This document shows, piece after piece, positions 1 to 64,000 of a DNA stretch of 64,000 nucleotides. The notes beneath the pieces were generated by a model. The model had not been told where the DNA came from, did no database searches, and saw only the letters and a program-made list of their open reading frames with translations. The position numbers and the translations under genes are program-made. Positions within the stretch are counted from its first letter, which is position 1, and the number at the start of each line of letters is the position of its first letter. Origin of the DNA: Thuidium tamariscinum (lineage: Eukaryota; Streptophyta; Bryopsida; Hypnales; Thuidiaceae); NCBI GenBank assembly GCA_947034885.2, contig OZ019759.1:2668501-2732500 (forward strand), given 5' to 3'.

Positions 1-160
1 CGGGTATCAATTACAACGGGTATCACCTTTTTTGGGTTCCATCCCACATTTCATAGAAGGTGATACCCGGATCTCGATCCCAGTGGGTATGGACCATACT
101 CGGGTACCATCCACACAGGTAAGTGATACCCGGATCTCAAAAGAAGCGGATGTCGACCAC
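1..160. repeat. Short inverted and direct repeats around GGTGATACCCGG
   Basis: GGGTATCACC near 18-28 is answered by its reverse complement GGTGATACCC near 59-69, and GTGATACCCGGATCTC recurs near 122-140. This makes a small hairpin plus a direct repeat. It could be the edge of a repeat that continues left of the window. No coding sequence is seen. Confidence 0.4.
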
Positions 161-169
161 ATCGGATTG

Positions 170-603
170 GATTTAGCCGGGTCTCAATGGCAGCGGCTTC
201 CTCGTAAACCCGCTAGGGTTTGGCGCTCTTGTTCCTCCTCGTCTGTTGCTTTTCCGTGTTTTGGGCGAGTGTTTTGCGTGATGCTTGCAAGATCATTTTG
301 CGAGGTTCAGCGGTAGTCTTTGGAAGATGTATTCGCGTGTGTGAGAGGAGCGCTTCACCTTTGTTTCAGAGAAGCGCTTCACCTCTGTGTGAGAGGACTG
401 CTTCAACTTGTAGGAGGAGCACTTCACCAACTTTCGAGAGTTTCCCACGGCACCACCGATTTCCCCTCTTGTTCTGTCACGACTGACGATCGTAGTTCCG
501 ATTCAAGGTCGCAGTATGGTTCACAGTGTGAGGTGTGAGGTTGCCATCGGAGAGTTCTGGTTGCCTTGTGGTTTGCGGTGGGGACAACATTTGCGTCTAT
601 TCA
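170..603 (+). other. Possible leader exon with degenerate tandem repeat
   Basis: The stretch contains a telobox-like CTAGGGTTT at about 212 and ends at a strong donor-like GTGAGTAAGTC at about 606. Between about 343 and 432 there are four imperfect 22-26 bp units built on GAGAGGAGCGCTTCACC. No ATG-initiated frame spans it, and the only open frame would have to begin at TTG. It may be the untranslated first exon of a plant gene, or simply repeat sequence. Confidence 0.2.
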
Positions 604-1268
604 CGGTGAGTAAGTCTTGACTTACCTTATAACCTTCAATGTAGGTTTAGTGCTTTCTTTGATCAGGTCTTTCTGTATCATTTCTATGTATTGTTTGTTT
701 AGGTTTTAGGGTAAATTTCTATGTATTCTATTAAGCTTCATTTAAATAAGACACAGAAGCTTGTCTTGAGTTGTGGATTCATTTCTCTTGATTTATTTCT
801 GTTGCTTAGCCCTGCATCCTGTTTGTACAAAAGTAATCATGGTTTCAGTGTGTGAGAGAACGGAGGTGGGCTTCAGCTCAACTTGTTTGAGTTGTGAGGG
901 TTTTTTCCTCTTGCTTAGGCCTACATTGTGTCTGTGCAAATGGAATAACAATTTTATTGTGTGATTTTCTAGGGTGTAACATGTGAATTTGAGAGATTAG
1001 ATTGGCAATTTTCAGCTCAATTCGGTTGATTTGGTAGGGTTTAGAATCTGAATTCGAGTGCATTGGACTTTATTATATGCTTGGCCAGTGCTTTTGATAT
1101 TCAGAAGCTGCATGCTGCATGTATATTGTGAAATTGTGGCTTTACTGCCTGATCGTGTGATTTGCATTTGGTGTTGAGATTGGGAATCATGAAATCGTTG
1201 AATTTTAATGGGAGACCCATAATTGTTAGCTGTTGTAATGAACCTTGCAAATGTGGAATTCCTTGCAG

Positions 1269-1342
1269 ATTTTTGAGGTACTTGTGCGTATAAGAAGGTT
1301 GGGAAGGACGTTGGGACGACAGTGCATTCCTCAACCAAGCAA
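1269..1342 (+). other. Possible 74-bp internal exon
   Basis: The segment is preceded by a pyrimidine tract ending TTGCAG and followed by GTAAGTGAAG, a near-consensus plant donor. Frame 1 is open throughout. It could pair with the putative exon ending near 605. I do not recognise the peptide, and the flanks (604-1268 and 1343-1660) hold nothing else I can identify. Confidence 0.2.
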
Positions 1343-1665
1343 GTAAGTGAAGTTCTGTAACCTCAATTGAATTCCAACTTTGGTAATTGAAAGTATGGCG
1401 TATATCATAGGGAGATGTGTACATCTGAATTGGACCCTGAACCCTAAACAGAATTTTGCATTGATTCACATCTAATTCCATTATGCGCATCATATGAATG
1501 AGTAGTCTAAAACCTCAAACCCTAAATGAAAACGCTAATTTTTAGTGTTTTTAGAAGTCTACAAAGACTATGACGCTCTGTAGTATATGCATCGGCCCCA
1601 ATGATAAGTAACAATCTAAACCCTAATCCCTAAGTGACGTCGACGAATTAAAGTAGTCTTTGCAA

Positions 1666-2052
1666 TTTAGCTCGAGTTGAGCTAAACTACAGAGTCAACA
1701 TCCTGGAATTGGATCCTCATACAAAAATAATAAATGAATAAAAGATTCATCTGAAGAGGAAGATATTTAAATTAATTAGCGCTCAGTTATAAAAACACTC
1801 TGCAGTTCAACTCGACACGAGCTGAACTGCCACCAATTGCTCTGAATCTTTTGAAATTCTGTAGCATTGTGAAGAATATTATACAGATCTCAGAACTACA
1901 AAGGCTACAGTTTAGTTCGATTCGAGCTGAACTCCAAGCAAGTCAAAAATGACCATTGCAGAAAACAATGATCTCTCAGCGTTAAACGTATCATGAACAG
2001 ATAATCAACTTAATGGATGGCACCTATGAGATTGAGCTTGAATCAAGCTAAA
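1666..2052. repeat. Cluster of four ~21-25 bp palindromes upstream of the ParB-like gene
   Basis: Four interrupted palindromes lie at 1666-1686 (TTTAGCTC-n5-GAGCTAAA), 1802-1830 (GCAGTTCA...TGAACTGC), 1909-1933 (AGTTTAGTTCGA / TTCGAGCTGAACT) and 2032-2052. All share the layout TTYAGCTCGA / TCGAGCTRAA. They are spaced roughly 100-140 bp apart and end about 50 bp before the ATG at 2101. Five further copies lie in or beside introns downstream. The count and placement make chance unlikely. Confidence 0.7.
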
Positions 2053-3635
2053 TTGCTAGTTTATCCAGCGTTCTAATCTAATAACCCTTTGTCAAATAGA
2101 ATGGATGAACAAGTGGCTAGCCTCAAACAATACTTTCGAAAGTGCGACGTGTAGAACCCCGATGACAATTCTGAGGAGGACATGATGCTCTGTGAGGGGG
2201 AGTTCTGGGAATTCAAAGACCCAGACCAAGTTGAAAGCTGGAGTTTCCACATGATTCCTTTCAAGGAAGAAATAGCCTTCTCATACAAATTCAAGAAGTC
2301 AGCTATTTTTCTGCAACTGTCATTTGATGAACGAGTGAAGGACGTGGAAGCAGATGCGCATCCAGCAATAAAGATCAAGTGTGTGACATCTGATCCAGAT
2401 ATTCCTAAGGAGGACCAGTATCACTTCACCGTTTGCCTTGATTCAATGCTCATACCATTCACCTTGACTCCATTTTTGAAGAATCTGGAGAGAACATCAT
2501 TTGCGGATGAGATCAAAGAGTTAGAAAAGAAACTAGACAATAAAGAATGGCAGAATGCGAACGGAGCCCCAATTAATGGGAAAAAACTTTGTGCCAAGCT
2601 CCGCTACATGTTTAGTGACCTGAACACTTTGAAAGGGAAGATCCAGCTCAGAAATCAACTGGAGAAGCCACACACGGTGTCCATGAACACCGAGCATCCA
2701 GGAAGGAGTGAGAGTTCAAAATGCAACTCTGTTGTGGAGACCGGGTCTGGAAAACCAAGACGTGCCTCTCAAAGGCAACTAAGGAATCCCTCTCAAAATC
2801 AAGGAAAGAAAGCCGGCCCCTCCACGTCCAAAGTCGTATTACCCACCAAATCCACAGAGCAATCCGAAATTGCGGAAGGGAGCTATGTGGATGAAATGGT
2901 AAATGTTCCCCACTCCCGCAAGACCGAAAGAAAGCAAGATTATAAGCAAGTGAGTGAGGTGTACCAATGATTCTGGTCTACTTGCAAAGACGCTTACGTC
3001 TTCCCCGTTGGTGAGAAGAAAGAGATTGAAATCACGAAGCTCATCACTACTCCCTCAACCTTCAACATTCGTTCGAAGGAAACGCGAATTATTGATGATA
3101 TGGTAACTTGGCTTCTGAATATTCCGGACAAATCAAACAAGCAAATCCTATGCGTTATGCCGGTGGGGCACTCTACAAAGTCAACCAAATGGGAGGATAT
3201 TGAAGAGGGCAAGTTCTATATCATCAACGGGCAGCATAGCGTAGAAGCAAGTGAAAGGATTGTCAATGACGCTAACGGCATCGATGAGGAGACCAAGAAG
3301 CATTTTCGGAAATGGGAATGCTTTGTCGTGTGGTTAATGGATGATTGAGGAGAAGCTCCGGAACATTTCAGCGTATTATAATCGAACAAATCACTTTGTA
3401 GCAACACAACCGTTGTGGGCCACAAATATTTTGGGAGTGTGATCCGTTTGGGAGGCCATGGATAGGCCAAAAAATCCGAAGGAGGCTTCCTCTGTTGGGA
3501 CCGCCTCAGCGATAAGATGAACAACGGATAATCTCCGCAACAAAAATAAATTCAATGTAAGTACTGAACACTGATATTGCCTGTCCTATTTTTTGTATGT
3601 GATTTTCTTCATACATGTTTGTGACTCTTCTGCAG

Positions 3636-3656
3636 TTTAGCTCGACTCAAGCTAAA
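3636..3656. repeat. Intronic palindrome TTTAGCTC-n5-GAGCTAAA class
   Basis: It lies inside the putative intron 3557-3695 of the ParB-like gene, about 40 bp before the acceptor. Arms are TTTAGCTCGA and TCAAGCTAAA with one mismatch. Confidence 0.7.
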
Positions 3657-5090
3657 GTAAAGAACACTTCTAATATGGACTGATTCTGATATCAGGAATT
3701 CAAAAAAGCTGTTTATGTTTGATTTTCAATGATCGATGTAAACAAAAATCTAAAGTTGTCCAAGGCAAAGGACAAAGAAGAGAAGCTGAAGCTTACGAAT
3801 GAGCTAAAGTTGATCACCACCCTTGATGATGTTTACAATCTCTGGAAGGAGGTCATAACAGCCACCGCCCACGGAGAGCTTTTTAACCCGGATATGGAGA
3901 AGTTGTTTAATGCGAGGACCAATTGGAACCTAGAGAACTGCATGCTCACCCATGAATTCTTCAAGTTCCTTGGCAATCTAAGCTATCCTGAGTTGGGTAA
4001 GCTTGTTAAGCATATTTTAAACCAGATGGGTGACAAAAGAAAGCATTGTTATTCTAAAGTGACGATTAAGGCAATATCGTCGGTGCTGGATAGTTGCTAC
4101 ACCATGAAGGAATGGGCGGAAAGATGGAAGCGAAAGCATCTCGTGAAAAAAGAGCTTCACCAAATCAAGCTGGAGTTTGGCCTCATGAACGCAAACAACA
4201 AAATTATTGTTGAAAACTGGAAGGCCTTCAAAAACGAACGCAGGTTTTCTAGGGCCACTATGGATGTTCTCCTCGACAGGCCTGGGGAGAGGTACTTTGT
4301 GGTGGTGAGGTCGAAGAACAAGACTTGTGCTCAGTTGTCGCCAGAAGCATTCTCTTTTTTCTAGACGTTTCTTGAGCACAAGACCAAATTTGTCAAGCCA
4401 ACGGCGAATGGATACTACCGGACGTACAACAAAATAAACAACGTGACATCGGAGTGGCCCAGAGGTATGTGGTCGGAGGAGATGCCAAAGCAAATCGGGC
4501 TCGGAGTAGTTGACTTTCGTTGGCTTCTAGGGATGATGAAGAAGGACAAGTCAACAGTTGATTGCCCGTATTTTGTTGAAGTCGTGAGCTCAATGTTCAA
4601 AAAGAGTCCCAAGCTCAAAGAGATTTCATCGTGGCTCTTCATTTGCTCAGACGAGAAGGAACAAGCACAGGTTTTACGATTTGTAGAAACCAACAAGGCT
4701 CTTGACAAGTACAACATTGAGTATGCCGACTACCACGCTAGGAAAAATGATCGGCTAGGTGATGCAGCAGCGGCAAGGACACCGAAGAAGGTTCTTCTCA
4801 TGTTCTTGCAAAATCCCACGAATCCTGTGCAGGTCATAATTCCTTAGGAGTTCCTGTGTCCTGACACGGTTAGGTACATAAAAGCGCGTGCGTATAGTGA
4901 ACTTGAGTACTGGCTAAACAATCTGGAACTCCGCATGGAATTCTATTTGTGGCTAATCCGCAAATTCTGTACCCCCGGGATGTGTGTCTTCTCAGGATTC
5001 ACAAGCGGGAAGTTTACCTGCGCTGCTATGGTGGGTCTATTTCTTATTTGTGTAGTAGTAGCCTTCGCTTACTTGTGTATTGTCATGTCA

Positions 5091-5111
5091 TTTAGCTTGA
5101 GTCGAGCTAAA
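5091..5111. repeat. Intronic palindrome, same family
   Basis: It lies in the putative intron 5031-5165, directly after the exon encoding the glycine-loop-like motif. Arms are TTTAGCTTGA and TCGAGCTAAA. Confidence 0.7.
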
Positions 5112-5849
5112 ACTTGCTTGCTGTCATTCGTGAGATATCTAACGATTAATCTCTTCTTGCTGCAGATGAGTTGCGTCTACGTTTACGCTACTAGGCTCTT
5201 AGAAGAGTCGCTTACTGGAAAGAGCTCTGCTTGAAGGCCATGACATTGGACAAGGCAGACTTTTTGGAAAGCGGTTATCAAAAAAAGTCGCAAGACGTTT
5301 CCCCCGGTTCGTAGTCCGAGCCTTCATCGTCAAAGAGAAAACTATGGTCCAGTCAAGACTCGCCTGGCATGCAACAGAAGCAAAGGGCAGCTCCTCTCTT
5401 CGATGACTCTGAGGAACTCTCGGACGATGACGAAGATGAGACCGACGACGATGTTGAGGAATTGGGGCTCGACAAAATATCGACTCCAACGAGTCGCCCA
5501 GGATCAGACGTCCTCGGGTTCGTGGCGTCTTCTATACTACCGCCAACTGCTCAGACGCCGAAGACTCCTACTGCTGGTAGTCAGGCAGAACGTAAGAGGA
5601 AGAGGGACAACATGGTAGTGGTTATGAAGCGGATGGAGTAGATGCAGAAGTTTCAGATCGATCAGATGAATGCGTAGAACGCCCAGAATGTGCTTCAACA
5701 GAAGAAGCAGGAGCTCGCTGTAGCGCAGCTACGGGAAGAACGAGAGAGGGACTGCATGGAGCAAGCGAAGGTGAACGAAGCAAATTTGAAGATTCAAGAG
5801 CAAAATGCGCAGTTCATGCGGGAGCAAGTAGAGGCGAATAGGTTGGAGA

Positions 5850-5870
5850 GAGAGAGAGAGAGAGAGACAG
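5850..5870 (+). repeat. (GA)n microsatellite
   Basis: About ten GA units inside the coiled-coil-coding part of the ParB-like relic. They encode Arg-Glu repeats and are a plausible source of the frame change seen next to them. Confidence 0.8.
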
Positions 5871-6319
5871 GGCGGAGCGAGAAAAGAGCAACCAAATTCT
5901 GGCCTTCTTGTTAGACAAGGTTGGCATTGTGCCGCTCGTAGCAATTTCTCCAGCCTCTGAACCTCCGCAGCTGCAGATATTGGGGCGCCCCTCCACATCA
6001 AACGACAGCAATGTGGCGAGTCCTCAAGCGGCCGTCAATGTCACGCCGCCCCTCCCGGTGGAATCTTCGTTCGCAACTCCTCTCCCCCCCTCTTGATGAG
6101 CAGTTTCTGGAGACCTCATTCGACAAGGAGCTGAATGTCATACATAACGCGCAAGCTTGCCGAGCGAGAGGGAACTTCCGCGGCGGCAAATAGTGTTGTG
6201 GTTGGGCACAACCTGGCCGTGGATGCTTCCAAAGCGGAACTCGGAAGCACTTCCCTTCCCACTAAAGATCCACCAGTAGGTTGTGCCCAATGACAACTTG
6301 GTTTTCCTTTCTTTGTAGT

Positions 6320-6340
6320 TTTAGCTCAACTCGAGCTAAA
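6320..6340. repeat. Palindrome between the ParB-like and NIF-like relics
   Basis: Arms are TTTAGCTCAA and TCGAGCTAAA. It lies 27 bp after the stop of the upstream relic, so this copy is intergenic rather than intronic unless the two relics are one transcript. Confidence 0.65.
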
Positions 6341-6472
6341 TTGTATAGGAATGGCATAGGTGCAAAGTTTTGAAGGCAATATTTATTTTTCAGTAGTGCT
6401 GAGCAGTCCTAAGAAAATATAGCTCTAGGATTGTCTGCAAATTTTGTAATCAATTTTGTGTATAGGCACTCA

Positions 6473-6726
6473 AAGGCCTTATTCATTATATTGAGACAAA
6501 GTGTAGTCTCAATTTTATCTTAGAGTCGAAGATAAATGGTCATAACTTTTTAATTTTGAGTTTATTTGATAATTTGAGACTTTAATATAATAATACATGT
6601 AAAAATCTTTAATTGTCCAAAGGTTGCAATCTCATCTTATCGTCAACTCGATGATAAATGACTAAAATTCTTTTAGGGTGAAGTCTCAAAATGTGTAAAT
6701 TGTCTCATTTTAATGAATAAGGCCTT
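6473..6726. mobile_element. MITE with 16-bp terminal inverted repeats
   Basis: The left end AAGGCCTTATTCATTA is matched on the inverted right end by AAGGCCTTATTCATTA. The similarity continues inward through a shared ATGAGACA / TTGAGACA block and internal TTTATCnTnGAGT elements. The element is about 254 bp, non-coding and AT-rich. ACTCA occurs on both sides (about 6468-6472 and 6728-6732) and could be a short target duplication, so the superfamily is unresolved. Confidence 0.65.
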
Positions 6727-6865
6727 GACTCAGATTCTGAGTATGTAATATATGATTTCTCACAAACGGCATTTCACAAACATTTGTACCGCATGCCATG
6801 TAATTGTTGACGAGTTGCATGCATTTGTGCCCCCCCCTCTCGGAATCTCTTGTGCTGGCTTCTCT

Positions 6866-8789
6866 AGTAAGCATTGTACATGTCGAGGGCTTGACGGAAG
6901 GTGACAAAGGAAAATCAGAGGGAGAGCCTTCTTACCTCGAGCATACCTCCGCAATCGCAGATGACATCAGCCAGCCCTCAAATTCGACTTATGAAGAGGT
7001 AGAGTTTCGCTTCATTGGTCATGTCATATAGTATGTGCCCATTTTTTTTTCTTAAAATGGTTTATCTTCTTGAGCACAACATGCCAGTTCAGCGTCTGTT
7101 AACTGGCTGCGCTCTCCTCCGTTTTCTAACAGGTGTCTGGCCCTCCAATAGCTCGCGGGGGGGCAACGGAAGATGTCCATCGGCCATTGAGGTCTGGGGG
7201 GGGGCTGTGAAATGGATAAACGTCATTCTAGATTTCAATGGCATTCTATGTGTCACGGAAGACTGGAAGTCAAAGGGATCGATCAAGCAGTTCAACAACC
7301 GATCATAACCGCACTCAGCCACCATGGCCGCGGTTGTGGGGCCAAAAGCCGTCTATGTTCGGCCTAACTGCTCCATGTTCCTTCTGGAGCTAGGAAAGAT
7401 AGCTTTTGTTTCAGTATGGAGTTCCATGAAGAAATCCACAACTGAGGATATTTGCGATTATCTCTTTCGGGACGGGCAAAAGCCCTTCCTCGTTCTCGGT
7501 CAAGATGCGTGCAAGACAATTAAATGCAGGGATCACTTTGGGAGGCTGACCTCCTATAAAGAACCCGATACTAAAAAGGACTTGTTCTTGAAAAATTTAG
7601 ACGTGCTTTTCAAGCGGGGGAGGGTTCACTGTCGACAATACTGTGATAGTGGACGACAGCCCTCAAAAGCACATCATGAACAAGTCTAAGAATGTAGAGC
7701 TTGCGAAATCATGGATTCATCGGGGAAATGGAGAAAAAGATAATTTCCTTCTCGCAACTTTACTTCCTTGGTTTCAGCAATTACACGTCCACCGCGACGT
7801 GGGCCTGAAGGTTTTCCGTGAAAATAAAAAAGGAAGAATTGGACGACGTATGCTTTGCGACGAAAGGGGTCATCGTGAGTATGACAAGCTTATGGAGGTC
7901 GTACGAGGATCTCACAATGTTAGTTAGAAATTCTTTTCGAGGTATGTAGTTCAGCTCAAATCGAGCTGATGTGTAGCTTTTGCATGTTCTATTGTAGTCA
8001 AAATGTCCTTGCGTTTTAGCTCGAGTCAAACTAAAAAGTGTGAGCGAGGAAATATTGCTACGTGTTCTTCAGAGACCTTCACTACGGATTCCTTCGTGAG
8101 TTCAGTGCATCTTGTTCATCTTCTGGTTTTGATTCTGTCCCTTTTCACTTCAGGGGGTCAACGCTTCATCCTACCCAGGCGAAAGTATCGATCAACGTTG
8201 CCGGGTGTCCGAGGACTCCATCCTAGACTACGGGCAATATGTCATTCTCAACACTCGGAACTTCCTCAGCTCGGCACCCACGTTAAATTCCTCCATGGAC
8301 TTCTCGACAAGACTAATCGAAGATGGAGTGGTGGACAACCCGCCAGACAGGCTGCCTCGGCTCCCGGTTTCGACCTCCCCTTCGCCTCTTCGTTCGAGGG
8401 AGCCTTCGCTGTCAACAAAGGATCAGTCTCCCTTAGACAAAGGGGTCTCCAGGAAGCTGTATGAAGACGCAAATTATCCTCTTGAACTTCCGAGAATTAT
8501 GTCGCCGGTTCCTGATGTGAGACGTGAGCTAGTCGTTAACTACCCGCGCAGTCGGCCCTGACTTCCTCAACAATTACCCAGGTTCCATAATGAGAGGATG
8601 AAGAGAAAACATGAAGGTCCCTCATGCAGTCAGTACTCCACTCCGTCATGGGATTTGTGGGAGCTTCAGTCCTTGAAGATGCAATGGAGGGAACAAATCC
8701 GGGAGGTGGGGGAGATAGCCAAAGAATACAACCGTGGTCTAGAAATTCTGATGGCCATGGCGAAGATGAAGAGTAAATCGCACGAGTAA
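6866..8789 (+). pseudogene. Degenerate FCP1/NIF-type HAD phosphatase-like gene
   Basis: Family knowledge: NIF/FCP1 phosphatases dephosphorylate Ser/Thr residues, notably in the RNA polymerase II C-terminal tail, using a DxDGT nucleophile motif. Seen here: WINVILDFNGILCVTE (about 7213-7260, motif I-like, with Asn at the second Asp), VRPNCSMFLLELGK...VSVWSS (about 7354-7425), a KDLFLKNLD segment, and TVIVDDSPQK (about 7640-7670, motif III-like) in another frame, followed by RGNGEKDNFLLATLLPW. One in-frame stop and one frame change separate these parts, so it is broken. An upstream exon around 6866-6998 and a downstream Pro/Ser-rich tail with a short coiled coil (8150-8789) seem to belong to it. 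A near-duplicate domain lies at 18.3-19.2 kb on the other strand. Confidence 0.55.
7951..8035. repeat. Two palindromes in one putative intron of the NIF-like gene
   Basis: One copy is at 7951-7970 (TTCAGCTCAA / TCGAGCTGA), right after a donor-like GTATGTAG at about 7943. The second is at 8015-8035 (TTTAGCTCGAG / CAAACTAAA). These are the last copies of the family in the window, so the set brackets exactly the ParB-like plus NIF-like relics. Confidence 0.65.
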
Positions 8790-9072
8790 GGTTTTGTATA
8801 TAGAAAAATATTATATAGATGTAGACAGTCAAATGTCATAGACTGGCTACTACATTTTGAGGCACTATTATTGTATAGTCGGGAATTGTATGCAGAGTGT
8901 AGATGATATAGTTAGTGACATAAGTCTCATATGAAATGACAAATATATTAGAAAAATGTATTAAAATCATTCAATGCAAAACCGTAAAAAAATGTTTACA
9001 AGCTAAGTAGTTACAGTATCTCATCTTTGATGACTGTGATGGCCTTGTTAGTATAAGTTTTAGAAGATGGGT
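8790..9072. other. Non-coding AT-rich spacer
   Basis: I see no ORF, repeat or motif of note here. It follows the TAA-ended coiled-coil tail and precedes a foldback element. Confidence 0.5.
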
Positions 9073-9314
9073 CATGGTTAGGAAGGGAGAAAATTAGAAG
9101 ATGAGATTCAACGTAGATCTTTGTACAGAAATTGTAGAAACAAAAACATCTAGATGCCACTCTAAGCAGTTCCATGAGTGGCAATTTGAACCTATGTGTT
9201 TGATATTGCCATTTAGGGAACTGCGGAGTGGCACTTAGATGTTCTTGAGTCTTTGATTTCTCTACGAAGATGCACGTTGAATTTTTTCTTCTAATTTTTT
9301 CTTTTCTAACCATG
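9073..9314. mobile_element. Foldback element with ~105-bp imperfect arms
   Basis: CATGGTTAGGAAGGGAGA at the left is matched on the inverted right end by CATGGTTAGAAAAGAAAA. The arms then run through ATTAGAAGA, ATTCAACGT, ACATCTA and TGCCACTC up to GCAGTTCC. The loop (about 9177-9218) is a weaker hairpin itself. There is no coding capacity. It is likely a non-autonomous DNA element; its target duplication is not clear. Confidence 0.6.
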
Positions 9315-9950
9315 GCTAGTCTTCTGAAGCTTCTACTGACAAGCCCAACACAATCGGGGGAGATGAGATGCTTCGACTATCAAGAATGTGACGGTAAGCA
9401 TCAATTGTACATAGTATGTGATTTTATTAGAATCAGTTGGGATATTTGTATGGAATATAAGATTTAGGGCTTCTAGTATTGATGTGTTATTTTTGTATTG
9501 AGAGAAAAACTTGTATACATTCAAAGCATTTGTAGTCTATGCTTGTAATTGCAATGACTGCATTGTACAAAAAGTACTTTCTATTAAGGAGATTGTACCT
9601 ATCATTACTAAATTTAAGGCCTATATTTTCGTTTCCTGTGTTATTGCACTACTTTCTTATTGCTAAATATAATTGGTATTCTTAACTTTGTAAATTTGAG
9701 TATGTGCAAATCTCTCATTTCGATAGAAAACTCTCATTTTAATGAATATGATGTTGTTGCAAAGTGGATTCCAGCACCATCTGCAAAGGTAACCAACAGA
9801 GTAGAGCATCAGTTGTATGCATTGATGATTTTCTACAACGAAACTTGGCACGCACAACCGGAAACTAAGGCACATAGTGTTGGACACATGTACAAGGTTC
9901 TACGGGCAAGAAGGTGGTTAGGGTGTAGGATCCCATCTTCCATTGTCCGC
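9315..9950. other. Spacer without a recognisable gene
   Basis: A short ATG frame beginning at 9312 reaches a donor-like GTAAGC near 9393, and another short frame spans 9660-9968. Neither matches anything I know. The stretch marks the transition to the GC-richer repeat mosaic. Confidence 0.3.
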
Positions 9951-10769
9951 AACGTTACACGTGCGTAGCTGGCATTGTGGACATTCATGACATTGCAAAC
10001 CGTCGTGCTCATCACCATTCATCGCCATTTGCCGTTTGAAAGGTAACGGTGGACACGAGGTGTGCCAACTACAGATCACCCCCCAAATGCATCCCTCGGT
10101 ATAGACTCCAGAAGTAGGTGCATTGCTAAGTTGTGACAAGTGGTGATGGCTTCCTTCAATGGACGCACTGCAATGACTGTTTTGGATGTTCACGGATAGA
10201 ACATTACACTCTCGTCGACCTTGAATGTCGACCACATCATCGATCACCCCTGAATTTGCCTTGACGTCGTTGCCTCTATACACAAAGAAAAGGAGGGGTC
10301 GTAAGCGTCGCTGCAGCTCATTTTCTTCATGTACGGAGGCACCATTGTCAAGGCAAATTCAGGGTTCATCAATGACTTGAACAGCAACCATCACCACTCG
10401 TCACAACTTATTAGTGCACGTGCTTCCATAGTCTAGACCAAGGGATGCGGTCGGAGGATGGTCGACAACTGGCACACCTCGTGCCTTCCAAGATTGATGC
10501 AGACTTCTTTCCCTTCTCGACACTCGGAAGATCGCAAAACCACGTGCAAGTCAACTCCACCTCAGACATTCGCCATTTACAAGGTACCTCGACCTTCGAT
10601 AGGCTAGGTGGTTGCCAACAAAATGGAACCCACATTGCCATCCGACACTCCACTCACATGAATTGCTCTCCATTTTAGGAATGGGAGGTGCAGCATGAAA
10701 GCCAGCGTGGATCCCATGGGTTCACAACCACTTAGCCTGCCAGAGGCCAAGATACCATGCACCTTCGTC

Positions 10770-11155
10770 ATCTTCGGTTGTTGTTACGTTGACGATGTTG
10801 CATCCTCGTGGCCGTTCCAGCTTCCCTGGATGCTTGGTGCATTGGAGCCAAACATACCTCCATATGCCCATGCACACGATTTCAAGGAAGCTCGAGTGGT
10901 ATGAACGGAGTGTAAAGCACACGGTGAGGAGGTGGAGCTGTGTTCCCTGGAATCATGTGCACGGGCACACCGAGACATGATTGGGATTGGACATCTTGAT
11001 AGTGTAGGCCACTCATTCTCTTATCCTGAAAGGTGGACAACGTGATAAGAAGTGAGAGAGTGAAGGACATGAATCAAATCATGCTACACAGAAAGAGAAA
11101 GAAACAATGTTTAGTCGGAAAAGGGACACGGCACATGGCACATTGGTTGTGGAAA
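10770..11155 (+). repeat. First copy of a segmental duplication (with 12640-13250)
   Basis: It holds one copy of the ~229-bp unit found in tandem near 12.5-13.1 kb (CCATGCACACGATT, GGAGCCAAAC, GTTGACGATGTTGCATCC). The contiguous segment after it (TGATAGTGTAGGCCAC through GGGACACGGC...CACATTGGTTGTGG) is repeated almost exactly at about 13062-13250. Confidence 0.75.
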
Positions 11156-11304
11156 CGTCTCCTTGTGGCCTCTGGGGGATATACAGTAATTGTCAACCCC
11201 CACGGACAGGTGCCCACAGTAAAATCTCTACGACGACGTTGCATCCTTGGTCGTCACGTTCTCGGATGAAGACAAGACCCAACAGTCTTTGTGTTGGAGA
11301 GCAC

Positions 11305-11328
11305 GGTTCAGAACGCCCATTCTGAACC
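11305..11328. repeat. 24-bp palindrome GGTTCAGAACG...TTCTGAACC
   Basis: The arms GGTTCAGAA and TTCTGAACC are perfect around a six-base centre. It is the best-preserved member of a seven-member set. The others lie near 14014-14036, 15430-15457, 15497-15519, 17639-17663, 19421-19442 and 19481-19503, most keeping a CGCG-like centre. Confidence 0.7.
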
Positions 11329-12479
11329 AGACAGAGTGTACGACCAACACGTGAGGTCGCTCCACAGTTGACATTGGCGTCAATGCACCTCCGAACGAAG
11401 AAGCTCCCCCTCAGAATCCAACGTTCTCTTTCGTCGAGCATTTGTCGCCGTTGTTGTGGACCCTCTTCCGGGGGTTTGATTTGCGCATCAATGTACGCCA
11501 TTTGCAAGGTAATGGTGGACACAAGATGTGGCAGTTGCCAACCACCCCCCAGATACATCCTTCGGTAGAGACTACAGAAGCACGTGTAGAGATGAGTAGT
11601 GACGATAGGCGATGGCTTCCTTCAATAGACGTCTTTGGGTGGAAGCATCCTAATAGGAGCCAACTTGGCCGTCACCACTCCTTTTTTTGGAGAATCTATA
11701 TCATAATTCTTGAATGTGACATGAAATATTAAAAAAAATAGTAGTGAATTGTTCTTAAGTTATATCTAGTTGACATGATACAAATAAAAAATAGTTATTT
11801 CAAATTTCTAAATGTTAAAAGGACTCTATTGTAGTCGTCACCACTACTTAATAGGATGAATAAGCAACCCATCATAGATGATTTAAAGACTATTTTGGAT
11901 GAATTAGTAACAATGTTTGGTAGTGTATTCCAATATAAATCCACTATGAATGATTTAAAAACTATTTTAGATGAATAAACAACAATTTGTGAATGGAATA
12001 TTCTAATAAGGACCTCCATAAGCACCTTGGTAACGTCTACATGTGGCTCCTATTAGGGTGCTTGGACCCCTTCCAATGAATGTTTTGGATGTTTACAAAT
12101 AGAATATTGTGTCGTTCACATCATTGATCGTCCTTGAATTTTCCCGTACGTCGGTGCCTCCGTACGCGAAGAAAGCGAGATGTAGAATGAGTCGCTACAA
12201 CCCATTTACTTCATGTATAGAGGCACCATTGTCACAGAAAATTCAGGGATGATGAATGATGTAAGCGACATTCATGGTCGACAGCACAACATGTTGTCCG
12301 TGAACGCCCAAAAGAATCAATGGAATGCGTCAAATAAAGAAAGCCATTGCCAAGCGTCTCTACCTATCCCTACACGCGCTTCCATAGTCTGGACTGAAGG
12401 ATGCGATCGGAAGATGATCGGTAACTTCCACATCTCGTGCCCTCCATGAACGTTGCAAACTTCTTTTGCTTAGTGCATT

Positions 12480-13075
12480 GGAGTCAAACATGCCTCCGTG
12501 TATCCATGCACACGATTCCAAGGAAGTTCAAGTAGTATGAATGGAGTGCAATGCATAGGGCAAGCAGGTGGAGCTCAGTTCCCTGGAACCATGTGCATGG
12601 GCATACCGAGACATGATTAGAGTGCACCTTCGTCGTCTTTGGTTGTTGTCACGTTGACAATGTTGCATCCTTGTGGCCGTTCCATCTTCCTTGGATGTTT
12701 GGTGCATTGGAGCCAAACGTGCCTCTGTGTACCCATGCACACGTTTCCAAAGAAGCTCGAGTGGTATGAACGGAGTGCAATGCATAGGGCGAGCAGGTGG
12801 AGCTCAGTTCCCTGGAACCATGTGCATGGGCATACTGAGACATGATTGGGGTGCACCTTCGTCGTCTTTGGTTGCTGTCACGTTGACAATGTTGCATCCT
12901 CGTGGCCGTTCCATCTTCCTTGGATGCTTGGTGCATTGGAGCCAAACGTGTCTCCATGTACCCATGCACACGATTCCAAGGAAGCTCGAGTGGTACGAAC
13001 GGAGTGCAATGCATAGGGCGAGCACGTGGAGCTCAGTTCCATGGAACTATGTGCGTAGGCACACCGAGACATGAT
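12480..13075 (+). repeat. Tandem array of ~229-bp units (about 2.6 copies)
   Basis: CATGCACACG(A/T)TTCCAA recurs at about 12507, 12736 and 12963, with high identity along the whole unit (TGGAGCTCAGTTCC, GACATGATT, TTGACAATGTTGCATCC). Overlapping frames are open on both strands only because the repeat lacks stops. No protein family is recognised. The array ends in the segment shared with 10.97-11.15 kb. Confidence 0.8.
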
Positions 13076-15119
13076 TGGGATCGGACATCTTGATAGTGTA
13101 GGCCACGCATTCTCTTATCCTAAAAGGTGGACAACGTGATAAGAAGTGAGAGAGCGAAGGACAAGGATCAAATCATGCTACACACAAAGAGAAAGAAACA
13201 ATGTTTAGTCGGAAAAGGGACACGGCCCATGGCACACTGGTTGTGGATTCATTCCTCAAGTGCAACTCACAAAGGTGTTCTTTGGGAAGCCTAGCTCCCT
13301 CCGCTATTCGTGGGAGTGTTTGGAGCCCATCTCTCAATCTGCCATGACCGGATTGACCGCCCTACACCCGAATGGCCATGACATGGAGCAATCCACTCCT
13401 CTGCGTGTGAAGGTTGCATTGGGGCTCCACTCACATGATGATAGTTAGCCTCGACCGATAGGGAGCGGGCAAGTTTTCACAAGTTGTTCCGTATCCAAAA
13501 CCACACTATCACGTCCATAGGAGCCCCTCCATATGAAAGCGATTGTGGAGCGCCGGACACGAATGATGTGCGCAAACTTGCCCACTTCCTATCGGTCGGA
13601 GTGAATAAGGTTTGCACAAGTGGAGTCCCAACACAACCTTCATATGCAAGATAGTAGATAGTTGCGGTTTCAGGGTTGCGGTTGATGGTATAGTCGTCTG
13701 GGCGAACGCCTTCTCCGTAGCCTACAAAATGACATCATGTAACTTCCAGGAGGTCGTGAATGATGCGTGCTGCATCCCCCAATGAAGCGTTGAACGAGGC
13801 CTAGAAACTCTTCGCCGATGCACGGTCCACGGTGAAGTCATGAGAGTGACTACCCGAGTGCGTGCAAGCGTACATGCGTGGGCGCATCTAATTTAGCCTA
13901 CACTACATTTTAAGTTCCATCCGTCAACTGACATCGTCATCCGCAACGTCATGGGATGGTCCACGATGTCATGGGATGGGGACACCCAGTCCACCACCCA
14001 AGTTGAAGCCGACGGTTCAGAACGCGTGCCCTGAACTTCTTTGAGGCTGCTACCAACATAAGAAGGCGTTCCTCAATCTTAACTAGCAGACCATGCACCT
14101 GCAAATGAGAAGTTCACACTCAGAAGGTTTCCAACAGCTCGAAGGACACATTCAAACACGGTAGACCACGAAAGTTGAGGGACGCACGGAGTCCCGGACT
14201 AGGACCGCAAAGCGTGAAGGCGATGAAGGAATACATCTTGTCTCGCAAAGGACAAAAAAAGCACGCACGAAGGAATGGACAATTCAGAGAGCACAGATAG
14301 GAAATTCAATCAATGTCGAGGGAGATGTTGAATGGAATGCTCGCCCCTCGTCAATGGTCCTGGCACTCGTCGTTTGGGGAGCCCTCTCAACGCATGCAAG
14401 GTGTTGTTGAAGTTCTCTAACTTGCTCGGTCCTCGCGTGTCTCCTTCGTCGATGCACATGGGCACCAATCATGCCCTCGTGTGCTTGTTGCGCAGCACTC
14501 CCAAGAAGCGAACAAAACGGGAACGCAGTCACGAGTTTCAAAACGTCTCCGCTTCTCAAATTGGCCACGGTTATCCATGTTGAGGATGCTCGCAACGCTA
14601 GCCATCATCATCTTCATACTATGGTGGAGCTCAACAGTGAGAATCGGCGACGCCACCGTCGGTACACATCTTCCAGCATCCACAGAGATGTGTGGGCCAC
14701 GAGGCCGACATCTTCGCGCGCATCACCCTGGACCGATATGCCCTTTTCGTCGCCGACACAACTCCATGAATGCCGAAAGCTATGTGTCAACGAGTACGTC
14801 CCCAATTGTTGATGCCAAGCACCAACACAGTTTGAAGATGATGATGGCTCTCGCTGCGGATGTCGAAGACAAAGAGAACGAAGGCCTTGCCAGTATTCCC
14901 TTGTATCGGGAGGGCAAGAGGACGAACCTCGAATGCTGCACGCAGACACTAGGGCTGCCAATATAATCACCGCTCGTTGTGGACCCACTTCTTGGGAGTA
15001 TTGAACAATAAGCACAGGAAGACGTGCTTGGGATATCATCTCGTGCAGGGCGAGAATGCCGCGCGGTGCTTCCTGTAACGCTGAGGGTGCTCCCGTTCAT
15101 GCCAATGGAATCACGTGGA

Positions 15120-15420
15120 AGAGGGAAGACCGTCCGAATGTCCGCTTGATCCATCAAGTGGATCCTTGCATCTCCCCGTCCGAATGTCGCCATATTCAAG
15201 GTAACTCCACCTCTGGCAAGGGAGATGGTCGCCAACGGCATGGAATGCACTTCTCCATCCAAACGAGACTTCCAGAGCAACGTAGATCCAATGCATTGCC
15301 TACCATCTCCATTAATTGCCAAAGGCGGAGTTGCCGTTGAAGTTTTCTTGTTCAGTCTCCACAAATCTGCCTTGTCGACGCAAATTGGCAACAAGTTGTC
15401 TTTGTGTGGTCGACGCATAA
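15120..15420 (+). repeat. ~300-bp direct duplication, copy 1
   Basis: It runs from GTCCGAATGTCC to GTGGTCGACGCATA and is repeated at about 15685-15972 with few differences. The minus strand is open in both copies and some frame is shared, but small indels break the agreement. I do not call a gene. Confidence 0.8.
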
Positions 15421-15684
15421 TCCAAGCCCGCAGTTTAGAACGTGTGGTCCAAACTGCACAGCCACATGCTGCGACCATCATGGGATGGACATGCACGGTT
15501 TAGAATGCGCGGTCTGAAGAGTCTTGCAGCCAAGCGGAGTAGAGGTTGTGTAGACTGTGAGAGGTCGTTAGAAATGCATCTCTCCTCACCGCGAGTGAAG
15601 GCGGACAAGAAATACAACATTCAGTGCATATATAGATAGGAGTCATCGTAGGAAAACAAACCTGCAACACGCATTGTCCGACAA

Positions 15685-15972
15685 CATCGTCCGAATGTCC
15701 ACTTGATCCACCGACTGGATCTTTGCGTCTCCCCGTCCGAAAGTCGCCATATTCAAGGTAACTCCACCTCTGACAAGGGAGGTGGTCGCCCAGGGCATGG
15801 AATGCATCTCTCCATCCAAACGAGACTTCCAGAGCAACGTAGATCCAATGCATCGCCAACCATCTCCATTGCCAAAGGCGGAGCTGCCATTGAAGTTTTC
15901 TTGTTCAGTCTCCACGAATCCTTCTTGTCAATGTAGATTGGCAGCAAGCTGTTTTTATGTGGTCGACGCATA
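15685..15972 (+). repeat. ~300-bp direct duplication, copy 2
   Basis: Second copy of the preceding block, about 565 bp downstream. Identity by eye is roughly nine bases in ten, so the duplication is fairly recent relative to the rest of the mosaic. Confidence 0.8.
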
Positions 15973-18297
15973 GCACTCCGAGGAAGCGAGCGCAACGGCT
16001 ATCACATTATCAGGTGCAACATTAGGCACCTTGGCAATGATTTTCATACAATTGTGGACATTTGTTTTCATGTTGTTCAGACGTGGACGAGCTGCAAACT
16101 TCAACGGCAGTGGAGCATTGTTCACGTCCGGGAGGCTCCCCACGTCATTCAAGCATCTTCCTCTTCGCACCAATGGTGGATTCCAGCAACAATAATAGGG
16201 TACGCAACGGTGGGCACACGTCTATCGAGGTTTGTCGAGCTCTGCGTGCAACAAGGACGATGTTCACATGGACGAGAACTTCATCGAGTGTAGCATGCAA
16301 CGATCGAACAGGATCCTATGTGAGTCTTATGTCACCGCCCCACACTTTGTTGTAGGAGACGTGGAGCTCTCCCATTCAATGGGTATGAAGCTCAGCATCT
16401 GGAATCCAAGCACGGGACGCTCCTCGACCATCCCCGATGAGGCGAGCGAGTTCATGTGCATTGGTCTACATCTGACACCGCACAATCACATCCGAAGGAC
16501 ACTTGTCCATTGAAGGTAATTGTGCGGCACCGGACATGAACGACGCACTTGAACTTGCCTGGCCACACAGGGCCAGGCTGGTGAATGGTCCGCCAAAATA
16601 GTCGAGACTCCGAGTTTCATACCCATAGAACAAGGGAGCCCCACGTTGCAAAATGGAACGCCATGACAAGAAGACTCACATAGGGTCCCTCATTGCGGAG
16701 GATGACAAACATGGGCGAGGCAAACGTGTTTTGGGTTGCCTACCGTGCTTTGTGAAAGCCGCAAGATATGTGCCGACATCAGCATCTCCCATTGTCGTTG
16801 CCGGGTTCTACCATAAGGCCATCATGCCGCCGGCTGTCCGTGCGGACGGGCTCTGCACCGACAAAACGATGGGCGATACCTTCAAGTTCGGAAGCCGACA
16901 AATGCCGACCAGAAACGCAAATCGCGGATTGGCTTCCTTGGAGTCCTTTGCAACGACCAAAGTAAGACGTATCTGGGATATGATCTCTACAATGAAGACT
17001 CGTCAGGTGCAATGCTCATTTCATGTTACTCGAGCGCGTGACTGAAATCGAGGAGGTGAAAGAATGCACTCGTAATATCTAACGTCCATCAATGTACGGT
17101 TCGCGGATCAAGTGAAGAGGTCTACGAGAAGGCAAGGAACGGAAGTGGACTAATGTAGCTGCGATATAACTACGCACCATGCAACGGCCAGGATGGGTGT
17201 CGCACTCCATTGCGGTTTTCATACGATGGATAATGGTAAAACAACGAGTCCCCAGTCAAATGTACATGAAAATATATGTCAAATTAGTGATGCAAACAAA
17301 TCGTCAATGCGAATCACAATATTGTCATCATAAGTGCATCTACATTGGAATGGTCTCGAGGTTGCATGTCCTATTGAATGCTAAGGGGGAAACACTAGTA
17401 GGTATACAAGACAAGGATATAAAGAGTCCACAAGGGGATCCCAATTTCTTCGCTGATGCACGATCTACGGTGGAGTCATGATTACGATAGCCCGAGATCG
17501 TGGAAGCGTGAAGGGATTCAACCTAGTCATTTTATGCTGAATTTGACGTGAGGAAGGTTTTCGCTAACATTGTCCGTCACGACGTCCACGGACAAGGACA
17601 TGACGCGATAGTGGCAACTCCCTCCGCAACAGAGCCCACGATTCAGAACGCACGATCTGAACCGCACGCCACCTGCGGCCCTATATGGGAGGACATCTAC
17701 AAATCCCGCGCAACTCGCTGCACCTACGAAAGTCAATGATCAGTTGGCGCTCAGTACCCCTTCCAAGACGACCCACATATTTCGACATGCAATAAAAGAA
17801 CATCCCAGTGGACTCGCAGACAAGAGATTGAAGCCATCCAACAATCCACCATTCCATGCAAAAGATCCAAAAGGAAGGACGACCGGACGAGGAGGTGCAA
17901 AGATAGAGAACAAACTGGAGGAAATCTTTCAATGGACGGGGGATTTCTTTCGAGCTTGCACAAAGTCCTAGACCGCCTGAGTGGAGGACTCCTGACCACA
18001 ACGACGACGTCATCGAGAAGCGTACCTGGGTTTTTTTTATCGTGGGGCCGAATCCTACATACGATGGGCCCAACAAAAGCGGTGCAGGTCCGCGGTGTCG
18101 TAGCCAAGTTGTCGTTCTTCAAGGAGGAGCTGACGTCGCGTCGTCCCCGGTGTCCGCAGGGGCCGAGAAGCCTTCGGAGGAGCCCACCCCTTCCGCCATT
18201 CGCGTCCAGCGCCGCTTGGAGTGAGCAGCCATCGCCCCACCTTCCAACACGCCGCGGTCATCCCCGACGTATATGTGTTGTCGGATCTGCATAAGCA

Positions 18298-19230
18298 TCA
18301 CATTTTCCTTGAGGGATGAGTGACCGCTCTTCGCTTAAAGAAAGGACCGCTCCCGTCCGCGCTGTAACTTCCGACAAAGTCTAAATAGTCTAGGACGAGA
18401 TCACTATCCTTCGACCGAGCTAACTTGACTACTCTCATTCCCAGGTCCGTTTGGGTCCACGGTCTGTCAAGCCGTCCGAAGTAAGGGGGGGTTTTCGACA
18501 GGTATTGGGACACGCTCCGCCCAGATTCTAGGAGGCGCGCCAAGTACGGGCATAGAGACGAGTTGAGGAAACTGTCCGTCGCGCTGCCAATGAAGGTTAG
18601 AGGGAATATGGCATTGTAAATGGGGTTGAGGATGGTGCTCTCCGGGCTAGACTCGATGAGTAGGGTGTTGGTCGCGTTGGCTCTAAAAGTGCTTGTGCGG
18701 AACCTGGGGTCGCCTTAGACGACCTTGTGCAACACCTTGAGCCGCAGCAGCCCCCCGGGTAGGTCGGAAAAGGCCAGCCAGGTGTTCTTATTGACTTTCT
18801 TGTTGTAAAACGTGTCCGCCAGGTGTGCTGGGCAGCTGACGAGGGGAAACTACGGATACGGCGGGCACTCGCAAGTCCACCACGCACGCCTTTCCACCAG
18901 GGTGGTGCAGTCCTCTATGGTGAGGACGGAAAACGTATTGACGTCCCTGTCCCGGAAGAGGAACTTCACCACGGGCCTCGCGACATCCCTCGATAGCCAG
19001 GTCCAGATGCCCACGCGGAACCTCTTGGACAATCCACTGAGGAAGTTGTGCACCTTGGGTCGACAATACATGGCGTACTCCCCAAAGATGTGACGGTGCA
19101 CGGAATCGTAATCCGCCTCGGAAGGCTGCGTAGCCGAGGCAACGGGGGCACGCGGAGCGGGCGGACCCGGACCAACATGTTCAACGTGGCACAAGACCCC
19201 CTCTACTTCTAAAAAGACGAAATAACTCAT
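18298..19230 (-). pseudogene. Second FCP1/NIF-type HAD phosphatase-like relic
   Basis: Reading from 19230: YFVFLEVEGVLCHVEH (motif I-like, but Glu where the nucleophile Asp should be), CRPKVHNFLSGLSKRFRVG then IWTWLSRDVARPVV (typical NIF 'RPG..FL' and 'WTS' blocks), TIEDCTT, WLAFSDLPGG, then NTLLIESSPESTILN (motif III-like, with Glu/Ser for Asp-Asp) and YNAIFPLTF. Two in-frame stops interrupt it. The domain order equals that of the relic at 7.2-7.9 kb but divergence is high, so these are two different subfamilies. The acidic substitutions in motifs I and III suggest a pseudo-phosphatase or decay after loss of selection. Two palindromes of the TTCAGAACG class lie just upstream in the gene's sense (19421-19503). 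Confidence 0.5.
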
Positions 19231-19539
19231 ACGCGGTAGGCCACGGGAAGCGATCTCCGGGGTACCGGCGGTGGTGCCTACGCGTCCAAATGCCCCGCTC
19301 CTTAAATAGGGATTTCTAAAACGAACGAGGCGGGACGAAAAAGATGCAATTGCGGACGACGGAGACGGTCCATCATCACATCAAAGGCACAAAGACATGG
19401 CACATTTCAGAGGACGTGCAGTCTAGAGCGCGCGTTCTAAATACATCGCCCATCGTGCGGCACAAGTCGCGGACGCATGCAATTTAGAACGCGCGCCCTG
19501 AAGACATCCCCCGTCTACATGGGCATCACCTCTCAACTG

Positions 19540-20133
19540 TTACAAACTACGCGGGGAGGAGTTTGGAAGGACAAGAACAGAATGCGGGTGGGAGTAGGGT
19601 GAAGAAGCATTATAGCTCACCGTCATCAGCACGTCCGTCGGAGCCGTGCGGATGGCAGGGGTCAGAGGGGCCTCGCGTTCATCAGTCGGCGAAACGAGCT
19701 GCAGTTTTGCTGCACGAACGACCCGTGCCGTCTCTTTACTTTCTGCTTCGGGAGGCACCGCTTGCAAGGTGGCGGGAAGAATCGTCGTCCAAGGCCCGTT
19801 GACTTCTTCCTCAAACGGGGTTGCGGGCGAGCCATCCAATGCGAGCGGAGGTGCAATCATCCAAGGTCCCCTAGCGTCATCCTCTACCGAAGGGGGTGGA
19901 ACGACTCCCGCAATGACGGTGATGGGCGTTCGCAAGGCACTGTCCACTTCTACATCACGGGGGCTGGGTGGAGCGACGTCCACGGACAAGGTGAGCTTTT
20001 CGGGGCCTTGGTAGTGTGGGGCTTTGTCGGGGTTGGACTGGTGGATGGTTGGGATTCTCGTCGGATCGAGCATGCCAAGGGAGTGCAACGAGTGTGGATG
20101 CGGGAGCTTCACGGGGAGGTTGGTATCCATCAC
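19540..20133 (-). CDS. Hypothetical Pro/Ala/Glu-rich disordered ORF
   Basis: A 197-codon open frame with an ATG start (MMDTNLPVKLPHPHSLHSLG). It lacks any known domain and is rich in Pro, Ala, Thr and acidic residues, like the disordered linkers of the neighbouring relics. It lies in the same orientation between the coiled-coil remnant (20.7-21.2 kb) and the NIF-like relic, so it may be an exon of that gene. It could also be a chance frame in GC-rich DNA. Confidence 0.3.
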   Translation of the reverse strand: MMDTNLPVKLPHPHSLHSLGMLDPTRIPTIHQSNPDKAPHYQGPEKLTLSVDVAPPSPRDVEVDSALRTPITVIAGVVPPPSVEDDARGPWMIAPPLALDGSPATPFEEEVNGPWTTILPATLQAVPPEAESKETARVVRAAKLQLVSPTDEREAPLTPAIRTAPTDVLMTVSYNASSPYSHPHSVLVLPNSSPRSL

Positions 20134-20499
20134 AGGAGCATTCGGACCCTAGACCGAAAAAGCATACGAGTGTAACTACATTGTCCAAAAATAACTGTGA
20201 GGACGCGACGCAAGCGAAGTCACAACACCATCAACAATGCAGAGCACACACCACGAAAGCCATGCGCGTCACGAAAGCACGCACGATACAACACCAAAAA
20301 ATCACGTCTCATATATTACAAGAAGAATACACCATATTTACAAGATGCTAGGTGCACAACAAATCATTCACAATGTCCGCACACGCTCGGGCCTAATTAA
20401 CGTCTCAAAATGGATGCCAGCAACTGAATGCCTAGAAATCCTATGCACAAAACAAAGAGTCGCTACGACTATGGCTTCCGTGGCTTTCTAGGACTCGCC

Positions 20500-21185
20500 G
20501 GGACGACCTTCGACCGGCCCGACGTAACGCCCTCACATAGCGTCCGAGATAACAGACAAAAAGGGAGCTATGTGGAGGGGTTACCCACCGCGGGAATCTG
20601 ATCTTGCTGCGTCGGAGATCCGACCGTGACCTGCTCCTCCTGCAGCACCTGCGGCTGCTCTTGACCGTGAAGGGCTTTCACGACGGGAGATTATTGCTCA
20701 ACTAAGTTAGGGAAGGACTCCTCAAAAGTTCCCTAGTGATCATCAAGGATGAAGGGGGCCTCGTCCTCTTGGTGCAGACGAGTCAAGAATTCAGGGACAT
20801 GCACACTAGGAAACTGACTGAGCGCTAGATCATCCACATCATGATTAGGATCAGTACTCACCGGAGGCATCGTCGGGATTGTCGTCGCCACCTGCCGGAG
20901 CCCCGAGACAGCGGAGGCTGTTGCCAATTCGGAGTTGGTCGTGGACACCTCGGACACGTTCTAAAGCTCACTCACACAGTTGGGACTCGGAGCGGCAACT
21001 GCAGTGACTGTCACGGGCACTGCCCCGGGATTCATTGCATTGATGGAGGCCTTCATGAACTCAATCACCGCGCTCTACGCCTCTTATTTGGCCAACAATG
21101 CAGATATCTTGGCCTCAGGGTTTTCTTGTCGGACATATTTTTGGATTTTGGTGTCGTGTAGGACATCCAACGTCGCGTGTCTTAG
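20500..21185 (-). pseudogene. Coiled-coil/linker remnant, 3' side of a split gene
   Basis: On the minus strand from 21185: KIQKYVRQENPEAKISALLA (helical, charged), then EFMKASINAMNPGAVPVTV, then a Ser/Thr/Pro-rich stretch (20957-20733: MSEVSTTNSELATASAVSG...) and a Gln/Glu-rich end. Three or more stops are present. The order coiled coil, then '..VG/GAVPV..A', then Pro/Ser linker parallels 5.7-6.3 kb on the plus strand. The reading stops at the putative left end of element C, and a matching Arg/Glu/Lys coiled coil resumes at 60.65-61.35 kb. Confidence 0.35.
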
Positions 21186-21303
21186 GTGACAACATGTCGC
21201 TACCCCGTCGTAGCCCGTTGAGTAAGGTAAAAAAATTTTACCCTACAATAAATGGATTTGGCATACGTGGCAGATTGTTCAAAGTGACGTGGAACTTTGG
21301 ATA

Positions 21304-21480
21304 GGCGACTTTAGGTGGGGCGATTGCGCTTCAAGATAGGGCGACTGCGTGTCTAATTTTGAATGCGACTTCGGGAAGGACGACTACGTGTCCAATTTTG
21401 AAGGCGACCTCTTGTCGAGGGGCGACCTCAGGTGGGCGACCTCTAGTTTGGGGGCGACCTCTTATCAAGAGGCGACCGCG
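21304..21480 (+). repeat. GGCGACC array, left end of C
   Basis: About nine copies of GGCGACC/GGCGACT spaced 15-35 bp apart, the largest GC-rich island between 21.3 and 26.1 kb. The array ends abruptly at the tandem unit that follows. Confidence 0.75.
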
Positions 21481-21942
21481 GGTGGGCGACCTCTTTGTTG
21501 CAAATGTCAAAAAAACACTTAAAACTGCCATTTTTAGTATAAAACACAAAAAAATTTAGAAATGAAATTTTTTGCATATGTAATGGTAGGATCTTGTAAT
21601 ATTATAGTATGAGAATATGTGAAAAAAATTTCAAAAATTTTCACCACACAGATTGCAAGATAATTGCATTTAAAGTGTAGAAATTATGTTTTGGGGGACT
21701 ATGGCGACCTCGGGTGGGCGACCTCTTTGTTGCAATTGTCAAAAAAACACTCAAAACTGCCATTTCTAGTATAAAGAGCAAAAAAATTTAGAAATGGAAT
21801 TTTTTGCAAATGTAATGGAAGGATCTTACAATATTATACTATAAGAATATGTGAAAAAAAATTCAAAAATTTTCACCACATAGATTGCAAGATAATTGCA
21901 TTCAAAGTGAAGAAACTATGTTTTAGGGGACAATGACAAACT
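21479..21942 (+). repeat. Two tandem ~232-bp units
   Basis: Each unit starts GGGTGGGCGACCTCTTTG and runs through CACTnAAAACTGCCATTT, AGAAATGnAATTTTTTGCA and TTTTCACCACA to ATGTTTTnGGGGAC. Copies are about 21479-21710 and 21711-21942, with some fifteen substitutions by eye. Confidence 0.85.
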
Positions 21943-22880
21943 AAGGTAGACATGCCTATTTGCAATCTAGCTATATTGGAGTCAATTCTAAGAGGGGCAC
22001 ATAATTATTTGAAGTTTGCACATGTTTCTTGAATCAAACCCAAATGGAATTATAATTTTTCAATCGAAATTGTAATTTCTATGAATTTTTGAAGTAGACA
22101 ATCCTAAATTACAAAACCGCCTTTAGGCTAGGATCATAAACAACTTATAAACATTGTGTAACCACCTAATCAACAATTAGATATTTTCTATTTAAATAGT
22201 GACACATTACTCCAACTTGTCATAAAATCCTTGATTTTGTCATAGAATGAAGGAAATTGGGGGGGGGGGGGTGTAGGTAGAAATGGGGCCAAAACTAGAG
22301 TGACGGAGATAGGCTAGTCTAGTTGGTGGAATAGAGTTACAAATGGAAATGGGTTGGTCTACTTTAGCTTAAGAGATTTGATTTTCTTAACTTAAAAAGT
22401 TTTCACTATAGATCTTAACTTAATATATCATTCAAAATTAAGTTGAGAATGTAGGAAAAATAAAAGTTAGAAAAATAATGTGGTTGTCATTTTATTTTAA
22501 ATTACTAAGTAGAAGGTACATCATAGAGGAAAAAAAATTAATAGCTCTAAGGTGGAAATGTGGAATTAGAAATGCTAATCCCAACGGTGAGATTGTTTTA
22601 ATAATCAATGTTAATACTACAAAACTATTTTTTTTAAATTAAAATTGAAGCCAAAAATGAATCCTATCTCAAACAATTTCAAAATCTTATTATTATTGCT
22701 CACAAAATAAAATGATTCATAATCTTTGCATCATCAATCTAAATAAAATGAATCAATGTTCTAAATAGACAAAATTACAATCTATAAGAAAAAAAAATTT
22801 TAATTTTTGTGGATTTGTTTTTATCTACATAATTTAGATCTAAGCTTATTGTGATATGACTCTTGCTTTTAGCCACTAAT
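21943..22880. other. AT-rich non-coding spacer
   Basis: No gene or element is recognised. It contains a run of about 12 G at 22259-22270. Confidence 0.5.
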
Positions 22881-23814
22881 TCAAATAAAACTACATTTCT
22901 AGAAAGCCAATAAGATTCTCTATCTTATAATAATGTTTCAAAAAGTTCCATAAAAATTTGACATTATAGGAACTTGTACAAAATCCACTTTACCCCCTTG
23001 TGGAGACAATGAAACTTTAGAAGATTACAATCTATTAATGTATTACTTATCAAAAAGATTTTGAAATATAAAATTATGGATTGTGATTTTTTTTTAAATC
23101 ATCCCCATTTGATTTTTTCTAATCTCCAAGCATCATTATATTCTTATATTTCTTAGCAAGTTAGCATCTTCACCTAAATTTAAAAATTAAAAGAAATAGA
23201 TTTGAATTAAAACTTCTCCTTGTAATTTATGTAAAAGTCAAAGAATCATTCTAAAGCTGTATTATTAAATAATTATATTTCAAAATATAAAATAATGAAT
23301 GGCTATTTGTGTAAGAACTTCATCACTTCAATTTTTCTATTTTTCAAGCATCATTATATTCATGTATAATTTACCACCTTCACCAAAAATTTTAAAACTA
23401 GAGGGAAGAGATTATTTTAACTTAGAACTTTTTTATTTATTTTATATAAATCTCATAGTCATTCTAATTGTGTGAAATTTATAACTCATGAAGGGGGGCA
23501 CTCCTAGTTTATTTAATTATAGCGTGCAATCAAATGAAAGGTGCTTTTAATTCCCTTAGCCTAAATTTTAAACAATTTTTAGAAATAAATTAGCATCACT
23601 AAAATGAGCTATTATCATTATAAATAATGAAAGGTAGAAAATAATACACAACTTTATCAAATTTGTTTTTCTAAATAAGGGTAGCCAAAAAGGATCTCTA
23701 GAAATTTGAACTTTTATGAAGTATACTAAGTTTGAAATAAGGAATCCTATGAGCTAAATACTACGAGAGCATGAGCTCTATATGTAAATGAGAGTGACAA
23801 CTAATGGTGATAAC

Positions 23815-23942
23815 CAGGGCTTTTTTTCTGGCAAAATTTTGCCAGTTTGTCAGAATTCTAACCACTGTTGGTTAGTCCCTCCAAAATCTGGCCACTGTAG
23901 TGAAGCCAGCAGGGGGGACACGGGTCCAAAAAAAAAGCCCTG
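23815..23942. mobile_element. 128-bp hAT-type MITE
   Basis: Terminal repeats CAGGGCTTTTTTT match at both ends, and an exact 8-bp duplication GTGATAAC flanks the element (23807-23814 and 23943-23950). Length, non-coding content and the 8-bp duplication fit hAT-derived MITEs. An internal hairpin TGGCAAAATTTTGCCA lies just inside the left end. The perfect ends suggest a rather recent insertion. Confidence 0.88.
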
Positions 23943-23950
23943 GTGATAAC

Positions 23951-24005
23951 TAATGGTGATAACTAACGATGACAACTAATGGTGACAACTAATGGTTGTG
24001 CTCTT
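23951..24005 (+). repeat. Short tandem ACTAATGGTGATA repeat
   Basis: Four degenerate copies of a ~15-bp unit (ACTAATGGTGATA / ACTAATGGTGACA) run up to and past the MITE, which inserted into this array. Confidence 0.75.
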
Positions 24006-25764
24006 AATATGAGTACTCACACTTTGAATGTGTTTGAATGAAATTGTTTAAAATGGAAGTATTGCTTATCTAGTCTCTAGCTTCTAAATGTATCACATGT
24101 TTAGTCAAAGTTTCAATGACAAATTCTTTTTTCTTTGTGTTTGCAAAAAAAATGCAAGTCTCTCTTATGTATAATGAACATAGTATATAATTAATTAGCA
24201 CCCAAAAAAAATTCAAAATAAAGATAGAGTCATTGAAATTACCTAACTTAAAAAATTTAGGTAAAGATGGGTCTATTTTAATTCACCAAATGTACCTACA
24301 TTGCCCCCATCTTATACGGGCTTGAATGCACGTAATGTCCTAATATATTACAAAGTGCACCCCCCAAGATTTATAAAGTGAATTCTAGGATACAAAATAA
24401 TTATTAGAATTTTGTGTAACTAAAAACTTCTCCATTTGAATTTCTCTATTTTCCAAGCATCAACATATTCATGTATTCTTCATTACCTTCACTAAAAGCT
24501 TAAAAACTAAAAAGAAGAGATTCAAATGAAAACTTCCCCTTTTCATCTAATCAAATCTTAAAGTCATTCTAATGGTGTAATATTCATTAAGTGAATTTTA
24601 GAATAAAAAAGAATGCATGGATATTTGTGAACAATCTTCTCCATTTAAAATTCTCTATTTTTCAAACATCATTATATTTGCGTACTATTTATCAGTTTCC
24701 ACCTTCAACAATAAATAAAAAATAAAAAGGAAGAAATTTAAATTAAAAACTTTTTGTTTTAATTTCTACAAATGTTATTTGAAGGCTCATCCTAATGGCA
24801 AATTATTTATCAAGAAAATTTTAGAACTCAAAATAGGGGATGGAGACTTTAATAACAACTTGCCTATTTCAATTTTTCCTATTTTCAAACCATCATCATT
24901 GTCATGTCTTATTTAGGCACCACCTTGATTTTATCCTAAAAATTAGAAGGAAGAGATATAAGTGAAACTTCTCTTTTTTATTTATACAACTTTATTTTGA
25001 AGGCTTATCCTCATGGTGGATTATTCTATCAAATAGATTTTAGAACTCAAAATAGTAGATAAAGATTTCAATAACAATTTGCCCATTTGAATTTCTTCAT
25101 TTTTCAAGCATCATGATACTCATGTTCTATTTAAATACAACCTTAATTTTGTCTTTAAAATTAGAGGGAAGAGATTAAAAAATGAAATTCCTCTTTTAGA
25201 TTTATGCAACTTTAATTTGAAGGCTCATCTTTTTGGTAAATTATTTATCAAGTGGATGTTAGAACTCAAAATAGTGGATAGAGATTTCAATAACAATTTA
25301 CCCATTTGAGTTCTCTATTTCCAAAGTATCACCATACTCATATCTTAATATTTCACCACCTTCATCTCAATCCTAAAAATTAGTGGAAAGATATTTAAAT
25401 GAAAACATTTGCTTTTTGACTTACAAAAATGTCAAAGAGTTGTTGTGGCAAAAAACATTTATCAAATAAATTCTAGAGTACAAAATAATAGATTGAGATT
25501 TGTATAAGAAGATATCCATTAAAATTTTCCATTCTTGAAGCATCATTCTACTCAAGTATTATTTACTACTTCAATTTAAGATTTTAAAATAAGAACAAAG
25601 AGATTTAAGTGATAACTTCTCCTTTTAGTTTATGTAAATGTCAATGGGTCATCCTCATAGTGTATTATTCATGAATTGAATTTCAAAATACAAAATAATA
25701 AATAGAAATCAATGTAGATTGTTCCCCATTTAATTTATCAATACATAAAAAATTACAATTCCAT

Positions 25765-26125
25765 TTACACAAACATCCATATAATAATAAATTTCCCTGT
25801 CCGCAAAATTTGAATGCTCAATGAAAGTTGTGACATTATCACTCTAATTATCCAGTAGAAAGAACTCATAGATTAAATTAGATACACAAAAATTAAAACC
25901 TTACTATAGATAATCCAAAATAAACAAATTTTGAGAAGAGCTTTGATATTTAGCAAATGAGATTAGACATTTAGGCATTGAAGTCTAATTTCAAACATAA
26001 ACATTGTCTTAGGTCACCAAACATAGAAGGTACATTAATAAATTTAGAAATTGAAGAAAGTGAAGTTATCACAATGAGCTAGACTATTCTTTCCCTCCAT
26101 TTTTCAAAAAAATGCCATACTCTAT
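25765..26125. other. AT-rich non-coding spacer
   Basis: No gene, repeat unit or element end is recognised between the 220-bp array and the second GGCGACC block. Confidence 0.5.
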
Positions 26126-26129
26126 GTTT

Positions 26130-26500
26130 CTTTGGCGACCACTTCTCAAGGGCAACCTCTTGTGGGTGACCGTGGGTGAGGGGCGACCGAAGGTAGGAGA
26201 ACGCGGGTGGAGGTGGGAGCCATTTCCTTACCAAAACTCAAAAAAAGTCATTTTTTGGCCATTTTGGGGCTACTTCGGGTCTGGGGGCGACCTCTTGTGG
26301 GTGACTGCGGGTGTGGGGCGACCGAAGGTAGGAGAACGCGGGTCTAGGGCGACCACGGGTGGAGGTGGGAGCCATTTCTTTGTCCAAGTTCAAAAAAAGT
26401 CATTTTTTGGCCGTTTTGGGGCTACTTCGGGTCTTGGGCGACCTCTTATGGGTGACCGCGGGTGTAGGGCAATTGCAGGTGGAGGTGGGAGCCATTGCCT
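26130..26500 (+). repeat. Second GGCGACC block, tandem ~120-150 bp units
   Basis: Three units, each with GGCGACCTCTTnTGGGTGACnG, a GGGCGACC core, GGTGGAGGTGGGAGCCATT and then (two units) AAAAAAAGTCATTTTTTGG. GGAGCCATT falls at about 26217, 26368 and 26489. The orientation is the same as the block at 21.3 kb, so this is not its inverted partner. A 144-codon frame through it is explained by the repeat. Confidence 0.8.
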
Positions 26501-26926
26501 TGCTTTTGTAACATTCTCTTTTATTTTGGAATTTTTTTGGCATTAGATTGAGATTTTTCAACTTGTTCACTATTTTTCCTATCCACTTGAAAATTTATAT
26601 ATTGTTATTTTTGGTCCTAGGGTTTACATATCATCACACATTACGAAGACCCTAGAATAATGTATTTTTTAAATTAAAAAAAAATTCTATTTATTTCCTC
26701 TTTATTTCTTGTATTGAGCTCTAAAAGCTAAATGCCTTGATTTTTTTCTTTAAGAATGTATTTTAGGAGTTCTTGATTTCTAGGGTCTTTAACTTCAAAA
26801 GAACCATTGTCCCTTAGAGGGACAAATGGAATTTCATGTGTGTACCTAAAGTATCAATTTCCTTCTTGATTTTTGAATTCCTTTTTTTGAAGATAGAACA
26901 ACTGATTAACTTCAAATGAATATACA

Positions 26927-26928
<2 letters not shown>

Positions 26929-26984
<56 letters not shown>
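26929..26984. repeat. (TA)n microsatellite
   Basis: About 28 uninterrupted TA units. A second, shorter (TA)n tract lies at about 27435-27459. Confidence 0.95.
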
Positions 26985-26986
<2 letters not shown>

Positions 26987-27119
26987 TCTATATATTTATT
27001 TATTTTCAATAGTGCCTTGGAGAAAAATGTATGCCCAAATAAGCTCAAAACAAAAGATAGGAGCAATCAAAAACAATTTGAAGAAATTTCATTTTATTTT
27101 TCATATTTTTTCTCATAGA

Positions 27120-27620
27120 TTATATTTTTGCCTACATGAAAAGGTTTGATTCATTTGGATTTGTTATGAAAAAGTTATGGAGAATCTTGTTTTTTAGGCA
27201 ATTAAATCATTGTCTTGAAAAACTAATTGATAGGATTCATATCCAAATGCAATATTTACAATTATTAAAAAGAAGAAGTTCCAAATGGTTTATTTTGTTT
27301 TCAAAAACATTCTCACCATTGGAATTAATGCATTTAAATTTCATCTTAGAGATATTATTAATTTAGATTTTCCTTCTAATCTTGAACCTACTTCTATTTA
27401 ACAATTTTTTGAATAATAAAAATAATTTTTTTCATATATATATATATATATATATATATTTCTTAGACTTTCAACTTAGTACTCCACCATAAAGATTGAA
27501 AGCTCAAAACTTTGTAGTACAAGAGAATTTAAGTTAAGAAGGTTCAAAGTCAAATAACCAAGTCTTGCAATGTGTTGCAAAACTTATTCATTTCACTTTA
27601 AAGTTTAAAAACATATCTTG
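27120..27620 (+). repeat. Diverged direct repeat, copy 1 (with ~28.75-29.7 kb)
   Basis: GATTCATTTGGATT...AATCTTGTTTTTTAGGCAATT, AATGCAATATTTACAA, ATTTTTTGAATA and later TCTTAGACTTTCAA and TGTAGTnCAA recur in order near 28764-29000 and 29580-29660. The copies differ at perhaps a quarter of positions. The second is expanded by about 500 bp near 29.05-29.55 kb. It is non-coding. Confidence 0.55.
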
Positions 27621-28749
27621 CATTCTATGCAATCAAAAATTTTGAAATTTTTTTCACAAATTTTCATACTAGTCAGGTATAAGATTCTAAGGTTGGATGT
27701 GAAAAAATAACAATTTTCAATTTTTTTTCCTTTGCTATAGAAATGGGAGTTTAAATGTTTTTTAGGTAGGAAAAAGGCCTTGGTCCTTCAAGGGTTAAGA
27801 AGTCAAGTGTTCTAAAATTTCCCTTGTTCTTCAAATTGCCCTTCCATATATTGAAAAAATCTTTATTATAATTTTCAAGCTCTTTCTTGAAATTATGCAT
27901 TGAAAATAAACAATGTAGTTGTCTAGTTAAAACTTTTAATGTCATTTAAGAATGAGTGAAAGAAACCCAGAAAGAAAAGATGCATTAGGGAACTATATGG
28001 GTTGACTTTTATGAACCTTGATATCGTTTTTTTATCTCCTAAGATTCTTTCCAGATATCCTACAATAGAAAAAAAAATTAAAGAATTATTAAAGAATTGT
28101 TGGTAGATGACTCTAAAATTATTCTCTGTGAACAAGTGACAACATTTAAAGAAGAGTATAGAGAGAATGCAAGCAAAGTATAAATATACAATGGAATCTA
28201 TTTTGTATTCTATTGGAAAATTTGCCAACTTGATGAAAATTAATTAATAATATAGAAAAATACAATAGTGAAGTATTTGAAAATACATCAACATTAAGGT
28301 GCTTAATGAGGAAGTTGGGTGTATTGCTTCGAAGAAGCAATTGACAAATGGATAGTTGGTGATCTTGCTTATGGATAAACCATGGTTGATGAAGCTCTTG
28401 AAAATAGTTTCCCCCACCCATTATTTTGTAATAGGACATGATATTACTATATTAGCATAAATGATTAGGCCACATTGCATGCCTCTAAATTTCAAAAACT
28501 AATGTAAATAAATTAACAAATTCTTTTATGATGTGCCATTTAGAAAAATATGTTGAATATCTTATATGCAAGGTGATAAGGTGTTGAGGTCTATGCATAG
28601 AATGTCAAATTTGAATTCTCTTGTGCAAATATTTTGTAATTTTTGTCATAAAATTTACTCATTTGTTCATTCCTAAATTACTGCATGAAAAAGTCTACAA
28701 AATGAAATTGAAATATAACACGTAAAGAATCAAGAATCCCGTTGTCTAT

Positions 28750-29700
28750 ATATAAAGCTATGATTCATTCTATTTGGACTAGTGATTAAAAAAATATAGA
28801 CAATCTTGTTTTTTTAGCAATTATAGAAACTTCTTGAAAAATAACGTATTAGATTTCATTTTGAATGCAATTTTTACAAATTTTCTAAGAAACTATTTAT
28901 CAAGTTTAAATTTTCTTCCTAGAAGAATCACACAATTAGAATTTATATGTTTCAATTCTATCCTAGAGCTATCAATAATTTATTTTTTTGTTTGACATAT
29001 TTCTACTTAACAATTTGTAAACTCCTAAGTATTCATGCAGCTATTTTTTGGTTGTTGCTTGACTTTGGGTAGAATTTTGGGCTTTATTTTTTTTTTCAAT
29101 TTAAAAAAAATTAGATTGTCTTTCAACATTTACATTCAAAACTAAGATCAATGTGATCAAACAAAAATTATAAGAAAAATAGCAGGAAGTGTTTAGAATT
29201 GCATAGTGTTGAAAAATTTAATATTTGGAGAAAATGTTGATTCTTTCATTATTAGATCTTTTTCATTTTTTCACAAATCAATAGAAACCACAATTTTGAC
29301 CAATCCAAAAAAAATTCAAGTGCTAAAGATGAAATTTGTATTTTTGGTGATTTTTTTGAAGTTATATCTTCAAAATTCATTTGAAGATAATCTAAAAACA
29401 ACTCTAAAATTCAACCTATATAGATACTTTCTATTTTTTGTGTTTCACATAATCTTTTTTGATGATAACTTCAAAAAAGTTATAGAACTTGTATTTTATC
29501 ACATTTGCATTTTGTCCTAACCCCTTGGGCTTTGAGGGGTTAGAGATTGAAAACACATTTGTTTTTTTGGAATTATTTTTCTTAGACTTTTAAATTAATT
29601 TTTTTATTATAATATAACATAAAAAACAAAGTCTGTAGTGCAAAAAATCTCCACGAATAACGGTCAAAGTCATTGAAATTGTAGTCCAATATTCAAAATT
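28750..29700 (+). repeat. Diverged direct repeat, copy 2
   Basis: Partner of the block at 27.1-27.6 kb in the same order. Its right part runs into the large inverted repeat at 29.66 kb. A 104-codon frame at 29206-29520 falls in the expansion and looks like a chance AT-rich frame. Confidence 0.5.
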
Positions 29701-30612
29701 TTATTTTTCCAACTTGAATGCTAATATCTTCTAATGGGTGATTGCAAGACACACTTGTACTATTTGTTGCGTTTTATCACACTTTAGATTTAGATTTTTT
29801 TTAGCCATAAATTTTGTGTTTTAGCTTCAAATGATTCAAAATTTATTGGGAAGCTACTCATGGCTATTATGTATCTATAATGAATTTTGGAGATTTTTCA
29901 AAAATAACTTATTATTTTTAAATAGCCCCAAAAATTTCTCACAATACTTGATTTAGGGATTTTTAGCACCATTTACCTCCCAAAAAAAGGAATTTTGATC
30001 TAGAATTTGGAGAGGATGGTCTCTTAGTATATTTATAGCTACTGTCTAAATGAATTTTAAGAATAGACTTATTTTTATGTGTTGTAGAAGTCCACAAAGA
30101 GAGCTGCATTTTGCATTTTTTTCCAAAGGTATAAAACATTATTTTGGTGAGTTTTTTGGTCAAATCTCATCTTCAAATTTTTTTTCCAAATGATGTATTT
30201 TTATGTATTTTAAGAAAAAATGCAAAATGAAGCTCTCTTTGTAGACTTCTACAACACATTAAAGTAAGTATTTTAAAAATTCATTTAGACAGTAGCTATA
30301 AGTCTACTAAGAGACCATCCTTTCTAAATTTTAGGTCAAAATTCGTTTTTTTCGGAGGTAAATGGTGCTAAGAACCCCTAAATCAAGTATTGTGAGAAAT
30401 TTTGGGGGCTATTTAAAAATAATAAATTATTTTTGAAAAATCTCCAAAATTCATTATAGATATATAATAGCTATGAGTATCTTCCCTGCCAATTTTAAGT
30501 CATTTGGAGCAAAAACAAAAAAGTTATGGCCAAAAATAAATAAAAAACTAAGGTGTAACAAAAGGCTTTAAGTGTTTCTTGCAATCACTGTAATCTATAT
30601 AGTCAAAGCTCA
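29660..30612. repeat. ~950-bp imperfect inverted repeat
   Basis: The left arm (about 29660-30125) and right arm (about 30205-30612) mirror each other: GGTCAAAGTCAT/AGTCAAAGCTCAT, ATTGCAAG, TAGCCATAA/TGGCCATAA, AAATAGCCCC, CACAATACTTGATTTAGGG, GCACCATTTACCTCC, GAGGATGGTCTCTTAG, TAGCTACTGTCTAAATGAA, AGAAGTCnACAAAGAGAG. The centre is near 30165. It is non-coding and has hairpin-RNA potential. Confidence 0.8.
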
Positions 30613-30659
30613 TGAAAATTTTACCACATGATCTTAGACAAGTGAAGTACAAGATTTTA

Positions 30660-30957
30660 CCTGGGGAAGACACTTCTTGTATATTTGGGGGATCCACGTG
30701 CGGCGATGGGGTATTTTTAGGGGGGCTATCAATTACTTGTAATCATTACTTGGCAACATTAAAAGAGCCCCTATTTTACCATAAAGTGGAAAAATCAGCC
30801 ATATTATCATCCCTATTTTATTTTTAAAACACTTTGCCTTTTTAATGTCCTTTATTTTATATGTAAATTTCTTATAAATTTTACCTAAGATTATTTAAAT
30901 GTACCCTGTATTCCGCCGCACGTAGGTTATTAAAAAACGGGAAGTGTCCTCCCCTAG
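30660..30957. mobile_element. 298-bp hAT-type MITE, copy 1
   Basis: An exact 8-bp duplication AGATTTTA flanks it (30652-30659 and 30958-30965). Ends are CCTGGGGAAGACACTTC and, inverted, CTAGGGGAGGACACTTC. The second copy (35906-36203) has the same length and opposite orientation. It is non-coding. Confidence 0.88.
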
Positions 30958-30965
30958 AGATTTTA

Positions 30966-31768
30966 TTGTTATATTCTAAATTTTTATTTTTTGTATTCTT
31001 AGATGAGTGAAATTTTTTTTAACAGCAATAGAAGAGGTCACCCCCTTTCTTTTTAATGCAATGGGGTTTTCCCATTTGCTAAAAAAAAAGGTCTTTTCGG
31101 TACTCCCTTGTTAATTTCAAAGTAGATTCTATTTTATATTTGATAGTCCTACTCCAAGTCATATTTCAAGTATGATCCTTATTTTCTCACAAAAAACCAG
31201 GACCAATCACTAATTTTACCAAAGAGTAATAAGTATCTACATCAGCTGTAAAGAAACAAAAGTTATTTACACATGAAGTTCAATCTATGATTAAACTTAG
31301 TGTGCTTTATCATTGTTATTTACCATGGTGCTATCTGATTTGTTTTAGAAGAAACTAAATTAGCATTGCATTGGCAGTAAATCATCAAGTATACAGACGT
31401 TAAAAAAAACTTGAGTTTTAAAAAAAACACCTTGTCAAGTGTAGTGAAAGATCTCTAGTATCAAGGACCATCTCAGGTCACCCCAATGGCCTAATCAAGC
31501 TCTGTACAAAGCATCGAGACTTATCCTGAGATAACTTTTTGCAATTCTACCCGGTACAAGCTGAAACTCAGTCAAAGACCAGTTTGTAAATTACAGAAAT
31601 AGTGAAGCAACGATTTACTGGTAAAACACATTCCAAGATAAACTAATCCAAGTAATGCCAGGCAAAAGCAAAGCAAGCACAGCAGGTTGCTTGATAAATT
31701 CATGCAGTCTTTTCCAAAAGGAATAATTGTTTGGAATTCTTAACAAAGAATTTCTCCAGGAGGTGGTA
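30966..31768. other. Spacer between the MITE and element A
   Basis: No gene or repeat family is recognised. This is C-internal sequence that received element A. Confidence 0.5.
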
Positions 31769-31777
31769 GTCCTCACC

Positions 31778-31900
31778 CAGGGTTGCTAGCAGGCGAGCCT
31801 AGGAGCGTGAGCCTGTGAGCGGGAAATTTTTTCAAGGAAAAATTTCATTTTGGACCTATGACCGTGGATAAGTGAAGGGGGTCTTATGACCGTAGTTTAG
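31778..31900 (+). repeat. Element A left terminal and subterminal repeats
   Basis: About 48 bp of terminal repeat (CAGGGTTGCTAGC, then AGGCGAGCCTAGGAGCGTGA, then GCCTGTGAGCGGGAA) are followed by two CCTATGACCGTGG/CTTATGACCGTAG subterminal copies at about 31855 and 31882. Confidence 0.85.
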
Positions 31901-32024
31901 TGTTTTAGGGTGAAGTTTATCAATCTTTTCGAGTTAGAATTTGGTGTTTAGGGAAAGAACGTTGAAATGTTGTTGGTTAAAGTATAATTCATACAATGAA
32001 AAATGAAATGTCAATTTCGTGAGT

Positions 32025-35000
32025 CTAAATCATTGAGAACTCAATCTCAGAATGAGAACTCTTTAACGACTTAGAAGACTCTCTACCCTTATATGCTGAC
32101 CCATCTATAAACTGTAAAACATTTAGGGCATATGTGTCTTTATGATGTTTTGGTTTAGAGGAACCAAAAGTCACAAAGGCACTTGCCATTTGCTTTGGAT
32201 AGACGGGAAGGTTGAAAGTCTTTTGAGGACTCAAAAAAAAGACTTTACTTCAGTATGTTGGCATCTTCCAACATCAATCCTCAATGACTGCAAACCAATA
32301 TATATAGAGTTAGACTTTTTGGATGATTAATTCACCATGCAATTCACTAAAAAATTAAAAAAGTTCCAACTTACTCATTGAATTTTTTTTTGCAAGTGAA
32401 TTTTTGGGGCACCAATGGCAATTCATCTTGATCCTATGACAAGGCTATAACTAGTGTTGACGTGGACTTCTTCATGGGTTTGAATATGGCATCAAAGATG
32501 TCTTTGTTATCTTTCAAAGCCACAATGTGGCGGCCCATGGCATGGCAAACAATAATACAAGCCCCTAGACAAGCCACGAATACACATTGATTAGTTCACT
32601 CCATTTTTTGTTGAAATCATGTTGAATAGAGACATTTGGAAGAAGACATTAACATGTGGATGCGATGCAATCTAGAACCAAATCACCTTCACTGTTAGAG
32701 TGCTAGTAGCTTTGAGGAGGATTTGGAAGAAGTGCGGATTTTTTTTGCACGCCCCTCTCCACGGCTTTGCTCCATTCATGGCCATGTCATCCTCATGAGT
32801 GTAGTTTATGAGCATGTTGTCCTTGGCAATGTTGACATTGGCCTTCTTCATGAAAGAGAAATTGAACTTCCCTTTGTCTTTGAGGTTCTTCACGAGGAGC
32901 ATGATCCCAAACTTTTGTATCTACGGATTAGGTGAGGCAAATGTTGATTAGAAATGCATTGGAAGATGAACATGATGACTGGTTTGCAGAAGCCAAGAGA
33001 ATGGAATGGAGTTTACCGTCTGTTTGTTGTCAATGGCTAAGGTTAAGTGCATGTGGTTCATACCCATCCACTCCTTCTTCTTGACCATGTCATATACATC
33101 ACACAATGCAGTAATGTCGCTCTTTGATTTGATGCCATACGAGTGGAAGACGATGACACAATCGTCGTCTTGGAGATGCTTGCACACAAAGCTGAAGGTA
33201 GACTGGAGGGCCTCATCTTCAATGTCTTCATTCCAATTAGGCACATCATCTTTAGGAAAAGACAACCCTAGGATAGACAAGTTCTCAAGGCAATCAAAGA
33301 AGACAACGTCCACCCCCGATCAAGTATTCCACTGCCTATAGAAATATTTGTTTTTTGTTGTAGACACCTACCAAGTGCCAACATGAAGTACATCATCAAA
33401 TGAAGAAGTAGCATGTACTCTATTGATGTTGACAAGACAAAATGAACAATGACCAATTTGAAGTTTGAAGTGAGTACTTTCCTCAAGAAGGCCAAGACTT
33501 GTAACAAGTGGGCTTGTTGGAGTCCATGTCTTCCACAAGTTCCACGATGGAGACATTGAGGATTAAGTCTTTGAACTTGATGAACTCTTTGTCGGTGAGA
33601 AGAAATCCTTGAGATATATGAGTGATGACCTCCTCCAAGAACTCTGATAAAGTGGCCTTCCTCTTGACTCCACTCTGAGATCCAACCTAGAGTTGAAAGC
33701 CTTGATCAATTGTGGAGGATGTTGGGACTTGGGCGGTCGCCTTGGCCTTCTTCTTCCCTTTGTTGTTGGCCTATTCCTCCTTGTCCTTTTCCTACTCTCT
33801 TTCCGTGAACTTGGCAAGTCTCTCCACTTCCTTCTTTTCCTTGGCATCGAGTAGAACTTGGACTCGTGCTTTCTTCTTCATGTCGTTAGCATTCCTCCTA
33901 TGAATGGCTTTCCTCCTCTACCTATCCGTCAAGCCAGTGAACTCATCCTCTTCCAAGTCAATGGCCCCTTTGCCCTCCAAGTATTCATGTAGTTGTGCGT
34001 CTGATTCATGGGTGAATCCTACAAAGCAGTCCAAATACAAGGCTCTTCCATTGAGATGAGCAGCACTTGGTGAACATGCATAGCTGGCTCACGGAGAACA
34101 TGTAATCAATGGAGTTGCGGTCCAACTATGAAGATAAGAAAGGTGGCAAGTCCCTTCATTCAATTGCCCCCTTTTCTTGGGGCTCATACTTGAAGTACCT
34201 ACCACGCTGATCAATTGAATGAATAGAGAGAAGTAACAAATTCTAGCAACTAATATCTTCTTGAGTTTCAAATGGTATGTCCTTTGATAACAAACATGAT
34301 AGAATTGTGAGCAACAAGGTCAAAGCGTAAGGCAAATGACTTTAGAAAAACATTGACCAATGTTTGAAGTATATTGGAAAAGAATTCTTTGGACCACTAA
34401 GTTGAAGCTTTTGCAATTCATGAATGAATTGCCTTTCTTAAAGTAATTAGCACCTTTGAAGATAGGTCCGAATCATTGGTCCTAGATCTTCCTCCTCCAT
34501 CCCTTGATGTGGTCAGGCAATGTCTCTAGCTACTGCGGGACCATCATGTCAATCTTGAGATTGTCATGTCTGACCATCCCATCGAAGTATTGGACCGAAG
34601 CATCCTTGATCTGTAGAAAATGTTGATTAGAACAAGAAATTCATTTCATGTACCAAAACATGAGATGCAAAGAAAGTACCTATAAGCACTTCCACCAAAA
34701 AAAATAACAACATGAATCTAAAATGGTGTGAACAAATGAACTTATCCCTACATACCAGATGTACTTGTTGAAGAATGGCTTGAGATGTGATTTAGCGATG
34801 GGTTTGGCTAGGAACTTCCTAGCATCATGAGACGGAATGGATGTGTTCCACCACTTGAGGAACTTCATTTTGTGGTATGGTGTCGTGCTGCAGGTGACCA
34901 CCATCTGCAATTTCTCGAGCATCATTTCGGACACCTCATTGGAGCTTCAATGCCTCTCCACCTAGACAACCACAAAGCCATTGAATTTCATTTTGAATGC

Positions 35001-36676
35001 AAGGAAGAATGACAGTGAGAGAAGACATGATCAATGAAGCAATTCAACTAACCTCTGCAAGGAATTGCGTTCCATGAGCGGGAGCGGCAATGGTGAGGAG
35101 CTTGATCATCTTGACATAGAATTTGACATTATTTTTCTTGGCTTCCACCCTCATGGATAGAGTTTTCCCTTTTGCGGTTTGATTATCAGGTGATGATGTC
35201 TCTGTGTATCTCCAAAGCATTGCATCTGCCGCCATGACAATCTCTTGTTGTCTATTCCCACATTTTTTTCAAACCTCAGCAAATGAAAGAAACCAAGGCA
35301 ATAACAAGAAACAGAGAGTGGATGTAAAGGAGAGGCCTTTTGTAAGTCTTACCCTGAAGATGAGGGAAGTGAAGACCTCTATAGGTATGGAGTACCATGC
35401 CCTTTTTGCTAGTAGTGCAATACATTTCTTTCTCTCCAAAGGCCTGAGCATTTCATTGAACTTTTCCATGGATAGTAGGCCATACTTTTGCACCTAGTAG
35501 AGAGTGTATACGAGGTTGGTTTTGATGTGTGAATCCTCTGTGGATCTATACATTCCATCCAATTTAAATAAGGTAGGAATTGATTGTCATTGTGTAGAAC
35601 AAGATGCAATTGAAAATACAATGAATGCAAGACAAGCAAGAGAGAGTAGAATTGTTTTCATGCACCTACTTATTGATGTTGTGCATGACCTACATAACGA
35701 GCTCAATTTTCCCCTTCGTGTTTAAGAGAATGTTGTCCACCGCATAGTGCCAATTACAGTTGGTGGCATACATCATGGAAATGATGTTCATCCATACAAG
35801 GAGTCTATGGTTTCCGTGACAAACAAAGAACTTAGAGTTTTTGAGGCACTTGAGAGCTAGATTGACATCCAATTGGCTTTCAAACTCTATATTTTTGCGT
35901 TTCCACCTAGGGGAGGACAATTCCCGTTTTTTAATAACCTATGTGCGTCGGAATATAGGGTACATTTAAATAATCTTAGGTAAAATTTATAAGAAATTTA
36001 CATATAAAATAGGAGACATTAAAAAGGCAAAGTGTTTTAAAAATAAAATAGGGATGATAATATGGCTGATTTTTCCACTTTATGGTAAAATAAGGGCTCT
36101 TTTAATGTTGCCAAGTAATGATTACAAGTAATTGATAGCCCCCCTAAAAATACCCCACCGCCGCACGTGGGTCCCCCAAATATACAAGAAGTGTCCTCCC
36201 CGGGGTTTCCATAGAGGGGCCCGCTCATCCATTTCTTCCTTAGTGAATTGTAAGGATTCTCTCGCCTCATTGGTGGTAGACACATAGAAGACAGCTACAT
36301 CATTCTGATATCCACCTATGAATTCCCTCTCTAGGAACTGGATGTCGCATGAGAGAGTAGGTAAAACCATTGGTATAGCAAACATCCTACAAAGAGGAAT
36401 AGAGAGGCGGAAGGTCTTCTCAGGCTTCATCCTGAAGGCATTGATGGTGGTGATGGAGTCCACCTTCTGCAGCCTTTGGAGGTTGTCTTCAAGGAGTTCC
36501 TTTTCTTCATCGTCACCCACGTCATCTCCCTTTAACATCCCTACATCTTCTTCACCCACCACTCTAGATTGATTGAAGTCTCCATCCCCCCTAATGTCGG
36601 GTTGAAGGTTATCTTCTTTTCCAAGAATCTCCGTGATTCTATCTTCTTGCCTTTCAGCTACCGATGTGACATCCAT
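32025..36676 (-). pseudogene. Element A ParB-like/methyltransferase gene, decayed
   Basis: It starts at ATG 36676 (MDVTSVAERQEDR), right after an AG acceptor-like TTGCAA, in the same position as the B copy. Exons match B in order: LEREFIGGYQNDVAVFYV (about 36300), the ParB-like motif FFVCHGNHRLLVWMN (about 35790-35825, with His for the first Asp of DGNHRL), QKYGLL...WYSIPIEVFTSLIF (about 35270-35490), a helical block (35044-35235), KLQMVVTCSTTPYHKMKFLK (about 34850), the coiled coil (33560-33850), the methyltransferase-like part with DVVFFDCLENL (about 33290) and LQDDDCVIVFHSYG (about 33160), KPWRGACKKN (about 32760), GRHIVAL (about 32525), and the C-terminal SYALNVLQFIDGSA-like end (about 32115). 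A 298-bp MITE splits the ParB exon. Many stops and frame changes make it non-functional. Confidence 0.75.
35906..36203. mobile_element. 298-bp hAT-type MITE, copy 2, inside the ParB exon of A
   Basis: Ends are CCTAGGGGAGGACA and, inverted, CCGGGGAGGACACTTC. An 8-bp duplication with one mismatch flanks it (CGTTTCCA at 35898-35905, GGTTTCCA at 36204-36211). The exon reading resumes across the duplication in the expected place, so the insertion postdates the gene. Confidence 0.85.
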
Positions 36677-36880
36677 TTGCAAATCCAATTCCATCACTTA
36701 AAATAAAAAGGGACATTGAATGAATGCACATGACATCATTGATCATTGATGAGCCAAAATAGTGAACCCTTTACATTAAATTGGAAGTCCAAAATGACTG
36801 TTGTTTTGATTGCAAAAAAATTTCACTAAGTAGTAGACTCAAGGAGCTCTCAGAACTACATGGGCAATCTGTGGTGCCAT

Positions 36881-37183
36881 TCAAGTACTAACAACATCAA
36901 CCTTATTGTCAGTGTTTGAGTCTGAGCTGAGAATAATGATGAATTCTCCCTCGAAATGGAGTCTATCACTATCATCTAAGTCACTCAACTCGTGCAACTC
37001 TAGACTTATAATGGATGTGCACGTCTGTGGCTCTGAACTATACTCGGTCTCTAAACTCTCGGGAGAAAACTTAACCTTCTTGTGCTTGCGATTGAAGCTC
37101 GTGACAAGGTGACCTGGCCAATTAGTATTGCGGGTGTACATAGAGGCATCCAAGGCATCTATAGTACGACTTGCTACACTCAT
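36881..37183 (-). pseudogene. Small upstream ORF of A with a SUMO-interacting-like motif
   Basis: A 100-codon frame 5' of the ParB-methyltransferase start, ending GEFIIILSSDSNTDNKVDVV. Its counterpart in B (50137-50463) ends VFIHLSSDSEGDIEID. Hydrophobic beta strand plus Ser/Asp acidic tail is the classical SUMO-interacting motif pattern. The middle keeps SLETEYSSEPQTCTS versus SLESSDTEYSSESRTS in B. The ORF may be a 5' exon of the large gene or a separate small protein. Confidence 0.5.
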
Positions 37184-37740
37184 GATGTCCTCAAATTTTA
37201 CGAGATTGGTAGATCCTCTTCCTCCTCCTCTTCCTCTTCATCTTTGGATTCTCCAACCACCTCCTCAGTATTTTTCAAAGTCTTTGCCTCGGATGGACCT
37301 CCTTCATATAAGGCTTGAATGGATAAAACTTGGCCATTGGCACCGGCAACGCCTTCACAAGCATGAATGCCCTCACTTTGACATTCCAACCATGGAAAAA
37401 ATTAGAAATAGAAAAATGAAGAGGTTTGACTACAAGAGATGAAAGAAATTTGAAACAATTGGGTGCCAACTTTGGGCTAATTTCTAAAACACCGAGCGAG
37501 GGTCAACAAGTCTAGCTTAATACTACAGGTTCAAAATATATATACACAAATGGGGTCCCCCTGCACAAGGCAGCGCGCAACTCGCACGTGGGGATGGCAC
37601 GCACAAAGTTGGACTTCAATGCTCTATACTCACCAAGAAATCAATTGAAAACCTTATGTTGGCCCTAAAATAGCGTTAGGAACTTGGCAAAATTGCACAC
37701 AAATAAAAGAATTAATAAAAATAATAATAATGGAATTCAC

Positions 37741-37845
37741 AAGGGTACCCAAAACTGGGTTACTATGAGAGACCCAAGAATGTACTGTTGGATCCGACGG
37801 TACTTTCTCTAGTATCCCATGGTACCCCAATTTTGGGTACCTAAT
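37741..37845. repeat. Imperfect hairpin centred on GTTGGATCCGACGGTA
   Basis: Arms GGGTACCCAAAACTGGG and, inverted, GGTACCCAAAATTGGGG, with looser pairing near the centre. It is a member of the GGATCCGACGG-centred hairpin family found only inside A and B. Confidence 0.7.
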
Positions 37846-38000
37846 TGAGATTTCAAAGAAAATTAGAAATTTGCAAAGAATGAGATTTCTTAAAAAAACA
37901 TCATTTATAAAGAATTTGCTTATATGGCTATTGATTTTCAATAATAAAGCGCCAAAGAACTCAATCATGGAAGATCTAACATATGGCATTGAGTTTAGAT

Positions 38001-38465
38001 CAAGGCTTTTGCAAGCCAAAAAAACCCATGGATTTGAACTAAAAACCTTGAACAAAAAATGATTTCAGAGATTTTTTTAAAACATACTTCTAACATGCCA
38101 AAATTGGGGGTACCACGAGATACTCTAGGAAACACCGTTGGATCTGACGGTGTTTCCTAGAGTATCTCGTGGTACCCCCAGTTTTGGCATGTTGAGAAGT
38201 ATGTTTTAAAAAAATCTCTGAAATCATTTTTTGTTCAAGGTTTTTAGTTCAAATCCCAAGGCTTTTGCAAGCCAAAAAAACTCACGGATTTGAACTAAAA
38301 ACCCCAAACTAAAAATGATTTCAGAGATTGTTTAAAACATACTTCTCAACATGCCAAAATTGGGGGTACGACGAGATACTCTAGGAAACACCATCGGATT
38401 CGACGGTGTTTCCTAGAATATCTTGTCGTACCCCCAATTTTGGCATGTTGAGTAGTTTAAACAAG
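38001..38465. repeat. Two tandem hairpins with GGATCTGACGG / GGATTCGACGG centres
   Basis: The first hairpin (38031-38255) has near-perfect arms of about 110 bp from GATTTGAACTAAAAACC to the centre at about 38143. The second (about 38330-38465) has shorter arms sharing AACATGCCAAAATTGGGGGT and GAAACACC. Both begin with the direct repeat AAGGCTTTTGCAAGCC (38003 and 38259), so the unit was duplicated in tandem. Transcripts would form long double-stranded RNA. Confidence 0.9.
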
Positions 38466-39435
38466 CCATTTTTGAAAAAAAAGAAAAAACACCAAAAGAG
38501 TGCGTTTATGCGCTAAAGTACATTACCTCTAGTTAGTTTCGATAGAAAATTGGATTGAGGGTCACAAATAAGAGAAAAATGCCCTCAAACGAGCTTATTT
38601 GGCTCTAGTATGTCTGGAATCAAAAACTTATATGTAATTAGAAACTCAACTGAAAACTAAAGCAAATTCTTTATGATACAATTATCAAAGGGATAAAGAC
38701 CTAATCCAAGAAAGGTTGTCCAAGAATTCTACAAAGGAATATATGTAGAATCAAAAATCAATTGAAATTTCAAAGCTTTACTAAGCTCAAATTTTATTGT
38801 CCTTGGTAGGCTTAATCAAATGTAAAATTTCAATTCCTAAATTTCCTCTCATAGCTATAAGTATCTCATTAGGAACTTCTTCAAAGGTTCTAAAATCTAA
38901 AATTGGAATAGTTGAGTAGACCCAGATTCTTTGAAAAAAAAAATTCTTGATTTTTAGGCATCTATAGTCTTTTGTCATTGGCGAGATGGAATCATTGAAG
39001 CCTGAGCGCACAAATTTTGGAAATAGAAAATGGCAAGTATTCACTTTGCTAAGTTGTATGGCATGGTCATTCACTTTGTAGTTAGAATTTTAGTTTATTG
39101 AATTTGACCTCTGATTCTAAAACATGAGCAATATTTTTGAAATCTCCAACTGTTTAAAAATTTCACTTGAAAGATTACTCAGCTTATAGAAAGAATAACT
39201 AAAATGATCAATGTTCATCAAAAGAGCATCCTTTGAAAGTTGAAGATTTCTACAAAAATATCACAATGGTATCCAAAATTGGGATACCATGAGATACTCC
39301 AAAAAGAATTGGGCTTTTTTTGAAGTATTTCATGGTGCTCTAATTCTAAGTATCCAACCACCCCATAAAGTTCCGTAGGATCCAACAGACCATTTAAGGT
39401 ACTTGGTGCTCCCCTCTTTTACGTACCCAATTGAA
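38466..39435. other. AT-rich internal spacer of A
   Basis: No gene is recognised. The right half (from about 39250) contains weak copies of the unit that builds the following inverted repeat, including GTAGGATCCAACAGACC near 39377. A 95-codon minus-strand frame at 38787-39074 is probably chance. Confidence 0.5.
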
Positions 39436-39439
39436 TTCA

Positions 39440-40605
39440 AAATTAAGGTTTTGGTCATAGTTTCAAATATTTTGAAAAAAATACCTTTGAAAAAGTTAGT
39501 GGTATCAAAACTAGAAGTATCTTTCAACATCCCATAAAGTTCAATTGGATTCAATAGACCTTTATGGGGTGCTTAGAAGTGCCCCTCTTTTAGGCACCCT
39601 GTTGAATTTCAAAACTATCTTTTTAGTCATGGTTTCAAAAAATTGAAAAAATACTTTTGAAAAAGTCAATGGTATAAAAACTAGAGTTAATTCTAAGAGT
39701 CCTAAAATTTTATTTGGATCCAAAAGAAATTGGAGGATGCTTGGAACTACTTCTCTTTTAGATACCTTGCTGAATTTCAAAACTATCTTTTTGGTCATGG
39801 TTTAAAAAATTTAGGAAATTTTTTTAAAAAAAATTCAAGGAGCCCAAATTAGGAGTACTATGAGGCACCTCCAAAAGGGCCGTCGGATCCGACGGACCTT
39901 TTTGGGGTGCCTCATGGTACCCCCATTTTTGGTACCTTTCTAAGTCCAAAATCAAGTTTTTGGTCATAGTTTTAAAAATTTTGAATTTTATTTATTAATT
40001 TAGTATATAATTCTCTTGATTAATTCTTAATATAGAAAAAAAATAAAAAAAATAAAAACTATGACCAAAAATTTGATTTTGGACTTAGCAAGGTACCTAA
40101 ACTGGGGGTACTATGAGGCACCTCAGAAAGGTCTATCGGATCCGACGGCCCTTTTGGAGGTGCCTCATAGTACTCCTAATTTGGGCTCCTTTAAATTTTC
40201 TTAAAATAAATTTCCTAAATTTTCTAAATCATAACCAAAAAGATAGTTTTGAAATTCAGTAGGGGATTCAAAAAGAGAGGTAGTTCCAAGCATCCCCCAA
40301 TTTCTCTTGGATCCAATTAAACTTTATAGTACTCTTAGAATTAATTCTTATTTGGATACCATTGACTTTTTCAAAAGTATTTTTTTAATTTTTTGAAACC
40401 ATGACTAAAAAGATAGCTTTGAAATTCAATAGGGTACTTAAAAGAAGGGAACCTCCAAGCACCCCCTAAAGGTCTATTGAATCTAATTGAATTTTAGAAG
40501 ATGTTGAAAGATACTTTTTTTTTTGATACCATTGATTTTTTCAAAGGTTTATTTTTCAAATTTTTTGAAACCATGACTAAAAAGATAGCTTTGAAATTGA
40601 GTAGA
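39440..40605. repeat. ~1.17-kb inverted repeat containing two inner hairpins
   Basis: Mirror symmetry around about 40015. Each arm has repeated ~180-bp sub-units starting TTTTTGGTCATGGTTT..AAAA and ending in a GGATCC-like core. The innermost sub-units are themselves hairpins: 39843-39950 (centre CCGTCGGATCCGACGG, arms AGTACTATGAGGCACCTCC) and 40085-40190 (centre ATCGGATCCGACGG). The structure is a palindrome of palindromes and replaces the region where the A transposase N-terminus should lie. Confidence 0.85.
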
Positions 40606-40607
40606 AT

Positions 40608-41075
40608 ATGACATTCACTTTGTACCAAGTGCAAAAGTATAGACTTTTTCTAGTGAATGATTCAAAAATCTACTTACCTAGGCTCACAAAGAAGAAAAGG
40701 TGTTTTGAAAACATGGTTTTCAAGAAATGGTACATCGTACTTATGGAGGTTTTTACATCATTCATTTACAGAAAAATACGTTGTTCTTCAAGAAATTCAA
40801 ATCCTTTTGCTTAGCATGCTTTTAAAACTTTTTTGATAACTAAGTGAAAAAATGGGATAATCGTGCACCAAGATATTTTTCAAGTAGCACATGTTGCAAT
40901 GAAAAAGTATATTAATGCCACACCAAAAAGCAACAAAAGGCTAAAAGAGGTCATTCATACTATAAGGGCTAGAGTGAAAGAGAGAACTAATACTTTGATG
41001 GTAAAAATGGACAAACTACTATTAATAGTGGCTCATCCCTCTAATAGGCTTGGCTTCCTAAAAGAGGTGAGTTAA
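40608..41075 (+). pseudogene. Extra ParB-methyltransferase fragment in the opposite orientation
   Basis: Plus-strand frames read LYQVQKYRLFLVNDSKIYLP...MEVFTSFIYR and MHQDIFQVAHVAMKKYINAT...NTLMVKMDKLLLIVAHPSNR LGFLKEVS. They match two consecutive exons of the B gene (minus strand, about 49110-48960 and 48850-48650), including a donor-like GTGAGT after KEV. Element A already has its own copy of these exons at 35.0-35.5 kb on the minus strand, so this is a third copy. It probably derives from an internal inversion-duplication or from another family member. Confidence 0.7.
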
Positions 41076-41280
41076 ATTTCAAGATATTGCATGACTTTGC
41101 TTTTGCTTATTTTTCATTTTAAGTTTGACAAAAAAAAATGGATGTATTGCTAGTGTAGATGGAAAGGCATTAGAGCATGAACAAGATTCTTGAAATGATA
41201 TTGGAGAAGGCTCTTGAATTGATTCCTGAAATGACACCTGTGATACTAAGATTTACTATTGTTTTAGTGACAACCTTAAT

Positions 41281-44200
41281 TTGAGTAGGGTTGTAATTCT
41301 TATAGGAAATTATAGTCACTCAATAGAAAAAAGCATGTATATAGACTCTACAAAAGAAATCACTATATTCATTGTAGATGAAGTTGCCAAAACCTCTACA
41401 ACCACAGATTTTGCCATTGCCTTGTCTGCTAGTATAGATTTCACAAACCATTCATTTCACCACAAAAAGGGAGTGAAGTAGATCTTGAAAAGAGAAGAAA
41501 TAGAAAGGGTTATAGATTACTTCAAGTTTCTAAATAGTAGTATATGGAATATCATCTCCTCTTTATGTTCAAACAACCAAAAAGGGTTCATTGACATCAT
41601 TATGACTATGAAGAGGGAATCCAAGTTTGAATTCATACACTATAATATCTTCCCAAGCCATAGCAAAGAAAAGGTTTACATCTTCAAAATGCTCATTGAA
41701 GGACCTAGAAGTAGAGTCGACTTGATGAAGCACATGCAACTTGGAGGTGATCTACAGAATGTGTAGATAATGTTTGACCATGCAAAGCACATGAACAATT
41801 GACCACCATGGCTTGCCACGTGTACAACTTTCATTACAAGAAAGAAATGACTATTGCAATTTGTAGCATGCAATCAAAAGATACGAAGATCCAAGTGTAG
41901 TTTTGAAGGTCGTTGAACGCTAAAGTAGAGAAAAACGGAGTGCGTATGCCATATTTTAAGGATTTCATGGTAGATAGTGCTATGGTCAATTGGAATGTAG
42001 TTTGCATTGTTTATGGTAGTGGTTGTGCAAATGAGGTCTTAAAAAATCATGAGAGGGCTTATTTACTACATAGGAATAATTCACTTACAAACTTATATAG
42101 AAGCACATCAAGTAAACATTCCAACAATAGTATATTACATTATGTAAACAATACAAAGAATCAAAGACTTTGAATGAAGCAAAGACATGCTCTCTTGTAG
42201 TTAGGTCATGGTGATTCTCATGTAGAATTGTAAGTGAAGATTCACTTCATCACTTGGATCACTGGCTTGCATTTTGGCATATTCAGTATTTACAATGGAG
42301 AGGCTTCATGACAATGATAATTGAATCTTCTTTTGGTATTGAAAATATTTTTTTATTCTATTAGAAATTGAGGACTAGAGATTTGAATTTGATTGTGGAA
42401 GAATTTTTTTCATAATTAGATCTAATTAGTGAAATATTTTAGTACAAGTGCTTGAAAATTTATGGTAATAAGAATTTGAAAGGTTCCAAAATGGAACTAG
42501 TATGGGCCATCACTTTGACATCCGTCGGATCTGACAGCTCTAAGTGTACCTTCATTTTCAACTCCCACTTCGGATAGCTTCTAGTACTGACCATTTTGAA
42601 TCATGTTCTAGTTGAAGATATAATCCTTCACTATTTTTATTCTTATATAAAAAAAATTGTATTTTGAATCCATTGGATTTGATGGTTCTAAATATCTCTA
42701 ATCATTGCATTCTATAAGTGGTACCTTGGAGTTTAGAGCAACTTTGACAACCTACTTCAAGGTACAATCTTATTAGATTTTTAATCTCATATACAAAATT
42801 AGGATACTACAAATTTCTTGAATTCTATTTATTTATCCTTTTCAATTATACTCTTTTAGACCTAAAACCTTATACTAAAATGCTTGCAACTATGCAAAGT
42901 AATTTGAAATATAATTGGCATGACAATAGTGTTTCCATTTTGTACTCATTTCTTGCTATAATTGGATTTGTAGGGTCTCACTTTAGAAAAAATGATGTAT
43001 ATGCTTTTCTATAATTTGTTTAAAATGGTATATAACAAGTGGCTATAGATGTTAGGAAGAAGAAAAAACAATTTGTTCGATGCATCTTGTTTTGACAATA
43101 TTTGTACCTTGGATGCAAATGACAAACTACCAAATATACCTAAGCAGATATGCATTAGGGTCAAGATCATCAAAGGGAGGAATTGAAGTTGAGAGCTGCA
43201 AGATGCAACGGATGCCTCAAAAAAATTGGAAAAGTATTGAATACATTGCCAAAAGCACATGGCGTGGGAACTTGAGTACCACATTTGGAAGGAGAAGAAT
43301 TTTTGGAAGCACAAAGAAGACACTTGATGTACCTATTGGTGATGTAAGAGATTAATATAGACCAAACAAAGTCAATTTTTTGTAGCCCTACATTCAAATA
43401 TGGTCTAAAATGGTTATAAAAGATAAAATAAAAGGTACTCAAAATCGCAATGTCAATCTTCTCTACTATGTGACGTCTAGTAGTATGCAAATGCGATTGT
43501 AACACATTGAAATGGCATATTGCAAGGATCAAATACAAATTGAATGCAAGATGCTTTGCTCAACAATAGACATCAAAAATCAAGTGTACTTCAAGGATTG
43601 CAAAGGATAGAAAGGAAACCCAAGCTCCAATATATCATGGTAGAAAATAAGAGTTTTGAACTAAGCAAGAGGTGGTGGATTTCTGGTTTTGTTAGAATGA
43701 CATTGAATGATGTATAGAAGGCACAAAGAAGAAGTGAGTCATTGATTAGCGAGAGCTACTTGAAATTTAGCCTATACAAATACGGACCAACCTCAATTGA
43801 GAGAAAACTTTACTCTTATAGAATGTAAGTTTTTGCCCCCACGACTAGCCCACATTATTACCAACTAAATTCTTTACAGTGGCTAAAATTTTTGAGCTTG
43901 TCTTTTTCAACCAATCATGTCTCCCAAATCTAAATGCACATCCAATAGTGAAGAACAACCAAACAATTAAAAGACTTGCAAATGATTCAACTAAAGAACA
44001 ATAAAACAAATGGAAAAGTGTTGGAAATATTAGAGGACAAATTCTAGAAGTAATCTTTATCCCTCTTCTAGGACTTGGTGCAATAGTGGTGTTGGAGACT
44101 AGGGTGGAGTCAAATTAAAATGTATATCAAGTGACAATTGGTATATTTCCTATATGTATAAGCTCTAATTTTATCAGTATAGTGATGTCCATTGTCAAAA

Positions 44201-44355
44201 GAAAAGTGCAATGTGTAAATTGTAAGCATTTATACTATTCTTATAGGTACTCTATGGATATTCATGATGACAAATTCATTTATGCACTTAGATATAGCTT
44301 CAATGACTTGAAGCTATTTCTACTTCAAGCAAAGATCATCATTGTTTCCAAGTAG
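41281..44355 (+). pseudogene. Element A MULE-like transposase remnant
   Basis: It aligns with the B transposase from about residue 390 on: MYIDSTKEITIFIVDEVAKT, IIMTMKRESKFEFIHYNIFP then KEKVYIFKMLIEGPRSRVD, then YFKDFMVDSAMVNWNVV (second catalytic Asp region), QMTNYQIYLSRYALGSRSS, GQILEVIFIPLLGLGAIVV, and the SWIM region VNCKHLYYSYRYSMDIHDDK. The first two SWIM cysteines are lost (TCTCPDF became ICISSNF). The N-terminal zinc cluster is missing, its place taken by the inverted repeat at 39.4-40.6 kb. There are dozens of stops and frame changes. Differences from B are largely C-to-T and G-to-A. Confidence 0.8.
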
Positions 44356-44716
44356 GTATGGTTAGTTTTTGGTGTGTATTACATTCATATTGTATTTCTT
44401 TACATATAGTGCAATTGAAATGATATATTCTAATTTTGAAGGCATCTTTTTTGGCATGTGTTTCTATTTTTTGACCTTTTTTTAATTTGCTCACTTTTGG
44501 AATTGTCCATATACATTCCGGGTAGTCAAAAAAATACAATTTACTATTGGAATGTAATACAAGTCTTTGTATTTAAAGTGGTTGGCATATTCATTGCTAT
44601 GGTTCAGAAACAAATTTCTTAAACTCTAAATACATAGGACTAATTGACTAAACAATAATTGCTCCAAAGTAGAGGATTCTATAACAATCCACGGTTATAG
44701 CAGGCATAGTCATAAG

Positions 44717-44835
44717 CAGGGTTGCTAGCGTGTGAGCTTGGGAGCGTGAGCCTGGGAGCCTGGGAGCGGGAACTTTTTTTTTCCAAAAAAGTGGATGAGG
44801 ATCTGTAACCGTGGATTTACCTATGACCGTGGTTT
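44717..44835 (+). repeat. Element B left terminal and subterminal repeats
   Basis: The terminal part consists of four or five GAGC-spaced ~8-10 bp units (GTGAGCTTGG, GAGCGTGAGCCTGG, GAGCCTGG, GAGCGGGAAC). It is followed by TGTAACCGTGG and CCTATGACCGTGG at about 44801-44832. Confidence 0.88.
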
Positions 44836-45084
44836 TGAATAGTGTATACTGCTTTTGGAGGGTTATTTGGAATTTTCGATATTTCCTCCCACAGAAACCT
44901 TAAGTCTGTCAAAAGAGCTTGTAATAATGAATTTGTGTTGGATTTTAAGTTCTTTGTTCAACACCAAATTTATTATGTCTTTGGTTCGAGTTGGTTTAGG
45001 GTTCTTCAATTTATATTTAGTGAAAATATATTGTATTTCAAGGAAGATAAAGTGTATATTTTACTTGCCATTTTTATTCATACA

Positions 45085-45360
45085 TAACCATTTGGAAGGG
45101 ACTATATGTTCAGCTTCCCATTTTTTTCATTGAGATCCATTTGGAGGGGAGTATATGTTAACTTCCCATTTTTTTCATTGAGACCCATTTGTAGGTGACG
45201 ATCTATTTCCTTGATATTCAATTGAATAGAAAATTCCAAATAACAAGATTCAAGAGAAAAATAAAAAATAATTTATAGCCATAAAAAAACCTGTATATAG
45301 CAATAGAAGCAAACACTATATAGCCATGAGAGCAAACAATATATAGCCATAAAGCACACA
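45085..45360 (+). repeat. Short tandem repeats inside the left end of B
   Basis: A ~56-bp unit (CCATTTGGAGGGGAGTATAT, then TTCCCATTTTTTTCATTGAG) occurs about twice at 45089-45197. A ~25-bp unit around TATATAGCCATA occurs about four times at 45276-45355. They are non-coding and 3' of the ParB-methyltransferase stop. Confidence 0.75.
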
Positions 45361-45425
45361 AATCCAATCATAATAAAAATCAAAACATACTGGTTTGACT
45401 CATGAAATATGTCAATTCCATGAGT

Positions 45426-48400
45426 CTAATTTGCAGTAGACTCTGTCGCAGAATCCATGTCATTAGAAGACTCTGAAGTCTCTCTACCCTCAGACGCTGA
45501 TCCATCTATGAATTGTAAGACATTTAGAGCGTAAGAAGGTTTGCGTTTTTTGGATTTAGAAGTACCAAACTCAGCAAACGCTGATGCTAATTGCTCTGCA
45601 TAGATTGGAAGATCGAACGGCTTCTCCGGGCTTGAGATGAGTCTTTGTCTCTTCTTCACTTCGTCCTCCATGATTACTCCGTCGTTGCTACATATGCACC
45701 AAATGCATTGTTAGATAAATGAAACATTCCAACTACAATGAAAATAGAAAATGGATATATAAAAAAACTTACTTACAAGGTTTAGGGCGCCGAACGAACT
45801 TCCGAGGCACAATCACAACAGCATCTTGATCTTGTGATAAAACCACAAGTGCTGCCTCTGAACTTGAAGCCACGATCACTGGAGCATCTACCTTCTTCAT
45901 TGGCAAGAGGATGTGCTGAAAAATCCTCTTGTCTTCTTCCAACGCAACAATATGACGCCCCGTTGCACGGCATGCAGTAATAGATGCACCTGCCACAAAC
46001 CAGAAGGTGAATCATTTTGTAATCATTGACTACATAAAGTAGAGATGGTTTCAAGACATTCAAGAAATCAAAACTCACTTGTAGATGCAGTACAATCAAG
46101 TATTATGTCTCCTTCATCAGTGGTGCCTTCGATGATGAACTGAATGAAGCGGGCGTCCTTCTCTCGAGCTCCGCGCCAAGCCATTCGATCCATGTCATTC
46201 ATCAACATGGTGTCCTCCGTTGTGTAATTCATGAGCAGGTCATCGCGACGGAGGTCTACCTTGGCTTTCAGCATGGTTTGAGAACGCCTAAACTGGAAAT
46301 TTGATTTCCCTCAATCTCCTAGATGCTTGACAAACAGTGTAATACCAAACTTCAAAGTCTGCAAGCACAAGCAATATTGACATGAGAATAAGTAACAAAA
46401 AAAGTAACTAATTCATCTTCTAATGAATATTTTCAAACATTAAGAAAGTAATACCGTTTGATCTGGTTGAACTGCTGATGTAAGGTGCATGCGATTCATG
46501 CCCATCCACTCTTTCATCTTCCTAATGTTTGGGTACTCTTGAAGAAGTCCTGCAATGGTTTCCAAGGAGTCTTGGCCCCAAGAATGGAACACAACAATGC
46601 AGCCGTCGTCCTGCAAATGCTTGCCTGCAAATGCAAAAGCTTGAAAGATGGTAAAATACTCCTTATCTGCGTTCCAATAAGGAATGTGCTTGGAGCCCCC
46701 AATGTTTGGTACAGGCAAGTTCTCCTGGTAGTCAAATATCATAAGATCAACTCCTGGATGCCGATTGACAACCCCACCATAAACTCTTGCTTTTCCTACC
46801 ACCATCTGCAAGTACATTTCTTCAATATATGAGAATTTGATGAATAGAAGTACAAAATAATACTCTTTTAGTGATCCAATTGAACTGCACAATATAGTGA
46901 CAATGACAAAGATTACCTTCCGTAGAAACTCCATGACCTCGGTGTAACAATTTGATCCCTGTACACCTTCATTGTCTACCACTTCTCCAATGGAGACACC
47001 CAATAGTAACTCCTCGGAGGTGACATCATCATCATCACCAAGGGCAATGACTTGGGTCCCTTGAGTGATGACTTCTTCCGTGAAGTCAAGAAGTACCGCC
47101 TTCCTCTTCAATCCTCCCTGAGATGCACCTTGCATCTGAGAACCTTCATCCAATGTTGATGAGGCTGGAGCGCCACTGCCATCTACTACTTTCTTCCCTT
47201 TTGCCCGTTCCTTCTCCTCGTCCTTCTTCTCCCTCTTCTTCTCCTTCTCTTCTAACTTTGCAAGACGCTCGACTTCTTTCTTCTCCTTGCTCTCCAGAGC
47301 CAATTGAATGCGAGCAGCTTTTCTTCTGTCATTAGTCTCCCTCCTTGCAATGGCCTTTTGCCTCTGCTTCTCAGTGAGGCCAACAAACTCATCAACCTCC
47401 ATGGTCACGGTGCCTATTCCCTCCAAAGAATTCCGCAGCTCTACCTCAGAAGGATGTGTATAAGAAATAGGGCAATCAAGGTACCACCCCCCACCACTTA
47501 GATGAGCCGTGGTGAATGTGCGAATTTGATTCGCCGTGAACATGCAATCCGATGAGTTGCGGTCAAGAAATCCAGATAGAAATGGAGGAAGGTCTGCTTT
47601 CTCAATGGCACCTTTTGCTTCTAGCTCATACTTGAAGTACCTGCCATGAGCAATAATGTGGTAAGTAATAGAAGCTTGGAAGACAAACAATAATATAGAT
47701 ACAATCCACAAGCAAAACAAAAAGAAACCACATTTGAACCCAAAAAAAAATCTCATTTAAAAAGTCATTATTTCAATTCCAGTGATGGAAATTGGGGGGT
47801 CCCAGAGGTACCTCTTGGACATCCGGCGGATCCGACGGATGTCCAAGAGGTACCTCTAGGACCCCCAAAATATTGAACATCACGGAAAAAAACAACTAAG
47901 TAGCACAAAAAAGTTGAAATTCAGTGAGTTGTGCAATAAATAGGAATGTAGACAGTTAATTATAAGGAAGAACTCACCGAAAGAGAACCCTACGCACAAC
48001 ATGATTGGCCCCCTCAAAAGTGTGGAAGTTGTCACTTTTCTTGAAGTAGTTAGCTCCTCTCAACTGTGCCAAGAAACCTTGATCCCAAATCTTCCTCCTC
48101 CATCCTTCCAAATAGTCCACTAACGTCTCGGGCTTTGAGGGAAGCTTCATGTTGATAGGAATGTTGTCTTGGCTTACGACCGCCTCAAAGTATTCGAGTG
48201 CAGCATCCTCAATCTGTTGTAATTGATAAACAAATTATAAACCATTCTAAGCAAACAATACTGGTTCAATTTCAATACTCAAACATTTATAAGAATGCCT
48301 TTCTCAAATAGAATTTCAAGAATGCACCATGTGATGATAAGAAGTGCTTACCCCAACATACCAGACACATCGGTTTAGAAATGGACCAAGTAGTAATTCA

Positions 48401-49949
48401 GATACTGGTTTGGGTGGGAAACGCCTTGACTCCCGTGAAAGGATGGAAGAATTCCACCACTTCAAGAACTTGATTTTATGAGCCGGAGTCGTATTGCATG
48501 TTGCAACCATCTGCAACTTCTCCAAGGTCATCTCAGGAATCTCATTTGAGATCCAATGCTTCTCCACCTACACCAGAGAAAAAAAAATTAGATTTGTATG
48601 GGATTTTGAAGTGACATTTCTCATTTTATTATGAAATGGAGAAATTACTTACTTCTTCCAAAAATCCAAGCGTATTAGCTGGATTTGCCACCGCTAACAA
48701 TTTGGACATCTTCGAGTTCAACTTTCCAGTCTTCTCTTTTGCCCCATCTCTCATTGCTTGTGCAAGACCTTCTGCAATGCTCTTGCCCTCTGGAGTGACC
48801 TCATTGTATTTGCGAGCAACTGCGTCAGCGGCTTGAGATATTTCTTGCTGAGAAATCCAAGTTCCCAAATGACTTGAAATCAGTATACAAAAAATAATAG
48901 AAAACATTAGTCAAATGAAAATTAAGAAACATAGGAAAGGAATATCTCACCCGGAAAATAAAGGAAGTGAAGACCTCTTGTGGCATAGAATACCACGTCT
49001 TCTTGGTTTTTGGTAGTCCACACCGCTTCAACTCTGACGGCTTCAACATCTCATTGAACCGTTCAATAGGTAACAACCCATACTTCTGAACCTGATATAT
49101 GTTGTGAATCATATTCGTCTTCACATGAGAGCCTTCCATTGATCTGTCATACAAAACAAGTTTCTCAATGTCGTGTTCATCATGAATCCATATTTTGAGA
49201 TTTCTACTAAATTATGAATTCAAAGCATAGAAATTGAGGGTTTAGGATATTCCATACTTGTTAATGTCATGCATGGCATGCATGGCAAGCTCGATTCTGC
49301 CCTTTGTCTCGAAGACAATTGAATCCACACAATAATGCCATTTCCTGTCATTGGAGTGCCTCCTGGAAATGTAGTTCATCCATGAGATGAGACGGTGGTT
49401 ACCGTCACAAACATAGAACTTCAGGTTCCTTAAGAACCTCAACTCCGGCTTCGACTCCAAATGGGCAATGAATGTACTGTTTTTTTCTTTCCAAAAAGGA
49501 TCCCACTTGTCCATCTCTTCTTCTGTGAACTCAGAGCTCTCCCCAGCTTCGTTTGTTGTAGTCACATAAAAAACTGCTGCACCCTCATGGTAACCAACTA
49601 CAAACTCGTGCTCGAGCAATTCCAAATCAGAAAAAAGGGTAGGTCTCACCATCGGCATAGACACCATTCGACACAAAGGTATTTGAAGCCGGAATAAGTG
49701 ATCCGGCTTCATTCTTAGGCTTGCTATTGTGTTCACTGAATCCCCTTTTTGGAATTGTCGCAAATCATCCTCCAACAAGTCCTTGTCCTCTTCTGCTATG
49801 AAGTCATACAACACATCTTGCTCCAACACATCTTGTCCCTCCTTAGAATCCTTGGGTACACTTGAAATCTCTTGTTGAATTGTCTCTTCCGTGTTTGGAG
49901 TCTCAAAAATAGTGTCTTCTTGAGAAAGGTTGACTGGTGACACATCCAT
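45426..49949 (-). CDS. ParB-like domain / DNA methyltransferase-like fusion gene of element B (about 11 exons)
   Basis: The start ATG 49949 directly follows a TTTTGCAG acceptor. Exons by homology with A and by GT-AG limits are about 49949-49255, 49143-48950, 48850-48650, 48567-48350, 48213-47975, 47643-46918, 46806-46455, 46358-46080, 45990-45777 and 45688-45426, roughly 1,050 residues. Seen: an acidic N-terminus, a ParB-like motif FYVCDGNHRLISWMNYI near residue 180, long helical blocks, a Lys/Glu coiled coil (about 47170-47380), then a methyltransferase-like end with DLMIFDYQENLPVPN and DDGCIVVFHSWG, then MAWRGAREKDARFIQFIIEG and GDIILDCTAST / GASITACRATGRHIVALEED. That order (a DPPY-like position before the glycine loop) is the beta-class arrangement of N6-adenine and N4-cytosine methylases. 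The catalytic DPPY/SPPY tetrapeptide is not conserved. One in-frame stop lies in the exon at 46358-46080; otherwise the frame is open, so it was lost recently or is read differently. Nuclear DNA binding is inferred. Confidence 0.72.
47781..47883. repeat. Intronic hairpin centred on CCGGCGGATCCGACGG
   Basis: Arms of about 48 bp (GGGGGGTCCCAGAGGTACCT then CTTGGACATCCG, and inverted) lie in the intron between the exons at 48213-47975 and 47643-46918. The centre is at 47830/47831. It is absent from the matching A intron, so it is a mobile or variable insertion. Confidence 0.88.
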
Positions 49950-50136
49950 CTGCAAAATCAAAAAAGAAATCAATGTCTACAAATCTAAATATGAGGAGTC
50001 AAAATCTAAGTCAATTCAAGATCCAATGGAAACCTATATTCTTTGAAAGTACACATAAAGAAAAATTTAGTAATTTATAAAATTTCAATAGGGTTGTATA
50101 CAAAATATGTATGGTTTAAAATAAAGCTAAATCCAC

Positions 50137-50560
50137 TTAGTCTATCTCTATATCCCCTTCTGAGTCTGAGCTCAAGTGAATGAACACTGGCTCTTGTGGA
50201 CCTATAGGACCACTACAAGCACACATACAAAACTCTTGTAGTGGTGGACCATCTACTGTGATAGAGGTTCGTGACTCTGAGCTATACTCAGTGTCAGAGC
50301 TCTCTAGAGACGTGAATCTTCCTCTCTTATACAGAATCTCTAATTGCCTTACAAAATGTCTTTTACTGCGAGCCCTGATGTCACTCACTCGACTCGTCAC
50401 TGAACTCTCAAAGGCATCTGCTGCTTGCGATGCTGCATCCATGATGTCATCAAAACTTACCAAGTCTTCACGTGGAGCTTATGTGTCCTCTTCGGAGTCA
50501 CTTGAAACATCAACATTTCGATTCACTCGTGCAGGGAACTGGGATGGACCCGCTCCATGA
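50137..50560 (-). CDS. Small ORF with SUMO-interacting-like motifs, 5' of the ParB-methyltransferase
   Basis: The frame 50463-50137 starts with ATG (MVSFDDIMDAASQAADAFES), continues with SVTSRVSDIRARSKRHFVRQ and ESSDTEYSSESRTSI, and ends EPVFIHLSSDSEGDIEID-stop. Upstream in the same frame, NVDVSSDSEED precedes a stop. A related ORF sits at the same place in A. It may be a short independent protein or a 5' exon joined to the large gene by splicing. The acidic, Ser/Asp-flanked hydrophobic cores resemble SUMO-interacting motifs. I do not recognise a domain otherwise. Confidence 0.5.
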
Positions 50561-50599
50561 GTCACCAAGGCACTGTCAACTAGTGCTAAAGGTGAAGAG

Positions 50600-51090
50600 G
50601 CCCCTTCTTCACATCCTTGTTTTCAAAATCACAGTCCCAAAAAAATTAATTTACTTAGAAAATACATAAAGATAGAGCAAATTGGAAGTCATTCATGGAC
50701 ACACTAGAAAGTATAGAAGCCCATTACTAAGAGATAGATGATCTCAGGGTTTTATAGCACTAAAGACAAGACTCCCATCATTCCAAAGACAAGACTCCCA
50801 TCATCTTGGACTTTGATTCATTCTACATTCTTTATGTGCACCATGAAATTTAGTCTAGTTAGCCATATACTTTGGAACAATAACAATAAAAATAAATGAA
50901 AGATTTCAAGCGAAGGCATTTCTAATCAATAACATTCAAAATTCATTAACATACTACAATTCCGAAATCTATAAAATCGAAAATTTTTAGTAAATGAAGA
51001 ATCTTTGAATTCCGCTGATTCGTTGAAATCTTTGTAAAATTAACCAAAATTTCATTTCTTCAAAAAAAAAAAATTTTTTATTAAATTTTG
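50600..51090. other. Non-coding spacer of B
   Basis: Contains a direct repeat of AAGACAAGACTCCCATCAT at about 50765 and 50790. No gene is seen. It may hold the promoter region of the minus-strand gene. Confidence 0.4.
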
Positions 51091-51091
51091 G

Positions 51092-51191
51092 AATCTGGTA
51101 CTTGAGACCGTGAGGTCCCCAATATCGGGGCCCGGTGACCGTCGGATACTAGGCCACGATCTTGGGGACCTCACGGTCTCCAGTATCAGAC
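51092..51191. repeat. Hairpin with degenerate GTCGGATAC centre
   Basis: Arms GAGACCGTGAGGTCCCCAA and, inverted, GAGACCGTGAGGTCCCCAAG around GGTGACCGTCGGATACTAGG. The symmetric centre has been altered by mutation. Confidence 0.85.
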
Positions 51192-51410
51192 GCTTGTAAA
51201 GGCTTAACTAAATAAAAAAAATTATTTTCATTTTTTTTTTCTTAAAAAATATCTAAAAAATACAGCATATATATATATATATTTCAAAATATTAATTTCG
51301 ATTTAAAATTAATGAAAAATAAATAAAAGTATTTGAGTTATCCATTTAAATCATCGTAAAATGAAGAAAAAAAAAATTAAAAAAATTTTAAAAAATTAAA
51401 AAAAAAATTA

Positions 51411-51528
51411 TAGCCGTCAGATGATGGAGATCCTAGGGTCCCCATGATCGTGGCCTGGTGACCGGCGGATCCAACGGTCACCAGGCCACGATCATGGGGA
51501 CCCCAGGATCACCATCATCTGACGGCTA
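51411..51528. repeat. 118-bp hairpin, centre GGCGGATCCAAC
   Basis: Arms of about 53 bp from TAGCCGTCAGATGATGG to GGTGACC with only two or three mismatches. It lies in the spacer between the two divergent genes of B. Confidence 0.93.
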
Positions 51529-51816
51529 GAGATCCTTCTTCCGCATGCAATACATGAAAACCAGAGTTCAATACTCTGAACGTATCTGGATTTTCAGATC
51601 TATAGATCATAACCGAACTTCCAAAATCCCAATTTCAAACTTACAAATGATCGTGATAAAAAGCTCTGCAACTCGCATTTCACGTCCAAAACTTTTGTAA
51701 ATATGAGCTAGTTATCAAAATGAGATTGTGCATCGACAAAACTCCTGCCTGCCTGAGATCATCATCGAAATCCTAGCATGACCTGGTTTCATGAATTAAA
51801 TTTTGAAAAAAGAAAC

Positions 51817-51944
51817 AAAAAATCCCCGCAGGGTTGCATTCTTCGGGGGTCCAGACTTTGGCAGTCCGAGGTAGCTCGGATCCGAGCTACCTTGGACTGC
51901 CAAAGTCTGGACCCCCGAAGAATGCAACCCTGCGGGGATTTTTT
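51817..51944. repeat. Almost perfect 128-bp palindrome, centre CTCGGATCCGAG
   Basis: Arms of 64 bp from AAAAAATCCCCGCAGGG to the centre at 51880/51881 with about one mismatch and no loop. This is the best-preserved hairpin of the family, so it is probably the youngest or is kept by conversion between arms. Confidence 0.95.
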
Positions 51945-54520
51945 TTAAATTCTTGATGACAAAACAACGACAACAATCCCTGAACCTGGTTCGGAGTGAT
52001 CCTGTATACATCAACGCAACTACTGGATTCTCTAGTCCAACCTGTTGAGGAAGTCTGGGACTTTGCAACCAAAAACTGAAGAACTCCAAACAGAAAACTA
52101 AAGACGCCGACCTTGTATCCTATCGTAGGAAGACCAGGAAATCAGAGGATTCCTTCGGCATGACCGCGCACTTGCGCAGGTGAGAAACAAAATGAGTTGA
52201 GTTTAACCTTGGAGCTCTTCCGCAGTTTCCTTCTTGCAGCTGGAGCTGGTGGCGTCGATGAGCCCTCCCACACCCGGCTTCGAGTAGTTCGCGTCATCCT
52301 TGTGTCCTGAGCAGAAGCAGAAGAATCTCAAACATGCGCAAGGAAGTGAAAATGAGAGCACAGGTCCTCCGACGCTCAGAATCCAGCATCGAAGTGGATC
52401 AGTTGCTCGAGGTTAGGAGCCTTGTAAGCGAAAGCCTTGCATGCCAAGCAGGCACCAGAATGGCAACATTCCCTGTCAGGATAAGAAATCCGAAACATTC
52501 TCTCCGAATGCAAGGTGGATACGCGCCGCGGGTGATCCACAAAGGCGAGGATCCCATGTCGATCTGTATTCTCTGCTCCTGGTCTCTCCGCGCGCCGCAA
52601 GCCTCCCGAGATTTTAGTTTTCTAAATCTGCAGATTCTCAACGTACCTCCCGAGGCACTTTTTGACAGACTGAAGCAACCGCATGATAATGTGATATTAC
52701 GAGGTGATAATACGGAGGTGCCGTGACGTGGCCTGTCACTGCTGACGTGGCACGCAGTAACAGGGCAGGACCCATATGAGTCCAGTTTTCGTCCTCCTTA
52801 TGCCATGTCAGAACGGACGCGTGGCAGTTTCTTATTCGTCATGAGGTAATCCAGTTTTCAAATTAAATTTTTTTATGGCATTGTCAATGCAGATGATGGA
52901 ATATCAAAATCAACTTTTAAGTAGAATTTAATTAATGCATAATCATTCTTCATTTTTTGGTCAAGAAAAGTTTTCCTATTGATGTTAATGATTTTTTTTG
53001 TGCCTCTAACAGCTATATATTTAGTGGTGAATGATTAAATTTTGGTTATTCTTTAATCTAGTTGTTCCATTGTCGGTTGTTTATCCTCTTTGTCTTGGAT
53101 TAAGGTTTGGTATAGGTTTGGATACTTTTGAATACGTCAATACTATAGCCAAGCTCAAAATGAAAAGAAAATCGTATATGGTAGTCTATTAAGAGCATCT
53201 TGAAATATTGAATCTTACAGATCCTCAACGAAAAGGCTAAGCTTTGTACACTAAATTCTTAGCTCTTGACATAAGATATCTCTCTCATAAGTAGTGAAAG
53301 TGTATACATTACACCCTTCAAATTCCTATTCCGCCTTCAATAATCTAATTGAGATGCGTACATCAAAATTCTGGAAGATATAAAATACCGTGACACTCTC
53401 CCAGAAGTTGCGGAGATAACAAAATTGAAGAGGCAACACTAAAGCAAAGAAATTTTCTAGCGGATCTTACAGTTCTGTAACTCTGTGCTGTTCCACCTGC
53501 CTCAATATTGGTATTGGCTTCGTACGTCTCCTGGACTGCTTCACCATCGTGGATCTGGTCCTCCTCCTCCCCACCAATGCTCTCTCCTTCGAAGCGAAGG
53601 GATCTCCGAAGATCTTCTGCTGCGTGTGCTAACTTAGATGGCCCTCTTCTCCCTCTTGTCATTCTAGATCGTCTTAAAGCCCGAGAGGATGAGAAATAGA
53701 ATGCAGTTCGCTTCCTCTTTCTTCTTCTATGATTCGAACTACCCAAGAAATCTCTACTATTCTCTACAAGCATGAAGTCAGAAGCTAGAACATCACAACT
53801 CCCGCACTCTCCCGCACTTCCACAAGCAATTGATAAGAATGTGTTTGGAGCCAAGGTTCCTCCTTCTTATGGTGTAAGTAGAAGGTTAGGGTTAGCCGCT
53901 TTTTCCTCATCTGGAGTAATGACGCGCGTGGGAGTACAGTGTTACATGGGTTGAATGATGTACTATGAGCGGCGCCGGCAAAAACTTATTGGAGGATCTG
54001 GACTTGACAGTTTTGTCATTGTCAGTTTCTTCACCTTGAAGCCTTAATTTCTGCAATTCAAAAAAGTGAGTTTGCCGTCTACTGAAATGACCGCTAACAT
54101 GTCAGATTCTACAGTAATAATGGGCTATGACAGCCGCCTCCACACAGAGAATTAAATTTCAATAGAGAAGGACTTGTAGTCCTTACATTGGTGGCTCTGT
54201 TTTAATTTCTTAAGATTATACAATATTGAAGGATTCTGTGGAATAGAGGTGTTTGCTTTTTCAAACTTATATGTCAGAAGTACTTTTAAATTAATTATAT
54301 TACAGAAGTAATTATTTCAATGTTCTAGGCCTTATAAGAAGGTTGCTAATAAATGAAGAATGTAAAGCACAGTGGCGGCTAAAATTGGATAAAATAGAAA
54401 TAGATAAGATTTTATATCTCTAGACATGACAAAGTTCAAATGTAGTCATGCTTGTGTTCATTTCAACCTCATGTGGTAAAAAGGATTCATAGTCTCCTCT
54501 TTCTCACAACCCTCTTTTGG
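51945..54520. other. Intergenic region of B with GC-richer gene-like pieces
   Basis: Two stretches differ in composition from their surroundings. Near 52140-52740 the minus strand holds a frame with ECCHSGACLACKAFAYKAPN then LEQLIHFDAG and a Ser/Arg-rich stretch. Near 53363-53870 the minus strand holds a 160-codon frame (with RRRKRKRTAFYFSSSRALRR and a donor-like GTAAGATCC at about 53470). Neither has a family I can name. They may be captured host exon fragments (as Pack-MULEs do), or the promoter and leader exons of the divergent genes. 52870-53340 and 53960-54500 are AT-rich with nothing recognised. Confidence 0.35.
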
Positions 54521-54528
54521 ATTTCAGG

Positions 54529-57500
54529 ATGGCTTACATTAGAGTAGATGGCCGTGAAGTTCCTTTGGTTTTTCCAGTAGTAGATGGTAAACCCGCTAGA
54601 GTGGCCTCCCACCTTCTCCATATTCAATTCAAATTTATAGAGACCTCCATATATGTTGAAGAGGAAAAAATGCTAGATTCAGGTGAAGTCCAGGAGTCCA
54701 TCCCTGTTGTTGTGTCCGTAGAGGACGGAATACGTTGTTGGTACCTCGGTCCAGAAAACTATAGAGCGTATGGGCTTCCACTGTCTATGTTCAGTGCGTC
54801 CTTGGAAATCCTTAGTCGTCAGTCAGATAATTCTACAGTGAATATGCCATGTACCAAATCGGGCATTGCACTTAGTCCACCTCCGGAAGCTTCCCCAATT
54901 CTTGAGAAGCATAAAGCACTTCGTGCGGTGAAAGTAGAGAGATTAGATCCAATCATTGAGTTGTCTTCAGATTCTGATGGGGAAACTCCTCATTCTGGTT
55001 TTGAGAATCCTGCTAGTTCTGTTCTGCTTGCACCATGCAAGATGGAAACAATTGAGTCACTATCCGCAATCCCTTCAAGTAGTCCTTCAAAATCGGCATT
55101 GACAGTCCCCCATTTCAATCCACATGTAGCGAGCATAGAGAGCATAGTGGATTGTTTGAAGAGACTAGGTACCATGCGCCGCTCTCGGAATGAGTTGTCA
55201 ACAATGGATCTGGGCAGTTTCAAGCACATGCAAGTTCCATTTCTTCCCACCGTCTTTGATGGAGATGTCATCTTCGAATTGCCACCATGCCGCTCATCTT
55301 CTTCTTCATCAGGGGCCCGCAATTTGGAGGGGATGGATAAGCGATACGACGGACATCCGTGGTGTAAAGTGATGACTACAAACATTCACAACTCCGACAA
55401 CCTGAAATTCCATAAGTCATTCTGTGCTGGACATCTTTCTTGTGAGAATGCAAATTGTGATTATCTGAAGAGAACTTCAAAGAAAAATGAGACAGAGTGG
55501 ACTGGATATACTATATTCCCTTTTACTCCGGGAGAGTGTACACCTGTAGACTCAACTCTAGTATGCAAGGTTTGCAAAACTTCACCTATGTGTCTTAGCG
55601 CATGCCTAGCTAGGATATATTACGTATGCAGTAATAAGCCAGAAGTGAATAGAGCAGCAATTCACTTTGGAGAGCATAGGCACCCTGTTGCTAAGGGCAT
55701 GTACAGAGATTCTACTGAAAAGATTTGCGGACTTATAGCGGAGCAAGTGGCAAAGACACCCTTGGCTACAAACTCTGCTACTGCTCTTTCAGCTAGTAAA
55801 GACTTCTTAACAAACTACTTGTTTCACAATGGAGAGGGCAAGAAGGAGATGTTGAAGGAGGAGGAAATGGAAGAGGTTATGGATCGCTTCCAGTACCTGA
55901 GTAGTCCAAGTATCCGCAACGTTATCTCTTCTTTCCGTTCAAACAATCGTGGAGGACTAATTGACAACATTATGACCATGAAGAAAGAGTCGAAGTTTGA
56001 ATTCATACACGACAGCGTCTTTCCAGGACAAGGTAAAGAAAAGGTCTACATTTTTAAAATGCTTACAGAGGGGCCTGGGAGTGGAGTAGACCTTGTGAAG
56101 CGCATGCAAGGAGGAAGTGATTTGTAGAATGCTTGGTTGATGTTTGACCACGTGAAGCGCGTGAAGGAGTGGACCACAATGGCTTGCCACGTGTATGATA
56201 CGGAGTACAAGAAGGTGATGACTGTAGCTATTTGTGATATGCAATCTGAAGACACCGAGGTTTAAGTACAATTTGGCGAAGTTTAAACGCAGTAATGCTT
56301 CAACATGGGGTGCCTAATCCGAATTTCAAGGGATTTATGGCAGATAGTGCCATGGCCAATTGGAATGCAGTTCGCATTGTGTATGGTAGTGGTTTTGCCA
56401 ATGTTGCAATGGAGAATCGTGAAAGAACATGTTTGCTGCATTGGAGTACCTTTCTCCATAGACATACACAGAAGTACATCAAAGAGGCATTCCAACAACA
56501 ACATATTTCGTTATGCAAGCAATACAAAGATTCGAAGAATATGGACCAAGCAGAGACACGTTACTTGGCAATACGTTCATGGTGGCTATCATCGGGAGCT
56601 GCAACTGAAGATGCACTTCGTGACTTAGATCATTGGCTGGCTTTTTGGCATTTTCGATATTGACAGTGGGGAGGCTTTATGGACATGGTGCGTTGAATTT
56701 TTGATGTCAAGTTATGTAATTCTTATAGATGAAATGAAAAATTCTCTAATAGAAAGTTCAGTTTAATGTATGATAAGAATGAAGTGGTAGTGAATACATC
56801 CAATTTTTTTTTGGTTTTTTTCTGATTTTTTCAATTTTTCCTTCCCATGTCTGAAAACGAGGGGGTCCAAGTAATATAGTAATTACATCACTCGGATCCG
56901 ACGGACATATTAATGGTTTTAGGTGGACCCCCCAAATTTGAGATTTACATTAAGAATTTGTGGATGAAATGAAAAAATTGAAAGGCATTTAATCTCTTGG
57001 ACTAACAATTTGGATTAATGATATATTCTTCATTATGTAGTTTTCCATATATTAACCCTATTGATGAAGTCATTGCTAGTCGTATACAATGTTAGAATGT
57101 ATATTGAATACGTACAAGTAGATACATGCAAAGAAGCTTGATTTATTTGAAGTATACAAGACTAATTTCTTTTGAGTTCTTTGGCTTTCCTAGAAATTGA
57201 GTTTGGAGGAGATGCTGGACTTACCATCATGTAACCTATCTGAAATGGTACATAACAAGTGGCTGCAAATGTTGGGAAATCGAGGGAACAACTTATTTGA
57301 TGCAACATGTGATGACAGTATCCATGCTTGGATGCAAATGACAAATTACAGAGCATACTTGAAAGGCCATGCATCGGGCTCAGGTCCCTCAAAAGGAGAG
57401 TTGAAGCTCAGAGCTGCTAGGAGGAGTGGAGATCCCCAAAAAATTGCAGATGCATTGAATGCTTTGCCGGGATTAGAAGGTGTGGGAACAAGAATACCGC

Positions 57501-58582
57501 ACTTAGAAGGAGAAGAAATATTTGGGAGCATGAAGAGGAAGTTAGATGTCCCCATTGGTGATGCAAGTGATTCACATAGACCGGACAAAATGAATTTCTC
57601 TCAACCTCGTGTTAGAACAAGGTCTACGACAACTTCTTCACCTTCTTTGCAGGACAAGACTAAAGAATCTGAGGTGAATACTTCAACATATGTTCCAATT
57701 GCATTTGAGAGTGATTGCGATACATCCAAATGGCATATTGCAAGAATCAGCCACAAATCAAATGCAAGATGTCAAGCTCAACAGAAGACCTCAAACATCA
57801 AGTGCACAGCTAAAATTTCAAGGGGAAAGAAGGGAACTCCAGCGCCAACCTACCGCGGAAGAAAAGAAGAATATGGTAGTAAACGAGAAGTGGTAGTTGA
57901 CTTTTGGTTTTGTTGGGATGACATTGAACGTTGTGTGAAGGGTTCTAAACGGAAGTGGGTTATTGATTGGCCCGAGATACCAGAGGTTTGGCCTATTCTC
58001 ACTGGAACAAACCTCAATCGTGAAGAGACATTGTTGTTGCAGCATGCTGGATTTCACCTACAAGCACGGCCAGTATTGTCACCACGTCAATTGTTCACCA
58101 TGTCAAAGATTTTCACCACTGCTTTGTATGACCACCCTTCACCGAAGAACCCTGACGCATATCCAACAGTGAGGAATAACCGTACCATTCGAAGGGTTGC
58201 AAATGCACCAACCACCGAACAACGGAATAAGTGGGAAAGTGCGGGCAATGTCAGAGGCCAAATTCTAGAGGTGACTTTGCTCCCTTTTCCAGGACTTGGT
58301 GCAATTGTAGTACTCGAGACAGGGTCAGATTCTAACAGGAATGCATATCGAGTTACAATAGGAATGTTTCCAACGTGTACATGTCCAGACTTTGTGAATA
58401 TGGCTGTTTCAGCTATTGGTGGTCGACAACAGTACGTGAACTGCAAGCACTTGTACTATTTGTACACGTACTTTTGCAAGATGGATGTCCACGAAGACAA
58501 ATTCATTCATGCACCAAGTTGTAGCTTCAATGAATTGAAGGTACTTCTAGTTCGAGCAGGAATTATTGCAATTCCAGAATAG
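54529..58582 (+). pseudogene. Element B MULE-like transposase with SWIM finger
   Basis: The start is ATG 54529, three bases after a TTTCAG acceptor-like site. Part 1 (54529-56127) shows a SIM-like PIIELSSDSDGE at residues 142-153 and a WRKY/GCM-type zinc cluster (FHKSFCAGHLSCENANCDYL, CKVCKTSPMCLSAC, AAIHFGEHRHPV; residues about 295-388). It continues as a transposase core with VMTVAICDMQ (first Asp region), FKGFMADSAMANWNAV (second Asp region) and RTCLLHW (C..H). Part 2 (about 57190-58582) is a conserved tail with NKWLQMLGNRGNNLFD and ends in a SWIM finger CTCPDF...VNCKHLYYLYTYF (58376-58470). At least three in-frame stops and one frame change fall between 56125 and 56665, while part 2 is fully open for 460 codons. 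SWIM fingers plus 9-11 bp target duplications are typical of Mutator-like transposases. An intron probably lies at about 56690-57190. Confidence 0.78.
56850..56950. repeat. Imperfect hairpin centred on ACTCGGATCCGACGG
   Basis: Outer arms GAGGGGGTCCAAGTAATAT and, inverted, GGGGGGTCCACCTAAAACC. It lies in the putative transposase intron of B. Confidence 0.65.
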
Positions 58583-59227
58583 GTATGGCTAGATATGTTT
58601 ATGTTTTTCAATTTCATTTATAAATATATATTATAATTGCTATTTGAAGTTCATTTCCTCATATTACAAAAGTATTAGAAAGTGTTGATGCAACTATGCT
58701 TGTATGTGAGCGAAGAGTATTCATGAACCCTGAAAATGAGGAAGAGTGACAAGACTCAAATTCCAAGGTTCATATTCATATGTCCCATAACAATTGCCAT
58801 TCTACAACGCGCTACTATAAGAGTTGTCTTCTTCGATGGTCATATATGGCAAAGGACTGTGTGGGGGAATAGCCTTTCTCCGTCATCATGTGGAGAATTA
58901 TATTCCCCTCGGTTCTTTGACATTTTGTTGAAAATACCAACTGAAGCATGTGTAGATAAAGCACGTATACAATAGTACAGGTATGGTATTTAAATTTGAA
59001 AAATGATGACGTAGGGGCAATCATGAGACTAAGAAGGACACAAAATTAGCTTTATATTTTAGCATAAAGTATCACTAGGATATAGCTTCAATATAAGTGT
59101 TTGACAATTTTTAGAGTGTCGAGAAACTAAATCCTAAAATACGTATGATAAACTTTGAAGGCCTCTGTCTTCATCAAATTAAACTTTAAACAAAAAAAAT
59201 AAAATTTCACAGAAATGATTGTCATAG
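58583..59227. other. 3' region of B downstream of the transposase
   Basis: A 79-codon frame at 58736-58975 has no counterpart in A and no recognised family. No other feature is seen. Confidence 0.4.
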
Positions 59228-59458
59228 GTGACACGGTCATAGGTCACGGTCATTGGTGACGCGGTAATAGGTCACATGGTCATAGGTCTTAAATTGAAGA
59301 ACAAATGAAAAAAAAATTAGAATTTTGAAAAAAAAAATGAAAAAAAGTAATTTTACCCAAAAAATTTGAAAATATCTGGTTTGGAGGCTTCCCGCTCACA
59401 AGCTCCACGCTCACGGCTCACAGGCTCGCCGCTCCACGCTCGCACACTAGCGTCGTTG
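59228..59458 (-). repeat. Element B right subterminal and terminal repeats
   Basis: Five degenerate (CACGGTCATAGGT)-type units lie at about 59228-59290, followed by about 90 bp of AT-rich sequence and the terminal repeat 59384-59458 built of GCTCACA/GCTCCAC units and ending CACTAGCGTCGTTG. Confidence 0.88.
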
Positions 59459-59468
59459 TAGTCATAAG

Positions 59469-59642
59469 TACCAAAATTTACTATAAATAGTAAAAATTTT
59501 GTTCTAATTTTTGAAAAAGTCAACCAAAAACAAAATTCAACTAAAATTTCTCCAAAAAAAGGTACTTCAGGCTTACCGCTCACAACCTTCACGCTCGCAG
59601 CTCACAAGCTTACCGCTCCACATTCGAGCGCTAGCGTCGTTG
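59469..59642 (-). repeat. Element A right terminal region, displaced by B
   Basis: The terminal repeat 59568-59642 closely matches the right end of B (CCGCTCACAACCTTCACGCT... GCGCTAGCGTCGTTG). The subterminal repeats of A lie on the other side of B (CCACGGTTATAGC at about 44689), which shows that B landed inside A's subterminal region. Confidence 0.88.
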
Positions 59643-59651
59643 GTCCTCACC

Positions 59652-60240
59652 TGTGCCCATATCAACTAGCCAACAATTAGAATGCTAATTGATGTACACA
59701 AGGTGTCTTCAAACTACCACTAGTTATCGTAATTCACCTGAGAAAAATTCTCTCAACCAACATCATAAACAAAACGTTAGAAACGTTAATAAATTTGGCA
59801 TAAAAGTTACTATGGAGAAAAACCCAAGACTTGTTGGCCGCTGTTCTGTAATCCTAGCACCATCGCAACAACACCGTAAATTTCAGCCCAAGAAAACATT
59901 ATTGAAACACTACTAAGCTTAGTATCAACATTCAATTCTCATAGTCTAAACAAGCGCCAAGTTGAGAGCAAGTTCTGACTTGTGCAGTTATTAGGCAAAT
60001 TCCAAAAATTGGCGGAAGATAATCAGAGTGTCTTTTGAATTCCAGTATTAACTTCCATCATTAAAGCATGTGTCCCAAATCAAGCCGTCACTTTTAAACT
60101 TGTACTCTGAGACAAACTCAGGGAGCACAATGGACTGCATTGTAAGTTGGCTTTAACTGCTTGTCAATGTTGTATGTCCCAATTTGGTAGGTTGCTACTA
60201 AGCATCTACCTTGAATTAGGTGTAAAGGTTTTTCTTAACT
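59652..60240. other. Spacer on the right side of element C
   Basis: No gene or repeat family is recognised between A's right flank and the small tandem repeat that follows. Confidence 0.45.
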
Positions 60241-60242
60241 TC

Positions 60243-60292
60243 AAAATTTTAAAATTTTAAAGATTTTAAAGATTTTAAAGATTTTAAAGATC
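60243..60292 (+). repeat. Tandem ATTTTAAAG minisatellite
   Basis: About five units of 10-11 bp, nearly identical. Confidence 0.85.
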
Positions 60293-60429
60293 ATAGATAT
60301 TTGTACCATGAATATATTCTTGATTTAGCAAAGCTATAATCAATCCATGTTCATAACAACAATAGATTATCAAATTCAAGGTGTAAAACCATGAATATTT
60401 AATCTAAAAAAGAAAAAAAAGAAAAGGAA

Positions 60430-60640
60430 GAGGTCGCCCCTACCCGAGGTCGCCCTATACCTATAGTCGCCTATCTTTTTTAGATCCACATGCGCCCCAA
60501 AATGTAACACGTGGATGCCATATGGCATCCAAGTGGCGTTATTTATCGTGTGGTAAATTTTTAAAAGTCAAAGGTAATTTTGACTCTATTGGACGTCGCG
60601 AGGGTATCCACTAGATGTCGTGTGACGTCTGGTTGTCGCG
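60430..60640 (-). repeat. Right terminal region of putative element C
   Basis: Contains GGTCGCC copies at about 60432, 60448 and 60466, then AGTCGCCTATCTTTT and ATCGTGTGGTAAAT. The reverse complement aligns with 21229-21330. Internal GGATGCCATATGGCATCC (60513-60530) is an extra perfect 18-bp palindrome. Confidence 0.5.
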
Positions 60641-60649
60641 TTGTCGCTA

Positions 60650-61345
60650 GAGAAAACCCTGCTTGGCTTCCTTCTCCGCCTTCATCTTTGCATCCTTCCG
60701 GTCCTACTCCTCCCTCTCCTTCAGACGGGCCTCCAACTGCGCCTCCCATTTCGTCTGCCTGGCCCTTTTCTCCTCCTCTCTCCTCTCCCTCTCCTTTTCC
60801 ACCTACTCCTTCTCCCTCTGCTCCCTCTCCATCTCAAATTTAGCCTGATGCTGTCTCAAGAACTTCTGGCGATTGGCTTCCATTTGCCTCTCAAACACCT
60901 CCAAAATGGCCATGTTGATTTCGGGCTTCACGTCGGGCTTCTCGTCGACCTTGGAAGTCCTCGAGGACGACTGCACCCCTCGCTTGCAGCGGGCTGCGGT
61001 TGTGCTCCAACATCCGGCTTCAACTCAGAGTTCTCGCCGGCGTTCATGTCCGCACCTCTTGAGGACGACGCACCCCTCGACGCAGCTACCACCACCTTCC
61101 TGACTGGCTCCGCTGCTGCTTCCAGCGCTTTCATCTTCCCCTCCAGTTCGGCGTCATCTAGGTCATCGAGATTGATGGGGTTCTTCGACTCTTGCTCCTA
61201 ATCCATTCGATACTTCGTGGTCGTAGCCCGGTGGTGATTGATGTACCCCTGCTCTGCTGCGGTCGGAGTCGGCAGTTCCGAGGCGAGGTTGTCGACGGCG
61301 ACTTGCACCTACTATAAGAAACGCTTGTTTTTGGTGACGTTAGAA
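60650..61345 (-). pseudogene. Coiled-coil remnant, 5' side of the gene split by C
   Basis: From 61345 on the minus strand: VQVAVDNLASELPTPTAAEQ, GYINHHRATTTKYR, KNPINLDDLDDAELEGKMKA, an Ala/Ser-rich stretch, then EANRQKFLRQHQAKFEMERE and a long Glu/Arg/Lys coiled coil ending near 60655. Several stops and at least one frame change are present. The arrangement resembles the region after the methyltransferase-like part at 5.2-5.9 kb. Its continuation is proposed to be the minus-strand coiled coil at 21.18 kb, on the other side of element C. The GC-rich plus-strand frame over this stretch is its shadow. Confidence 0.4.
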
Positions 61346-62163
61346 AAAAACAAGCCATGCTAGCTCTGACATTAGCATGTCTGGGACTGTGAAGCGTAGA
61401 ATGCTTCAGTTTTACGGGATAGGTGGAGGGACGCATGCGTGCAACAGAATTGACAAGGTCATGTTGAAATAGACGATGATGTTGTCAACAACATCTAGAA
61501 GAACATGTTGCTGTTTTAGTGTAACATCTTGATGAACATGATAGTGCCATGCTGGCAAGGGTTTTGTTTTTACCATGGTAATTATGGGAAAATGACTATG
61601 GGCTTCTGAAAAGCAAAGATAACTTTCAAAAAATCAAGAGGTCGGGCAGTTACTTTGGAGTTTTTGAAGAAAAGGTTGCTGACGTGGATGCTGGAGGTCC
61701 ACGTGGACTACACTTCGATTGGGTGTGCCAAATGAGGTTGAAGTCCCGACTGCTAGTTGCCACAACATTTTGGAACGAGGTAAACATGTTATTAGCATTG
61801 TGTTATCTTCAAACTGTGTTGTTTTCAACATGGTTTGTGTACTTGTCCAGAATTCAAATAAACTCTTATGTTTTAGTGTACGTCACAGTCATTTATGATA
61901 ATGTAATCAACAGGCCAACAAGCATGGTTTCATAATTTGGAGGCGTAGGAAACATATAGTTATGGACATTTCAAACTTATAAATATGAAGTAGCTAGAAA
62001 CGCTTAACCCCATTAATAATGTCAATTTGTGCCAAGGTATCCACTTTGATGTTCGTAGTAGAAGATGTCATGAAGAATTACTTTAAACAAGAATTGCGTA
62101 TTAAAATTGTAGGAACACAACAATTTTAGTTCAAATTAAATGCTCATATGATATTGATAGATG
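61346..62163. other. Spacer without a recognised gene
   Basis: Short frames on both strands, no family recognised. It may contain further decayed parts of the gene at 60.65-61.35 kb. Confidence 0.4.
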
Positions 62164-62166
62164 TCA

Positions 62167-62388
62167 CACTAGAAGAAAAGCTTGAAATTTTGCGTTTGTT
62201 TCAACACAACGCGTCAAGTGAATTGTGTTGAAACAAACGCAAAAAACAGTGAAAAACTGCGAAAACGCAGAAAAATGCATTTTTCTGCATTTTCGCAGTT
62301 TTTCATTGTTTTTTGCATTTGTTTCAACACAATTCACTTGACGCGTTGTGTTGAAACAAACGCAAAATTTCAGGCTTTTCTTCTAGTG
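62167..62388. mobile_element. 222-bp palindromic CACTA-type MITE
   Basis: It begins CACTAGAAGAAAAGC and ends with its inverse (...TCTTCTAGTG), with an exact 3-bp duplication TCA on both sides (62164-62166 and 62389-62391). The whole element is a nearly perfect palindrome. Each arm contains a smaller palindrome built of GCGTTTGTTTCAACACAA. CACTA start and 3-bp duplication are diagnostic of the CACTA/CMC superfamily. It is non-coding and a strong candidate source of hairpin small RNA. Confidence 0.9.
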
Positions 62389-62975
62389 TCATGATAGTAG
62401 CATTACATAGAAGTAGACATTGTGCATCTTTTCTATACCCAAAAATGCATTTTACATTAGAGGAATTTAGTCATATTTTGTGAATCAAAACATACAATCT
62501 ATATTAATTATTAAATGGAGGTGACATCTTGATAGAAATTTGCTTTCAACAAGAAGCTCCATTAGCACAAGCAATGCACACAATGCAAAGTAGAAGAAAA
62601 AACTCAGAGTCTATAGAATTCATTAGCCCCTTCCAAAATTTTGTAGGCAATCAAGTATTTTTCCATTTGAACTAGGTACACCCAAAAGCGCCCTATTCCT
62701 ACAAGCACCCTCTATAATGCACATACATTTCTAAAATCAATCATATTCACAAACTATAGATGGTGCTTTCAAAAACAGACTTTGAATGTTAATAACTTTT
62801 GCATAGGGTATCCAAATCCTGCATTCTTTGATGTGTTGGAACATGCTTTCACTTGCCAACAACATTGCATAGACATTTGAACTAGAAAATAACAAAAACT
62901 AGGCACAATATGAAGACGTGGCGCTTTTGGGTGTAGCAACCTGAATGCATATAGCTTCCTAGAGTCCTCAGAAAT

Positions 62976-63170
62976 CACTACAAGAAGAAATGTGGTCAAA
63001 TTGACAGAAGAATGATAGGGGTTTGTCAATTGTGCTATCAATTAGAAGGGGGTGATTTGGACATGTAGTTAACAGGATTTTGTCACTCACTCGAGAGAAC
63101 TTTGTCATTCATTTGACAAAACTCTATCACTCACTTGACAAATCTTTATCACTTGTTTAATAGACATCTG
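62976..63170 (+). mobile_element. Left end of a larger CACTA element
   Basis: CACTACAAGAAGAAATGTGG at 62976 is the classical plant CACTA terminus. It is followed by subterminal repeats of the TTTGTCACTCACTCGA / TTTGTCATTCATTTGAC / TATCACTCACTTGACAAA type up to about 63160. No matching right end is seen before 64000, so the element continues beyond the window or is truncated. Confidence 0.7.
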
Positions 63171-64000
63171 TTGTAAAAATTTTCAATTTCAACAACCGCA
63201 ATTGCATACATCTGTATACATCACAATGAAGAACTACAAATTGCAGTTCCCTTTACACAGATTCACGAACCTTTCGAGAAGCTCATTTCCCACACAATTT
63301 CTACTAGCTAGCTTGCTCTCGCTAGTACCAACTAGGGTCGGAAGATGTGGATCCAAATCTAACATGTTGAAATGTGGAGCACTCATGCTTCATTTTAACA
63401 CTCTAAGAACCTAGTAAGCTAAAATGGCCATCTTCATGTGTTCAAGCTCCAAGCTTTCAAAACACACAAATCATTCTGGACTCTCCTACTACCTCTTGTT
63501 CCTAAATACGTCTATGTTGCACCCACTCAACATTGAATGTGACTGGTGGCCAGTTGTAGATTAGATAGAAATCACTCACCTCATGCTCCACCACTACAAC
63601 ACGATACTTGAATGTGTTGCACTGGACCGCGCAGTCTTGCAAGACCACTTACCTGCAAGCACAAATTTAGTGTCTGAGGGAAGAATTCATATTGTATACC
63701 CCAATTGCAGTCTGATGTAGAGAAACAAAACATTACGTCCTAGCTTGGATGTCATGAACTTCTGAAAGAAAGTGGAAACTTCAACTTTTATCACTTCAAC
63801 TAAAAATGAGTCAACCCTCCGAGTCTTGTGAACTTTTTACTTAGACCTAGTTTCAGCACTTTCACAAAACAAACAAGTTAATTGGCTGGTGAATACGCCT
63901 TTCAAAAGATATTGTTACTAACTAAACCCTATACTCATATCCTAGTATGATAAATCAACTAATCTATATTAGTACTAGTTGACAATGTGCAATGACCTTA
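63171..64000. other. Terminal stretch without a recognised gene
   Basis: Contains only short frames. If the CACTA element is long, this is its interior. No transposase motif is seen. Confidence 0.4.

Follow-up and report, generated by a model that had tools for sequence, protein, structure and literature searches.

Two nested elements and their genes

The window, i.e. the whole stretch of 64,000 nucleotides that was analysed, contains two nested, related DNA transposons with MULE-like anatomy, A and B, each carrying a transposase gene and a second gene, which we call the cargo. Both copies are dead fossils by now. Element B was found inserted at the right end of element A, and the limits of the two elements are as follows:

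31769..31777, plus strand: left target-site duplication of A, GTCCTCACC, perfect 9 bp
31778..59642, no strand: element A, split by the nested B; its own DNA is 31778-44716 and 59469-59642 (13,113 bp)
44707..44716, plus strand: left target-site duplication of B, TAGTCATAAG, perfect 10 bp
44717..59458, no strand: complete element B, 14,742 bp, flanked by the 10-bp duplication
59459..59468, plus strand: right target-site duplication of B, TAGTCATAAG, perfect 10 bp
59643..59651, plus strand: right target-site duplication of A, GTCCTCACC, perfect 9 bp

Just two copies of TAGTCATAAG are present within the window. The left terminus of B is CAGGGTTGCTAGC and the right one CTAGCGTCGTTG, and the terminal sequences of A are the same. 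The TIRs of B are 80% identical over 54 aligned columns and score 28, the maximum in 200 shuffles being 19.5. Those of A are marginal because they share 65% identity over 75 columns, lie approximately 22 nt out of register and score 21.5 against a shuffle maximum of 17. An earlier note on this DNA had placed the genes of B correctly, but the element is larger than was stated there. The genes are located at:

54529..58582, plus strand: transposase gene of B, broken by stops and a frame change; SWIM match at the C-terminus marginal
45426..49949, minus strand: cargo gene of B, 10 exons, 1121 codons (exons 1-5 at 49949-49258, 49143-48951, 48847-48653, 48567-48352 and 48213-47978; exons 6-10 at 47640-46917, 46805-46455, 46358-46079, 45989-45773 and 45687-45426)
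50137..50478, minus strand: short ORF upstream of the B cargo; its counterpart in A lies at 36881-37237
41236..44352, plus strand: transposase remnant of A, homologous from about residue 358 of the pieces of B
32039..36676, minus strand: cargo gene of A, broken
40572..41069, plus strand: fragment of a third cargo-gene copy, equivalent to B residues 227-361

The gene model of the B cargo is a predicted one, its splice sites having been picked from the sequence alone. When nine GT-AG introns are removed, 1121 codons fall into a single frame, interrupted only by a TGA at codon 885. The cargo of A has 15 in-frame stops among the codons aligned to B and a 298-nt insertion in exon 1 (35907-36204), and the third fragment was recovered by tblastn with E 5e-16 and 33% identity. 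Stops at 56125 and 56263 break up the transposase of B, whose reading continues in a different frame, and the transposase of A contains 23 internal stops among aligned codons. The short ORF is probably either an upstream exon or a separate small gene; differences between B and A at its three codon positions (43, 40 and 59 of 102) show a weak bias.

The earlier note described a divergent multi-exon gene opposite the transposase of B and stated that A repeats this layout. Both statements hold, since in B the cargo lies on the minus and the transposase on the plus strand, head to head, and homologues of both genes were found in A in the same arrangement. The cargo, whose product is some 1,120 residues long, is the standard second gene of these elements (2/2 in the window). 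Comparison of B with the left part of A (31778-44716) by blastn gave 12 blocks, one at the left terminus, one on the third cargo fragment and the rest on exons of both genes with short overhangs; the two elements are highly diverged, and what can be aligned is almost confined to exons and the left terminus.

Between the two cargo genes 591/1064 third but 264/1064 second codon positions differ. This contrast, together with nine introns whose removal restores one frame, places the layout far from chance. The cargo is under purifying selection, with a pN/pS between A and B of 0.384 (bootstrap 0.349-0.425, 1047 codons) at saturated synonymous sites (dS 2.7), and the transposase gave 0.340 (bootstrap 0.300-0.387, 755 codons). 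Purifying selection in spite of such divergence indicates that the cargo has been maintained and was not captured by chance. MULEs are described in the available text of PMC13317346 as capturing coding sequences, and the cargo could on this model be a functionless fragment of a host or bacterial gene, taken up in the manner of a Pack-MULE. Such an origin is very improbable when two highly diverged elements have the same multi-exon gene in matching positions, and simple Pack-MULE capture was rejected on the purifying selection of the cargo.

Transposase and non-coding repeats

The description of the elements as Mutator-like is in agreement with the TIRs and with the length of the duplications, 10 bp in B and 9 bp in A, which falls within the range of 8-11 bp given for MULEs in the part of PMC6446971 available. 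However, the MULE DDE domain gave no Pfam match up to E 10, either in the transposase pieces or in the read-through (HMMER filters drop most weak matches), and for this reason we use the label MULE-like rather than MULE. For the SWIM domain ascribed to the transposase, the C-terminus of the B protein gave a marginal Pfam match, which stays under the cut-off (E 0.0066-0.014, 15.4-16.4 bits, cut-off 19.6). There was no noteworthy match of the transposase in NCBIfam, nor any match of its last 462 residues in PDB.

The non-coding DNA contains the following repeats:

59221..59287, plus strand: subterminal tandem array of GTCATAGGTGACACG, 4.6 copies, at the right end of B
47794..47866, minus strand: palindrome in intron 5 of the cargo gene, centred on GGATCC
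51411..51528, no strand: palindrome centred on GGATCC, between the two B genes
51817..51944, no strand: palindrome with 64-bp arms and GGATCC centre, between the two B genes

The motif ACGGTCATAGGT is also present at 31854 and 44819, near the two left ends. Palindromes recur in the non-coding DNA of both A and B and have in common a 16-bp palindromic core, CCGTCGGATCCGACGG, from which the centre of the one at 51817..51944 departs by more than 4 mismatches. They may be small palindromic insertions that form a family of their own. A search of Rfam found nothing.

These repeats, the motif copies near the element ends and the palindromes in both elements, as well as the head-to-head position of transposase and cargo, would suit a cargo that is a transposition cofactor, binding termini or palindromes and aiding pairing, target choice or copy segregation. 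We consider this unlikely, and the familiar MULEs are not known to need a protein of this kind for their transposition.

The two ends of the cargo protein

Two regions of the B cargo are of interest here:

49258..49949, minus strand: exon 1 with a DGNHRL loop (residues 181-190, CDGNHRLISW), possibly ParB/DUF1015-like
45773..46805, minus strand: methyltransferase-like domain in exons 7-9, with matches in PADLOC, PHROGs and hhalign

The relationship of the cargo C-terminus with beta-class N6/N4 DNA methyltransferases is well supported by profile comparison, as had been proposed in the earlier note. The 282-residue segment of B matched PADLOC MTase_II over residues 60-237 (E 2.9e-7), five methyltransferase families of PHROGs (E 1.3e-5 to 0.0038) and CcrM (E 7.6e-4), and hhalign aligned it at motif I (P 1.6e-5, probability 79%) and, in a weak second match, at motif IV (P 0.03, probability 1.7%). 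The order of profile matches, motif IV followed by X and I, is the correct one for the beta class, and against shuffled sequences B scored better than 500/500 and A than 499/500. Taken by itself, exon 7 with the flanking ORF had no match in Pfam. In phages, tblastn with the methyltransferase part hit 175 records with a best E of 6e-6, 0/175 of them covering 80% of the query, while plasmids gave no match at E 0.01.

At the position of motif IV the tetrapeptide DPPY is replaced by DYQE in B (DYQENLP, residue 777) and by DCLE in A, and at motif I the two proteins read DCTASTSAS (B, residue 957) and DCIASTWAC (A), with the glycine loop replaced by STS and STW, respectively. The pattern [DNS]PP[YFW] is absent throughout both cargo proteins, A and B, whereas among 13 non-redundant phage proteins all have DPPY and 11 the glycine pattern of motif I. 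Catalysis by the cargo is doubtful since neither copy retains DPPY or the glycine loop, and doubt falls equally on the suggestion that it could modify element DNA, the catalytic and SAM-loop motifs being affected alike. Filing the cargo under active methyltransferases was rejected on account of these replacements. Since motif IV was placed through the weak second match, the catalytic motif may be a displaced one.

The cargo could nevertheless be an active N6-adenine/N4-cytosine methyltransferase with unusual motifs, or a formerly active one, that marks its own element. Its kinship with bacterial and phage enzymes is clear, and this is also the published proposal for the Sola protein of Ectocarpus, a relative predicted in the accessible passages of PMC12477816 to make N4-methylcytosine or N6-methyladenine, which counts against a non-catalytic reading. 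Both window copies have decayed and so possibly misreport the family. Wholesale decay, however, is no explanation for the loss of the motifs because the cargo of B has a single internal stop, and the methyltransferase-like segment alone (pN/pS 0.40, 186 codons) is under much the same constraint as the remainder of the protein. With the motifs replaced in both copies we regard an active or formerly active enzyme as possible but somewhat doubtful.

The assignment of the N-terminal region to ParB is weakly supported. For the ParB-like GNHRL domain of the earlier note, only DUF1015 (the "ADGHHRY" family), which we take to be kin to ParB, aligns, weakly, with the loop of B that holds these letters: Pfam gave E 0.021, 3/500 shuffles were as good, and hhalign gave P 0.0038 at a probability of 8.8%. 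In A this signal was not reproduced, 54/500 shuffles being as good, and the two pieces of A matched neither DUF1015 nor anything else in Pfam. Pfam ParB had no match in the cargo, and a phage ParB-domain profile was equalled by 147/500 shuffles for B and 62/500 for A. The GNHRL motif by itself proves little and was rejected as sole evidence of ParB because several phage proteins have similar letters again in their methyltransferase part. The N-terminal exon gave no match in phages and no useful one in PDB, and no close relatives of it were confirmed in viral contigs or prokaryote genomes; one phage record and 14 control genomes yielded no DUF1015/ParB sequences. In the literature searched, the one paper that names both DUF1015 and ParB does not, by its listing, deal with a kinship of the two. 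The AlphaFold2 model of exon 1 is unusable (mean pLDDT 34.7 on 3 alignment rows).

Possible role and known systems

From these results we tentatively suggest, with confidence a little short of even, that these MULE-like transposons carry as their second gene a non-catalytic DNA-binding accessory protein, perhaps an anti-silencing one. Its N-terminal region would fold like the ParB/Srx-type "DGxHR" domains, and its methyltransferase fold would be retained to bind DNA and not to catalyse, since both copies have lost DPPY and the glycine loop. The protein would act on the non-coding DNA of its own element, either against silencing or as an aid to transposition; VANC of the VANDAL elements would be its counterpart in role but not in descent. 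A parallel of this kind is suggested by the motif array at the right end of B, the single copies near the two left ends and the recurrent palindromes. One can go further and imagine a recognition system of the elements' own, in which a ParB-like domain, a dead methyltransferase fold and parS-like palindromes with the 16-bp core would label copies as self and shield them from silencing, or aid their pairing and mobilisation, but so complete a system is rather improbable.

The phage ParB-methyltransferase proteins (e.g. WO phage P0001) have a ParB-like region followed by a beta-class methyltransferase, and it is in the methyltransferase part that they resemble the window protein, at profile level. 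They differ in having about 400-480 aa, a single intronless frame and an intact DPPY, whereas about 580 residues separate the putative ParB-like and the methyltransferase-like regions of the window protein.

The earlier note knew of no description of such a fusion as standard cargo of a eukaryotic MULE. We also found no description of ParB-methyltransferase cargo in a MULE in the literature searched; in other eukaryotic transposons, however, it has been published. In the available text of PMC12477816 the large DNA transposon Sola1-1_Ec32 of Ectocarpus has, opposite its transposase, a gene for a protein of 1104 aa, close in length to the cargo, with ParB-like and N6/N4 methyltransferase domains, and like accessory proteins are cited there for transposons of green and red algae (Iyer, Abhiman and Aravind 2011; Petroll et al. 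2025). By description, to which our comparison is limited, that element belongs to the Sola superfamily, is 21.5 kb long and is predicted to be base-modifying, whereas the window elements have duplications of 9-10 bp, a marginal SWIM match, replaced catalytic motifs and a weakly supported ParB region. Other DNA- or chromatin-modifying cargo of different enzyme classes, TET/JBP in fungal transposons and SET domains in oomycete MuDR and HarbingerS, is reported in the accessible part of PMC12730594. Cargo of ParB/methyltransferase-like type is extended from Sola and other algal transposons to MULE-like elements of an intron-containing eukaryote, with a substitution pattern of selection and not of accidental capture, and a new point is raised, namely that a methyltransferase fold can outlast its catalytic motifs.

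The VANDAL elements are also of MULE type with an extra gene, and their VANC proteins bind short motifs, often tandem repeats, in the non-coding DNA of their own elements (PMC5735166). Transgenic expression of VANC is reported to lead to loss of 5mC on elements. The passages of that source available mention no kinship of VANC with ParB or methyltransferases, and we claim no homology with the cargo. If pseudo-enzymes such as the cargo serve in self-recognition or against silencing, they would be an independent counterpart of VANC.

Structure and decay of the nested elements

Two related transposons lie in the window, the inner one (B) inserted 174 bp inside the right end of the outer one (A), and each carries a second gene, the cargo, beside its transposase:

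31778-59642, element A, flanked by two copies of GTCCTCACC
44717-59458, element B, flanked by two copies of TAGTCATAAG
49949 to 45426, minus strand, cargo gene of B, predicted model of ten exons and 1121 codons, interrupted by a single TGA at codon 885
40572-41069, plus strand, fragment of a third cargo-gene copy, directly upstream of A's truncated transposase

The exon model of the B cargo gene is a prediction with splice sites picked from sequence alone, and 9/9 of its introns have GT/AG ends; the presence of introns points to a eukaryotic host. Between the two elements, identity is 72% across 103 columns for the left ends and 75% across 108 for the right ends. Within B, left and right ends show 80% identity across 54 columns; A's two ends resemble each other less (65% across 75 columns) and align with a shift in register. 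As the earlier note had proposed, A repeats the layout of B: in both, the two genes are divergently transcribed, the transposase from the plus strand and the cargo gene from the minus strand.

Both elements are dead, because their cargo and transposase frames carry stops, an insertion and breaks. There are 15 in-frame stops among the codons of A's cargo gene aligned to B and 23 internal stops among the aligned codons of A's transposase; the reading frame of B's transposase is likewise broken. Exon 1 of A's cargo gene carries a 298-nt insertion (35907-36204), a second copy of which, inverted and 96% alike, lies at 30660-30957.

The note's assignment to Mutator-like elements (MULEs) is compatible with the 9-10 bp duplications, the terminal inverted repeats and a marginal C-terminal SWIM finger (duplication range and SWIM fingers of MULEs are given in PMC6446971), but the Pfam MULE domain was undetected in the transposase, both as pieces and as read-through. 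We therefore label the elements MULE-like, on their anatomy.

Maintenance of both genes

Comparison of B with A's left part (31778-44716) by blastn gave 12 blocks, ten in exons of the two genes, one at the left terminus and one in the third cargo fragment. Cargo exons of A and B share 54-69% DNA identity, and their differences at first, second and third codon positions number 342, 264 and 591, each of 1064. The pN/pS is 0.384 (0.349-0.425) over 1047 codons for the cargo and 0.340 (0.300-0.387) over 755 codons for the transposase. Along the cargo it is 0.37 in the N-terminal region (225 codons), 0.38 in the middle (533 codons), 0.40 in the methyltransferase-like region (186 codons) and 0.41 in the tail (103 codons). 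The corrected-rate ratio of 0.13 for the cargo is unreliable because synonymous sites are saturated. From the codon-position bias and the pN/pS values it follows that both genes were maintained during most of the divergence of A and B.

Domains of the cargo protein

The C-terminal segment (residues 753 to 1034, 282 residues) matched DNA methyltransferases in all four profile libraries tried: PADLOC MTase_II (E 2.9e-7, spanning 178 residues), a PHROGs methyltransferase (best match, E 1.3e-5), NCBIfam CcrM (E 7.6e-4) and Pfam, where N6_N4_Mtase against the whole protein gave E 0.013, below the family cut-off. In PDB, DpnA aligned to the segment in two stretches in the same order (E 0.036). The ORF holding exon 7 alone had no Pfam match, and searching plasmids with the methyltransferase part at E 0.01 likewise brought no hit. 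Compared with shuffled sequences, B scored above 500/500 and A above 499/500. With hhalign against a phage ParB-methyltransferase alignment, motif I was matched with P 1.6e-5 (probability 79%) and motif IV with P 0.03 (probability 1.7%), the two standing in the correct order. We conclude that the C-terminal domain, as judged from these profiles, descended from a methyltransferase, which upholds this part of the earlier note. Catalysis has probably been lost, the placement of motif IV coming from a weak match: DPPY, present in 13/13 phage proteins, is DYQE in B and DCLE in A, and the glycine loop of motif I is replaced by STS in B and STW in A. An LPPF is conserved away from the predicted motif IV position, with PPF at 529 in A and B.

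The N-terminal region had been called ParB on the GNHRL motif of B's exon 1. No Pfam ParB family matched the cargo protein, and a phage ParB profile did not discriminate (147/500 and 62/500 shuffles as good). Pfam DUF1015, which we take to be a relative of ParB, covered B's loop with E 0.021, far below cut-off, and gave nothing for pieces of A's cargo; one literature search returned nothing supporting the kinship of DUF1015 and ParB. Bacterial and archaeal contigs were retrieved by pattern for IADGHHRYETA; one of their proteins was confirmed as DUF1015 (E 1.4e-89). A DUF1015-type profile built from 40 such proteins aligned DGHHR onto B's DGNHR, equalled by 3/500 shuffles, but A failed this test (54/500 as good). 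Profile-profile comparison with B's loop gave P 0.0038 and probability 8.8%. AlphaFold gave no usable model for this region. With ParB profiles negative and the DUF1015 signal present in B and not in A, "ParB-like" stays a lead with modest support.

Another multi-exon gene (2155-5641, plus strand) shows by eye a DGQHR-like loop at 2971-3348, FYIINGQHSVEA; the ORF with this loop matched no Pfam family, and tblastn showed no resemblance to the cargo protein. Adjoining it, a NIF/FCP1-type phosphatase ORF was recognized by eye only (7003-7700, plus strand; no Pfam match for 7003-7305), the second in the window besides that at 18850-19380 on the minus strand (Pfam NIF, E 5e-8).

Candidate cis sites and comparison with known elements

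Allowing a single mismatch, the sequence ACGGTCATAGGT has five copies in the window, each at a distance of 76 to 226 bp inward from the end of an element; the raw counts (A left 1, B left 1, B right 3, A right 0) include copies that in part form a tandem array. The 16-bp palindrome CCGTCGGATCCGACGG, at up to three mismatches, has ten sites, all non-coding, seven in A and three in B, and none in the remaining 36 kb of the window:

37785, 38135, 38391, 39373, 39880, 40133, 42522, 47823, 51462, 56889

A Markov control gave a mean of 0.08 and a maximum of 1 over 60 runs; this test is partly circular since the consensus was derived from those copies, which leaves the confinement to A and B unaffected. 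Relaxing the limit to four mismatches adds a site in B and another at 19635, outside the elements. Nine long palindromes were scored; seven of them belong to A or B, and the two that lie elsewhere have different centres. Five of the ten sites are centres of scored palindromes, and a sixth (40133) centres another. Many arms are unlike one another, 38135/38391 and 39880/40133 being related pairs. The palindrome at 38142 has 51-bp arms with about three mismatches, and such near-perfect arms inside the decayed A suggest that the palindromes may be younger insertions. Both 64-bp arms of the palindrome at 51817-51944 contain CAGGGTTGC, identical to the nine bases with which the element's left end begins. 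Outside the elements, that at 62166-62389 has 112-bp arms, 96% complementary, around a TGCA centre.

The earlier note knew of no description of such a fusion as standard cargo of a eukaryotic MULE. We found no MULE with ParB-methyltransferase cargo among the papers listed in our literature searches, judged by title and the opening of the abstract, in a collection with few subscription papers and preprints; in a MULE survey (PMC6446971) the main text lacks the word "methyltransferase", and Table 1 includes SET domains as cargo of such kind. Cargo of the ParB-methyltransferase kind has been published for another transposon, in the one relevant paper among those listed: according to PMC12477816, Sola1-1_Ec32 of Ectocarpus encodes a 1104-aa ParB and N4/N6 methyltransferase protein opposite its transposase, and green and red algal cases are cited there. 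What we describe are two-gene elements that were maintained, with a cargo protein of methyltransferase descent. This protein would bind the DNA of its element, would not methylate, and might aid the element in evading silencing or in transposing. For its role we take VANC of the VANDAL MULEs (PMC5735166) as the working model.
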